DNA from: Ashinkailepas kermadecensis
Lineage: Eukaryota; Arthropoda; Thecostraca; Neolepadidae
Length of the DNA: 64,000 nt
Assembly: GCA_034440615.1 (NCBI GenBank)
Contig: JAOTOM010005182.1
Location: 922,001-986,000, forward strand
Direction of reading: 5' to 3'
Of this stretch, positions 1 through 64,000 are shown in pieces. The translations under genes were made by a program, and so were the position numbers. Numbering within the stretch: the first letter of the stretch is position 1; every line of letters starts with the position of its first letter. The notes beneath the pieces are model-generated. The model ran no database searches. It was not told the origin of the DNA and saw only the letters and a list, made by a program, of their open reading frames with translations.

Positions 1-827
1 GTGACGCCTGTCCCACCCAGAGGCCACCTATAGCACCACACCTGTCCCAACCCGAGGGATATAAGTATTGACGAAACTATTAAGTCAATAAGGGACAAAC
101 GTATTGACGAAACTATCATTTTTCGTCTTCAAAATTGAGGATTATGAATGATGAAGCTGCTTCAAAAACAAATTTATGAACGTGACGAAGTGAAGTCTAC
201 AATGTCCGGAGACAAATTATTCTGTCATCGCAATTAAAATCTCAAGATTACTGAAAGTAACAGTAAAAGAAACGTGAACTTCCTGAGAACAGGAAGTTCC
301 CCGAAGAAATGAACTCCTGGAGTTAATACCCAAAAAGCCAAAACACAGCCTACGCATGCGGCTTGCGCAAACTGAATGTTGGTTGGGGCTCGGCACGATG
401 CTATCCGGACAGGCAGTAGCTCCAAGGCCACTGTGCTACACTGGGACGAAAAGACCTGCGGGAGATTGCGGTGGCCAACATCAACTGGCGATGGGACAGC
501 AGTCGTAGAAGTCCTGCCCCGTATTCCTGCGACCAGCGGCAGCTTGCACCAGAGCCAGCACAGTCACGCAGCGATGGCGACCACCGACGGCCTGCGTCAA
601 CACTTGAACAACCACGAGGTGCCAACGACCATCTCAAACACAGCGGATCGACGGACAGCTCAAGTCCCGGCTCTATCATACACCAGCAGAAACAATCACA
701 GGCGGCAGCGGACACCACACCCACCGCCCACAGCAACGAGACCACAGTCGGCCGTGCGGCGTCCCTCGGAGCTGACAGGGGTCAGAGGGCTACCAGACGC
801 GACATCCGCCGGTAGTCAGCCGCCACC
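1..827. other. Unassigned DNA in catalase intron 5
   Basis: The first 375 bases are AT-rich with nothing recognisable. From about 380 the sequence becomes GC-rich and has overlapping open frames on both strands that match no family I recognise. It may be the upstream part of the LINE remnant that follows. I searched it for the next catalase exon (the Trp-Pro-His region after the DLTKV-like motif) and did not find one. Confidence 0.4.
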
Positions 828-1212
828 GTGATTCGCGACCAGCTGATCGGCGTAGCCAACCAGGTGCACCGCGCGCGCCTACCTGCCGCCACCCAGCCGC
901 ACACTGCCGCCTGGCTATAAGCCGTTCCTGTGTCCAACCTCGGTCTTAGCCTGGACGACGAGACAGTCGGTGTGGCGGTGGCGCTTCACCTCGGGATAGC
1001 AGTGTGCGAAGCACACTGCTGTCGCCGGTGCAACCGTCTGGTTGACCAGCTTGGACACCACGGGCTATCCTGCCTCAGGAGCGTGGGCCGTCTCCCACGT
1101 CACACTCACCTGAACGACGTGAAACGCGACCTCTCAAGTGCGGGCATCCCTGCCATCCTGGAGTCGGTGGACCTCGACCGAGTCGACGACAAGCGGCCAG
1201 ACCATGCCAGAC
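828..1212 (+). pseudogene. LINE pol fragment, C-terminal region
   Basis: Read in one frame from about 828, this encodes a segment typical of the C-terminal part of non-LTR retrotransposon polyproteins. It has the pattern L-x-LDDE-x-VGVAVALHLG, then paired CxxC/HxxxC-like residues (C-R-R-C, then H-H-G-L-S-C), a GR-x-x-RH-x-HLND stretch and a final DKRPDH. An in-frame TAA near 916 interrupts it, so it is not functional. The reverse transcriptase core is absent, so this is a fragment. It ends about 37 bp outside the catalase exon 5 donor and lies on the opposite strand. The family match rests on pattern recognition, not on a search. Confidence 0.6.
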
Positions 1213-1248
1213 CATACGGACCAGCTCAACTCGCTCGGTCCGTCTTAC

Positions 1249-1440
1249 CTTGGTGACATCGAAGGGATTGAAAGGACAGCGCTCGGCCTCCTCGAACGTC
1301 ATGATCTGCACGTAGAAGGTCCAGCTGGGGAAGTTGCCGTCGGCGATGGAGTTGTACAGATCCTTGATGCTGTAGTCGGGACTGGAACCGCTGAGCTCCG
1401 CCGCTCGCTCGGCCAGCAGGCACTTGATCTTCTGGTCCGT
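1249..1440 (-). CDS. Cat: Catalase exon 5 (coding, internal)
   Basis: Catalase breaks hydrogen peroxide into water and oxygen in peroxisomes. This exon has 192 nt (64 codons), phase 0 at both ends. Its acceptor reads CCCACAG before the first base and its donor is AAG followed by GTAAGA. The translation runs from [16 protein letters not shown] through [20 protein letters not shown] and [12 protein letters not shown] to NPFDVTKV. These are landmarks of the region following the beta-barrel in animal catalases, including the NADPH-side helix and the PSWTFY core. Exon 4 joins to it directly without a frame change. The next exons, which would carry the proximal haem-ligand tyrosine, are not in this window. 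No stop or frameshift is seen. Confidence 0.93.
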
Positions 1441-2579
1441 CTGTGGGTCATCACAGGTCCGGTCAAGGCGGCTCACGACAGGCAACGGAGCGGCACACCA
1501 GGACACTGAAGGAGGTCTGGGAATGTCGGTCACTTCCGCTGCTGGTGGTTGAGAGTCCTCAGACCACCACAGGTCAGGGAACAACTCAGCTACACCCAAA
1601 ACGGAGCTGCCGAGCTTGTGGCGCGGTCGATTGGTGGTAGACTGGGTCTCAACTATGGTGGCAAACTGGGTAAAACGGGTCATTGGCTCCAGACGACTGG
1701 CTGCTGGATTTGAGGGCCTCGAAATCGGCCCGGGGAGGAAAATAGTACACAACGTCATTGTAACATTTTGACAACTCACCGAGGATGGGATGCTTTACAG
1801 CTTGTGCCGGGAGAAAACAAGTAAACAGACATCTTAACTTGTTTCTTAGGCGTGCCAGATTGCCGAAGGAACTTAAATGTTGTATTAAACTTCATCGGAT
1901 TCGTACATGGCACGAATGTCACTCCCCAGAATCCGCCAGTAGTTCGATCAGGTCGAACAGGGGAACAGTGGTAACGTCTGGCAAGGCACACAGTAGTAAC
2001 CTCCAGGCAGAACTGGAACAGCGGCAACAACCGGCCGGGGCAGCAGGCCAACAATGCTAACGTCTGACGATGTCAGACTGAGGAACAGCGGTGACATTTC
2101 GTCAAACGGCTACATTGCCCACAAACTTTGCATTTTGGGTGATGAACTGCGTTCAAGGAATGCTATTGTCACACTGTTAAATCTGCTTTCACATCAAAAT
2201 AGACATCAAATGATGCCAAAAGTGCCACTTTGCCGCGATGGCATTGCATGGGCTCTGCAATGCCATCGCGAATGGACTACACAGACGTTAGACGTAAAGT
2301 AATAAAAGAAAGCAAAGGAATGAACGTAACAAACGTGAAGTGTCAATACCTTGCAAACACAAGAAACTGAAAGCTGGGACATCACGGCGGCATGATCAAC
2401 AGGTTCAAACCGACTAAAGCGGGTCTTCATAGGATACCAATGCATCTCTTGAAAAATCGGGATAGCCAATAGGAACAGTTCAAAAGCAAAGCTAAAGTAC
2501 GCATACGCTGTGTAGTTATTTGAAGCAAATCACAACAAATCGCATTACGCCTTCGCCTGCATGAAGTCGGTGACAGAAA

Positions 2580-2727
2580 ATTCACACACCTTGTAGTGGA
2601 ACTTGCAGTAAATAGCTAGGCACTTGTTTGACATACCTTGTAGTGGAAATTGGAGTAGGCTTGACATTCGTTGGACATACTTTGTAGTGGAACTTGCAGT
2701 AGCTGATTTGGCACTTGCCGGACATAC
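2580..2727 (-). repeat. 46-bp repeat of catalase exon 4 donor, in intron 4
   Basis: The last bases of exon 4 with their splice donor recur three more times in intron 4 at even 46-bp spacing. Donor-like AAG/AAA-GT words lie near 2727 (the donor assigned here), 2679, 2635 and 2589. The copy at 2589 keeps the YCKFHYK coding sense and the same reading frame, and the frame is open from exon 4 through all copies. Divergence between copies suggests the array is not brand new. Confidence 0.8.
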
Positions 2728-2907
2728 CTTGTAGTGGAACTTGCAGTAGATGGCCTGGCACTTGTCGTTGACCAGCTTGAAGGCGTGGGAGCCATAGCCG
2801 TTCATGTGGCGGTAGCCGTCAGGAATGCCTCGGTCGGAGAACAGGAACGTCGCCTGGTGTGTCGACTCCGGCCTCAACGTGATGAAGTCCCAAAACATGT
2901 CCGGGTC
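2728..2907 (-). CDS. Cat: Catalase exon 4 (coding, internal)
   Basis: This exon has 180 nt (60 codons), phase 0 at both ends. The acceptor is CCGGCAG before GACCCGGAC and the donor is CACTACAAG before GTATGT. The translation begins [18 protein letters not shown] and continues [20 protein letters not shown] to YCKFHYK, which is a strong catalase match. Both edges are unusual. Intron sequence abutting the acceptor is part of a 45-bp tandem array, and the donor end is repeated four times in 46-bp steps. One repeat (donor at 2589) would extend the exon by 46 in-frame codons without a stop. The exon as given matches the normal family length. Confidence 0.95.
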
Positions 2908-3450
2908 CTGCCGGTTGGGTCAGGTGTGAGCGCCACGGGGAGGGCAGGAGTCCGACAGGTTGGGTCAGGTGTGAGCCCAGGCGTCCGATAGGTTGGGTCT
3001 GAGCCCCACGGGGCGGGCGGGTCCGAGGTTGGGTCGTGTGCGCCACGGGCGGGCAGGGTCCGACAGGTTGGGTCTGTGCGCCACGGGCGGGCAGGGGTCC
3101 GACAGGTTGGGTCAGGTGAGCACCACGGGGAGGGCAGGGTCCGACAGGTTGGGTCAGGTGTGAGCCCCACGGGGCGGGCAGGGGTCCGACAGGTTGGGTC
3201 AGGTGTGAGCGCCACGGGGCGGGCAGGGGTCCGACAGGTTGGGTCAGGTGTGAGCACCACGGGGCGGGCAGGGGTCCGACAGGTTGGGTCAGGTGTGAGC
3301 ACCACGGGCCGTCCGACGGTTGGGTCGTGTAGCGCCAGCAGGCGGTCCTGGTTGTCGTGACCACGGGGCAGACCCAGGTCCTACATGTTGGGTCAGTTCT
3401 GAGCACCACGGGGAGGGACCAGGTACGGCAGGTTGGGTCAAGTGGGGCAG
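2908..3450. repeat. 45-bp minisatellite abutting catalase exon 4 acceptor
   Basis: About eleven units of roughly 45 bp carry the words GACAGGTTGGGTCAGGTGTG and CCACGGGGCGGGCAG, with short deletions in several. The unit nearest the exon overlaps the natural acceptor region (CACCTGACCCAACC on the minus strand), so the array appears to have grown out of the intron's own 3' end. Open frames across it are by-products of the period being a multiple of three. Confidence 0.85.
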
Positions 3451-4778
3451 GTCAAGGTCATCACGGGGCGGAGTGGGGCCGTTCAAGGTGGGGGATGGGA
3501 TGGAGTGATGCAACACTCCCCCTGTGAGGTTTTTCCAGACTACGAGCAAGTAGTGTGAGTAAGAGCGCTAGCGTTTGATGCAGTTGATGGAGCATCCTTT
3601 GCCAGCCTTATGGTATGCAAATATGAAGGTACAAGGTCACTGAGCTGTGATGCCAGGAGCATGTCCGGCCGCTATTCACCTAAATCGTGTATTACCGGTG
3701 ACTAATCTTACCTACGAGGTCATACTGTCTCGTCTTGTATTGTAGTTTAGAGGCGCATCGACTGCAAAGGCAATATAGTCCATACTGCCTCGTGTGGCCA
3801 ATGTTGGATATACCAGGGCGATGGACAACTGAACTAACGTTCCTACATAGGTCATTGACTTTCATAAGGTCATCCGAGCTCACTGGTCAAACTAGGCCTC
3901 ACATGACATTTTTGGTTTGAATTACTCTGGGATTAAATTGGATGTGGAAACTGAACTTGGCGTTCATTTTTAGCTCTCGGTATCCGAAAATAGTGGTTCT
4001 TGGCACTAATTTGAAAGCTTCCAAAATGAGGTCAACATTTTGACTCAGGACCAATGACATATGGACATAAATGGAACATATCGCATATTGATAATATCCG
4101 AAGAAACGCGCGAACATTATGTTGAGCTTTTCAAGCGCAATCAGCTATTGGTACTATACCGGAAGAGATTAAACATAGAAAGTATCCACGTTCTGCGAGA
4201 AACAAAAAATATGGCTCAAAGGACCAAGGAGGGGAAACGGTAGCATAGAATATAAAAACCGGGTGTCAATCACAAGATCCTATGACGCGCAGCAGGCTAT
4301 TTTTTCATGCTACCAGCACTCTCCATCTAGAAACACTTGGGGTGGGGGTGGCAACAAACCCCTGCATTGGCGAAAGTGGCAAAACGCCGCGCGTGGGCGA
4401 GGGTTAAGGAAGTTTGGTTCCCGGCACAGGCGGCATGCACTCAATGCAACGCTACAATTATAATCTAGGCAAAATAATTAACTTTATTTCAACGGCAACC
4501 AGTCCCACCAGCAGTCGTCAAATGTGTACCCTGCACAGCTGCTGATGGTCGATCCCATCCCGCCCCATACCGGTGATGGTGTGAGCGGGCGCGTGTTGCG
4601 TCAAGTGTACCGGCTCGAGGTCAAGGCAGCCGTCTGTGGCGTGCCACACTGCGGCCGCACGTCTGTTTATCCGGCCGGCGCACCCGAGACTCGCCAGACA
4701 CATGCCGACAGTGGCCAGCTCGTGTGGACCGACCGAGTCAGGCTGCCCCGCTCACGGGCAACTGCCGCCCAGATAGTG
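3451..4778. other. Catalase intron 3 DNA without recognised features
   Basis: Mostly single-copy-looking sequence of mixed composition. A GC-rich patch at 4510-4770 has an open frame on the plus strand that I could not match to a family. A short word near 3745 (GAGGCGCATCGACTGCAAAG) resembles the tail words seen near 5490 and 9500 and may be a repeat remnant. Confidence 0.4.
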
Positions 4779-5070
4779 GCCCTGCAGTCTAGCTACAGTG
4801 GCCCAGATAGTGGCCCTGCAGTCTAGCTACAGTGGCCCAGATAGTGGCCCTGCAGTCTAGCTACAGTGGCCCAGATAGTGGCCATGCAGTCTAGCAACTG
4901 TTACCCAGGCAGTAGGCATGCAATCTAGCTACAGTGGCCCAGATAGTGACCGTGCAGTTTAGCTACAGTGGCCCAGATAGTGGCCATGCAGTCCAGCAAC
5001 TGTTACCCAGACAGTAGCCGTGCAGTATAGCTACCATGGCCCAGATAATGGCCGTGCAGTCTAGCTAGTG
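4779..5070. repeat. 34-bp minisatellite in catalase intron 3
   Basis: Eight or so units of about 34 bp have the core GTGGCCCAGATAGTGGCC followed by CTGCAGTCTAGCTACA. The first three are identical and later ones carry substitutions and a variant TGTTACCCAGACAGTAG segment. Confidence 0.85.
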
Positions 5071-7016
5071 GCCGCCTTCTCCCATGAACGACAATGACGA
5101 TAAGTGGCCAAATATTGGCCTTGTTTGCTTGTACGGAAGCCCACGTCGAACCAAGTGGGCCGTTTTGGCCGGGTGAATGTAGACATTCTTGTGGCGAACA
5201 ACACTCCCCTGGTCAACGGGTCAAAACAACCACCACGGATACTGAGTGTTGTTCCATGCGGTTCGTCTGGTCTTCATTTGATTATTTGCATACACGGGAG
5301 GAGGGCTGGTGGTGCCACACCTTTGAATGCACGTGGTCAGTTGGTTAATTGTGGCCTCGGGGATCACCGGCCGCAAAACGCGTCAAACGCAAACGTCGGT
5401 AACGCCCATGTACAGATGCTAATATACATTATCTGGCAGGATAGTAGTGCATGAACAAATTATTCGTGAAATAGTTAGTTATTTGGGCTTAAGGGCGCGC
5501 CGACCACGAGGTCATTTAGCGCCCATAACTATATATTTGTGAAATAGGGTGGATTGTGGCACTTCCTGAACACCGAATAGACATCATTCCTAAAGTGGTA
5601 TATGCATCTTGCTTAATGCCTCACTCCATATCTCGCTTCTAATGGTACCTTGTGTATACCAATCATATTTAAGTTCACTACGGATGGTGACAAACAAGCA
5701 TCTCGCAGCACAATTCCAGGTAAACAGATTATTTACGATGTAGTGTTATACAACAATATTTGTTGATACAACTGAATTGTTATCGTTAACATTAATACAG
5801 GCTTTCCTATGTTGTTAGGTGTTCCTCAAAATAAATGAAAAACATACTTATCAGTATACAGTTGCACACGATTTGGTTTGAAGGACGGAAACGACTTATT
5901 TGAAGCATATTTCCATGACCAATTTCGACATCCAACTGCACTCATTTCGACAGCTCTCACGTCACGAAAATCCATTATTCGAACACTGTTGTAGTGCGGC
6001 GTAAGATGAAGGGTACGGATTTCGATAACGACCTACGCCTCACCGAGCGTCGCACCAACCGCGCTTAATACCCTGCGGCGCCCAGGGCTCGTGAACGGCA
6101 TATCGTCCGACAACAGATATCGTATCCAATGCGGTGCTTTTTCGGCGGGACGTCCACAGCTACGAAGTACATCACTTGGGTAGGAGGTCGGAGCACAGGA
6201 AGTAAGCTTGTCCTTTACCAAATCGAAACTCTCCTCCACAGATGGGGAATCACATTTTCGGGGTGCTTGGGCACACCAAATGTTTTCAAGCCACCCTGAT
6301 AGTTAGCATGGGATCTTACGAACGGCCAGTGGGTACCTCTGTTGATGTTCACCTTCTTCTATTATAACGTGCAAAACATCCCCAATCCGATGTTCTCATT
6401 CTCCACGAATGCTATCCACAATCACCTAACACGCATCTGTAGTATATATCACGTTGCACAAGCATTAATCTAACATCACACCAACCATATACTTGTGCAT
6501 GCTACATGTCTTCATGCTTAAGCCATAGCGGACAACCCATAGACACAGGTTCGCTTAAATATTTGTACACCGAGCTGTCTCATCTGTCCACAACCCGCGG
6601 AATCTTAAGTTAGGGTGAGGGGCACGAACAATCTCAAGAGTGGGGTGAGGGGAACAACACTCTGACATGGTTTACTTCCATGCAACATCATACTGACAGG
6701 ACTGACGTCCAAATTACCCATAGGTTGGGAGCAGCTGTTCCTGCCCTCGTTTGTTCCTATGTCTACACACACAAACTACAAATGTATATTGCACACCAGG
6801 AAACACAACTTAATCTTACATGTGCCTGCACAGTACACATACACACACATATGTCTTACATGTGACAGCACAGCATGCATGCATACACACACACATATCC
6901 ACACATCTATGCATGCACAAATTATGCATACACAAATATACCAGTCAACAGCACATACACTCATAGCCCACATACACACAAGCGCATGTTCCACATTTCG
7001 AAGCTGGCCCGCTTAC
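5071..7016. other. Catalase intron 3 remainder
   Basis: AT-rich intronic DNA. At 5464-5530 there is a possible SINE tail (TTATTTGGGCTTAAGGGCGC). At 6033-6239, on the minus strand, there is an ATG-led 68-codon open frame in a locally GC-richer patch that I cannot assign. From 6740 to 6990 the sequence is rich in CA dinucleotides. No exon with catalase-like coding was found here. Confidence 0.45.
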
Positions 7017-7309
7017 CTTGAGATGGGTGGCCGGGTTCCGCTTCTGTGTGTGGATGAAGCTGGGGAAGAGAATCGGGTCGCGGATGAAGAAGATGGGGAT
7101 GTTGTTGCCGACCAGGTCCCAGTTGCCGTCTTCTGTGTAGAACTTGACGGCGAATCCGCGCGGGTCGCGCACGGTGTCGGCCGAGCCGCTCTCGCCGCCC
7201 ACCGTCGAGAAGCGCACCGCCACCGGCGTCCGCTTACCCACGGCAGAGAACACGGCCGCCTTCGTGTGCCTGGTGATGTCGTGGGTCACCTCGAAGTAGC
7301 CGAACGCGC
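7017..7309 (-). CDS. Cat: Catalase exon 3 (coding, internal)
   Basis: This exon has 293 nt. It starts by completing a glycine codon begun in exon 2 (acceptor GTTGCAG) and ends at AAG before GTAAGC in phase 0. The translation contains [53 protein letters not shown] and DLVGNN followed by [19 protein letters not shown]. The second Asn of the VGNN motif corresponds to the distal-pocket active-site asparagine of catalases. VGNNI replaces the more usual VGNNT, a mild change. The acceptor lies at the edge of a tandem array of 42/44-bp units that extends more than 1 kb into intron 2. The exon is intact. Confidence 0.96.
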
Positions 7310-7312
7310 CTG

Positions 7313-8345
7313 CAACGGTCGGTGGCGGCAGTCAGTCGACACGGCAGGACAGTGTCAGTGACAGTGGCGGCAGTCAGTCGACACGGCAGGACAGTGTCAC
7401 GTGACAGTGGCGACAGTCAGTCGACACGGCAGGACAGTGTCAGTGACAGTGGCGGCAGTCAGTCGACACGGCAGGACAGTGTCACGTGACAGTGGCGACA
7501 GTCAGTCGACACGGCAGGACAGTGTCAGTGACAGTGGCGGCAGTCAGTCGACACGGCAGGACAGTGTCAGTGACAGTGGCGGCAGTCAGTCGACACGGCA
7601 GGACAGTGTCACGTGACAGTGGCGGCAGTCAGTCGACACGGCAGGACAGTGTCACGTGACAGTGGCGGCAGTCAGTCGACACGGCAGGACAGTGTCAGTG
7701 ACAGTGGCGGCAGTCAGTCGACACGGCAGGACAGTGTCACGTGACAGTGGCGGCAGTCAGTCGACACGGCAGGACAGTGTCACGTGACAGTGGCGGCAGT
7801 CAGTCGACACGGCAGGACAGTGTCAGTGACAGTGGCGGCAGTCAGTCGACACGGCAGGACAGTGTCACGTGACAGTGGCGGCAGTCAGTCGACACGGCAG
7901 GACAGTGTCACGTGACAGTGGCGGCAGTCAGTCGACACGGCAGGACAGTGTCACGTGACGGTGGCGGCAGTCAGTCGACACGGCAGGACAGTGTCACGTG
8001 ACAGTGGCGGCAGTCAGTCGACACGGCAGGACAGTGTCACGTGACAGTGGCGGCAGTCAGTCGACACGGCAGGACAGTGTCACGTGACAGTGGCGGCAGT
8101 CAGTCGACACGGCAGGACAGTGTCACGTGACAGTGGCGGCAGTCAGTCGACACGGCAGGACAGTGTCAGTGACAGTGGCGGCAGTCAGTCGACACGGCAG
8201 GACAGTGTCACGTGACAGTGGCGGCAGTCAGTCGACACGGCAGGACAGTGTCAGTGACAGTGGCGGCAGTCAGTCGACACGGCAGGACAGTGTCACGTGA
8301 CAGTGGCGGCAGTCAGTCGACACGGCAGGACAGTGTCACGTGAAA
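7313..8345. repeat. 42/44-bp minisatellite abutting catalase exon 3 acceptor
   Basis: About 24 nearly identical units run with the core CAGTCGACACGGCAGGACAG. Units come in two lengths that differ by an extra CG in the middle: TGTCAGTGACAG (42 bp) or TGTCACGTGACAG (44 bp). The longer type creates a palindromic CACGTG. The array starts three bases beyond exon 3, at the acceptor itself. The high identity suggests recent expansion or ongoing homogenisation. Confidence 0.92.
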
Positions 8346-9420
8346 ATGAAAACAATGACGCCGCACGGCCGGACAGTGACAATGACGCTGCATGGCCAGA
8401 TAATGATAATAACGCCGCACGACCAGACAGTGACAATGAGACTGCATGGCCAGACAGTGACAATGACGCTGAACGACCAGACAGTGAGAACGAGTCTGCA
8501 CGGGCAGACAGTGACAATGACGCTGCACGACCAGACAGTGACAATGACGCTGCATGGCCAGATAATGATAATAACGCTGCACGACCAGACAGTGACAATG
8601 AGACTGCACGGACAGACAGTGACAATGAGACTGCACGGACAGACAGTGACAATGAGACTGCACGGACAGACAGTGACAATGAGACTGCACGGACAGACAG
8701 TGACAATGAGACTGCACGGACAGACAGTGACAATGAGTCTGCACAGACAGACAGTGACAATGAGACTGCACGGACAGACAGTGACAATGAGACTGCACGG
8801 ACAGACAGCGACAATGAGACTGCACGGACAGACAGCGACAATGAGACTGCACGGACAGACAGTGACAATGAGACTGCACGGACAGACAGTGACAATGAGA
8901 CTGCACGGACAGACAGTGACAATGAGACTGCACGGACAGACAATGACAACGAGTCTGCACGGACAGACAGTGACAATGACGCTGCACGACCAGACAATGG
9001 CAATGAGACTGCACGGACAGACAGTGACAATGAGACTGCACGGACAGACAATGACAATGAGACTGCACGGACAGACAGCGACAATGAGACTGCACGGACA
9101 GACAGTGACAATGACGCTGCACGACCAGACAATGGCAATGAGACTGCACGGACAGACAGTGACAATGAGACTGCACGGACAGACAATGACAACGAGTCTG
9201 CACGGACAGACAGTGACAATGACGCTGCACGACCAGACAATGACAATGAGACTGTACGGACAGACAGTGACAATGAGACTGCACGGACAGACAATGACAA
9301 TGAGACTGCACGGACATACAGTGACAATGAGACTGCACGGACAGACAGCGACAATGAGACTGCACGGACAGAACGTAATAATGACGCTGCATGGCCAGGC
9401 AGTGAGGATGCTGCACGATC
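8346..9420. repeat. 27-bp minisatellite in catalase intron 2
   Basis: About 40 units of 27 bp run with the core GACAGTGACAATGAGACTGC and a trailing ACGGACA. The period is a multiple of three, so several frames stay open for nearly 400 codons on both strands. These are not supported as genes: the frames are pure repeats and lie inside a catalase intron. The array joins the 42/44-bp array directly and shares GACAGTG with it. Confidence 0.9.
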
Positions 9421-9876
9421 CATGGACATTTGCTTCTCGTGGAAACCCTATGCCAAAGAGAATGTACAGCTGTGCAATTAGTTGGTTGGTTATTTGGGCT
9501 TAGGGGCGCATCAACTGCTTCGGTCATACAGCCTGTGCAACTAGTTATTTTAGCCTGGCTCTGGCCACCCCGAGGACTGTGAAAAAAAATTGGAGTCGTG
9601 ACGCGGATATAGCCGGCGGATTTCGTGGACAGGGGATAAGACACAATCACTCCAGTATATCAAATAAACTTGATTATCTCCAAAATTGCAACATTCTTTA
9701 TGCCCGAAAGGGAACACATGGCCCCATGACCTCACTACCAAGATTTGTTGATGGTGGAGCCAGTGCTCTTCTGCCATGTGTTAAGTATTGGCACAGACAA
9801 CGAGAAAGGGCGCACCTCCTGCTGGTGTACGCTGTGGATGCGCAGCTCTGCCTGCGTGCCAGGGCCGATCACTTAC
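9421..9876. other. Catalase intron 2, proximal part
   Basis: Non-repetitive intron DNA leading to the exon 2 donor. At 9481-9530 there is a GTTGGTTGGTTATTTGGGCT word followed by GGGGCGCATCAACTGC, resembling other putative SINE tails in the window. Confidence 0.4.
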
Positions 9877-10021
9877 CGGCGCCTTTGGCGTGCACCACGC
9901 GCTCGGGAATGCGTTCGCGGTCAAAGTGGGCCATCTCGTCGATGTAGCCGTGATCCTGGATGAGCTGCGGGCCGCGCGGTCCGGCCGTCAGCGACGCCGT
10001 CTTGGTGTCCATCGGGTGCCC
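9877..10021 (-). CDS. Cat: Catalase exon 2 (coding, internal)
   Basis: This exon has 145 nt, with acceptor CAGCCAG before GGGCACCCG and donor GCCG before GTAAGT. The translation reads [18 protein letters not shown], then [20 protein letters not shown] and [10 protein letters not shown]. The histidine in VVHAKGAG is the distal catalytic histidine of catalases. Phases are consistent: exon 1 ends phase 0 after 57 coding nt, this exon ends one base into a codon, and exon 3 completes it. The polypyrimidine tract before the acceptor is weak, and the intron just outside the acceptor repeats as units of about 46-50 bp carrying the same TGGTGGTGCACTG word. Confidence 0.95.
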
Positions 10022-10250
10022 CTGGCTGGTGGTGCACTGTTCCGGGCTCTGCGGCAACATGACATGTGTACACTAGTGGTGCACTGGTCCGGGCTCTGCA
10101 GCAACACGACACATGCATACATTAGTGGTCACCGGTCCGGGCTCTGTGGCAACACAACACATATGCTGGTGGAGTACTGGTCCAGGGTGAGCGGCAACAC
10201 GACACACACACACACACACACACTGGTCGTGCACTGGCATGGTTTGAGTT
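10022..10250. repeat. Tandem units abutting catalase exon 2 acceptor
   Basis: Four to five degenerate units of about 46-50 bp begin at the acceptor. Each has a TGGTG-GCACTGGTCC-like start, a GGGCTCTG centre and a GCAACACGACAC end, and the block finishes in a CA run. Related units reappear at 10570-10860. Confidence 0.75.
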
Positions 10251-10569
10251 GTGCTTTCTAATCCTGGATGTGGAGAGTAAAACTCGGAGGTAATCAAATA
10301 TGGAGAGGATATTTATCTTCAAACCTGGAACATCAGAATACCAGTTTGTACTTTCCAGTGAATCTTGAATACATTATCAGGACAACAATTAATTGTTAAA
10401 CAGAACCATTCAACCTCTAAATGATAAAAATGGTGGTGGGGGGGGGGGAGAAATGTCTGGATAGGATCATGTTCTGGATGCAAAAACTCAAGAAACAGCC
10501 AATTTCCCAACCCTGTGCACTTGTCCCAGGTCTCCACAACAGGATACACACACACACAAACCCACACAC

Positions 10570-10865
10570 ACACTGATGGTGCATCGGTCCAGGGTCTGCA
10601 GCAACACTATATGCACAGACCGATGGTGCACTCATCTTAGGTATGTGACAGCACTACACATGCACTGATGGTGCACTGGTCCAGGATATGTGGCAACATG
10701 ACATGAGCATACACTGGTGGTGGTCCTGGGTCTGTGACAGCATGACATGACAAGACACACATGACATGACATACACACACACACATGCACTGGTGGTGCA
10801 TATGTCTGGAGTCTGTTACAGCACTGCACAAGACACACTGGTGGTGCACTGGCATCTGAACCGCC
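10570..10865. repeat. Second block of the intron 1 tandem family
   Basis: Six degenerate units have the TGATGGTGCA and GGTCCAGG-TCTG words seen next to exon 2, separated from that block by about 300 bp of unrelated sequence that includes an 11-base G run near 10440. Both blocks lie in catalase intron 1. Confidence 0.65.
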
Positions 10866-11153
10866 ACCCAAAGTAACTACTGCAGCCTCCTGTACCTATG
10901 GTTATCAGAGGTGCTGTAGTCTTGAGAGCCTGCCTAGCTCTATGCAGCCACAGGTTGCATAGTCATTCTTCAGAATGGCTGTCAGGTTGACACTGAATTA
11001 AATTAAATCAAATCAAGTGAAATTAAACGAAATCTTATATCATCTGGTCTGATCCTATTCAATTACATTTGATTCAATTTGATGCATCTTGTCTGTCTGA
11101 GTGGAAGAACAGTCAAGCTTCTGCAAACTGGAATATAACAAGTACACACTTAC

Positions 11154-11228
11154 CCCACATGTTCGTTTGAACTCGCTGAGCTGGTTGGATGCCTTGCACC
11201 GGTGAGCCATGGCAAAGGATGTCTTGAC
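11154..11228 (-). CDS. Cat: Catalase exon 1 (first coding exon)
   Basis: The exon starts after a good acceptor (GTGTTTCAG, exon from 11228), so at least one 5' untranslated exon lies further upstream. The ATG at 11210 has a favourable context (GCCATGG) and opens MAHRCKASNQLSEFKRTCG, resembling the short N-terminal segment with the ASNQL word seen in many animal catalases. The donor is GGG before GTAAGT, in phase 0. Together the five exons encode 289 residues, roughly 55-60 per cent of a usual catalase of about 500 residues. No promoter could be assigned. Confidence 0.85.
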
Positions 11229-12561
11229 CTGAAACACAAAGTGATGTTAGTGCATACTTGTGCATTGAATACTAAGCAGTATAACAATGGCATGGCCATG
11301 GCCCCATCATGGAAGTGTGATATGAATGCGCTACATGCTTCAGGGCCACACTGAGCAGCTTAACATTATGCAGATGGGTGATGTGGAGGCAATTTGTTGT
11401 TTAACAATTTGTTGTTTGTTGTCTAACCGATTTGTTTCTTTATGGAGGCAAATGTGTGTAAAACTCATTCTCTCTTTAAAACACCATACCAGAAAATCAC
11501 GGGCTTAAGGCAAGCGCCTTTCCTACGTAAACACATCTTTCACATCAAATGAATAAAAATGCACACACAACACGCATGATTAAAGCACAAACAACCTCCC
11601 GCACTCCACACCCTGTTATTTCAAACCGCATGGGATACTGAACGTCGCTTAATATACTCTGTACTCAACCACGGTTTTATTAGTTATGTTAAGGGCCGTG
11701 CACTGAACGTCCGTCAAATCGGGGCCCTCCAATATCGTTTTGCAACCGGTGACGTCACATGGGCTGGGCAATTGCTCAGTCCGGTTGGCGCTCCAGCCAA
11801 ACTTCCGTGTTTTTCACACGACATTTCTGATCTTAAATACCATCAAAATGGGACAAAATCGGGTTCATTTGAAAGCTTGAAGATGTTTTTCCACGAATAT
11901 GAGCCTTATTTTTCCCTAGCATTATGGCTTTTTGCTTGTACACGCGCTAACTGCATTCATGTCGAGCGCCACAGGAATCGCGCGGTGCCACGGGTAGTAG
12001 CAGTATGATGAGACAGGCCAACTGAAGGTTGGCCTGTCTCATCATAGGAGGGGAAGGAGGGTCGGCTGGGAAGGAGGGGTAGGAGCAAGTAAGAGATAAC
12101 TGTTGCAACATAATTCCTCCCAACTCGGTGCAGGGGCGTAAACAAGGGTGGGGGCACTGGGGGCATGTGCCTCCCATGGGAATATGGTAACCCTCCGGCC
12201 AGGAAAAGGCGCCAACATTATATTTCGGCTACCGGCGGAGGTACCGAGACTGGTTCGAATGTCACGCCATTATCACCCATGTGCAGATACGGAACCTGCA
12301 GCTGGTTTTCAGGATTGTTTTCCATTTTGCATTCATATGCGTCTAGACCAGGGGTGTTCTTGGATATATTTTTTTAGGGGCAAATGCCCCCTCAGTGTTG
12401 GCTCTGTCCCCCAATAATTTAGACTTTAAACATGGGGTACCATGGAACATGCGTCCCATCGATGTGGCGTTTCTTATTAACTTGTATTTATATGCATTTA
12501 TTTATATGTATTTATATGTATTTATTTATATGTATTTATTTATATGTATTTATATGTATTT

Positions 12562-12564
<3 letters not shown>
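11229..12564. other. DNA upstream of catalase exon 1
   Basis: This should contain the remainder of the 5' untranslated intron and possibly the promoter, but no TATA box or untranslated exon could be pinned down. A short palindrome at 12005-12042 (GATGAGACAGGCCAAC, a short gap, then its reverse complement) is visible. ATTTA-rich words at 12485-12560 grade into the TA tract. Confidence 0.45.

Positions 12565-12639
<75 letters not shown>
12565..12639. repeat. (TA)n tract
   Basis: About 75 bp of uninterrupted TA, bounding the left inverted arm of the Penelope-like element. Confidence 0.98.
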
Positions 12640-12640
<1 letters not shown>

Positions 12641-12642
<2 letters not shown>

Positions 12643-13139
12643 TGCTGAATTGAATGCGACAGCGTTCACTGCAATTTATCTTCTTCTTAGTTATGCTTTC
12701 TAGTTTTCGAACGCATGATCTATGATTATTTGTAAGATTATATCAAATATCCCCAAGCGGTGCAATGATTAACACGGCTGTTATTATGTAAATAGTATAG
12801 GAAGTCAGCATCTATGTGAAACAAGTCGTGATTCGAAGTTACTATATTTTGTCGACGTTTCAACCAGCCTTGACCATCTTCAGAACTGACACAGTACGAA
12901 TCACGTAGATGTAATGCAAGCATGAAAAGATTAAGTGATGACACATACAGTTTCAATTACAACACTTCCTATTATGAAGGCACTCGTAAAATCAAAAGGG
13001 AACGTATATGAATATTCCGTGAAATACGCTCATAAGGCATACAATGGCCACAATACAGGTTACACAACACACAGTGCGCAATACGTATGATAAACAGAGC
13101 ACACCGCAAGCATTAAGAACACTCATGCGGGCGGTAGGT
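12641..13139. repeat. Left inverted arm of Penelope-like element
   Basis: About 500 bp whose reverse complement lies at 14386-14880, with substitutions and small gaps. Landmarks are CGAACGCATGATCTATGATT at the outer part, TTTGTCGACGTTTCAACCAG in the middle, and AACACTCATGCGGGCGGTAG at the inner end. The segment from TGTAAGATTATATAAAATAT at 13139-13206 is a direct copy of about 12733-12800, giving a partial tandem copy before the coding part. Confidence 0.85.
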
Positions 13140-13204
13140 GTAAGATTATATAAAATATCCCCAAGCAGTGCAATGATTAACACGGCTGTTATTATGTAAA
13201 TAGT

Positions 13205-14359
13205 ATGCCCCAATGCCCCAAGTTGCCCAGAAATGTCCTACATGAAATGTTGTGCGCCTGCACCATGGAAGTGTCCTTCCGCTATCCAGAAGGTAACCTT
13301 TACCAGCAGATTAACGGCGTGGCCATGGGCTCCCCTCTAGGTGTGGTATTCGCGCAAGCCTACATGAGCTATGTTGAAGGAAAAGTACTGCATGAAGACT
13401 CCGTCCGACCGTTCATGTACTATAGGTATGTAGATGACATTTTCGTTGATGTGAGCAGTGTTGATGATCTCCATGCTCTGAAAGTTAAATTCGAGACAGA
13501 ATCTGGACTAGGATTTACCATAGAACTTAATGTCAGTAATAGGCTTCCTTTTTGGACCTCATGATCGATGCTCGTGGTGAAACATTCCAAACTGACGTAT
13601 ACGTAAAGCCTACAAACCTAGGACGATGCATGAACGGCGAAGGCGATCGTAGTGATAGCTACAGGCGTGGTATGATCCGAGCGTACGTGAGGAGAGCGAT
13701 CAAATATTGTTCCTCGTGGCACCTCGTTCACCGCGAGCTCTCCCGCGTACGTCAGCTGGTCGTGAATAACGGGTATAGCAATACCGATTTTGACGAAATA
13801 TCCCATGACATGATACACAAGCACATCACTCATGCCGACTTCAGACAAGCTCCTCATGACACCAGCAAATGCATCACTGTCCACTGCAAAAACACGATCA
13901 CCCCTGCATGGAGGAAGGATGAAAAGACAATACGCGACATTGTCTTGAAAAACACCACACCTGTCCAGCATGATCACAATATTCGCTTCGTTGTTTACTA
14001 CCAGACACCAAAAACAGCATCCCTCGGTCTACGCAACAACACCTTCAAACCAACCACATTGCAACAGACCGACGTTGTATATCATTTAAAGTGCACTACC
14101 GGGGACTGCGAAACCCGTAAAGTATACTACATCGGTCACACAACTACTACACTAAGCCGCCGCCTCACCATGCAACTCCAGGATGGTGGCCCCAAAAAGT
14201 CATCTTTCGACAGAGCACAGCACGCATCTCACCAGACACCTACTCACAGCTAACACTACCATCCTGCTACACTGTCGTGATCAGCGGCGCCTGGCGGCAG
14301 CTGAAACCATCTACATCCGTGAGACAGCTCCCACCATCAATGCACATACAAAGGCATAA
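13205..14359 (+). pseudogene. Penelope-like element: RT and GIY-YIG endonuclease, frameshifted
   Basis: The first part encodes the C-terminal half of a reverse transcriptase with INGVAMGSPLGVVFAQAYMS and the catalytic YRYVDDIF. The second part carries DARGETFQTDVYVKPTN and ends with a GIY-YIG endonuclease signature (VVYHLKC, GDCETRKVYYIGHTTTTLSR). That combination is diagnostic of Penelope-like retroelements. One base is missing in a T run near 13550, which shifts LPF-LD out of frame. A second shift near 14195 separates the last 50 residues (HCRDQRRLAAAETIYIRETA, stop at 14357-14359). The N-terminal half of the polymerase is absent. The copy is dead, but the reading frames are otherwise well preserved. 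Confidence 0.93.
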
Positions 14360-14385
14360 ACGCATCTACCTTTATATGACAGACA

Positions 14386-14880
14386 CCTACCGCCTGCATG
14401 AGTGTTCTTAATGCTTGCGGTGTGCTCTGTTTATCATAGGTAATGTGCACTGTGTGTTGTGTAACCTGTATTGTGGCCATGGTATGCCTGATGAGCGTAT
14501 TTCACAGAATATTCATACACGTTCCCTTTTGATTTTGCGCGTGCCTTCAGAATAGGAAGTGTTGTAATTGAAACTGTATGTATCATCACTTAACCTTTTC
14601 ATGCTTGCATTACACCTACGTGATTCGTACTGTTAGTTCTGAAGATGGTCAAGGCTGGTTGAAACGTCGACAAAATATAGTGCTTCGAATCACGACTTGT
14701 TTCACATAGATGCTGACTTCCTATACTATTTACATAATAACAGCCGTGTTAATCATTGCACCGCTTGGGGATATTTTATATAATCTTACCAATAATCATA
14801 GATCATGCGTTCGAAAACTAGAAAGCATAACTAAGAAGAAGATAAATGCAGAGAACGCTATCGCATTCAATTCAGTATGT
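14386..14880. repeat. Right inverted arm of Penelope-like element
   Basis: Reverse-complement partner of 12641-13139, ending against a second (TA)n tract. Penelope-like elements are known to carry long terminal-repeat-like flanks in direct or inverted arrangement, so this fits the family. Confidence 0.85.
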
Positions 14881-14909
14881 ATAAAAGAAAACCTGCTCCC
14901 AAAATATTC

Positions 14910-15123
<214 letters not shown>

Positions 15124-16327
15124 GCCGGCCATTTCGAAAGCATTTCAACAGGAGGGAGAGGTTTGAAATCCACTGACTTCCGAATGATGGTGATAGGTTT
15201 GGCACTTTGCAGCGCCAAATTAGGCTGTTCCTACTCATCGTAGCATAAAATAATAATGGGTACTTATTAGAAATACTGGTCCAAATCCGGCGATTATTTG
15301 TATGAGTGTTGCTTGAGCCACCTCGAAATCCGTTTGCCCCCACATGCAAATACTAGGTACGCCACTGTGCACGCTACTCTATCTGGGATGCGTGAACTTT
15401 TAGCCTTAATCACTGAAAGGGGCTTAGACCCTTTCAACAAGAGGGGTTTAGACCTCAAATGTAAAATCCAGCCCATGAAATATAGGCGATTCTGTTGTTG
15501 GGGAAGGTGGTGTGAACAGTAGGAGCAGTTCCTCCCACAACCTCAAAACACTGCAGCTTAAGGCTGTGGATTCCTTGTTTTTTTTTCCAAACGAACATTT
15601 GGAGACGTATAAATAAACAACTTGACTTTTATCCTGCACTAGCCTTGAAAGCCTGTCCATAGCACTCACCATGAGTGTATCCCAGAGTGAGGCCACAAGG
15701 TGACCAACCCCGTCCCTGAACTGATGAAAGTTCAATTGAAAGTGACCTGAAATTGAATATCCAGTGTACTGAAGCTTATAACATTGGTATGAGTACATAC
15801 AGACAAGTGTCAGCCCCCTTTCCACACCATTTTAGAATAAGAGAAGACCACAAATATAATTAATGCTGTTGTCCAACATTGCTACCAGGTATTCCTACCA
15901 AATGCTGAAATTATTTGCTATTTCGGAAATTTTTTTCCTTATTTGTCATGAAAAGAGGTAGCTTAACACGCGCACTGGAGGGGGGGGGGAGAAATCCGCC
16001 CCCATCCTTCCGATTTTTCGTACATAACTCCAGATTTTACCGGTCCATATACGTCATTTTTTGCGTACCTGCTTAGAAATGAACGGCGCGTCGTTTAAAG
16101 TAAGAAAAATGGAAATCGGCGGAAAATTTTTCGAGTTAGGGGCAGTGGCGTAGCCACGAAATTCTTCCAGGGGGCGGGGGGGGCAAGGTCGAAAGGGGGC
16201 CTCCTGTTCCCCGAAAGGGGGCCTCCATTGTGTCAGGGTCTCATATTGTTTTTAGGCTCTTACTATGGTTCGAGAATGGGGAACATGATTTTATATTGGT
16301 GCTTTGTTTGTTCTTTGCATGGTCCAT
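15124..16327. other. Intergenic DNA without recognised genes
   Basis: AT-rich. A CCTCGAAATCCGTTTGCCCC word near 15330 has a reverse-complement relative (GGGGGCAAACGGATTTGCAG) near 23020, suggesting a dispersed repeat. There are G runs at 15980 and 16175. Confidence 0.4.
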
Positions 16328-17899
16328 TGTAGGGCGGCGAGGTCGGGGGCGGCGTCGGTGTGGGTGGAGAGGGGGATGGATGGGGGGGGGGAGGGGTTGG
16401 TAGGGGTGTGTTCGGAAGGAAGGGAGGGGGAGGGGTGGTCTGGTCATGTCTTGGTAGGGGAAAGGGGGGGGGGTAATAGGGGTTGGTCTCGTCATGTCTT
16501 GGTAGGGGAAAGGGGGAGGGGTAATAGGTATTTGAGGGGGATTGGATATTAGGAATTGGTAGGGGTGTGGTTCGGTCTGAGTGGTCTGAGTGGTTGGTCT
16601 TGAGTGGTTGGTCTGAGTAGCAATCGTCTGAGTTTGGAGTAGTTGGTCTTAGTAGCAGTCGTCTGAGTTTGGAGTAGTTGGTCTTGTCGCTGTCGGAGGC
16701 GTTTGTGTTATTGGGGTCTTGATCTACTGCGGTGCGCCCATGAGACAGTTGTTTCCGCCGGCGCCGGCCGCCGGCCGGCGGCCATGTTTGCTCCGCTCAC
16801 GGACGCTGGGCGGGTTCTCCCCGACCCGTGCCGATCTCGTTTCCGGTGGGCTGGCTCCCGGCCGGTGCGGCCCACGGAGAGCGGTGACCCGCGAGTCCAC
16901 GCTGCAGTATGAGCTGTCATCATATGTCATATCATCATGTCTTCGTATAGTCATCTTGGCGGCGCCCCGTAACTCGTTATCCTAACACAAATTTATATGG
17001 CGAGACCAAGTTTCTCACTGCACTACTTACATTCGTGAGTGAACCTAGCTTGGTTGTGGCGCCAGGGAAGGATAGAGGAACCGCGTGGTTGGAGAGACTT
17101 AGGGGGTGTGGTCTTAAGAGGACATTGGAATGAGCGGACATTGGAGTTGGAAATGCGTCCGTCACCGGCACTCGTCCAGCTTCGGGGCCCTCTTTAGTGT
17201 TAAAGTCCCCCTTGTTTCCCTCCATGTGCTCCACCAGCAATGCTCCCACGGGTCACCGAATTGGCAAATTGAGGGCCTAGGTAATTATCCTGTGCCAAAT
17301 TTTGACAACGATGGGTTTCTGACAGCTGCATGCACACGTCGTGTCCCAAACAGCCCCCACTGGTCCTTAAGTACCCTTAGCTAGGTCATGCACACTTACA
17401 TTCCCTTCCATTCCGAACGTTCGCTCCATAAATGACAAATGTAAATGTTTGGCCCGAGATTTTCCCTTCCAGTGGTATGTGCGCATTCAGCAAGTCTTAC
17501 TTTCTCTGATCGCTGCTTAGGGCTTGATCTGGGGTATGATATACTATTCCCCGCTGATCGCTGCTTAGGGGTATGATATACTATTCCCGTTACTGCCTTC
17601 AAGGCTCGATGACACTGGGCTGCGACATTCCGTTAGTTTCTGATGGTCTTATGTCTGGGCTTGGGTAATAATGGCCGACATACCTACAATTTAAATGAGT
17701 CAACGCCTTGCCAGGACTTGCATGCTCGAACTTGCGATCGGCGGGCACCCCCACAGGTGGTCCTGGGCCACAAATCGGTCGGGATGGCACCCTATCGTCT
17801 TTCTAACCTATCCTGCCCGGGGTCATATAGGGAGCCCCACAAATCCCCTGCCTATCCTTTCCTTGGGGGCTTACGGAACGCCAAACTTCATCTTCCCAT
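16328..17899. repeat. Left arm of 5.8-kb inverted-repeat structure
   Basis: About 1.57 kb with its reverse complement at 20592-22155 at very high identity; for example, the translations at 17396-17602 and 20884-21090 differ by a single residue. It includes a GGCCGCCGGCCGGCGGCC-type palindrome near 16770. The outer end begins TGTAGGGCG on both sides. I see no target-site duplication immediately outside. Confidence 0.92.
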
Positions 17900-20591
<2,692 letters not shown>

Positions 20592-22155
20592 AGATGAAGT
20601 TTGGCGTTCCGTAAGCCCCCAAGGATAGGACAGGTAGGGGATTTGTGGGTCTCCCTATATGACCCCGGGCAGGATAGGTTAGAAAGACGATAGGGGGACC
20701 ATCCCCACCGTTTTGTGGTCTATGACCACCTGTGGGGGTGCCCGCCGATCCCACGTTCGAGCATGCAAGTCCTGGCAAGGCGTTGACTCATTTAAAGTGT
20801 AGGTATGTCGGCCATTATTACCCAAGCCCAGACATAAGACCATCAGAAACTAACGGAATGTCGCAGCCCAGTGTCATCGAGCCTTGAAGGCAGTAACGGG
20901 AATAGTATATCATACCCCTAAGCAGCGATCAGCGGGGAATAGTATATCATACCCCAAATCAAGCCCTAAGCAGCGATCAGAGAAAGTAAGACTTGCTGAA
21001 TGCGCACATACCACTGGAAGGGAAAATCTCGGGCCAAACATTTACATTTGTCATTTATGGAGCGAACGTTCGGAATGGAAGGGAATGAATGTAAGTGTGC
21101 ATGACCTAGCTAAGGGTACTTAAGGACCAGTGGGGGCTGTTTGGGACACGACGTGTGCATGCAGCTGTCAGAAACCCATCGTTGTCAAAATTTGACACAG
21201 GATAATTACCTAGGCCCTCAATTTGCCAGTTCGGTGACCCGTGGGAGCATTGCTGGTGGAGGACATGGAGAGAAACAAGGGTGACTTTAACACTAAAGAG
21301 GGCCCCGAAGCTGGACGAGGGCCGGTGACGGACGCATTTCCAACTCCAATGTCCGCCCATTCCAATGTCCTCTTAAGACCACACCCCCTAAGTCTCTCCA
21401 ACCACGCGGTTCCTCTATCCTTCCCTGGCGCCACAACCAAGCTAGGTTCACTCACGAATGTAAGTAGTGCAGTGAGAAACTTGGCCTCGCCATATAAATT
21501 TGTGTTAGGATAACGAGTTACGGGGCGCCGCCAAGATGACTATACGAAGACATGATGATATGACATATGATGACAGCCCATACCGCAGCGTGGACTCGCG
21601 GGTCACCGCTCTCCGTGGGCCGCACCGGCCGGGAGCCAGCCCATCGGAAACGAGATCGGCACGGGTCGGGGAGAACCCGCCCAGCATCCGTGAGCGTAGC
21701 AAACATGGCCGCCGGCCGGCGGCCGTGCGGAAACAACTGTCTCAAGGGCGCACCGCAGTGGAGTAAGACCCCAATAACACAAACGCCTCCGACAGCGACA
21801 AGACCAACTGTTCCAAACTCAGACGACTGCTACTAAGACCAACTACTCCAAACTCAGACGATTGCTACTCAGACCAACCACTCAAGACCAACCACTCAGA
21901 CCACTGAGACCGAACCACATCCCTACCAATTCCTAATATCCAATCCCCCTCAAATACCTATTACCCCCTCCCCCTTTCCCCTACCAAGACATGACGAGAC
22001 CAACTCCTATTCCCCCCCCCCCCCCTTTTCCCCTACAAAGACATTACCAGACCACCCCTCCCCTCCCTTCCGAACACACCCCTACCAACCCCTCCCCCAT
22101 CCATCCCCCTCTCCACCCACACCGACCCCGCCCCCGACCTTGACGCCCTACAGCA
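20592..22155. repeat. Right arm of 5.8-kb inverted-repeat structure
   Basis: Reverse complement of 16328-17899. Differences from the left arm include small indels in the GC-rich palindrome near 21715 and in the C-rich outer 300 bases. Confidence 0.92.
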
Positions 22156-23189
22156 TCATTTACTCAAGACGCAATAGCACTAATCATTTTCGCTGAAAAT
22201 TGGGCCATACCAGGGTGTAAATAAGTAATATTTGGATAAATACGCAAGTGCCAAAACAAACCAACGTCTCAATGCTTTCTCAAATCTTCCCGCTGGCATC
22301 TAGATTGCAGCGAGCTGGCGGGGCTCGTGCTAAGCATATCTTATAGATATCTGCCATTGATCAACCCACTTTTAAGTCCTCAAAGTCTAACTGAATATAG
22401 CTAGATTCATCACTACTGTTATTTATTCCCACCAGCTTGATGTCATAAGCAAAGCTTGAACGATCATTTCTCAGTCCTAGGACGACCATTTCGCAAAGGT
22501 GACAACGAGAAGTAGATTGCATTGGCTTTCTGAGCGCCATCTTGGGAATGTGTTTATTTTTATAACATTTGGTGCTGGCTGCAAGGCAACTGTCACACGA
22601 GCTAAAATATATCCTCATCGAATAAATTCACGGCAAGAACAAGCATTGAACAGCAATGCATAAATGACAATGCAAAAATGCAACAATGTCAGTGCATACA
22701 TAATCCAAACCTTCAAATTCCACGCCGTCACGCCCATCGTTTTCGCTGTGCTGTGCCGTTTTGTAAATGACGTTGAGAAGGTATGGAAGCTGGGAAGCTC
22801 TAATCATGCAGGCTGTAATAACAGAAAAGAAGTTTGTTGGAAGAAAATGCATTTAAAAACATCACTCATCCCATTTTATATGGGGCATGGATGTTGTATT
22901 GTATGTTTGTGAGAGGTAATTTGTTCCCTCAATGTTGGCTTTTCCCCATGGGCGTATGTTTCGGAAAATTATTGAGGGACCAGTGGAGTACCTATATTTG
23001 CGTCAAGCAGGAGGGGGCAAACGGATTTGCAGGGGGGGGCACCTACGCCCATTAAAAAGTCCTTGGATTTCGACCGCTATTTTGTCAAAGGTGACATTTC
23101 GAAATAATACAATTAGTTATCAACTAAATTGTCCTTTGGAGGGGCCCAATCTACCACTATGGTTTCTGATTGGTCGGATTTCAACCCTA
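22156..23189. other. Intergenic DNA without recognised genes
   Basis: AT-rich, no coding signal recognised. It ends in a G-rich stretch at 23010-23050. Confidence 0.4.
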
Positions 23190-24040
23190 ACTCCACCACC
23201 CAGTTCTAAGGTTTTCTTTTGGTATCCCTTGATAAGTTACTTCGCACTGCTGAAATTACACCTATACCACAAAACCGAATCGGTATCCCAACAAAATCAA
23301 GCTGGAGCCCTCCAAAAAAAGGTGGGATTCCAACAAATAAATGTCCGAGTCAGGAAAATGGCTCTGGAGCACCGAACATTTTTTTCCAGATGCCTTCAAA
23401 AATTGCGTATGGCACCTAAAAGCATACTGGATCTCGAAAAATCGAGGTGGGATACAAAAACATGGCGCCAGAGGCTCGAAAAATCAGGCCGGGATTCGGA
23501 CTTTAAAAAACCAGACAAGATCCACAAAAATCGCGTTGAGCCCAGAAAGCTGGCGTTCGGTCCCCGGAACCACGCGCCTGGGCGCGATAAGCCGCGTTGG
23601 GACCAAGAAAAATAGCACCGAAGCCCCAAAATCGTACTGGGCCCCACAAATGTGCGTCAGAAGCCCCAAATATACACCGCGGGACCCTAAGAGGACAACG
23701 GTGCCCGAAAATACAACTAACCCTCCAAAGCGCACCGAGTCTCCTAAAAAGCGATAGGGCCTTAAAACATGCGTTGCAGCCCTAAATAAACATACCGGGA
23801 GCTCTAAAAAAAATACACTGCAAGTTCGCAAGGCGCACAGGGGCCATGAGAACGCACAAGGGCCTGAAAAAGAGGCTGGGGCCACAAAAGGTAACATGGT
23901 TCCAGAACGTACAAAACGACCGGGAGCTAAATAAACACATCGGGATCTTCGAAAACGCCCTGGCACGTAAAAATACTCGGTGCACAAAAAAGCAACAAAG
24001 CCCTAAAACGAGCAGGGTTTCGAAGATGTATTAGGCCCAT
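23190..24040. repeat. GC/A-rich ~30-bp degenerate repeats, left arm of inversion
   Basis: Degenerate units of about 25-35 bp contain words such as CCCAAAATCG-ACTGGGCCCC and AAAAATCG. The order of units is repeated in reverse complement at 24540-25290. For example, the TGCGTATGGCACC, CGAGGTGGGATACAAAAACA and GGCGCGATAAGCCG words each have a partner. Confidence 0.8.
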
Positions 24041-24539
24041 GACTTCAATTTAAAATGGATTACCCACCACTTTAAAATACAAAATTTCACAATTTCAGGC
24101 ATTCCAGTTCATAGCACCCGGTCGCCATGACGGCAACGTCAGTGCACGTGCACACCCATCTTTCGTATCGATGCATTCGCCACACTTCGTGCGATGCTAC
24201 GGTTTCTGCTAGGCCTTCTGCGTTTTGCTAATTGCTGCCACATGATAGATTTGCGCCATATTTGACGTGATGGAATGCTTCGTATGGGCGTTCACTGCGA
24301 AAAGTCGATTGATTAATTTCGATCATTAGTTTCCTACTACCCACATTTTCTGGTAGTTATGAAATGCTGTTTCCGCTGAGCTTTGATGCACTTCATATCT
24401 TTGCTGCTATCCTCCCAGATTGGCTACCGAACCGAGGCCCTGCCTCAACGTTCTTTTTTGGACCCGTTGCGTCTTTCTTGGTCTATGAGTGTGTATCATG
24501 GCTCCAATCCATTTTTGTTAGGGGCCTAAAACATTTTCG
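24041..24539. other. Spacer between inverted repeat-array arms
   Basis: About 500 bp of ordinary AT-rich sequence without the 30-bp motif. No gene recognised. Confidence 0.5.
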
Positions 24540-26130
24540 AACCCCGTGCTCGTTTTAGGGTTTGTTGCATTTTTGTGCACCGAGGATTTTTTGACGTTCA
24601 GGGCGTTTTCGAAGATTCCGATGTTTATTTAGCGCCCGGTCTTCTTGTTTGTTTTGGAACCATGTCGCCTTTTGCCGCCCCAGCCACTTTTTCAGGCTCT
24701 TGTGCGTTATCATGACCCCTGTGTGCCTTGAGAGCTTCCGGTGAATTTTTTAGACCTCCCGGTATGTATATTTATGGCTGCAACGCATGTGTTTAAGGCC
24801 CTGTCAATTTTTGTGAGACTCTGTGCGCTTTGTAGGGCCAATTGTATTTTCGGCCCCCGTTGTGGTCTTAGGGTCCCGATGTGTTTATTTTGGGCTTCTG
24901 ACGCACACTTGTGGGGCCCCAGTACAATTTTGGGGCTTCGGTACGATGTTTCTATGTCCCAGAGCGGCTTATCGCGCCCAGGCGCGTGGTTCCGGAGACC
25001 CAACCCTAGTTTTCTGGGCTCAATACGATTTTTGTGAATCTTTTCTAATTTTTTTAAAGTCCGAATCTCGGCCTGATTTCTCGAGCCCTTGGCGCCATGT
25101 TTTTGTATCCCACCTCGATTGTTCGAGATCCGACTTGTTTTTCGGTGCCGTACGCAATTTGTGAAGGCATCTGATAATATGTTCGGTGCTCCAGAACCAT
25201 TTTTTTAACCTGGGCATTTAGTTGTTGGAATCTCTCATTATTTTGGAGGGCTCCAGCTTGATTTTTTCCGAATACCGATCCGGTGTTTGTGGTCACACTG
25301 TGCTTGCGTGTGGCCCTAGACGCCAATTTTTTTAGAGCCTCGACGGGACTACCGATGAGAATTGTGGGTCCCGAGCGCGATATTTGGGGGGCCCGGTTCG
25401 AGTTTGTGGGACGCGTTGCATTTAGCTGTGGCCCCAACGCGATTTTGGCGGTTACTGTTGCAATTTGTCGGACCTCGGAGCGAGTTTTCCGGGGTTCGCC
25501 GTATTTATTTGGAAACCCATACGCGAATTCTGGTGGACCGACGCGAATTTTGGTGGCCCCAGCGCGATTTTTGAGGCCCCGGTACGATTCTTGGGAGCTT
25601 ATCCCTCTCAGGATGGAGGACGCATTTGCCCCTTTGATATAGCACTGCGGCCGCTGAAGGAGTTTTTTTTTGTCCCAGAGTGACATTCCGGTTAAGGATT
25701 GATTTTTGGGGCAGCTGCAACTTTTGGGGCCCCGGCGCAACCTTCTGGGGCTCCAGGGTGATATTCAAGGGCTGCGACGCGACTTTTTTTAGTCCAATGT
25801 GATCTTTTGGGCCCCGACGTCATTTTCTTGGATCCCTAGTGCGAGCTATAGCGGCCTCGACACATTTTGGGGATCCAATGCGTTTTGGGGGCTTTTGGCG
25901 TCATTGTTGGGCCCCCAGAGTGATTTTCCATGTCCGGATTGTTTTTCGTTGCTCCGGCTTCATTTGTTTTGGTCCAAATGAGACTGTTGGGGCACGGTAC
26001 GACCTGTGGTTCCCCTGGCTTAATTTTCGTGGTCCCGGCGTGAATTTTTGGTACCCCAGGCTCAGCGTAATTTGCGAGGGCCCAGGCCGGGTCTTTTGGG
26101 GCCCATATCGTGATTTTAATGTACCCAGAC
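24540..26130. repeat. ~30-bp degenerate repeats, right arm and extension
   Basis: Reverse-complement partner of 23190-24040 up to about 25290. It then continues as the same kind of unit (GGGGCCCC-GCGCGATTTT-GG) to about 26130. Copies are well diverged, so the array is old. Confidence 0.75.
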
Positions 26131-26149
26131 ACGACTCCTACTATTACCT

Positions 26150-28970
26150 AGGGGTTTCGTCTTGCAAATTATAGGCCTCCTGTCGCGTCTTATGGGTCTC
26201 GTCTCATTTCCTCCAGCCTTTTTATCGGTTTTCGACGTCTCCTTGTGTGTCCTACCCTCCTCCATATTCAATGGTCCTCCTCTTGCATTCTGGGGCCCCT
26301 TTAACATGGCATGGGGCTTCCTCTCATCTTCGAGGGGTATTCTCTGCGAAATTAGGGGCGTCCTGCCACGCCTCGTGGGCCTCCTACTTTATCCTGGCAA
26401 AGCCTTACTCGTCTTGGGGATCTCCAATTTTGGAAACCTCACCTCCTTCCATACCTGCTACCACTGCCATCTTAAGGGCCTCCTCTCATTTCCTGGGAAC
26501 TCTTTCCGGTCTTCGGGGCCTCATTTGGTCCTGGAGACCTACTCCTTCTTGAGGGACTCCTCTCGAGTTCGGTAGGTGCCTCATTTCTCCTCTAGAGGCC
26601 TTCTTTTTTTCAAATTAGGGGCCTCCTCTCACGTCTTGGGGGCCTCCTGCTCTGCGTGTGGATTCGATCTTTACCCATCTTACGGGTGGTCTCTTATCTC
26701 CTGGTGGACTCCTCTTCTCTCCCAGGCGCCTCCTCTGCCAAATTACTGGCAACCTTTCCTATCTCAGTGGCATTGTTATTTCCCGGGGACCTTCTTAGCC
26801 GTCTTCGAGCCTTCGTTTCCGCCTGGGAGCCATCTCTCTTATCAAATGGCCTTTCGCTCCTATTTTAGGAGCCTTTTCGTTCATCATGGGGTCTCATTTC
26901 CAATCTTGTGTCGTTCTCTTCCGAATTAGGTGCCTCCTGCCACGCCTCTGGATCATCCTATTCTATCTCGGTGGAACCTCACCCGTTTGGGGCCTGCTTT
27001 TACGTCTCCGAAACCAAATCTGATATCCACTGGCTTCCTTTTCCGTCTCAGGGCCTCCACTCATATTCTGGGGAATCCTTTCCGGTGTTGGGGCCTCCTT
27101 TGCAATCCTGGTTGCCTCCGTGCCATTTTTGACACTCTCTTCATTTCTGGGTACTCCTACCCTCGCCTAGGTGACTCCGTTTTCAAATTAGGGGCCTCCT
27201 CTCACGTCATGGGGCCTCCTTATCTGTGTTTGGAGCATCATTATCCTCTTAGAAGGGTGCTTTTGCGTCCTAGTCCTAGATCTTCTCTTCTAGGGTCCTC
27301 CTCTTCCAAAATATGGGCCTCATCTGGCTGGTCTCGGTGGCCTTCTCTCATTCCTGCGGAGACCTTCTTACCCGTCTTGGGGCCCCTATTGCGTCCGGAG
27401 AAATCTCCCCTATCATGTCTTAATTTTATATTGCAGGGGCATCCTCTTCCGTTTTGGGGGCCTCGTTTTCCAAATTAAAAATATCCAGCCACTCATCGGA
27501 AGCTTTTCGTCTAACCAGGGTGGCTTCTTGCCCGTCTCGGTGGCATCCTTTCCATCCTGAGGGCCTCCTTTTCGTGCTGGGGGCCTCCTTTTCGTCCTGG
27601 GGCCTCCTTTTCGTCCTGGGGGCTACCTCCCAATCTCTGTTCTACGTCTTAGGGGCCTCCTTTTCGTCCTTGGTTGCATCCTTTTCGTTCTGGGACATCC
27701 TTTTCGTTCTGGGACATCCTTTTCGTCCTGGGGCCTCCTTTTAGTCCTGGGGGCCACCTCACAATCTCTTTCTACGTCTTAGGGGCCTCCTTATCGTCCT
27801 GGGGGCCTCCTTTTCGTCCCGGGGGCCTCCTTTTCGTCCTAGGGGCCTCCTTTTCGTCATGGGGCCACCTCCCAATCTCTTTTCTACGTCTTAGGGGCCT
27901 CCTTTTCGTTCTGGGGACCTCATCCCAATATCTGTTCTACGTCTTGGGGCCATCCTTTTCGTCCTTGGGCGCATCCTTTTCGTCCTGGGGGGGGGGGGGG
28001 CCTCCTTTTCGTCATGGGGGCATCCTTTTCGTCCTGGGGGCCCCATTTTCGTCCTGGGGGCCTCCTCCCAATCTCTGTTCTACGTCTTGGGGCTTCCTTT
28101 TCGTCCTGGTGGCCTCCTTTTCGTCCTGGTGGCCTCCTTTTCGTCCTGGTGGCCTCCTTTCGTCCTGGTGGCCTCCTTTTCGTCCTGGGGGCCTCCTCAC
28201 AATCTCTGTTCTACGTCTTGGGGGCCTCCATTTCGTCCTTGGGTGCATCCTATTCGTTCTGGGGGCCTTCTTTTCGTCCTGGGGGGGTGGGGGCCTCCTT
28301 TTAGTCCTGGGGGCCTCCTCCCAATCTCTGTTCTTCGTCTTGGGGGCCTCCTTTGCGTCCTGGGGGCCTCCTTTTCGTCCTGGGGGCGTCCTATTCGTTC
28401 TGGGGGCCTTCTTTTCGTCCTGGGGGGCCTTTGCGTCCTGGGGGCCTCCTTTTCGTCCTGGGGGCCTCCTTTTCGTCCTGGGGACCTCATCCCAATCTCT
28501 GTTCTACGTCTTGGGGGCCACCTTTTCGTCCTTGGGTGCATCCTTATCGTCCTTGGGGCCTCCTTTTTGTCCTGGGGGCCTCCTTTTCGTCCTGGGGGCC
28601 TCCTTTTCGTCCTTGGGTGCATCCTTTTCGTCCTTGGTGCCTCCTTTCCGTTCTGGGGCCTCCTTTTCGTCCTGGGGGCCCCTTTTTCGTCCTGGGGGCC
28701 TCCTCCCGATCTCTGTTCTACGTCTTGGGGCCTCCTTTTCGTCCTGGGACCTCCTTTTCGTCCTGGGGGCCTCCTTTTCGTACTGGGGCCTCTTCCCAAT
28801 CCCTGTTCTACGTCTTGGGGCCTCCTTTTCGTCATGGGGCCTCCTTTTCGTCATGGGGGCCTCCTTTTCGTCCTGGGGGCCTCCTCCCAATCTCTGTTTT
28901 ACGTCTCTTATAGAGACCTGATTATATTTCCAGGGGGCCTCGTCAGTCTTGAGGTAGCATTGACAGCATG
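26150..28970. repeat. GGGGGCCTCCTTTTCGTCCT array
   Basis: A tandem array whose 19-20-bp core GGGGGCCTCCTTTTCGTCCT is nearly perfect from about 27550 to 28900 and becomes looser and longer-spaced toward 26150. A second word, CCCAATCTCTGTTCTACGTC, interrupts the core about eleven times between 27628 and 28910, producing a higher-order pattern. Long plus-strand frames here (for example 27674-28921) are repeat artefacts. Confidence 0.9.
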
Positions 28971-30119
28971 ATCTTCTGTCCCGTCGGCCTCCTTGCTCAC
29001 CTTTTTTGCTGTGCATTTGCGGATAGGGGCCTCCTCAAATTTCAGGGGGGGGGGCGCAGTTTGACGGCAGGGAGGCGATTGCCCCCGCTGCCCCCACCCC
29101 CGGTGGCGACGCCCTTGATCTGTGTAATGTGCCAAACTGTGAAAATCCGTTGAAATGTGGAAATTTGTACGTTCTATTCCATGCTATAGTCACGAATTGG
29201 ATGAATCGTGGCAGCAATGTTTATGCTTCAATAATCAAAATACATGTAAATGTTGAAGTGTATGGCAGCAAGGACCAAGGCCATATATAATACATGACTA
29301 TGTAATATACATGACTTTGTAACTATGTAATATCAAGGGAAGGAACTTATTTGCAAATTGTATGTCTTACCTTGATTGTGTTACGTTACTGCCTTCAGCC
29401 TTTATATTTTTTTTCTTACTGCAGGCAATATTAATGAAATCGATGTTAAATATGTTAACAGTCAAATAACCACAGTCAAACTCTACTATGAATGTATTTT
29501 AGTACTGGCTTGCACATTATCTGCTTTATATTCTTTTCATAACATAATATAAGGTGTGAATATCCATACATCTGTTGCATTTCATCAACTCCTGAATTAG
29601 TTGCGTTGTTGTAGGGTCATGTCCAAGTGTGCATGACTGAAAAAAATGAAGTGCTACAATGTGACATGTGCAGCTTTTACTTAGTTATGGATAGCGGGGA
29701 GTTTTTACGTCCGTGAAGTTGGCAGGAGTTCGATATTCACATTCAGCAGAAATCGACAACCCCTTCGATTTCGCCCAAAATCGGTGAGACGGTAATACCA
29801 AGGTCCCTGACGCACCATGCAGACGCATTTCAAGGGGCATCGAATGGTTTGACCTCCAGGGGTCAACATAGGTCAAACATCCAATAATGCCAGTATATCT
29901 ACGTTATATAGCTCATTCGATCCGCACCGACACGCTGATTCCGCTACTGCTCTCATTTACCGCGTAGCACAAACAGTTAATAAGTTCATGTTAACGTTTG
30001 TGACTACGGTGTATGAATTGCGATCACTGTCGCAGTTAATAAGTTATAACCAATTAGGTAATTTTGTTTCCCACAGTATTGCTTCCTGCACATTCCCATG
30101 CATTATTAACATTCCCACT
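28971..30119. other. Intergenic DNA with a diverged satellite unit
   Basis: Mostly AT-rich and featureless. At 29690-29880 a diverged relative of the 486-bp satellite is visible (GAGTTCGATATTCACATTCA, GGGGCATCGAATGG, GACCTCCAGGGGTCAACA). Confidence 0.5.
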
Positions 30120-30429
30120 CAGGGAATGTGTATGCAATACACATAGTCTTAACGCCAACAACAGGGGCAGTCGAACGGTGGCATTATAATCATTGACGTC
30201 CGATTAATTCTGGAGATATATCAAAATAACTTCCAATCAAATCAGTTTTGGACCTAATGGTTAATTTCCCATAGGGTTTAGCATGGGACCCGGTGGGACT
30301 GGAAATCGCGACCCCTTTAATTTCTTTTAAAATCGCCACAAAGGTATGTAATACAAAAACACGTCGACAACTCACGTCGTTTCCAGGGGCATGGAAAGAT
30401 GTGACCTCCAGAGGTCAACGAGTTCCAGT
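30120..30429. repeat. 486-bp satellite, part left of the LTR element
   Basis: Matches the second half of the units at 40491-41822 (GATTAATTC-GGAGATATATC, GGTTAATTTCCCATAGGGTT, GACCTCCAGAGGTCAACGAG). The LTR element interrupts this unit; the sequence resumes on the other side with the next bases of the repeat. Confidence 0.88.
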
Positions 30430-31061
30430 TGTGACAGTCTAGTTGTTTCCGCTCGTGCGTCAGGCGTCGAAGAAGATGGACGCTGCTGCTGATGACCGCG
30501 TCTGTGCATCGGATGCTCTGGCCTCGAAACACGGCGTGATAGTCCAGACCTCGTTGATATTGACACACACAGGCACACGAGAGATAACCACTGTCCAAAC
30601 CCGGTTCTCAGTTCCGTCGGCACTCTGTGTCCGTCCCCGCGCCACGACAGGTCACACAGTGGTAGTTACCGTCAGATGTTCAGAGGGAGCGATGTTAGCA
30701 GCTCGGCGTCTCGTGATGGTCTGTCCTGTCGAGGGTCCTGTCCCGGGGTTTTTATTCAAGTGTGTATATATACTAATGGAAAAGCCTGCATGCACGCGCT
30801 GACCTTTGCCTGGGGACGGAAGTGCACGTGCAACGCGCGTGTGTGTGAATCACTGCCGGGCGGGCGCGTGACTCACTGCGTAATTGCATCTGCCGAGCGG
30901 AGCTCGGTGTGCGTTTATTTATGTGACGTATCGGTGGCGGCTGCGGGCGCGCTGGCCGTGTGGAGGGGATGACGAAATGCATGTCCGTGGGCTGGTTGGG
31001 AAGTGTGGTGCAATGCGTGATTGCTACAATAGCGTGTTCGCTACAATGCCTAATTGCTACA
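30430..31061 (-). repeat. 3' LTR of gypsy-type element
   Basis: 632 bp with TG and CA ends, identical by eye and in length to the LTR at 39859-40490. On the element strand it has a TATATATAC word near 30770, AATAAA words at 30751-30756 and about 30915-30920, and ends in GACTGTCACA. A 4-bp CAGT duplication flanks the whole element, which fits the uninterrupted satellite sequence exactly. Confidence 0.95.
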
Positions 31062-31064
31062 ATA

Positions 31065-31075
31065 CCTCCCCCACC
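31065..31075 (-). promoter_or_regulatory. Polypurine tract
   Basis: GGTGGGGGAGG on the element strand, three bases before the 3' LTR. This is the usual primer for plus-strand DNA synthesis. Confidence 0.8.
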
Positions 31076-31811
31076 ACGGAAAAGAAGCATTTTAAGACGG
31101 CAGGGAAAAAAATGCGGGAAAACCGGCGCCTAAATGGCGAAGGGCTACATGTCAACGGTGTGCCTGAAGGGGCATGAACGGCGACGAGTGGCCGACAGGC
31201 AAAACATGCACACACCAAGACAAACACCCATATCATCAACGCGGACGACGCACACACACACATACACATACAAGAATCCGCGAGGTCTTGGCGGCGAGCA
31301 TACGCGGGCACCGCGGCGAGCACTCGAGGTCACGTCGGCGGTTACAGTGGGCACCGCGGCGGGCACTCGAGGTCACCGTGGCGGCGAACGAGACGACTGT
31401 GACGTCGGCGTCGGTCGCACGTCGGGCACGAACGAACTTCGGACCCTGACGCTGGCGGTTGCACTCGTACGGGGGGGAGAGAAGGGGGCGATGTGGGCCT
31501 CACATCGATGACGAGTCGCGGGGGAGGGGGAAGAAGAACGAGTTGCGCTCGAAAGGCGCACTCGATCACATCCGTCGATTTGGTGGGACGTCGGCTCGTG
31601 ATGCCGTGGTCGCCATGACGGTCGGGGGTGTAGCCGGGGAAGGCACCATCTCTTGGGACGGTGCTGGCTCCGTAAGCTGTTCCGCTGACCGATGCGAGGG
31701 TAGAGGCTGCTGTAATTCTATGGCTGGTTCACCGGAGGGATCCTGGCGTAATACGGGGGTGAATCGGGGGAAGCGGTAAGCAAAACGTCTTACGGGGCAG
31801 CATGCTTTAAC
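31076..31811 (-). other. Element 3' untranslated region
   Basis: About 735 bp between the env stop and the polypurine tract. It is GC-rich, with a CA run near 31250. Open frames on both strands match nothing known. Confidence 0.6.
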
Positions 31812-33611
31812 TCATAGGACCAAGATGATTGCGGAGAAAACACCAAGAGTTAAAATCAAAAGCCATGTACGATTGTAGGCCGAGGGGAGATGGTCTCGGG
31901 TGCGTTCCAAAGGTTGCATTTCGATATCATCGAAATAGGTAGAAGCGGGGATGCCGTCGATGTGAATGGCGGGAAGATCGGTGACATTCAATGTGGTGAT
32001 GCGATGAAGGGATCGTGTCCAACGAGGACGCCAAATTGGTAACGTGTGGTTTACCAAGAGAGTTCGGGCATCAAAAGGGCGTAGTTCAAGATGGGTGGCT
32101 CGAGCATAATGGGGTGGGAGGTAAAAGGTATCCCCTGTGGCTGAACATTCACTTCCGAGGGAGAGGATGTCGGTGGAGCTGGTAATGGTGAGGGTTCTAC
32201 CGGTTGAGGCCGTGGCACATGAAATGGTCACCTGGAAGGAGTGACTAGAAACCATTAACCATTTACCTTGGCCGAGATAGTACGCCTTGGGTTCGTTGTT
32301 TGTAGGAAGAGCGACAGGTGAGCAACGAGCGTGAGCGGCGAGTGTATCATTGCGGAATAAGGCAACGACACATGTGGTGGAAGCTACCGTGGAGTAAGCG
32401 GGTTCGTGTAGGTCACAAAAGGGTTGGTTCGCGAGAATACAGGTTTCGATGCTGAGCTTGTCAGGTTGCATGTACAATTGGCGGTTTTCGGAAACGAGCA
32501 AATATTCCGATTCGGAGGGCAGATATCCCAGGGAAATGTTGTATGATCCGTGAGGTACTAGGTACGGGAAGAAACGGAATACGTCGAACGCACGAAGCAC
32601 ATGGATGAGCGGTATGTAGAATATTACATGGAATGCCCGTTCGGTTCGAACTAGTTTGGTTTTCACGATCCTTACGTATTTATTTTTGCTAGTGGCGGGA
32701 AACGGTAGTGCAAAGTTCGTCGGGAGGGCTTTCTGTATTTTGCGTAGCAAACGCGCAAACTGTGTAGCTGATAATACCTGGGCATGTAAAATGCCGGCTT
32801 GCGCTAGGGCCAATTTGGTGGTTAATTCACTTAGCTCAAAATGCAGGCGATGAAGGGTTTGAGTCACCTGGCGGACGTTGTCCTCTACGTAGGTCAGAGC
32901 GACAATATATCGGAAAGGACTGCGTTCTTGGGACCGGATCATGGAATAAAAGTTATCAACCGTGCGTGACAAAGCGCGTAAGGCTTTGCTAACGTTGATC
33001 AAGGCTCTCCGATTTTGGGTGGTGGATATGGCTGTCTGATTCATGACATGTAATGTGCCATTGAAAAGATGGGCCATTGCCATTTCCTTGTTGTTGATCA
33101 ATTCGACGTTATTTTTCAAATGGTCGATCTCGGATTCAGTTGCTGTGCCAAACAAATAGGACAACGCGTTCCCTATGCCGTTAATTAATCCTCTTTTGTT
33201 GCGAGATGATCGTGTATGGGGCGTAGGATCCAGCAAATCGTGATATGTGGCGGATATGTCATTAGTATCATGCTCGAGGCGGTCGATCTCTCGGTCGGTT
33301 CTATTTATGTTAGTCGCGAGCATGGATTCAGTGGTTTCGGTAAGATTTCCCAAGCCAAAACGGCGGTTCGCTAGGGCGCGGGATATTTTGGTGAGTAAGC
33401 GAATGGCTTCATGAATGCGCGCTATTTGGGTACCGTACTGGGTCATGGGGATTGAGACGGTCACGGCCCAAGAGCTGTAACTGGGGTACGTTTTTCCTAA
33501 GGGGATAAAGAGGTGTCCGGGGTCTCGTGGGGCATTTTCGAGGAGGTCGTCACTCCCTCCGTGAACCAGTATAAGCCAGCCAAGAATTAACCAGCTTACC
33601 CTGAGGGTCAT
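31812..33611 (-). CDS. env: Envelope glycoprotein, F-like (env)
   Basis: 599 residues. Residues 1-19 form a signal peptide (hydrophobic run ending in HGG). A basic cleavage motif RNKR lies at 137-140 and is followed directly by GLINGIGNALSYLFGTA, the fusion-peptide pattern of errantivirus and baculovirus F-type class I fusion proteins. Many N-x-S/T sites follow, and a hydrophobic anchor lies at about 580-597. It would sit in the membrane and mediate fusion after cleavage. The ATG overlaps the stop of the preceding ORF as ATGA, and a good splice acceptor (CTTCTGTTTCAG) ends six bases before it, which argues for expression from spliced RNA. It is full length and unbroken, so it is a candidate for infectious behaviour, which the sequence alone cannot prove. 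Confidence 0.93.
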   Translation of the reverse strand: MTLRVSWLILGWLILVHGGSDDLLENAPRDPGHLFIPLGKTYPSYSSWAVTVSIPMTQYGTQIARIHEAIRLLTKISRALANRRFGLGNLTETTESMLATNINRTDREIDRLEHDTNDISATYHDLLDPTPHTRSSRNKRGLINGIGNALSYLFGTATESEIDHLKNNVELINNKEMAMAHLFNGTLHVMNQTAISTTQNRRALINVSKALRALSRTVDNFYSMIRSQERSPFRYIVALTYVEDNVRQVTQTLHRLHFELSELTTKLALAQAGILHAQVLSATQFARLLRKIQKALPTNFALPFPATSKNKYVRIVKTKLVRTERAFHVIFYIPLIHVLRAFDVFRFFPYLVPHGSYNISLGYLPSESEYLLVSENRQLYMQPDKLSIETCILANQPFCDLHEPAYSTVASTTCVVALFRNDTLAAHARCSPVALPTNNEPKAYYLGQGKWLMVSSHSFQVTISCATASTGRTLTITSSTDILSLGSECSATGDTFYLPPHYARATHLELRPFDARTLLVNHTLPIWRPRWTRSLHRITTLNVTDLPAIHIDGIPASTYFDDIEMQPLERTRDHLPSAYNRTWLLILTLGVFSAIILVL

Positions 33612-34177
33612 TGTGCACTGAAACAGAAGACATTGCTTATGATGGCATCAACAATCGTAAACAACATGCGACGATCAAACAACAGATCCGATGGCGTTCT
33701 ACTCTGGGAACAACCATTATTAGCGAATGTTTGTACATTCGCGATGTTTACCTCTGGGGATAAACATCGGGATTCGGACTGTAGACGAGGTCGTTTCTCC
33801 TGTTTCTGCACCGCTTCCTTCTCCGGTTCCTTCTCCGGTTCAATCTTACGTTTCCGTTCGTTGGCTGGAAAGTCCATAAACTGACCAAGCCGTAACCCTT
33901 CGTTCCGGTGTGCACAATCCGTTAGTAACTTCCGTGAACGTAAATCGTAACGGTGAGTCGGTGGCGTGTTAAAATACTCACTGTTCGGTTGTGTTTGTCT
34001 CGAACTCCCTTCTCTGTCCGTTAACAGTGATGGGTCATTAGCTAGAGGCAAATCAACATGCGAAGGGTCCGCAGGGAATGGTGGGATTTCTCCATATCCC
34101 CGTTCCTGGTTCTGTAACCATCCGTGGTTCTGTAACCATCTCCGTTTCCGGCAGCCATGGGCTGTGTATCCTCGCAT
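33608..34177 (-). CDS. Extra ORF between pol and env (unknown)
   Basis: An ATG-started frame of 189 codons. It overlaps the last 136 bases of pol in another frame and shares ATGA with the env start. It has no recognised domain. Visible features are a basic patch KRRW near residue 11, a YDLRSRKL segment near 76-83, and a lysine/glutamate-rich stretch (ERKRKIEPEKEPEKEAVQKQ then EKRPR) that could be a nuclear-localisation or RNA-binding signal. A CAGGTAAGT donor in pol (34279) paired with the env acceptor (33618-33620) would remove it entirely as a 661-nt intron. It may be an accessory protein, a former extension of pol, or chance. No homologue comes to mind. Confidence 0.5.
   Translation of the reverse strand: MRGYTAHGCRKRRWLQNHGWLQNQERGYGEIPPFPADPSHVDLPLANDPSLLTDREGSSRQTQPNSEYFNTPPTHRYDLRSRKLLTDCAHRNEGLRLGQFMDFPANERKRKIEPEKEPEKEAVQKQEKRPRLQSESRCLSPEVNIANVQTFANNGCSQSRTPSDLLFDRRMLFTIVDAIISNVFCFSAQ
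33617..33629 (-). promoter_or_regulatory. Candidate env splice acceptor
   Basis: The element strand reads CTTCTGTTTCAG before TGCACAATG, a pyrimidine-rich tract with AG. It leaves TGC ACA ATG in frame with env. Confidence 0.6.
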
Positions 34178-37143
34178 GGTAACTGACGCTGGTCATACCA
34201 GAGGCGATCACTAAGGGGGAGCTTAGCTGCGCGTAGGGGTTGGTGGCGAAGCGGCTCCTCCTCCCGTCTCGTACTTACCTGAACAGGTCGACGTACTGAC
34301 TCATATGTCCTGTTCCATATGTCATCAGTGTCGCGGGGTCTCAGGTTTTCTGAATGTACCAACTTGGTTTTTCCATTCATCATGTTTTTAATCACATAAT
34401 TTTCGTTGCCTATTTTGGAGATGATTCTAAAATAGGGCTTCCAGAACAATGTAAATTTTGTCGACTCCCCTGGTTTGACTGAGGGGTCGTGGTAATAGAC
34501 GGGGTCTCCTGGCTTGAAGGAAGACGCGTGAGCATTCCGGTCAATTAATGCTTTGTTGTGATCTCGGGACTGCTGACGATTTTGAACTACGTCCTGAAAG
34601 GCGTTATGCAAAAATTCAAATGTTTGGGCAACGTAATCCTCTCCTGCGTAACGAACACGAGGTTGTAGGAAGGTATCGATCGGAACTCGGGCATCTCTTC
34701 CGTACATGATAACAAAAGGAGAATGGTTTGTGGTTTCGTTCTTGCTTACTCGATAGGCGGCTAAGCAAGGGTCCAGCACTTGATCCCATTGACTTTGATT
34801 CTCGCTAATTTGTTTGGAAATCATTTCGTTCAAGGTTTTATGAAAACGCTCGGTTAAACCATTACTTTGTGCGTGGTAACTTGATGTACGGAGTTTCGTT
34901 ACTCCCAATTCCTTGCACACTAAATCCATAATTGCGTTGCAATATTCTGTTCCCTGGTCACTGAGTAACATGTTGGGACAACCGTGTCTGGGCAGGAATT
35001 CTTTCAAGATTAATTTAGCAATTGTTTCCGCGGTTTTGTCTGGTATAGCCCAAGCTTCTGGCCATCCACTGAAGTGGTCCACAATCGTGCAGACGTAACG
35101 GTTACCGCTGTCCGAAATAGGAAATGGGCCACACGTGTCGATACCAATTATATCAATTGGGTATCGCGGCATCGGCATGTCTTGCATGGGACGTCTTTCT
35201 TTCCTGAGTTTTCTCCGGTTGCATGTTTCACAAGTCTGTACGTACTGCTTTACGTCTTTTAACATGGTTATCCAATAATATGACTTTGCTACTTTGTCGA
35301 TGGTTTTCTCAATTCCCAAATGTCCTCCGAAAAAGCCATCGTGCATACATTCCAACACTGGTTTCCTGAAGGGAAGGGGTAGCATCAGCTGCATTCGAGT
35401 CTGCGGGCGCGTTTTCGTACCCTTTTCTAAATGGTATAGTAATTCATCTTCTATACAGTATCTTGCCATAATTTGAGGATTTTCTTTGTTCAATTCCAAT
35501 CTAATGGTCTCCAGTTCTTCATCTGCTAATTGTGCCTGTTTGAGGTCGGGTAGGCTAGGCAAAGCGGAGTTTGTGTTGTCCGTCTGGACGGGCATCATCT
35601 CTTCACCTTCGGAATCAGATTCCGACTGGTATGCGTTGTCAACTACGTTAATTTCCTCATCTGGGCCTTTCCAATCTAAATGTTCATTGTCTGCTAGGTC
35701 TCCGGCTATCGGCGTGTTCGCTAGGCGTGACATCACATCGGCAGTGTAGTTTTGGGGTCCCGAAATGTATTCTATTTTGCATGCGTATTCGCCTAACATG
35801 ATAGCCCAACGTTGTATGCGCGGATTTTTCATTTCACTGGTGAACAGATGTTTCAACGGCTTGTGATCTGTGTACACGGTCAGCTGTGTTCCTACTACAA
35901 TGTGGCGGAGTTTACCTAAACTGTAAATAATCGCGTAAGCCTCGCGCTCGATGGTCGGCCATTTTTGTTGTGCATCTGAGAATTGGTGCGACACATACTG
36001 TATGACTCGGTCCTGACCATCCTGTTCTTGTGTAAGCACAGCGCCTAGGGCGTATTGTGACGCGTCAGTATACAACTTGAAAGGCTTGGATATGTCCGGA
36101 AAAGCTAACACTGGGGCTGTGACTAAACTGTTCTTCAACGTGTCAAAAGCCTGTTGCGCTTCGGGGGTCCATTTACATTTTGCATTTTTCTTTGTCATGG
36201 CCGTTAAGGGTCTTGCAATTTTGCTGAATTCGGGAACGTATTTTCGGTAATAGGAAGCCATGCCTAGAAAGCTTCTGACCTGACGGACCGTAGTCGGAGC
36301 TGGCATTGATTGTACGACTTGGACTTTCTCGGGATTTACTGATATTCCTTCATTGGAAACGACGTGTCCTAGGTAATTCAGTTTTTCACGTAAGAAGTCA
36401 CATTTTGAAATTTTCAACTTAAGATTCGCTTTTCGCAATCGGTCAAACACTATTTCTAAATGCTTCACATGTTCCTCAAAAGTGTTACTGAAGACAATGA
36501 TATCGTCAATGAACGCCAGGGCAAACGGTCGAACATCACCAAGAACAGCGTTCATCAGGTTTTGGAAAACAGCTGGGCTGCCAGACAAACCAAAGCACAT
36601 TCTATTGTGCTCGAATATTCCTGCATCGGTTCCAAAGGCGGTCTTTTCTCGGTCTTCTTCTGCAATGGGTATTTGCCAGAATCCTGCTTTCAGGTCTAAG
36701 CTGCTCCGATACTTCGATTTTCCCAGGGATAGTAAAATGTCGTCCGCAGCTGGAATGCTGGGTGCAGGCACAATAGTGACAGCATTTAATTTCCTGAAAT
36801 CCAAACACACACGATACGTTTTGTCCTTTTTTGGAACTACAATGACTGGAGATAACCAAGGTGAGTTACTTCTGCGTATAATTCCGGCGTCCAACATTTC
36901 CTGAATTTGGTCATCCAATATTTGGCGGTGTGCCAAAGGCAGACGGTACGGTTTTTGTCTAATTGGCTGATGGCCCTGAGTGTTGATTCTCATCTCCGTG
37001 GCATCGGTCATTGTCAGTTCTATGTCTTTTTGCACGAAAACATCAAGGTTTTTGGAGAGGGTTTCGCTCATCTGCTTTCTTTGAGGTTCGGGAATGTGAT
37101 CCAAATTGAAAGCACTCAATTTGTCCTCAGGTGAATATGGCAT
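34042..37143 (-). CDS. pol: Pol: reverse transcriptase, RNase H, integrase
   Basis: 1033 residues from the first ATG. The reverse transcriptase spans about 60-260, with LDLKAGFWQIPI, FGLSGSPAVFQNLM and the catalytic FIDD at 211-214. RNase H follows (YTDASQYALGAVL, then YTDHKPLKHL). The integrase has an HHCC zinc site (HDGFFGGHLG and TCETCNRRK), a DDE triad in IIGIDTCGPFP, LLSDQGTEYCN and GLTERFHKTLNE, and a C-terminal SENLRP segment. All catalytic motifs are present. The frame is open upstream of the ATG into the end of the protease frame, so it may be translated by frameshifting, not from its own start. It is in the same frame as gag, while the protease lies in a different one. Confidence 0.96.
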   Translation of the reverse strand: MPYSPEDKLSAFNLDHIPEPQRKQMSETLSKNLDVFVQKDIELTMTDATEMRINTQGHQPIRQKPYRLPLAHRQILDDQIQEMLDAGIIRRSNSPWLSPVIVVPKKDKTYRVCLDFRKLNAVTIVPAPSIPAADDILLSLGKSKYRSSLDLKAGFWQIPIAEEDREKTAFGTDAGIFEHNRMCFGLSGSPAVFQNLMNAVLGDVRPFALAFIDDIIVFSNTFEEHVKHLEIVFDRLRKANLKLKISKCDFLREKLNYLGHVVSNEGISVNPEKVQVVQSMPAPTTVRQVRSFLGMASYYRKYVPEFSKIARPLTAMTKKNAKCKWTPEAQQAFDTLKNSLVTAPVLAFPDISKPFKLYTDASQYALGAVLTQEQDGQDRVIQYVSHQFSDAQQKWPTIEREAYAIIYSLGKLRHIVVGTQLTVYTDHKPLKHLFTSEMKNPRIQRWAIMLGEYACKIEYISGPQNYTADVMSRLANTPIAGDLADNEHLDWKGPDEEINVVDNAYQSESDSEGEEMMPVQTDNTNSALPSLPDLKQAQLADEELETIRLELNKENPQIMARYCIEDELLYHLEKGTKTRPQTRMQLMLPLPFRKPVLECMHDGFFGGHLGIEKTIDKVAKSYYWITMLKDVKQYVQTCETCNRRKLRKERRPMQDMPMPRYPIDIIGIDTCGPFPISDSGNRYVCTIVDHFSGWPEAWAIPDKTAETIAKLILKEFLPRHGCPNMLLSDQGTEYCNAIMDLVCKELGVTKLRTSSYHAQSNGLTERFHKTLNEMISKQISENQSQWDQVLDPCLAAYRVSKNETTNHSPFVIMYGRDARVPIDTFLQPRVRYAGEDYVAQTFEFLHNAFQDVVQNRQQSRDHNKALIDRNAHASSFKPGDPVYYHDPSVKPGESTKFTLFWKPYFRIISKIGNENYVIKNMMNGKTKLVHSENLRPRDTDDIWNRTYESVRRPVQVSTRREEEPLRHQPLRAAKLPLSDRLWYDQRQLPCEDTQPMAAGNGDGYRTTDGYRTRNGDMEKSHHSLRTLRMLICL
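34273..34282 (-). promoter_or_regulatory. Candidate splice donor in pol
   Basis: TCAGGTAAGT on the element strand, full consensus, with the last exon base at 34279. It leaves pol in phase 0 (codon 955). Confidence 0.45.
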
Positions 37144-37171
37144 GTCGGCTGGCTGAGAGACCGACGAAATA

Positions 37172-37906
37172 TCAGCTTTTCACTTCCATGTCGCTTTCCG
37201 ATACTTTGGATGCAACACCTATCACTTGACCTTTTCTAAAATGCAAGAAACGACCCGTTTCGTTGACAATGGCCCATGGGATGTGCTTATTTTTGGACAT
37301 TTTTACCACGGCATTGGGCAGTAGCACTCCAGGTTCGTCTTCAAAACAAGGGGAGGTGGCCAACTGGGATACTACAAAGTTTTCTCCTGGGGTCTTCTGC
37401 TTTGCTACATGACATTTGACTTGGATATCGGAGCGGGGGAAGACTTGGATATCATCGGACAGTCTGACCAGGAATACTTCGGTCTGCTTCAGTTCTGGTT
37501 TCGTTTTGAGCGGGTACACAGTCTTTCCAATAGTGAGCGTCTGGTTTTCAAAATCTAACCGAGCTTTCCGTGCTGTTAAAAAATCTACTCCGAGGAGCAT
37601 GTCATGACCGAAATTGGGTATCACAAAGAAATCATGATACATTCGTACTTTTCCCAGAGTAATGCGTATTTTCACACATTTGGAAATGGGCAACTTATGC
37701 CCCGAGGCAGAGATGAGTGATATGTTTTTCTTTTCTTCGATCGGTTTTACTAGGTTGGGATCGCACAGGGTTAGGAAATGTTCGTCAACAAGAGAGAATT
37801 GAGCACCCGTATCAAGAAGTGATCTAAATGCTTGAGAACCTATACAAATGTCGACAAAGGGGCAATTTTCACTTACCTGGCAGACGGAAGCTCGTTGTTC
37901 TGACAC
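37172..37906 (-). CDS. Retroviral-type aspartic protease
   Basis: About 245 codons as measured from a GTG; there is no ATG, and the frame is open upstream at least to the gag stop. The active site is LLDTGAQFSLVDE (Asp about residue 32). A second hallmark, MLLGVDFL, lies near residue 110. It would cut the Gag-Pol precursor during particle maturation. The frame is -1 relative to gag, and the gag stop is preceded by GGAAAC, where the final AAC could slip to AAA. This is not a textbook slippery heptamer. It ends 28 bases before the pol ATG. The absence of an ATG makes frameshift expression likely. Confidence 0.9.
   Translation of the reverse strand: MSEQRASVCQVSENCPFVDICIGSQAFRSLLDTGAQFSLVDEHFLTLCDPNLVKPIEEKKNISLISASGHKLPISKCVKIRITLGKVRMYHDFFVIPNFGHDMLLGVDFLTARKARLDFENQTLTIGKTVYPLKTKPELKQTEVFLVRLSDDIQVFPRSDIQVKCHVAKQKTPGENFVVSQLATSPCFEDEPGVLLPNAVVKMSKNKHIPWAIVNETGRFLHFRKGQVIGVASKVSESDMEVKS
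37871..37880 (-). promoter_or_regulatory. Candidate splice donor at protease start
   Basis: CCAGGTAAGT on the element strand, last exon base 37877, phase 0 in the protease frame. Confidence 0.4.
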
Positions 37907-37932
37907 GTTTGGTGAGTCGGTGTGAGGCCTCT

Positions 37933-39027
37933 CTAGTTTCCTGACGGCTGCGGGGGCTGGGGATGAGACATCTCATAAGCCCTTTTCCGACACATTCGCT
38001 GGATGTGTCCGGGAAAATTGCAGTAGTTGCAGATGGGTCTGCCTTCTGCCGTCCATCGATACGCATTTCGGGGGGAGTTCGGTGCCGTGGGAGTTCTCTG
38101 GGGGTTCTGGTAGCGGTCATTCTGCGGCGGAACATACTGCCTGGGAGGTCGTGGCTGGTACTCACGAGGCGGTACAAATTCCGGGGTTGGTTCCTTGGGG
38201 TGTCTCTGGTACTGAGTCTGCTGCTGTGATCTCACCTGTGGCTGTTGTGAATGCTGCTGCGGGGCATGACTTACCTGGTCTACCCGTGAGGCTAAATTCG
38301 ATACAATATCTGTCAGCTGGGAGATCTGTCCGGAGAGGTGGTCGGTAACGTGCGTGGCAATGGCGCTAATATCCATTGGCTCATGGTCTTTGGTGTGCAA
38401 GTCCACCAAGTACTGAAGATTGCGCTCTTTTTCGGCGGCGGTTACGGCTTGTTCAAGGGTAGCGGGATGTTTACGTATCAGCGATACCTGCATGCGTCTA
38501 TCGTACAGGCCATCAATGAAGTTTCCAGAGAGTTGAGCTTGAATTGGCGGCAAGTCGATTTCCGTACTCGAGTATAATTTATGAGCGAGAAGGTTGATCC
38601 TCTCGCCGTACTGTTCCAAGGTTTCATTTTTCGTTTGTTTGACCCGTTTAAGTTGTTCTTGCACAGTTCTGAGGTCGTGCATACCGGCAAATCTATCGGT
38701 CATTTCTCGTTTTAAAACGTTCCATGACTGGGGGCGTGGCCCGTTGTCCACAATTCGAATGTACTGACGTTTGGCAGCACCGATCAAAAGTCGCCCAGCA
38801 ATTAAGAGGGTCATTTTTTCGTTTCCCCCACTACATCTATAAACCTCATCCACAGTATCGATCCATGTACGTAATCCATCAGAGTTCTGGCCATCGAATC
38901 TCTTGCTTTGACTTAGCACATCGGTTAGGAAGGGAGCCATCGCAATGTCATCTCCCATAGTGCACACGTTGGAATCCATTGCAAGCGTTGAGTAATGGTG
39001 GTCCTCAGGAGCAGTTTCGTGAGCCAT
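37933..39027 (-). CDS. gag: Gag capsid/nucleocapsid polyprotein
   Basis: 364 residues from an ATG at 39027. A retrotransposon gag domain is recognisable at about 60-190 (AAKRQYIRIVDNGPRPQSWN, TVQEQLKRVKQTKNETLEQY, GERINLLAHKLY). A glutamine/proline-rich linker follows. A single CCHC zinc knuckle near the C-terminus (CNYCNFPGHIQRMC) would bind RNA. The protein forms the particle shell that packages element RNA. The stop is at 37933-37935, after which the protease frame takes over by a -1 shift. A full-consensus splice donor lies inside at 38275. Confidence 0.93.
   Translation of the reverse strand: MAHETAPEDHHYSTLAMDSNVCTMGDDIAMAPFLTDVLSQSKRFDGQNSDGLRTWIDTVDEVYRCSGGNEKMTLLIAGRLLIGAAKRQYIRIVDNGPRPQSWNVLKREMTDRFAGMHDLRTVQEQLKRVKQTKNETLEQYGERINLLAHKLYSSTEIDLPPIQAQLSGNFIDGLYDRRMQVSLIRKHPATLEQAVTAAEKERNLQYLVDLHTKDHEPMDISAIATHVTDHLSGQISQLTDIVSNLASRVDQVSHAPQQHSQQPQVRSQQQTQYQRHPKEPTPEFVPPREYQPRPPRQYVPPQNDRYQNPQRTPTAPNSPRNAYRWTAEGRPICNYCNFPGHIQRMCRKRAYEMSHPQPPQPSGN
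38269..38278 (-). promoter_or_regulatory. Candidate splice donor in gag
   Basis: CCAGGTAAGT on the element strand, last exon base 38275, phase 0 at gag codon 251. Confidence 0.4.
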
Positions 39028-39839
39028 GTTGAACAGTTTTGTACGTTAACAGGTAACAGGTTAAAGTAATCAGCAATTAATCAACAACGAATTTTTTTAA
39101 AGCAGTCGGGAACAGCTGGGTATTTTACATTATACGTGGTACTAACCGGTAAGGGAACGAGTGCAGACGACAGCGTCAGACGCTCGAACGTCCGTTCGTG
39201 GCGAATGGTGCACCGCCGTGGGCACTGCTGGACTCGGTGATGGTGATGTCGTCGGAGACGTCGAAGTCGTTCGGGATCGTTGACGCTGTGAACGGAGCGG
39301 CGTCTGGTCGTGCAGAGTATGGCGGGAGTATCTCGTCTTCCGGTCGGATGAGACTTGGGGGTCCGTTCAAACAACAATCTTCTATGACTTCTTTGTCGTG
39401 GAGAAGGATTAGGAGTTGGTACTCGTCTGGGGTCGCCGAATTAAAGCCGCAGCACCGATGAAGGCAGGGGGGGGCAGGTGCAACGATGGAAGCGGAGGGT
39501 GGATGTGGTGGTCAGGTCGCAACCACAAAGATGGCAGAAGCCGCACTTGAAGCAGTACTTGTTTGCTGTATTTGAGTGACAGTGGCAGAAGTGGCCGTCT
39601 CGTCTGAGGTTGGTCCAGTAGGATCTGTGGTAGCTGCACAGATCGTCTTCGACTTCAGAGTATGGGGTGCGGAGCTCGGCTACTGGGATGAGTAAGTCCC
39701 AGCACGTGCAACTGCCGTGGGTGATGTAGTCGAGATCGTTGGCTGACACCCACTGACCTGCCTTGGCGCTTGGCTCGATGGGGACGGAGAGGCCGATGTG
39801 CAGTCCTCGTTGCGGTTGTTGGGCTTGGGCGAGAACTGC
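39028..39839 (-). other. Element leader (5' untranslated region)
   Basis: About 810 bp between the primer-binding site and gag. Short frames only. Packaging signals are expected here but none can be identified by eye. Confidence 0.6.
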
Positions 39840-39857
39840 ATCCGGGTCACGGCACCA
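39840..39857 (-). promoter_or_regulatory. Primer-binding site, tRNA-His type
   Basis: TGGTGCCGTGACCCGGAT on the element strand, one base inside the 5' LTR. It complements the CCA end of eukaryotic tRNA-His, which ends GTCACGGCACCA. The distal bases vary between species, so full identity cannot be checked here. Confidence 0.8.
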
Positions 39858-39858
39858 C

Positions 39859-40490
39859 TGTGACAGTCTAGTTGTTTCCGCTCGTGCGTCAGGCGTCGAA
39901 GAAGATGGACGCTGCTGCTGATGACCGCGTCTGTGCATCGGATGCTCTGGCCTCGAAACACGGCGTGATAGTCCAGACCTCGTTGATATTGACACACACA
40001 GGCACACGAGAGATAACCACTGTCCAAACCCGGTTCTCAGTTCCGTCGGCACTCTGTGTCCGTCCCCGCGCCACGACAGGTCACACAGTGGTAGTTACCG
40101 TCAGATGTTCAGAGGGAGCGATGTTAGCAGCTCGGCGTCTCGTGATGGTCTGTCCTGTCGAGGGTCCTGTCCCGGGGTTTTTATTCAAGTGTGTATATAT
40201 ACTAATGGAAAAGCCTGCATGCACGCGCTGACCTTTGCCTGGGGACGGAAGTGCACGTGCAACGCGCGTGTGTGTGAATCACTGCCGGGCGGGCGCGTGA
40301 CTCACTGCGTAATTGCATCTGCCGAGCGGAGCTCGGTGTGCGTTTATTTATGTGACGTATCGGTGGCGGCTGCGGGCGCGCTGGCCGTGTGGAGGGGATG
40401 ACGAAATGCATGTCCGTGGGCTGGTTGGGAAGTGTGGTGCAATGCGTGATTGCTACAATAGCGTGTTCGCTACAATGCCTAATTGCTACA
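39859..40490 (-). repeat. 5' LTR of gypsy-type element
   Basis: 632 bp, same length and sequence as the LTR at 30430-31061 as far as can be read. This LTR would provide the promoter. Confidence 0.95.
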
Positions 40491-41822
40491 CAGTTCGATA
40501 TTCGACTTTGACCTATATGTGAGGATGGAGCATGTGACTGGCATTAGTTGGCATGCCCAAGTCGTAATGGAAGAAAGAGTATTAATAACGCTTCAAATCT
40601 AAATCTAAATGTCAACGGTTCAAAGCCTTGTGACCTTGCCAGGTCGCAGGTCATGTCAGGTCAAGCCGTTCACATGATGGAAGGTGTACAAAAGGCACAA
40701 AGTTGTAACACCAATAACGTGGACAGTCCAACGGTGGCACTAGAATCATTGATGTCGAATTAATTCCGAAGATATATCAAAATATGTTCCGATAAAATCA
40801 GTTTTTGACCAAATTGTTAATTTCCCGGAGGGTTTAGCATGGGACCCGGCGGGACTGGAAATCGCGACCGCTTCGATTTTTCTTTAAATCACCACAAACG
40901 TATACAATAACAAAACACGTCGACAACTCACGTCGTTTTCCGGGGCATCGAATGATGTGACCTCCAGAGGTCAACGAGTTCCAGTTCGATATTCGACTTT
41001 GACCTATATGTGAGGATGGAGCATGTGACTGTCATTACCTGGCACGCTCAAGTCGTGATGGAAGAAAGCAAATTAATAACGCTTCAAATCTAAATAGAAA
41101 TTTCAACGGTTCAAAGCCTTGTGACCTTGCCAGGTCGCAGGTCATGTCAGATCAAGCCGTTCACATGATGGAAGGTGTACAAAAGGCATAAAGTTTTAAC
41201 AACAATAACGTGGACAGTCCAACGGTGGCACTAGAATCATTGACGTCGGATTAATTCCGGAGATATATCAAAATATGTAGCGATAAAATCAGTTTTGGAC
41301 CTTATGGTTAATTTCCCATAGGGTTTAGCATGGGACCGGGCGGGACTGGAAATCGCGACCACTTTAATTTCTTTTAAAATCGCCACAAAGGTATGTAATA
41401 CAAAAACACGTCGACAACTCACGCCGTTTCCCGGGGCATCGAAAGGTGTGACCTCCAGAGGTCAATGAGTTCCAGTTCGATATTCGACTTTGACCTATAT
41501 GTGATGATGCAGCATGTGACTGTCATTACCTGGCACGCTCAAGTCGTAATGGAAGAAAGCAAATTAATTACGCTTCGAATCTAAATAGAAAGTTCAACGG
41601 TCAAGGAGCCATGTGACCTTGCCAGGTCAGAGGTCATGTCAGGTCAAGCCGTTCACATGATGGAAAGTGTACAAGAGACACACAGTTTTAACACCAAAAA
41701 CGGGAACAGTCTAACGGTGGCACTAGAATCATTGACGTCCGATTAATTCCGGAGATATATCAAAACATGTTCCGATAAAATCAGTTTTTGACCTAATGGT
41801 TAATTTCCCATAGGGTTTGGCA
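40491..41822. repeat. 486-bp satellite, part right of the LTR element
   Basis: Just under three units. Unit starts (CAGTTCGATATTCGACTTTG) are at about 40491, 40983 and 41474. Each carries AGGTCATGTC-AGGTCA-type words, GGTTAATTTCCC and GACCTCCAGAGGTCAA. Units differ by substitutions and small indels. The last unit breaks off at 41822 against a LINE ORF1 remnant. Confidence 0.9.
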
Positions 41823-42470
41823 TGTTGGAGTTGGTGTTGGTGTGGTTGTTGGTGTGGGGGAGAGCGCCGCTGTGTAGCTGCGCCCGGCTGTAGGTGCGGT
41901 GTGGGCGAGCGCGATTGTGGAGGTGGATATGTCAGTGGTGGAGGTGGTGTTGCGTAAGTGTTGTCGTGCTGCTGTGTGTAGCACGCTGTAAGCTGCCGCA
42001 TACCGAAACACCTCCCTCTTGTATGCCCACTTGGGGAAATGGTCGGTGGCGATAATCGAAATCGGGAAATGGTCGGTGGCGGAGTGTGGCTCATCACAGA
42101 TTGCACATCTCCTTTCGGGGATGTGCAGTCGGATGCCGTGTGGTGACCGGCACACCGACTGCATCGTGGTATTGACGCGTTTGCGCGTTCGCCATAACCA
42201 TAACGAAGACAGCGGCGGCACCGTAGAGGTAAAGGCACGCAGAGGTGTACCTCGTACGCCTTGTTGTGAATGTGTACGTGTGATGGCAGTTGCGGTGCGT
42301 TGAATGTCAGAACTAAGATGTTGTGCGTGGAACGTGCCTCCCGTGTGATGTGACCTATCGTGGCTGCGGCGTCTAGGAGGGCAGAGGCGTCAAACAGTGT
42401 GACGATGCTGTCGAGTGATGTTATCCGGCTCTGAGGCGCAAATGTAGCCCCGGCTTGTGTTCAGTGTGCG
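41823..42470 (-). pseudogene. LINE ORF1 (gag-like) remnant with zinc knuckles
   Basis: On the minus strand, HNILVLTFNAPQLPSHV is followed by PLRCRRCLRYGYG, then PRCSRCAGHHTASDC. After a frameshift comes RCAICDEPHSATDHFP and a KWAYKRE segment. The spacing of the cysteine/histidine clusters is that of the ORF1 nucleic-acid-binding protein of Jockey/CR1-like non-LTR elements. It is disrupted by the frameshift and a small internal duplication (AATCGGGAAATGGTCGGTGG region), and no ORF2 follows. The right boundary is uncertain. Confidence 0.7.
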
Positions 42471-44820
42471 ATGAAGTGTGAAGGAGCAACGCCGATTGTT
42501 GAAGGCATGTGTCTAGAAGCGTTTGTGTCAGTAGCAGCACACTGAACATCTTTAACAACAGCATAGACAATCATTATAAGAATAGAGGGCTTGCTTTTCG
42601 GTATTCCAGGGAGGGCTGATCGACGGATTTGGTGGGCAACTGGTTCAATGTCCAGAGTGCAACCAAGAAGGGCCCTTGTGGCTCGTAGTCGCACTGATCT
42701 TTTATGTCTTTATGTCTTCATGTCAGCGCTGCTCTGCGTTTGAACGATGTGTGTGGTACCTCTGTTGATCGTGAAGTGTATTGATTGGAGAATGTGACGG
42801 AGTGTCTTCGCGAGAGTGAAAGACGACTCTCGCGTGATGGTGTGGCTTGGCTGTATGTGGGTGCCTACTAGATAGGCGCCTTTTGTGTGCGGGCGGTTGG
42901 GCCCGTTGTGGGTGACATGGTGTGTATGGGTCGGCCCCGCACACACACCCGCAATGTGTCCCTCCTGACTGACAAAAAATACCCGGATTCGTTGCACCCG
43001 TGGATCGAGCTTTCGCCCTCTGGTTCCTGCCCCGGCTGCAATGGCCCAGGACAGCGGGCTCGTCACCATTAGGTTTCCTCCGGGGGGTAAAGATTAGTTG
43101 GAAGACAGAGAGAATTTGGGGATTTGGTGTGGGATGTTTCCCTTCTAGAGTCGCGGGAGTGCTTGTTTAGGGTGCCTGGAGCTCTTGATGTCTTCGGATC
43201 TACGCTGCTTCTGCCGCTACGGGTTTGTCTTTTGTATCAAACCTTGTACCTTCCTGGAGCTCTTCGTACTTGCTGACTGGACTGCTGTGGTCACTGGTGA
43301 GGACTTTTATCATAATACTGGGCGACACAAATACAATTCGATGCTGTCGTGAGGCAAACATGAAAAACATCAAATGAGCAACCTTAGTGTGGCATTTACT
43401 TGTATTCCTCAAGATTCAGCTTTAGTTTCATCTGGTCACTGGTGGGGGCTTTTATCAAAAATTATGGTGGCGTAAATAAATGTCCAGGGTCTTGGGATGC
43501 AGACATGGAACATATCAGGTCGATCAATTTAGTGGGACATCTGTCATCCCTGAGGACTTGTTTTATGACGCATATTAATTAGTTAATTGATTTTGTCAAG
43601 AGTACGGGCGACATTTTTAGTGTCGTCAATTTGTCAACAGTAGTGACATTTCACAATACATGCTCGGATGCACTGTTCCCAGACGTGACGCAACTAAACC
43701 AATACACACGTACTGCTACTGATGTAATGATATGCCATGAAATACTGATGCCTACTGTATTATAATATGTTGTTTTCTTAGTACCTAGGAGTTGGATTTA
43801 ACTCATGGGTGGGTGGGTTGGAATTATTCCCGCTCACCAAAAAAGCACCCCGAGTTCCAGTCGCTCCTTTTGGTACGAATAGTGGTCGGTATTGTCACTC
43901 TTTTCAATTTAACCAAACTCCAATACACTGGCCCGGACGCCACCCACCCGGGATCTCCAGCAGTGTCTAGCTGGAAGTCATACTTTGTCCTGCTGCGCCT
44001 TGCCCTGACATGACTCGACCTGTCACCAGATACCACCGCGTTATCTTGCCCTGCCCTCGCCCACTCATTTATCGTAACTTTTCACATGCCTTATCTGCCA
44101 GAATCATTCAGACATTCACTCCCCTGTCGTCTCTTGCCATTTTCTGCATTGGCGTGTCATAATCCGCTTAACTTGCTTGCCTTCGCCTGAAATATTAAGC
44201 CCGAAATTCCTCCTCCCACGCAAACATTCCTAAGGGAGGTGACTAAACATGTTGCGATGGCATATATTGGATTCTTTAGATATTAGCAGCCACGTATTAT
44301 GCTGCTGTGTCGCATGGCTATTACCCAAGAACAAAAAACGGGCAGCGCAAAGCGGAAGGTATAAGAGGACGTGCCCCCCCCCCTCCCCCCAAACGTCGCG
44401 AAGCTTAACACTGCGCTCATGGGCTCTGGGAAAAGATAGATCTCAAAACGATCATATCTCCATCAGGGGTGCAGCGAGGGTTTTCTTAAGGGGGTCGAAA
44501 ATTTATGGTTTTGCGAGGTGAACATCTCAAAATATCTTCTTTGATCTAATGTATATTTGGTTGGTCAGAGGGAGGGCCCTTGGCTGCACGTCTGGTCCGA
44601 ACCTACTCAAAGTCCGCGGCGCTGCTGACCCAAAGAAGAGCAGCGCCTTGCGAGGTCGAAATATTGACAACCACGTACTGTAATCAGCAATAATTTCCTC
44701 GGCACAATGATGTATACATAAATTGACTTCACTCAAAATGTATATTACAACGATCTCGGATGCACCATACCACTACTGATTCGGTGGTATTTCGGGGAAC
44801 TCAGAATGATCAACACCGAC
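42471..44820. other. Intergenic DNA, possibly LINE-derived at its left end
   Basis: 42700-43080 is GC-richer, with a 119-codon minus-strand frame of unknown nature that might belong to the same LINE. Around 43280 and 43440 a GGTCACTGGTG-GG-CTTTTATCA segment occurs twice. From 43600 the DNA is AT-rich, with a C run at 44377. Confidence 0.4.
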
Positions 44821-45057
44821 ATTTAAGACCGCGGTTCTTGCAGAGCATGTCGCACATTAATACGATCATGAAGTGTCAGCCATGTATCTGGCAGTAATAG
44901 CATAATGGTCACACACAGCCACAGAGACATCTTTCGCGCATGACGGAGTTGAATGGGTGGTGTCGGAACCTTCGCGGCAGCCAGTGGCAGCTGACGTGTA
45001 CCGGCGTACTGGCCGCCGGATGGCGGAGGTGCGATCTCCGACAAAGGGTGCGATGGT

Positions 45058-46347
45058 CTACTGAGAGTCCATGAATTGTACCTCGGAGAGCAACAGTATG
45101 CTCCTTGGCAGAGGATGCGGCTGAGGCGAGAGCAAGGTCAGCGTCTCGTTCTCGGCGTCTACGGCCGTCACGCACACGACGCCGGCCATGTTGGTGGTGA
45201 GTAGGTCCTCGTCGACCGACTCTGCAAAGCTGACGGCCAGCAGGTGGTGCAGCAGCGACGGTCCCGGCACCACCGGCACCACCTTGGTGTCGTTATCCTC
45301 GATCTTCATGCCGAGCGGCAGCGCCGACTCGGGGATCTTTGGCGCGCCGATTTTGAACACCTTTACGTCGGAGAACTTGACGTCAAACGAATGTGGGTAC
45401 AACTCGCCACACTGGCCGTAGAAGTAGGCGCGCACGCGTGCGTCGCGCGCCTCCATGCGCTGCATCTTGTTGCGCTCGGACACGCCTCCACTTTTGGGCA
45501 GAAACACCACCTCCACGAAGTTAGGCATGTCGCGCACCAGCTCGTTGTAGAGCCGCTCGTGATCGAGCACCAGCACTACGTCGACCTCAAACGCCACGGC
45601 AATATGCGTCAGCGCCTTGTAGCCCTCGCCCTTGATCCAGCCACACGTGTTGATGACGCAGCCACTGGCGCCAGTGCGTTGGTTGGCGCGCAGCCGGCTA
45701 TTGACCGTCTCGGCCAGTTTGCTGGCCAACAGCCGGTAGCAGGCAGTGTTATCGCCGGGGCTCTTGTGGCCCATATGGTAGACGACAGGCGCTGTTTGGG
45801 TGAAGCCCTCCTCCACGCCAGCGACCCGCTCGATCACCATGGCACCAAGTGTGCCGGGCACAGAGATGGCGCCCTGTCCGACGTCCAGGTCGACCAGCAG
45901 CGGCCGCCGGCCAGCACGCACTGCATAGTTGACAAGCAGCGTAGCCAGCGTCGACTTGCCGACGTCCGTTGGGCCGGCCACCATGCAGACTGGGCCGCGG
46001 CCTCCGTCCTTCTCGGCCCGTCGCCGCATCTGCTCCAGAGCCGCGTGCGTGTTCAGGTACATCACCATCGGGGTCTCGCGCGCCATGTACGCCACATCTG
46101 TCTGTCCACGCAGGCGCACGTGTGCGCCCTGCCATGTGAACACAGCCACCTTGGCGCCGGCGCGGAACGTGTAGACTTTCTTGCGCACGAGCTCGGTGCC
46201 GAAGATTTCCGCCATGCCGGCGGTCAGCTCCAGCGTCACCCGGGCCTTCTTGTTCTGCTCAAGCACCTCAAAGCGCAGTTCCGAATCCGACTCGAGCGAG
46301 AATTCCTGCAGGGGCTCGGAGGCCGATTTCCCGCTTTGTTCACCCAT
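45058..46347 (-). CDS. Clp1: RNA 5'-hydroxyl kinase / pre-mRNA cleavage factor Clp1
   Basis: 429 residues, close to the roughly 425 of animal Clp1. It phosphorylates RNA 5'-OH ends and works in the nucleus with the tRNA-splicing endonuclease and with Pcf11 in pre-mRNA 3'-end cleavage. An N-terminal beta domain (1-105) is followed by the P-loop kinase domain: Walker [10 protein letters not shown] at 125-133 and a DLDVGQG segment at 153-159. Then come [34 protein letters not shown] and [11 protein letters not shown]. All are conserved family words. The coding part has no intron. A CCCTTTACAG acceptor about 20 bp upstream of the ATG suggests an intron in the 5' untranslated region. GC content is far above its surroundings. 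It looks functional. Confidence 0.97.
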
Positions 46348-47290
46348 GACAGGAGACAGCTGTTATACTGTAAAGGGAAACCAGGTCAGAGCAATCCATC
46401 CTGCTTAACATATTCTGATGGAATCGTCGGAAATATAAACTGGGTAAGATAGTCAAATTATCAATTCCAGTTACAAATGAAATGGACTGCAAAAATGCGA
46501 CATGCAACTGGTATTATTTGAATTCATAAATGAGGATGATAATTTTCGTAGTTCAGTCTCAAGCATTGATTGAAGTTTCTTGCTTTTCAATATGAAGTTC
46601 ATCATTGAATTACGCTCCTACTTCGGTTTACAGATGTCTGGAGCTGGTACATTCCAGCCGAATTTCTCCAGTATCTTGTCAGGCACGTACGAACTACATG
46701 ACTTAAATAATGCACAGATCCAATTTAGTTCCGGCACTTGGCAGATACTGACACGTGTCTCTAAGCAGTTCGTTCCATGATAGTTCCAGTTCGCTCGCAT
46801 CTGCTCGACCGCATCTTACCAGCCTCGCCACTCAGACCCGTCTTACCACGCCTTTGGAGGTTGCGGGCGCATCGACTGTGGTGGTCATGCAGCCCCGCAG
46901 CCCTGCCACGACTGTCTGGACCAGAGCAAGTCGCGACAGCCCAGCCAGGGTTGGGATGGGAGACCGGCCACACGCACCACGGATCATTCACGGGCCGGAA
47001 CTGGCTAGGAGGGGCTCGGTCGCCGACTCCAACTATCCCCTCTGCCCTACGTGTACAATGGTGGCACTCCATATGGAGGTGGAATGTCACCATGTACTTG
47101 GTGGCAGACGGTCGGCCGGCCGCTGTCGTGCCGAAGCTGACCAAGCCAAACATCGGGACGACAGCCGCGGCTCGAGACATCAAGTGCCGACGTCTGCGTG
47201 GACCGGCGCCGGCGGACGGGAGACGGATTCCGCTCCTAGTTGGTAGTTCGTGCAAGGACAAGATAAATCTGGACATGTGGAAGTAGCCGC
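46348..47290. other. Clp1 upstream region with GC-rich patch
   Basis: The first 400 bp probably include Clp1 5' untranslated sequence and promoter, though no core element is certain. 46800-47260 is GC-rich and open in several frames on both strands. I could not identify a protein and do not call a gene. Confidence 0.4.
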
Positions 47291-47459
47291 AATTAGGCTG
47301 CCAAACGCATTCGAAAGAGGGGTCCAAAGTTGGCTTCGTTACAATCTTCATGAAAATTATTAATTTTCTAACCGAGTGTGTTTTGAAAATTAGCAAGTGT
47401 AGATTCAGACACTGAATATGGGGGGTTTCGAAATATTGTACTTTCTTACAGAATAACAT

Positions 47460-48250
47460 TTTGGTGTTGCATATAAGCCATACAAGTTCTAAAATAGTGT
47501 TTTAGTTTGCTGTGATATACCGAAACGAGTCCAATAGGATGTCAAAAGTCCTATGGAAACGATGTCGTTTAAAATAGTTTAAAATAGTTTTTCGAGTCCT
47601 CCGAACTCAATTGTATGCCAATAGTGTACTTGGAAGTGCACCCCTTTGGTTTTTCCAGAGATACCTAATATATGGTCACCTATATTAGCGATAAGGATAA
47701 TAATACCAATGCAATCAATTGGCACTGCACAACTGACCACACCATAGGCAACTCGTTTATCTGGAATTGTGCTACGAGATGCTATTGTATCACGATCTGT
47801 AATGGTGAGCATAAACATAATACTAATAAACGAAATACTGTCAGAAATGACACATGGTAACATCACAGACACACAGTGTTAAAATAATGATTTATCGTTC
47901 GGTATGAGATGTCGAAACGAGTACAACAGGATGCCTAAATCGCCATGGAAATAATGCTGTTTCAAATACTTTGGTCCTTAAAACCCAATTTTTAGACAAT
48001 CGCGTACACATAACTACCAGTTTTGCATGTTTTGGGAGGCACCGAATTTGTGGATCCCAATATCAACGAAAACGAAACAAATACTGATGCTTTAAACTGG
48101 CACTGTATAACATAGCACATCATTAGCAACCCCTTTACATGGAATTGCACTATGGGATGTTCGTTATCACGATTCAGGATCCGTCATGGTGAGCATAAGC
48201 ATAATACTTATAAACGGGATACTGTTAGAAACGAAGCATGAAGACTCCAC
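47460..48250. repeat. Diverged ~390-bp tandem duplication
   Basis: The segment starting TGATATACCGAAACGAGTCC is repeated from about 47900 as TGAGATGTCGAAACGAGTAC. Both copies contain a CACCATAGGCAAC/CATCATTAGCAAC word, an ATGCTATTGTATCACGAT/ATGTTCGTTATCACGAT word and a GGTGAGCATAA-CATAATACT word in the same order. Confidence 0.7.
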
Positions 48251-49057
48251 AAGCACGCACCAAGAAGTACGATGTCGATACCGTTAGGCGTCAGACGCAA
48301 TGTTAATGCGGACATCGGTGGGATCTCCAGTAAAGAAAGAAAGCAAGTAGGTTCTTGATGACATTCAAGAACTCTGAAACATGCGCCCGCGACAAGCGCG
48401 CCCGGATGCTCACTAGTGTGTGCGCGAAGAATATAGTTACAAGTTATGAGACTCTGTCTCTATAAACTATGATGCGAAGTGCATTCATGAAAGTTAGCTT
48501 GCCTTTAGACGTCAATTTTATTGCCACTTACAGTGACATATGGCGCGTATTGTTACTTTCCATATTTCCCTCTGGAACTATTTCCCACCACAGACGGCCG
48601 GCCTCCGGCCGCCGGCGGCCCCCGGCCCGTCCCCGACCGCCCGCCATTCATAATATGGCGAGGCGCGGGATTCCTATTCCATGAATGCTAATAGGCCCCA
48701 ACGCCAAAGTTACAGGCATATTTTCATATTTGAAACGATAGACGATGTGCCTGGCATGAGTTCCGCCACCAATAGAGTTGAGGCCGACAGATTGTCACGA
48801 AATTGTTTAAGAACATTACGCTTATGGGCGTTGAATGGAAATAATGCATCTACAACCGTGAATTTCTCCTACACCATTTTGGTGTGGCAGAGCCGATGTT
48901 GCTTAGTATTGTTGAAGGGTGGAACTTTATTTTTTGTCGTGCCACCGCTCGGCGGCCCTGCGGATCCTCTAGTCAGCAACCGTCTGCGCTTGACGTGCAT
49001 CGAGCCATGCCAGAACGTCAATAATGTCGCAAAGCTTCATGTTAAAAGGTAAAAAGT
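48251..49057. other. Intergenic DNA with a GC palindromic patch
   Basis: No gene recognised. 48595-48650 is a CCGGCC/GGCCGG-rich patch resembling the GC core in the 5.8-kb inverted repeat. Confidence 0.35.
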
Positions 49058-49420
49058 GACAGGGTTAGATATCTATAAAAGTAGTCGAGTATGGCATCAG
49101 AAGGCAGCGGATTTTATGCCGGTTTATTGAAAACCATTGGAAATTATTTCGGTAATGTAGAACATCTGATATACAATTTAAAGGAATACAATGCGATAAT
49201 TCGAAACACAAATCCTGGAATTGAGTGCAAAAAATGACAGCGTTAGATATCTATAAAAGTAGTCGAGTATGGCATCAGAAGGCAGCGGATTTTATGCTGG
49301 TTTATTTAAAACCATTGGAAATTAATTCGGTAATGTAGAACATCTGATATGCAATATAAAGTGATACCATGTGATAATTTGGGACACAAATTCTGGAATT
49401 GAGTGCAAAAGTGATAGGCT
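49058..49420. repeat. ~180-bp tandem duplication
   Basis: Two close copies start at AAAAAGTGACAGGGTTAGAT and AAAAATGACAGCGTTAGATA, sharing GTAGTCGAGTATGGCATCAG and GGTAATGTAGAACATCTGAT. A weak third copy may follow to about 49500. Confidence 0.8.
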
Positions 49421-50692
49421 TAAACCTTCATGGAAGTTATTCAAGATGATATAAAAATGTAGCACGTTCGATTTTCGTTTAGTTAAGAACATCGGAAATT
49501 GTTAGGACGTAACACAGAAGATGTATGACACGCTTTTATCACAAGATGTTGAGTGGCCAATTGATCCCATTTCACTTTAAGAGCTAAGTGGTGGCACTTT
49601 AAGGGCAAGGTGAAATGATTTGATAATAAAACGAACTACACATAAGAGAGCTTGTTTCAATGTTGTTCAAATTGGACCATTGGAAATTACTTGCACCTCG
49701 TCTAGAAACCAGAATATAGAATTAATCAAAGCAAGCCCACTCTGGTGGTGTTCCTCAACAAACCCACCACCAGAGCGGCGCCACCGGTATTATGTCCGCT
49801 TATGACGCCTAACGACTTCCTTGGGAATGATGTTGATTCAGTGTTCAGCAAGTGGAATATTCCACCCCATTTCATAAATAATTTATAACTGCAGACACAC
49901 ATGAAGAAGCACGGTACCGCTCTTTCGGTAGGATGTGGATTCAGCATTCAGGAAGTGGTATATTCCAGTTTTGGCCAATTCTCGGACTTTTCTGGAAACT
50001 AAAGATAGATGACGGAAAAACTCGCACTGACGGAGGGCCAACAAAAACCCGGTGTATTCCAATGTTTTGTGACAAATTTATTACTGATCCATACCACTTG
50101 CTTACAATATATAGCATTGCTCTTTTTCTCCCTGCAATCGAGATAGAAGAAGTGGATGCAGCATCAAGAGCATGGAGGACATATGCTATATATTTCCTCT
50201 ACTGTCAATATCTCAAAAACCAGTGGCCAGAATACTGATATAATGACTTGGAATCTACAACATTTTTAATGGCATCGTTCGCAATGCAAGGTTTCAAATG
50301 TATTTCATAAGGGAATCACTTTCAAATGCACTATGCTATAAATTGTATGCTGAATGCTGGGAGCACACATCAGGAGAAAAAGCTTCCTTAAGCACTCAAT
50401 GATTGATCTTTCCTGTCATTAATGGCATCATGAGAAATAAGACAAACCCTCATTTGTTTCATTTGTTTCATTTGTTTAGGGCATTAAATGGGATTGCTAG
50501 CTTTGGAAATGCAAGACAAATTGAATGTATGCGTGTATTTTGTCAAATGCTGTGCATTTCAGGCAGGCTGAAATTATTCAGTTTTGTTGCATGACAGGCA
50601 ATAACAGGCAAAGGGGTAACACATAAAATACAAAGCATTTTTTCTGGTGGTATTTTGTTGTAATATTTTTCAATTGCTTCACAAGGTAATTC
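49421..50692. other. AT-rich DNA, one unassigned open frame
   Basis: 49933-50238 on the plus strand is open for about 100 codons (starting from GTG, not ATG) and reads like a protein (TDPYHLLTIYSIALFLP, RTYAIYFLYCQYLKNQWPEY), but I cannot name a family. The remainder is AT-rich. Confidence 0.35.
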
Positions 50693-50703
50693 TAAGCAGC
50701 TTC

Positions 50704-50867
50704 GTGGCTAGTGGTCATTTGTTTTACAACATGTTGTCCGTCGAGTCATGTAGCGTCGCCAATCTCTCATGCAATTGGTTGCAGGCAAAGAGTAGTGACA
50801 GGTGAGACTTGAACCCACAATCTTTCTATTGTGAGATGGTAACTTACCACTAGACTACTCATCCCCT
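50704..50867 (-). mobile_element. tRNA-derived SINE, full length
   Basis: On the minus strand it starts GGGGATGAGTAGTCTAGTGG and contains an A-box-like TAGTCTAGTGGT and a B box GGTTCAAGTC. Its body GAGAGATTGGCGACGCTACA is shared with copies at 63389 and 53391. An 11-bp direct repeat TAAGCAGCTTC lies at 50693-50703 and 50868-50878. Confidence 0.9.
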
Positions 50868-50878
50868 TAAGCAGCTTC

Positions 50879-52525
50879 AATAAACATATTATTTAGATGG
50901 AGCCAGGCCAGCCTCTTGCATGTAATAACACCTAGATTATCTCAGTTTTTTTAAATTACATTCTTCATCACACATTACCCTACCCAATGCCTTTTTTTGT
51001 GGTAACATAAATGAGTGGTCATATCTTAATCCCACTAATGAATATGATATTAAAACAATTGGTTAAACTAAAATTTACATTTACCAACCAGGTGAGCTTG
51101 GCATTTTTTTTTCTAAAATATAAAATATTATTCATTATGTATCACCCCACCCAAAGCTGCTATTCAGCATTATAGAATCCTGCACCTGTACAACACAATC
51201 CACCAATGATGTAAGATGCTTTCCAATTCCAATATAAGCAGTTCCAGTGGAAATGTGCAGTTACATCAACTTAATGATATTAATACACATGATTTTCTTC
51301 TGAAAACCTAGTTAGCAACCCAAAATGTGAATTTACCAACCAGGCTAGGTTAGGCTAGGCTATGATATGGTATGTTAGCCTCAGTCAGGTTGTCAATCTG
51401 CACTGTATTGTTAGCCTAGCCTTGATAGCAAGTACGAGTGAAGCATGATATGCTAAGTAATTGACCAGCACTGTGTATCTTGCCACCTGCTGGGTTTTTA
51501 TGTACTAGTGAGTAAATACATTGCAACTACTTGACATGCATGAATCTTTTTGTTGTGCTTTAGGTGAACCATATGGATTTTGATACCAGCAATAACTCCT
51601 ATAGGAAAAAATTTGTTTACCAAAAATTGTCTAAAGGGCTTATCATGCTTACCAAAAATTTGAAAGCTCCAAAAATTACCTCAATGTGCATACCAAAGGG
51701 CTTGTCACATCATGGACACCAGATAGAGCAAGATTCAGTCCACAAGGTCTTGGAAACTATGGAATGTACATGCACAAGTTTGGTGGGTAGATTATGGCTG
51801 TGGTCAACTTCCTGCTGTATAAATTGCATGGCCTTCAGGATCAAATGAGGTGGAGACTGACAGACACACAGAGCCTCTGCTCCAACAGAACCTTTATGAC
51901 CATGAATTATTGGTGGCTGGTCAGTCAACTTTGCAACTCTGAAGTTCTTATAGTTGCCAACATATTTTAAAGATTATGTTTGCACATGATGTGCTATTAA
52001 TTTTTAAATCACAAGATTTCACTGCAATATACCTGCCTGTTTATAAGATGACATTAAAAATAAGGAGGGGTAGGTGTATTCCACCCCCTCCCTCCACCCC
52101 ACTAGTACTTGTGTTGAATCACAAATTCACAGGACTTTGGACACAGGTGCATTCATAAGCACAGCTTCATTTATTGCCCATCACAATTGTGCAATTGCAT
52201 TGTTGCTGCAAGGTAACCCTAAGGGTTTTGCAATTTTGAACATGTGTTCTATGGTTCTAGCCATTTTAATTTGAATGGAAGTAGCTTTCTAGGTAGGTAG
52301 GTACCTACCAAGACAATGCATGATTTTCAGTACCATTGCAGTTTAAGGTAACCACAAGACCAGTTTTACACACATTTTACCTACATGAACCATACAAAGG
52401 GGTTAGATTTGATTAAGTTAGGATACGTTTAAATACAGATTTTGTTGTTCAAAAACTGCAATTTTTGTTCAATAAGTTTATGCTGCACCTTTTGTGCTTC
52501 ATTTTGAATATCACTTTGATATATT
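50879..52525. other. AT-rich DNA without recognised genes
   Basis: No coding signal recognised. Several TAGGTTAGG-like and GGTAGGTAGGTACC words (for example 51345-51360 and 52290-52310). Confidence 0.4.
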
Positions 52526-52526
52526 A

Positions 52527-52559
<33 letters not shown>

Positions 52560-52630
52560 ACCCAAAAAAAAACCCCCCCCAAACACACCCCCTATAAAAA
52601 ACCCCCAAAAAAAAAACACCCAACCCCCCC

Positions 52631-52691
<61 letters not shown>

Positions 52692-52735
52692 ACAAAAAAA
52701 ACAAAATAAAAAAATAAAAAAAAAATTTTTTTTTT
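52526..52735. repeat. A/C homopolymer tract
   Basis: About 210 bp made almost only of A with islands of C, then a T run. It is a real low-complexity block or a sequencing artefact around long poly(A). Confidence 0.9.
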
Positions 52736-53080
52736 TTTGGGCTACCCAAGTCCAAGCCAAATTTTGGCTGTTATTTTTGCTTCCAACTGAAGAGAATGCA
52801 TTTCCAGAGGAAATGAATGGCCACAGCATATTCAGCACATATTCAATTAAATTGCAACATTCACAAACACTACATGAAAGACTTTAAACATTGCATCACA
52901 AGAAATTCCAAGAAATCAGAAATTACCTTAAACTGGAACTATATTCGATTTTCTATGTTACGATCAAATCATCTCCAAATCTTCAATCCTAAAGCAGGAT
53001 TGGATTTGTGTATTGTAAACTTGGATGCAGAGCAGACAATTGTTGGTTAATCAAAGTGGATATTTTTATTCAAACCTGTG

Positions 53081-54872
53081 ATATCAGTTGGGGAAACAGT
53101 GGTTTTATATTCCATTTTTGGAAACATCCCATTTTTGTAAATTGCTTCCATAATTGGGAATGCTATTTTCCAAAAAATGGGAATGCTGGTGTGTCAGTTT
53201 TCCCATTTTTGGAAGCTATTACATCATCACTGCATTCAAATCCATTTTAGCTTGAATTAAATAAAAATATCTTGTTGTAGCTGGTTGGATCTATATGGTG
53301 GCACCTATTATATCAGTTGGGCTTTGCACCTAAGGGAACACTAGTTGAAGTATATTTTAAATATTTTTAAGTCAGCTACAATGTACCAGGTTGGTTGGTT
53401 GGTTATTTGATTTTACGACACGTCAACCGTTGAGTCATGTAGCGTCGCCAATCTCTCACGCTGATTGGTTGTGGGCGAAGAGTGGCAACAGGTGAACAGT
53501 GTACCAGGGAAATATCTCCAGTTAAGTAGGTTAATATGTTGTTACTTTAATCACTGTTCACCCTGGTTTTGTTTTAAACTTGCATTTTATTCAAAAATAA
53601 ACTCTGTGTATTCCAACAAATCAAATAGTTTAAGTGCAGCCATTTAGAAAAACAAGGATGCTGAAGCCATGACACAGTGTGTCCAGTGGCATGGTTGAGA
53701 TTGTCACAGTGAGTTTTATTTTGGGGCATGGTGACTTGGATTTTGTCTTGATGGTTGTAATTGTGGCAGAAACAGATTCATAAATAGCACTAGTTGTGTT
53801 CCCATTTTTGGAAAATAGCATTCCCAACTATAGAAGTAATTTCGGTATTGTTCCAGAACTAGGTAAAATGCGATTTTTTGGATTTTTTTTTTGAATACAG
53901 GGTATTTTAATGTAAAAATCATGATGCGACCACTCATTTTCTCCGCAAATAATTATTTTTCAGTTGGCAAACAAATACACGACCATAATCTTCACTCCGC
54001 AAACATAGCACATCGCGTATAATTATCCGTACCTGGTGTGTCACAGACGTGATAAAGAAGACATTCAACACTTCAGGCACTTGATTTGATACTCTTTGAC
54101 ATCGAAAACCTTATGTTTCTGCCTTAATTCAACATTATCTCCGAGAATGCATATACTCGCAATTCGCCGCGCCAGCCACCGTCGATAAGGGTGGCGTTGA
54201 CATTCCTTGCGATGCTGTATTATTTTATTTAAATATATTTGATGACGTCACTGCCGAAAAATTTGTTTCCGATAATTCTGGTTTTCCGGTTAGGTTAGGT
54301 TAGGTTTGGTTAGATTATATTATGATATAATATATTTTATATATTATGCTACATTATCTTAGTCTAGGTTAGGTTAGGTTAGGTTATTTTGTTGTATTAT
54401 TTATATATTCATATTTAATTTTTGAACTCTTGACTGTAAGCAGAACACGGCAGTGTAATAATGGCTTCATTGTGCACCGGTTGCAGTCTAGTTCCTCACA
54501 AAATTATTAAACTTTCTTTTGAAGATAATCAGGCAAGCTTATAATTTTTCAGAAAACACTGTACTTCCAAACGAGGTAATTTGTCCAAATTGTTTGAGGC
54601 CCTGCCATTTTCGTGCGAACAGGTGCAGGTGGGAGTGTTTTGTAACGCGGAGTGTCCCCAAGACCGTCGTCATCAACCGTCGCTGACTTAAAAGTAATCA
54701 TTTGCAGAGAAAATGAGTGGTCGCATCATGATTTTTACGTTAAGATACCCTGTATTAAAAAAGAAAAATCCACAAAATCGCATTTTACCTAGTTCTGGAA
54801 ATTTATCGTAATTTCCTAAAATGAAAGGTTTCCAAAAATGGAAAATAAAACCGCTGTTTCCCTAACTGATAT
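53081..54872. mobile_element. Fold-back (inverted-repeat) element, nested
   Basis: The ends match in inverse orientation (ATATCAGTTGGGGAAACAGT at 53081 and the complement of TGTTTCCCTAACTGATAT ending at 54872). A tighter inner pair of about 100 bp lies at 53846-53945 and 54710-54802 (CCAGAACTAGGTAAAATGCG at its outer edge). The centre has GGTTA repeats at 54290-54310 and 54365-54385. A truncated SINE is nested in the left half. No transposase is present, so it is non-autonomous. The exact ends are uncertain. Confidence 0.65.
53391..53499 (-). mobile_element. tRNA-derived SINE, 5'-truncated
   Basis: Same tail and body as the full copies (GACACGTCAACCGTTGAGTC, CGTCGCCAATCTCTCACGC), but the tRNA-like head is missing. 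A 9-bp direct repeat TGTACCAGG flanks it at 53382-53390 and 53500-53508. Truncation is at the 5' end, as in LINE-driven insertion. Confidence 0.85.
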
Positions 54873-55071
54873 AAGAATCTTAGTTTGCCATCTCCAGTGA
54901 ATCTTTAACACTTTGTCACAGAACAGTTCATAGTCAAACAGCACCACTCAAATTCATAACCACAATAATGGTGATAACTTCCTGGATGACAAAAATCCAG
55001 GAGCAGCCTATTTTGCCAGCATGCACCAGAGAAAACAGCTCCCCGACTAGGTACCTACCTACCTAGGGTAT

Positions 55072-55389
55072 TCTTCAAGTATTACCCCTCACACTTCTTT
55101 TATCTCAACAATGTATCCAAGCCATCGTCAGCTGACTGCCAGTCAGCTGTTGGTGACGTCACTCAAATGTACCGACACCCCGCAGCTGGGTGCACTGAAT
55201 TATCCAAGGGCGTCACCAGGAATATTTATAAGGGTCAGGTCAGGTCAGGTCAGGTTAGGTTAGGTTTTCACCATCGTGAAATAGCATCTGCGCACCCTCC
55301 CCTCTGTATGTTCGAGTGACGTCACCAACAGACTGTGACTGTGACTCGGATGCATTGTGATATAAAGTGTGAGGGGTAATACTTGAAGA
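55072..55389. mobile_element. MITE-like element, 318 bp
   Basis: Perfect 24-bp terminal inverted repeats (outer part TCTTCAAGTATTACCCCTCA). Further in, GGTGACGTCACT at 55151 and AGTGACGTCACC are also inverted. The centre carries (AGGTC)n followed by (AGGTT)n at 55229-55267. No coding capacity. A target duplication is not obvious. Confidence 0.8.
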
Positions 55390-57034
55390 TTACCCCTACC
55401 TACTACTACCTACTACCTACCTACCGGAAATCTTCAACCTACCTACATACCTACTTATTCACCAATGTAGGTACCATAATAGCCACTGTACGTGGGGGGC
55501 ATGTATCGTGAAATAAATAAGTAAATAAATAGATATATGTGCGGTAATGATAGAACATTACCCTTACCTGCACAATTCGTGCATGAAGAAGAAGTCACCG
55601 CGAGAAGAATTGTGCGTATAAGAACACCCAAAACCATAACATCTAAAATTAAAAGATCTGACGTACATAAAATCCAAAATCGCAACATCCAACGTTTCTA
55701 AAAGTCCAAGATCAAAAAGTCCATGACCGCAAAGTCCAAGATCCAAAAATCAACAAGTTCAACAATAGTTAATATATTCCCCACTCCCAAAAGTACAATA
55801 TCCTTTATGGCAAGCATGCCCAAGACAGCACCGAAAGTATGTCTCTGTATGAACAGATTTAATGCCCCTTTGATGGACGCAGTGTAATGTGGAGAAACAA
55901 CGAGAACGTGTTTCAACCTTCGTAGTTCTCGGAACAGAAGAGTATGACGATTCCATACCCTTCAACGGCCCCGGGACCCTTTTCGTTAGCCCGTGGCCCC
56001 TGGAGAACATGTCTGGGTCTGAAGGATGGTGGGTGTGGAATCAGGCCGGGCCTGGGGCGGGGAGGACGTGGGAGAAGAGGCCATGCCTGAGGTTGGGTAG
56101 TGGTGTGCGTAGGCCGGGTCTGAGGTGAGGTGGATGCGGGAGGAAGCCGGGGCCGTGGTGGGGGATCCGTGGCATTCACTTTCATTAGTGACGTCTTCAG
56201 ACGGTTTTACAATTGACGGAGTTAATATTTTGTCAGCCCTGAAGTTATCCGAAGTATTTATGACTCATTCGAAGAGGTATTTCGAAGTCTCGTCGTCTCT
56301 CGGCATGCTTTTTGTATCTCACACATTCCAGCTGTACTGTTGTGCACAAGAAATGAGGATTTCGGACTTCCAGAAGCATTCAAGACATCATCTAGTTTCG
56401 TAATAACCTGTTTTGTTTGCATGCAACAAATGCGCCAGTTTCGATGACGTTCAAATTTTACCTCCATGAAGCAAGCGAAAGGGTTTGGTTTGGTTAGGTT
56501 GGGTTGGGTTAGGTTTTTGTTGAAAGTTTTTAAAATACGAAATTGGGCAAATTCCTGTCCCCTCCCCAACAAAAAATTGTTTCACAATAAGGACATGGTA
56601 GATTAGATGGTAATTTTGTGAATGAAAGTTGTCAAATTTGATTCTTTGGAATTTGTTTTAAATACAATGCTTTTTCATGTGGTTAGACAGTGCGACCATG
56701 CATTTTCTCTGCAAATTATTACTTTTAAGTCAAAGGCAGTTGATACAATTGATGAGGTCATCATAGGCATGATACAGAGGAGATGTGCTACAATATTAAT
56801 GGTACTTTATGAGTGAATGCTGCAAACATTTACATACCTCAATGGGATCGTCCAGACTCTGTGGCTCGTCCATTTGTAACTTGAGTGTCAGACTGACTGG
56901 CACAGTGTTAGGACTGCAGCTTATATAGCTTCGATGCTTTGAGAAGGAACTTATGAATTTTGTGGCCGTGGAATTCCTTAAAAACAAATACTGGCAGACC
57001 TTGGAACAATTTGAGCAAATAGCCTCTCACCTAG
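55390..57034. other. Intergenic DNA without recognised genes
   Basis: Contains CTAC runs at 55390-55450. A run of near-repeats reading AAAGTCCAAGATC lies at 55690-55750. A G-rich patch lies at 56000-56160, and GGTTAGG words are near 56490. A weak relative of the 100-bp fold-back terminus is at 56640-56730. Confidence 0.4.
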
Positions 57035-57040
57035 TTCTCT

Positions 57041-57402
57041 CGGTAATCTTTACCTTTCGGCCGACACATAGTGCCAAGGTTAGTGATTTGTAAAGAGGTG
57101 TACAGGGGGAACAGTGACGTCACAGGAGTCAGGGAAGTGATGTCACTGGAGACGGGTGTCGGAAAAGATTACCACCTAACCTAGACTAAGATAATGTAGC
57201 ATAATATACAAAATGTATCATAGCATAATATAATCTAACCTAACCTAACCTAACCTAACCGGAAAACCAGAATCCTCCGAAGCACTTGTGACGTCGTGAC
57301 GTCATTTCCCTGACTCCTGTGACGTCACTGTTCCCCACTGTACACCTCTTTACAAATCACCAACCTTGGCAGTATGTGTCGGCCGAAAGGTAAAGATTAC
57401 CG
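57041..57402. mobile_element. MITE-like element, 362 bp
   Basis: Terminal inverted repeats exceed 100 bp (outer end CGGTAATCTTTACCTTTCGG). They include GTGACGTCA-type words and TTTGTAAAGAGGTGTACAG. The centre holds TAACC repeats at 57232-57260. A 6-bp TTCTCT direct repeat lies on both sides (57035-57040 and 57403-57408). No coding capacity. Confidence 0.8.
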
Positions 57403-58939
57403 TTCTCTCACCTGGTTGGTTCCCCATATAGGTACTCAAGCATCACTCACCCAGAGATGAGTTCCGTGCCCGATCGAGGGGAGCCCGTATCTGCAGGTAC
57501 GCCAGTCCCCTAGATTAAATTAAAAATATGGTTATCAGATAGACAGGGCAAGACACAGGAACTGGAAAGTTTACCTTAAGCAGAATTTGTGTGCTTGGAG
57601 TGGCCACTACATCTGCTGATATGTTGCCAGTCAATATTTCGGAAATAGAGAATATAGAGTTTGAATATAGACGTTAAATACAGAGATTGAATAGAGATAT
57701 ATAGAGATATCTATATTCTGAATATAGAGAAGTAAAGCTACTCTTCAAGTTTTATAAGTATATTATCATGGTTAATCTATTCCGTATATTCATACAACAA
57801 TGTGCAGAGATTTGAGTGCAGTGCCTCGCTGGGAACGACAGTGTTCAACATTTGCTGAGTGTTCTGCTTATAATCAAGAGTTTAAAAATTACATATGAAT
57901 AGATAATTCATAGACAAAACATAAAATAACCTAACTTAACCTAGACCAAGATAACATAGCATAATATATAAAATATATTATAGCTTAATATAATCTAACC
58001 TAACCTAACTGGAAAATCAGAATCGTTCCAAACAAACTTTGGCCACAACATCATGAAATCTAGGCAGCATTGTTAGTGCTGCCGTTAATGCTAACAGCAT
58101 AGCAAGGAACTTCCAGCCTTGATTGAAGGTTATGGATGTGTCTGGCTGCAAATATTCCTTGTCTGGAATCAATATTGAATTAAGCCAGAAACATAAGGTT
58201 TTTGATGTCAAAGAGTATTGAATTGAGTGCATGAAATGTTGAATTTCTTCTTTATCACATCTGTGACACACCAGGTATGGATTATTATACACAATGGGCT
58301 ATATTTGTAGAGTTAAGATTATGATCATGTGTTTCCTTGCCAAATGAAAAGTAATCATTTGGAGAGAAAATGAGTGGTCACATCTTTTTCACGTTAAAAT
58401 ACGTTGTATTAAAAAATTCAAAGACTCAAATTTTACCCTGATCTCCAATAATACTGATTAGATTAGGTTAGGTTTTTCATTGAACATTTTCGAGAAAAAG
58501 ATTCTGAGACCTTCCTAACCTCCCTTTTGAGAATGGCTGGCTGTAACAACCATACAAAATTTAGTGTATGGTTACTACACGCTCTGTGTATAGACTGTAT
58601 GCACTGTACCATACATATGGAAAAGTGGCCCATCCAGGTAGGCTGAGTGCACCCCTACCCCCTCAAGTTTTCCTGCCAGAGGTGCCCTACAAGTATTTTT
58701 GTAGTGGCACCCCTCCAAAGAAATTGCCTCCTCCAGACAAATGCCCCCATGAAAATTCCTGGATCTACTCCTGATAGCTTGGCCATAATCAATCTTGGCT
58801 TGCTCTGGAGGTCAAGATGGACATTCATTCCATGACTAGGATTTAATTGAACATTCCCCTCTTTACTGCCATTGACAATATTAGTACATCAGATAACTTA
58901 GATAATAATGTAAAATAATATAAAGTGCAACATTAACCA
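57403..58939. other. Intergenic DNA with inverted relatives of the fold-back element
   Basis: 57930-58440 is related in reverse complement to 53950-54420 and to the fold-back termini (CACACCAGGTATGGATTATT, AAACATAAGGTTTTTGATGT). It therefore contains a second, older copy of that family. No gene was recognised. Confidence 0.5.
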
Positions 58940-59057
58940 ACAGCCTGACTGCCAATGGCTGTGATTAGGTCAAAAACATACCCACTCTGAGATTTGAACC
59001 CCTACCACCTGTACAGAAAACAAACACCTTAACCAACTACGCCAATTTGCCCAGATG
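58940..59057 (-). mobile_element. Second tRNA-derived SINE family
   Basis: Minus strand: TTGGCGTAGTTGGTTAAGGT provides an A box, followed by GGGGTTCAAATCTC as a B box 33 bases later. The head differs from the 63389 family. The ends were estimated; no clear target duplication was found. Confidence 0.65.
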
Positions 59058-59238
59058 GTGTCTGCTGGGATATGCCATGTAGAGCATGCTGACTGGAGAG
59101 ATTATGCATCATTATGGTCATTATGCACCACCTTAGATAATTCAATTTTAAGAATTAAAATTTGAAGAAAAAAAAGTAAAATAAGATGACACCAAAACAA
59201 CACCAAGTCACTTTTGAGACATGCGAGCCACAGCTGAG

Positions 59239-59870
59239 TCATTGATAAAAAATCAGTATAATTTTTGTGTTGCATTCTGAAATGGTGGGTAGATCATGAT
59301 TGCAACTTTCTACAGAGATACTTGGGAAGGTACACATATTTTGTGGCCTGCCCAAGTGCATAAGCTGGGTCTTAGCATTAATTTTCAGCCCATTTACTTG
59401 AAATATGATGTTCAGGGATGCCAAAAGTGTTTCCATGTGAGCAACCACACATTGAACTTCAGATTTCTTACCACTGACCAAAATTTGGATGTTGTCAGCA
59501 TATTTGATCACCTTCATTGGTGAACAGACAGAGGTCATTGGAGGTCAACAGAGGTCATTGGAGAACATGCAATAGAGGTTTGAGATGATCCTTGAATAAA
59601 AAAACACATTAATGCTCTTGGGCAACAGGGTAGATTTTTGGATGACATCCAGACTGTCAGTGAGACTAACACTCTGGGTGTGGTTCTGAAGGTAAACCAA
59701 AATCCCAGATGTGTTGATGCCGTGGAGACTTAATTTTGACATGAGTTTGGAGTGTTCTTTTACATCAAAACATTTGCTCAAATCCAGCAGGCAGAGAAGG
59801 GATACCTCTCCATGGTCACATCCAGATAGGATCTGGTCAGATATGGAGGTCAAGCAAGCAATGCTGCATA
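59239..59870 (-). pseudogene. LINE reverse transcriptase remnant
   Basis: Two adjoining minus-strand frames read LLCLLDLSKCFDVKEHSKLM with LSLHGINTSGI and TQSVSLTDSLDV, then VIKYADNIQILVSG. These correspond to the DLSKAFD and YADD blocks of CR1/Jockey-type reverse transcriptases. The catalytic YADD has become YADN and the segment between the blocks is degenerate, so the copy is inactive. Confidence 0.75.
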
Positions 59871-60054
59871 AATGTTGAGTATGTCATACTGCTCATGTTC
59901 ATCCTAGGTAGGTGTAAGATTGCCCAAAATTTCCAATGAATAGTGACAATATTCTTGTGGTTCTAAGTATTTTTTTTTAGTATTGGTGGTGACTGTCTTC
60001 TTTGATAACTTGAAATAGTACAAGCAATCCTATTTTAAGTTACCTCAAATTGAT

Positions 60055-60330
60055 AGTCACACACTGTCATTTAGCACTGATTGATAGTCACACACTGTCA
60101 TTTAGCACTGATTGATAGTCACACACTGTCATTTAGCACTGATTGATAGTCACACACTGTCATTTAGCACTGATTGATAGTCACACACTGTCATTTAGCA
60201 CTGATTGATAGTCACACACTGTCATTTAGCACTGATTGATAGTCACACACTGTCATTTAGCACTGATTGATAGTCACACACTGTCATTTAGCACTGATTG
60301 ATAGTCACACACTGTCATTTAGCACTGATT
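60055..60330. repeat. Perfect 31-bp tandem array
   Basis: Nine copies of a 31-bp unit (TGATAGTCACACACTGTCAT then TTAGCACTGAT) with no visible differences. Very recent expansion, or strong homogenisation. Confidence 0.97.
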
Positions 60331-62240
60331 GCCATGTGGAGTTTGCTATGATGGTTTCATGTTGTTTCTTTTTGTACTGTTTTTAATCCATTCTGATCAA
60401 CTGAAATTTGAAGTAACATATCAATACCATAAAACAATTATGAAATTAGGCACAATGTGAAGTGAAAGGGGAAGAACTCATTTTGGCACTATCTGGATTT
60501 TCCATATTCATTAGTCGTCTTTTGATTAACCATTTCCTAGTATTTTTTCTCTGGATAGGCTAAGTTCATAGAAAACTGGAAAATGGGAAAAAATAATTAC
60601 ATTAATTTTTTTTTTCAAGATGACAAAATAAAGTGGCCCAAATCTGGGGATAAATTTGTATTTGGGGTACCCTAGGTTGATGGACCCTGGGTTGAACCCT
60701 CCCCCCCCCCCGAACTGATCTTGTTATCCTATGCCCCTGGAACTGCATACTTCTGATCTCCCAGACACTCAGTTTAACCAATCAATCAATTTAATCAATT
60801 TAATCAGTCAAATTGTGTGACCACCACTGTGCCGACAAGAGCGATGAAATGCAGTGCCTCGCACATACCCACGCTGTGGGGACGTGCGGCCCCACGGTGG
60901 GTCGATATTGCCACAACCATCGTTACCACCACATCATCATCATCTTGACCGCCATTTGTTTAATTTTTTGTCAAATTGTGTTGCTTTCACACTTATAAAG
61001 CAGTGTTTGATTTAAACTATGTCATTGCATGTTATTGTGACAAAAATAGTAAGAGGTATTGTCAAAACAGCATTTTTGCAATAGAACTCTACTTTGAAGT
61101 AGCTCAGTTAGAATAATTTTACCCATGCTCAGATCTCTGAGGAAGCATTATCATTATTCAGATGTATGTAGGTGATGCATTGAAGTTAATAAATAAGTCT
61201 CATATTGTTTTTGCCAAGAATGAATTAAGTACATTTTAATTAATGGCTATTCAATCTGACTTGCACTTTGACATTCTTTAAATTTGTATGCGAGTTCTAA
61301 AGTTGTGCAGTCGAATTATAACCCCTGTTTTGCAAAAAGGTCCAATTGAGCTAGTGGATTTCCCCAAGTTACCAAAGACTTGAAATTATGTTATATTGAT
61401 GTCATGATTCCTTGGTGGTGTGCTTGTGTGTGTCTTGGTTCAAGCAGCTTACTTTGTCCCAATTTCAGCCCATGGAGCTATGCCAACTTTTTAACTGGAA
61501 TGCCTTGGTACATTTAGAGATTGCTCAGCAACACATCAAGCCAGTTGCTACTTAGATTCATTCCCACTCATATCAATGTCATCTCTTCAGAAGAATATGT
61601 TGAAGATGAAATTTCCTGGGCTTCCTCCAACTGGACACGCACCAGGCTCATCTCGGAGGAGGTGTGTAGAAGCTATGGCAAATTGCACTTCCTCCAGTCA
61701 GAGAAAAGTGCATGTGGCCATCAAGTACACCGAGCTGCAAACAAAGGCAGCTGCAGCATTTCTGCATGCTTTACCCATGGCTTTGTCTTGTGACTGTGCA
61801 ATGTGGAACTAGTGTGCAGATGAAACTGGTACAATGAAAGCAGAGTGTGCCCTGTTGTGCATGCTGGACTATAAGTGAATTATCCTGTCTTTTTGGAGGA
61901 GGCTCAAAGCCTTCCAATGTTTGATTAACCTTGTCCAATGCTCACATATTATTATAGGGGACTGAGCTCTGTCAATGCCTTTTGAATTAATGACCTTAAT
62001 TGTGCTTGGTCATCTCAATAATTTATTTGAGGCTCTAGCCCTGTGCCTGATTGCACCTGACTGAATTGTATGGATTCTTCCCATGAAATTTTATCAATAT
62101 CTGCAATGGTTTTAGTTCGGTTCAAGTCCGAGTCACTAATATGTGCAGTGTACTTGATCAAGCATGTTTCCATTCCAGCTAACACTATGGAGGCATTAAG
62201 ATGGGAAGGGTCTAAAACACAGATACCATCTCATAGACAC
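60331..62240. other. Intergenic DNA without recognised genes
   Basis: AT-rich. 61520-61800 is open on the plus strand in two frames but matches nothing known. A 10-base C run is at 60701. No splice-site-bounded exon could be supported. Confidence 0.4.
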
Positions 62241-64000
62241 TGTTTGACAGACACCATCTCGCAGACATGGCCGATCGCGGAAACCGCTGGCTCGATCTTC
62301 ATGAAACCTACACCAAACGATAGCCCGTGTGCCAGAGACGTCCGGTTTGGACTTTCGTGACCTTGGGTCAGGTCAAAGGTCACCAAATTGCCGAAAAACA
62401 ACAAATTTGGACCTACAGGCATGGCCGATCTCGGCAATCGCCTGATCGATCTTAATGAAACCTTCGCCAAACAATCGGCCGTGTGGCAGAGGCGTGCGGT
62501 TTGGACTTTCGTGACCTTGGGTCAGGTCAAAAGTCACCAAATTGCCGAAAAACAAAAATTTGGACTTACAGACATGGCCGTTCTCGGCAACCGCTGGATC
62601 GATCTTAATGAAACCTGCACCAAACGATCGGCCGTGTGCCAGAGGCGTGCGGTTTGGACTTTCGTGACCTTGGGTCAGGTCAAAGGTCACCAAATCGCCG
62701 AAAAACAATTTTTGGCTCAGACATGGCCGATCTCGGCAACCGCTGGATCGATCTTAATGAAACTTTCACCAAGCGGTCGGCCGTGTGCCAGAGGCGCGCG
62801 GTTTGGACTTTCGTGACCTTGTGTCAGGTCAAAGGTCACCAAATCGCCGAAAAACAAAACAAAAAATCCTCTCAGACATGGCCGATCTCGGCAACCGCTG
62901 GGTCGATGTTAATGAAAACTTCACCTAACGATCGGCCGTATGCCAGAGGCGTTCGGTTTGCACTTTCGTGGTCTTGGGTCAAGAGAAAAGTCACCAAATC
63001 GCCGAACACCCCCCACAAAAAAATCCTCGCAGACATGGCCGATCTCGGTAACCGCTGGCTCGATCTTAATGAAACCTTCACCAAACGATCGGACGTGTGC
63101 CATAGGCGTGCGGTTTGCACTTTCGTGGCCTTGGGTCAACTCAAAGGTCACCAGATCGCCCCAAAAAAACATTATTGCAGACATAGCCGATCTCGGCAAC
63201 CGCTGGCTCGATCTTCATGAAACCTATACCAAACGATAGCCCGTGTGCTAGAGGCGTGCGGTTTGGACTTTCGTGACCTTGGGTCAGTCAAAGGTCACCA
63301 AATCGCCGAAAAACATCTTTGGTCACAGACATGGCCGATCTCGACAACCGCTGGATCGATCTTAATGAAACCTTCACCTAACGATCGGGGGACGAGTGGT
63401 CTAGGGGTAAGATGCTCGTCTCACAATCGAAAGGTTGTGGGTTCGAGTCTCACCTGTCGCTACTCTTCGCCCGCGACCAATCGGCGTGAGAGATTGGCGA
63501 CGCTACATGACTCAACGGTCGACGTGTCATAAAACCAATAACCAACCACCTAACGATCGGCCGTGTGCCAGAGGCGTGCGGTTTGTACTTTCGTGACCCT
63601 GGGTCAGGTCATAGGTCACCAAATCGCCGAAAAACCCAAACAAAATCCTCGCAGACATGGCCGATCTCGGCAACCGTTCGCTCGATCTTCATGAAACCTA
63701 CACCAAACGATAGCTCGTGTGCCAGCGGCGTGCGATTTGGACTTCCGTGACATTGGGTCAGGTCAAAGGTCACGAAATCGCCGAAAAACAATTTTTGGCT
63801 CACAGACATAGCCGATCTCTGCAACCGCTGGATCGATCTTAATGAAACCTTCACCAAACGGTCGGCCGTGTGCCAGAGGCGTGCGGTTTGCACTTTCGTG
63901 ACCCTGGGTCAGGTCAAAGGTCACCAATTCGCCGAAACAAAAAATCCTTGCAGACATGTCCGATCTCGGCCACCGCTGGGTCGATCTTAATAAAACCGTC
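62241..64000. repeat. 150-bp satellite, running off the right edge
   Basis: Eleven unit starts (GACATGGCCGATCTCGGCAA) at a period of 146-159 bp. Shared blocks are GATCGATCTTAATGAAACCT, GATCGGCCGTGTGCCAGAGG and TTTCGTGACCTTGGGTCAGG, then TCAAAGGTCACCAAATCGCC. Frames stay open because the period is near a multiple of three. One unit is interrupted by a SINE. The array continues beyond the window. Confidence 0.95.
63389..63546 (+). mobile_element. tRNA-derived SINE inserted in the 150-bp satellite
   Basis: The head GGACGAGTGGTCTAGGGGTA holds the A box and GGTTCGAGTC at 63440-63449 is the B box. The body GAGAGATTGGCGACGCTACA is shared with the copies at 50704 and 53391, and the tail ends AACCAATAACCAAC. 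A perfect 14-bp duplication CACCTAACGATCGG flanks it at 63375-63388 and 63547-63560. Resembles a tRNA gene but lacks a closed acceptor stem. Confidence 0.93.

Follow-up and report, generated by a model that had tools for sequence, protein, structure and literature searches.

Catalase gene and other features of the window

The window is a stretch of 64,000 nucleotides from contig JAOTOM010005182.1 of the barnacle Ashinkailepas kermadecensis. Its initial 11.2 kb contain, on the minus strand, coding exons 1-5 of a catalase gene (Table 1). Exon 1 is given from its ATG, and the gene continues on its 3' side beyond the window. The joined exons 1-5 give 298 codons without a stop, and all four introns between them have GT-AG borders. 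Among the best 120 of 7998 scored matches, the closest named protein is the catalase-like isoform X1 of Pollicipes pollicipes, a thoracican goose barnacle, with 91% identity over all 298 residues, followed by a jgi protein with 87%, while the other 118 of the 120 reach 81% at most. An amphioxus origin of the window, considered in view of the mirages known there (see below), was rejected on these matches.

The catalase model was aligned with nine homologues chosen among the 120 listed. The alignment was gapless for seven of them, and in the remaining two a single residue was missing near the N-terminus, not at an exon border. The join between exons 1 and 2 reads CGSPEQC here, as compared to CGAPEQC in Pollicipes. 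This alignment to nine relatives supports the predicted exon borders.

Table 1. Catalase exons and tandem arrays in the window, in the order of transcription
Feature	Position	Strand	Basis and remarks
Catalase exon 1	11210 (ATG) to 11154	-	splice-border model; no array at donor
Degraded further exon 2 acceptor copies, intron 1	10573..10851	-	border test and copy comparison
Exon 2 acceptor array	10029..10206	-	~47 bp unit, ~20 nt of exon 2
Catalase exon 2	10048-9877	-	splice-border model and homologue alignment
27-bp array, intron 2	8352-9405	-	TRF; adjoins 43-bp array; off splice sites
42/43-bp array, intron 2	7322..8343	-	24 copies; ends 12 nt upstream of exon 3 acceptor
Catalase exon 3	7309-7017	-	Pfam PF00199 and homologue alignment
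34-bp array, mid intron 3	4767-5067	-	TRF; off splice sites
Exon 4 acceptor array	2903..3417	-	12 copies, ~45 bp unit; border test and self-comparison
Catalase exon 4	2907-2728	-	border-spanning array on either side; homologue alignment
Exon 4 donor array	2584..2767	-	4 copies; TRF and border test
Catalase exon 5	1440-1249	-	no array at acceptor or donor

Elsewhere in the window, CLP1 (mRNA cleavage and polyadenylation factor) occupies 45058-46347 as a single open reading frame (429 residues), which covers its Pfam domains. A codon-usage scan, which was trained on the catalase exons and the CLP1 frame and was hence bound to recover both, yielded no further spliced gene clear by eye among its best 60 segments, the region 30500-40600 apart.

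An LTR element at 30430-40490 has two 632-bp LTRs (30430-31061 and 39859-40490) that are 100% identical, contains gag-, protease-, and Baculovirus F-like env reading frames, and sits within a ~491-bp tandem repeat. It looks like a recent insertion and may be of the errantivirus type. A large inverted repeat (16328-17897 and 20588-22152) has arms of ~1.6 kb that are 96% identical, with a TC/TA microsatellite in the spacer and tandem repeats close to the outer ends; it may be a foldback element or one with terminal inverted repeats. Among the 70 longest self-matches listed are three more inverted repeat pairs, 12485-13154/14371-15062 (89% identical), 23266-24038/24522-25293 (85%), and 53842-54448/57859-58457 (75%). 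Tandem Repeats Finder (TRF) further reported a tandem repeat of 148-154 bp, in ~11 copies, at 62262-63997, up to the window end.

Tandem arrays at and away from the catalase splice sites

In the catalase introns, TRF detected nine repeat loci (overlapping rows counted once), six of which were classed as arrays and three as low-copy loci with 2.5 copies or fewer (6814-6893, 6908-6937, and 10741-10787). In a separate border test, a ~50-base segment was cut out at every one of the nine model borders, and further copies of it were sought nearby. Tandem, minisatellite-like repeats were found at the catalase borders, and their unit spans the exon-intron border at three of the nine, the exon 2 acceptor, the exon 4 acceptor, and the exon 4 donor, where it carries ~20, ~5, and 40 exon bases, respectively. 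For the donors of exons 1, 2, 3, and 5 and the acceptor of exon 5, no extra copies were found within up to 1500 nt at the score used. Tandem repeats that span exon-intron borders were named mirages in amphioxus Adh3, according to the available portions of PMC3087553 and PMC3902484.

For the exon 4 donor, the unit consists of the last 40 nt of exon 4 and 7 nt of the intron (GTATGTC), and the four copies are spaced by 44-47 bp. All three intronic copies retain the GT. The exon copy is 87, 76, and 83% identical to the respective intronic copies, as compared to 67-74% among the intronic copies themselves. The exon copy is thus the closest to all, which fits a constrained exon end as the source and drifting descendants.

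For the exon 2 acceptor, eight copies were found in all, the last of which are degraded and lie past a gap in the array, the farthest being a 14-nt match at 10838-10851. The extra copies are 55-81% identical to the exon-side copy, and four of the seven keep the AG. The range of 55-87% likeness to the exon copy, spanned by the extra copies of the exon 4 donor and the exon 2 acceptor, makes these copies look old.

The copies at the exon 4 acceptor reach just 3-6 bases into the exon: the first five exon bases (GACCC) or more are matched by 7 of the 11 extra copies, and only three to four by the remaining four. The extra copies are locally 78-91% identical to the exon-side copy, and in 10 of the 11 CG replaces AG (one position being extrapolated). 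The TRF span of this array covers only 2996-3308, starting 88 nt from the exon; the copies that reach the border are weaker and were found by the border test and self-comparison, not by TRF.

For the exon 3 acceptor, the splice site is absent from the unit of the 42/43-bp array. Similarity across the splice site amounted to 7 of 27 positions in register, and the best score in any register was reached by 480 of 2000 shuffles. The unit does not span the border, and the array was not filed as a mirage. Its copies share 98% matches (TRF), and the array looks recently grown or homogenised. The earlier note had placed arrays at four boundaries with the splice site inside the unit, a description that holds for three borders and fails for the exon 3 acceptor.

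The units of the six arrays were compared in 15 pairs, each scored against 300 shuffles. The majority of the pairs score as shuffles do; the closest were the 43-bp/27-bp and 34-bp/27-bp pairs (score reached by 2 and 3 of 300 shuffles, respectively), followed by the exon 4 donor/exon 4 acceptor (9) and 34-bp/43-bp (13) pairs. The 27-bp array is perhaps related to its 43-bp neighbour. When the units were sought elsewhere in the window, none was found outside its own array at the score used. The view that the arrays are copies of a single dispersed repeat was rejected by this comparison within the window, where the statement of the earlier note that they are not one dispersed repeat was borne out.

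The proximity of the array edges to the splice sites was compared with a simulation, in which the arrays were placed randomly inside their own introns in 200,000 trials and an edge no more than 12 nt from a splice site was counted as a hit. With the TRF edges, three of the six arrays lie within this distance, which was matched in 11 of the 200,000 trials; with the three low-copy loci added, the count is three of nine, matched in 47 of 200,000. With the edges from the border test, which were set by hand after viewing, the count is four of six, matched in 0 and 1 per 200,000 trials in two runs.

Origin of the arrays and state of the extra copies

The border-spanning arrays in the catalase gene are probably mirages of the kind seen in amphioxus, namely, local duplications that are tolerated with the exon-side copy left intact. 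At the three sites where the unit spans the border, the exon-side copies fit the conserved catalase, and the extra copies have diverged. Slippage or unequal exchange would produce a local tandem duplication across an exon-intron border, and such border duplications would grow into minisatellites, with the working splice site kept by one exon-side copy. All of the extra copies would be intronic, so that the mature mRNA would be unchanged while the spliceosome uses the exon-side site, and the arrays would therefore be tolerated and free to drift. In this scheme we infer the origin by slippage or unequal exchange, the use of the exon-side site, and the selective neutrality. Against the mirage reading, the three extra donor copies at exon 4, all with their GT, could compete, and the AG is retained in four extra copies at the exon 2 acceptor. 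In addition, the exon 3 array lacks a splice site, and the exon 4 acceptor copies overlap the exon by so few bases.

As for the position of the arrays, survivorship alone may explain why they lie at borders: the intact border remains on the exon side, and the rest is cheap in the intron. The earlier note had proposed that splice-site DNA is prone to duplication here, which might still be the case; however, at least two arrays in the same introns, the 34-bp and the 27-bp arrays, are off splice sites, and survivorship therefore explains the position equally well.

A filter on the acceptor side is a possible, though rather improbable, contributor. As a rule, the first AG past the branch point is the one that is used. 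Arrays upstream of an acceptor would grow only if their unit is free of AG, and the survivors would be copies of the AG-free branch-point zone. Consistent with such a filter, an AG-free run of 1076 nt (7312-8387), the longest on the transcript strand of the window, precedes the exon 3 acceptor; 5 AGs were observed in 2910-3417, in the exon 4 acceptor array, as compared to 19 expected; and a branch-like CTGAC motif is present upstream of the acceptors of exons 3 and 4, at distances of 26 and 16 nt, respectively. The AG depletion upstream of these acceptors hints at a fit to the filter rule. Conversely, the exon 2 acceptor array has no such depletion (8 AGs vs 7.8 expected), and an AG-free unit is not rare, arising in 0.14 and 0.19 of shuffles. 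With 14% and 19% of shuffles free of AG, the AG-free arrays were rejected as proof of selection, the evidence being too weak.

The retention of duplicate donors and acceptors as a splicing backup, which the earlier note had suggested in stating that spare copies keep splicing robust, is very unlikely given the state of the copies. The GT or AG is kept in 8 of the 21 extra copies over the three borders (3/3 for the exon 4 donor, 4/7 for the exon 2 acceptor, and 1/11 for the exon 4 acceptor), a count in which two site positions, one per acceptor, were extrapolated beyond the end of the alignment. Use of any extra copy for splicing would place a portion of the array in the mRNA. The GTs of the donor copies would suit a backup, as would the donor copy farthest downstream, at 138 nt, which is the only one of the 21 that combines its GT with a catalase frame open through exon 5; splicing at this donor was computed to add 46 residues. 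However, each of the other 20 copies either lacks the GT or AG or would lead to a disrupted frame or an extra stop, no in-frame, stop-free product results from any of the seven extra exon 2 acceptor copies, and the AG is missing in 10 of the 11 extra exon 4 acceptor copies. With so few copies having a usable site, the copies do not resemble a backup. In the nine aligned relatives, no insertion was found at the array-bearing borders.

Intron gain in progress, in which new introns or exons would arise when a border is duplicated in tandem, is highly improbable. Such gain has been put forward for amphioxus globins and reported in a potato gene, as far as the portions of those sources at hand go, and it shares with the catalase arrays the tandem copying of splice-signal sequence. 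In contrast, no new intron is seen in the barnacle catalase. For each of the four introns, 100-nt segments around its two ends were compared, and their similarity did not exceed that of shuffled sequences, the score being reached by 125-850 of 1000 shuffles. An assembly artefact is least credible of all: tandem arrays are error-prone in assembly, and the copies of the 24-copy array share 98% matches, but the extra copies at the exon 4 donor (76-87%), the exon 2 acceptor (55-81%), and the exon 4 acceptor (78-91% locally) differ too much to stem from a single stretch that was read twice.

Relation to known border-spanning repeats

The earlier note knew of no named precedent, which is wrong for this kind of array. 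In the available text of PMC3087553 and PMC3902484, amphioxus mirages are also described in the globins BflGb6 and BflGb9, troponin C (TnC), and PGBD5, and splicing is said to be undisturbed. The amphioxus and catalase arrays, as far as the former are described there, share minisatellite-like units that span the 5' or the 3' border, either border type being affected, and the presence of splice dinucleotides in many, but not all, of the copies. In contrast to the amphioxus cases, the catalase case is in an arthropod, affects three borders within a single gene, with units that differ, and was read from a single haplotype.

Cuin and Porter reportedly described, in 1995, a human interferon-induced transcript in which a minisatellite supplies multiple splice donors, the gene being, it is said, 6-16/IFI6. 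Such a minisatellite with several donors resembles the exon 4 donor array, whereas, to judge from the title of that report, it concerns donors only; the catalase gene adds two acceptors, and its copies are putative sites. Internal tandem repeats at exon-intron boundaries are also described for human duplicated genes in the part of PMC2812944 at hand. These are likewise tandem repeats at exon-intron borders, but they lie in segmental duplications and alter transcripts, unlike what can be read from the catalase gene.

No report of at least three such borders in one gene was found in the literature covered, much of it in partial form, by searches of wider scope. Titles and the beginnings of abstracts, which leave most subscription papers uncovered, contained no mention of mirages outside lancelets, and the words "tandem" and "minisatellite" are absent from the main texts of the barnacle genome papers PMC8917513 and PMC8270832. 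What is new here is the occurrence of mirage-type arrays in a barnacle, and hence in another phylum, and at three borders in one gene.

Three mirages in one arthropod gene suggest that such arrays can arise elsewhere too. It is unlikely, as we see it, that border-spanning minisatellites are common in barnacle genomes, independent of those in lancelets, with the acceptor-side ones filtered for AG-free units; if this were true, the arrays would form a natural record of sequences that the spliceosome ignores. Each array is a natural experiment on the choice that the spliceosome makes among similar adjacent sites, those on offer, the working one included, being four GT-bearing donors at exon 4 and five AG-bearing acceptors at exon 2.
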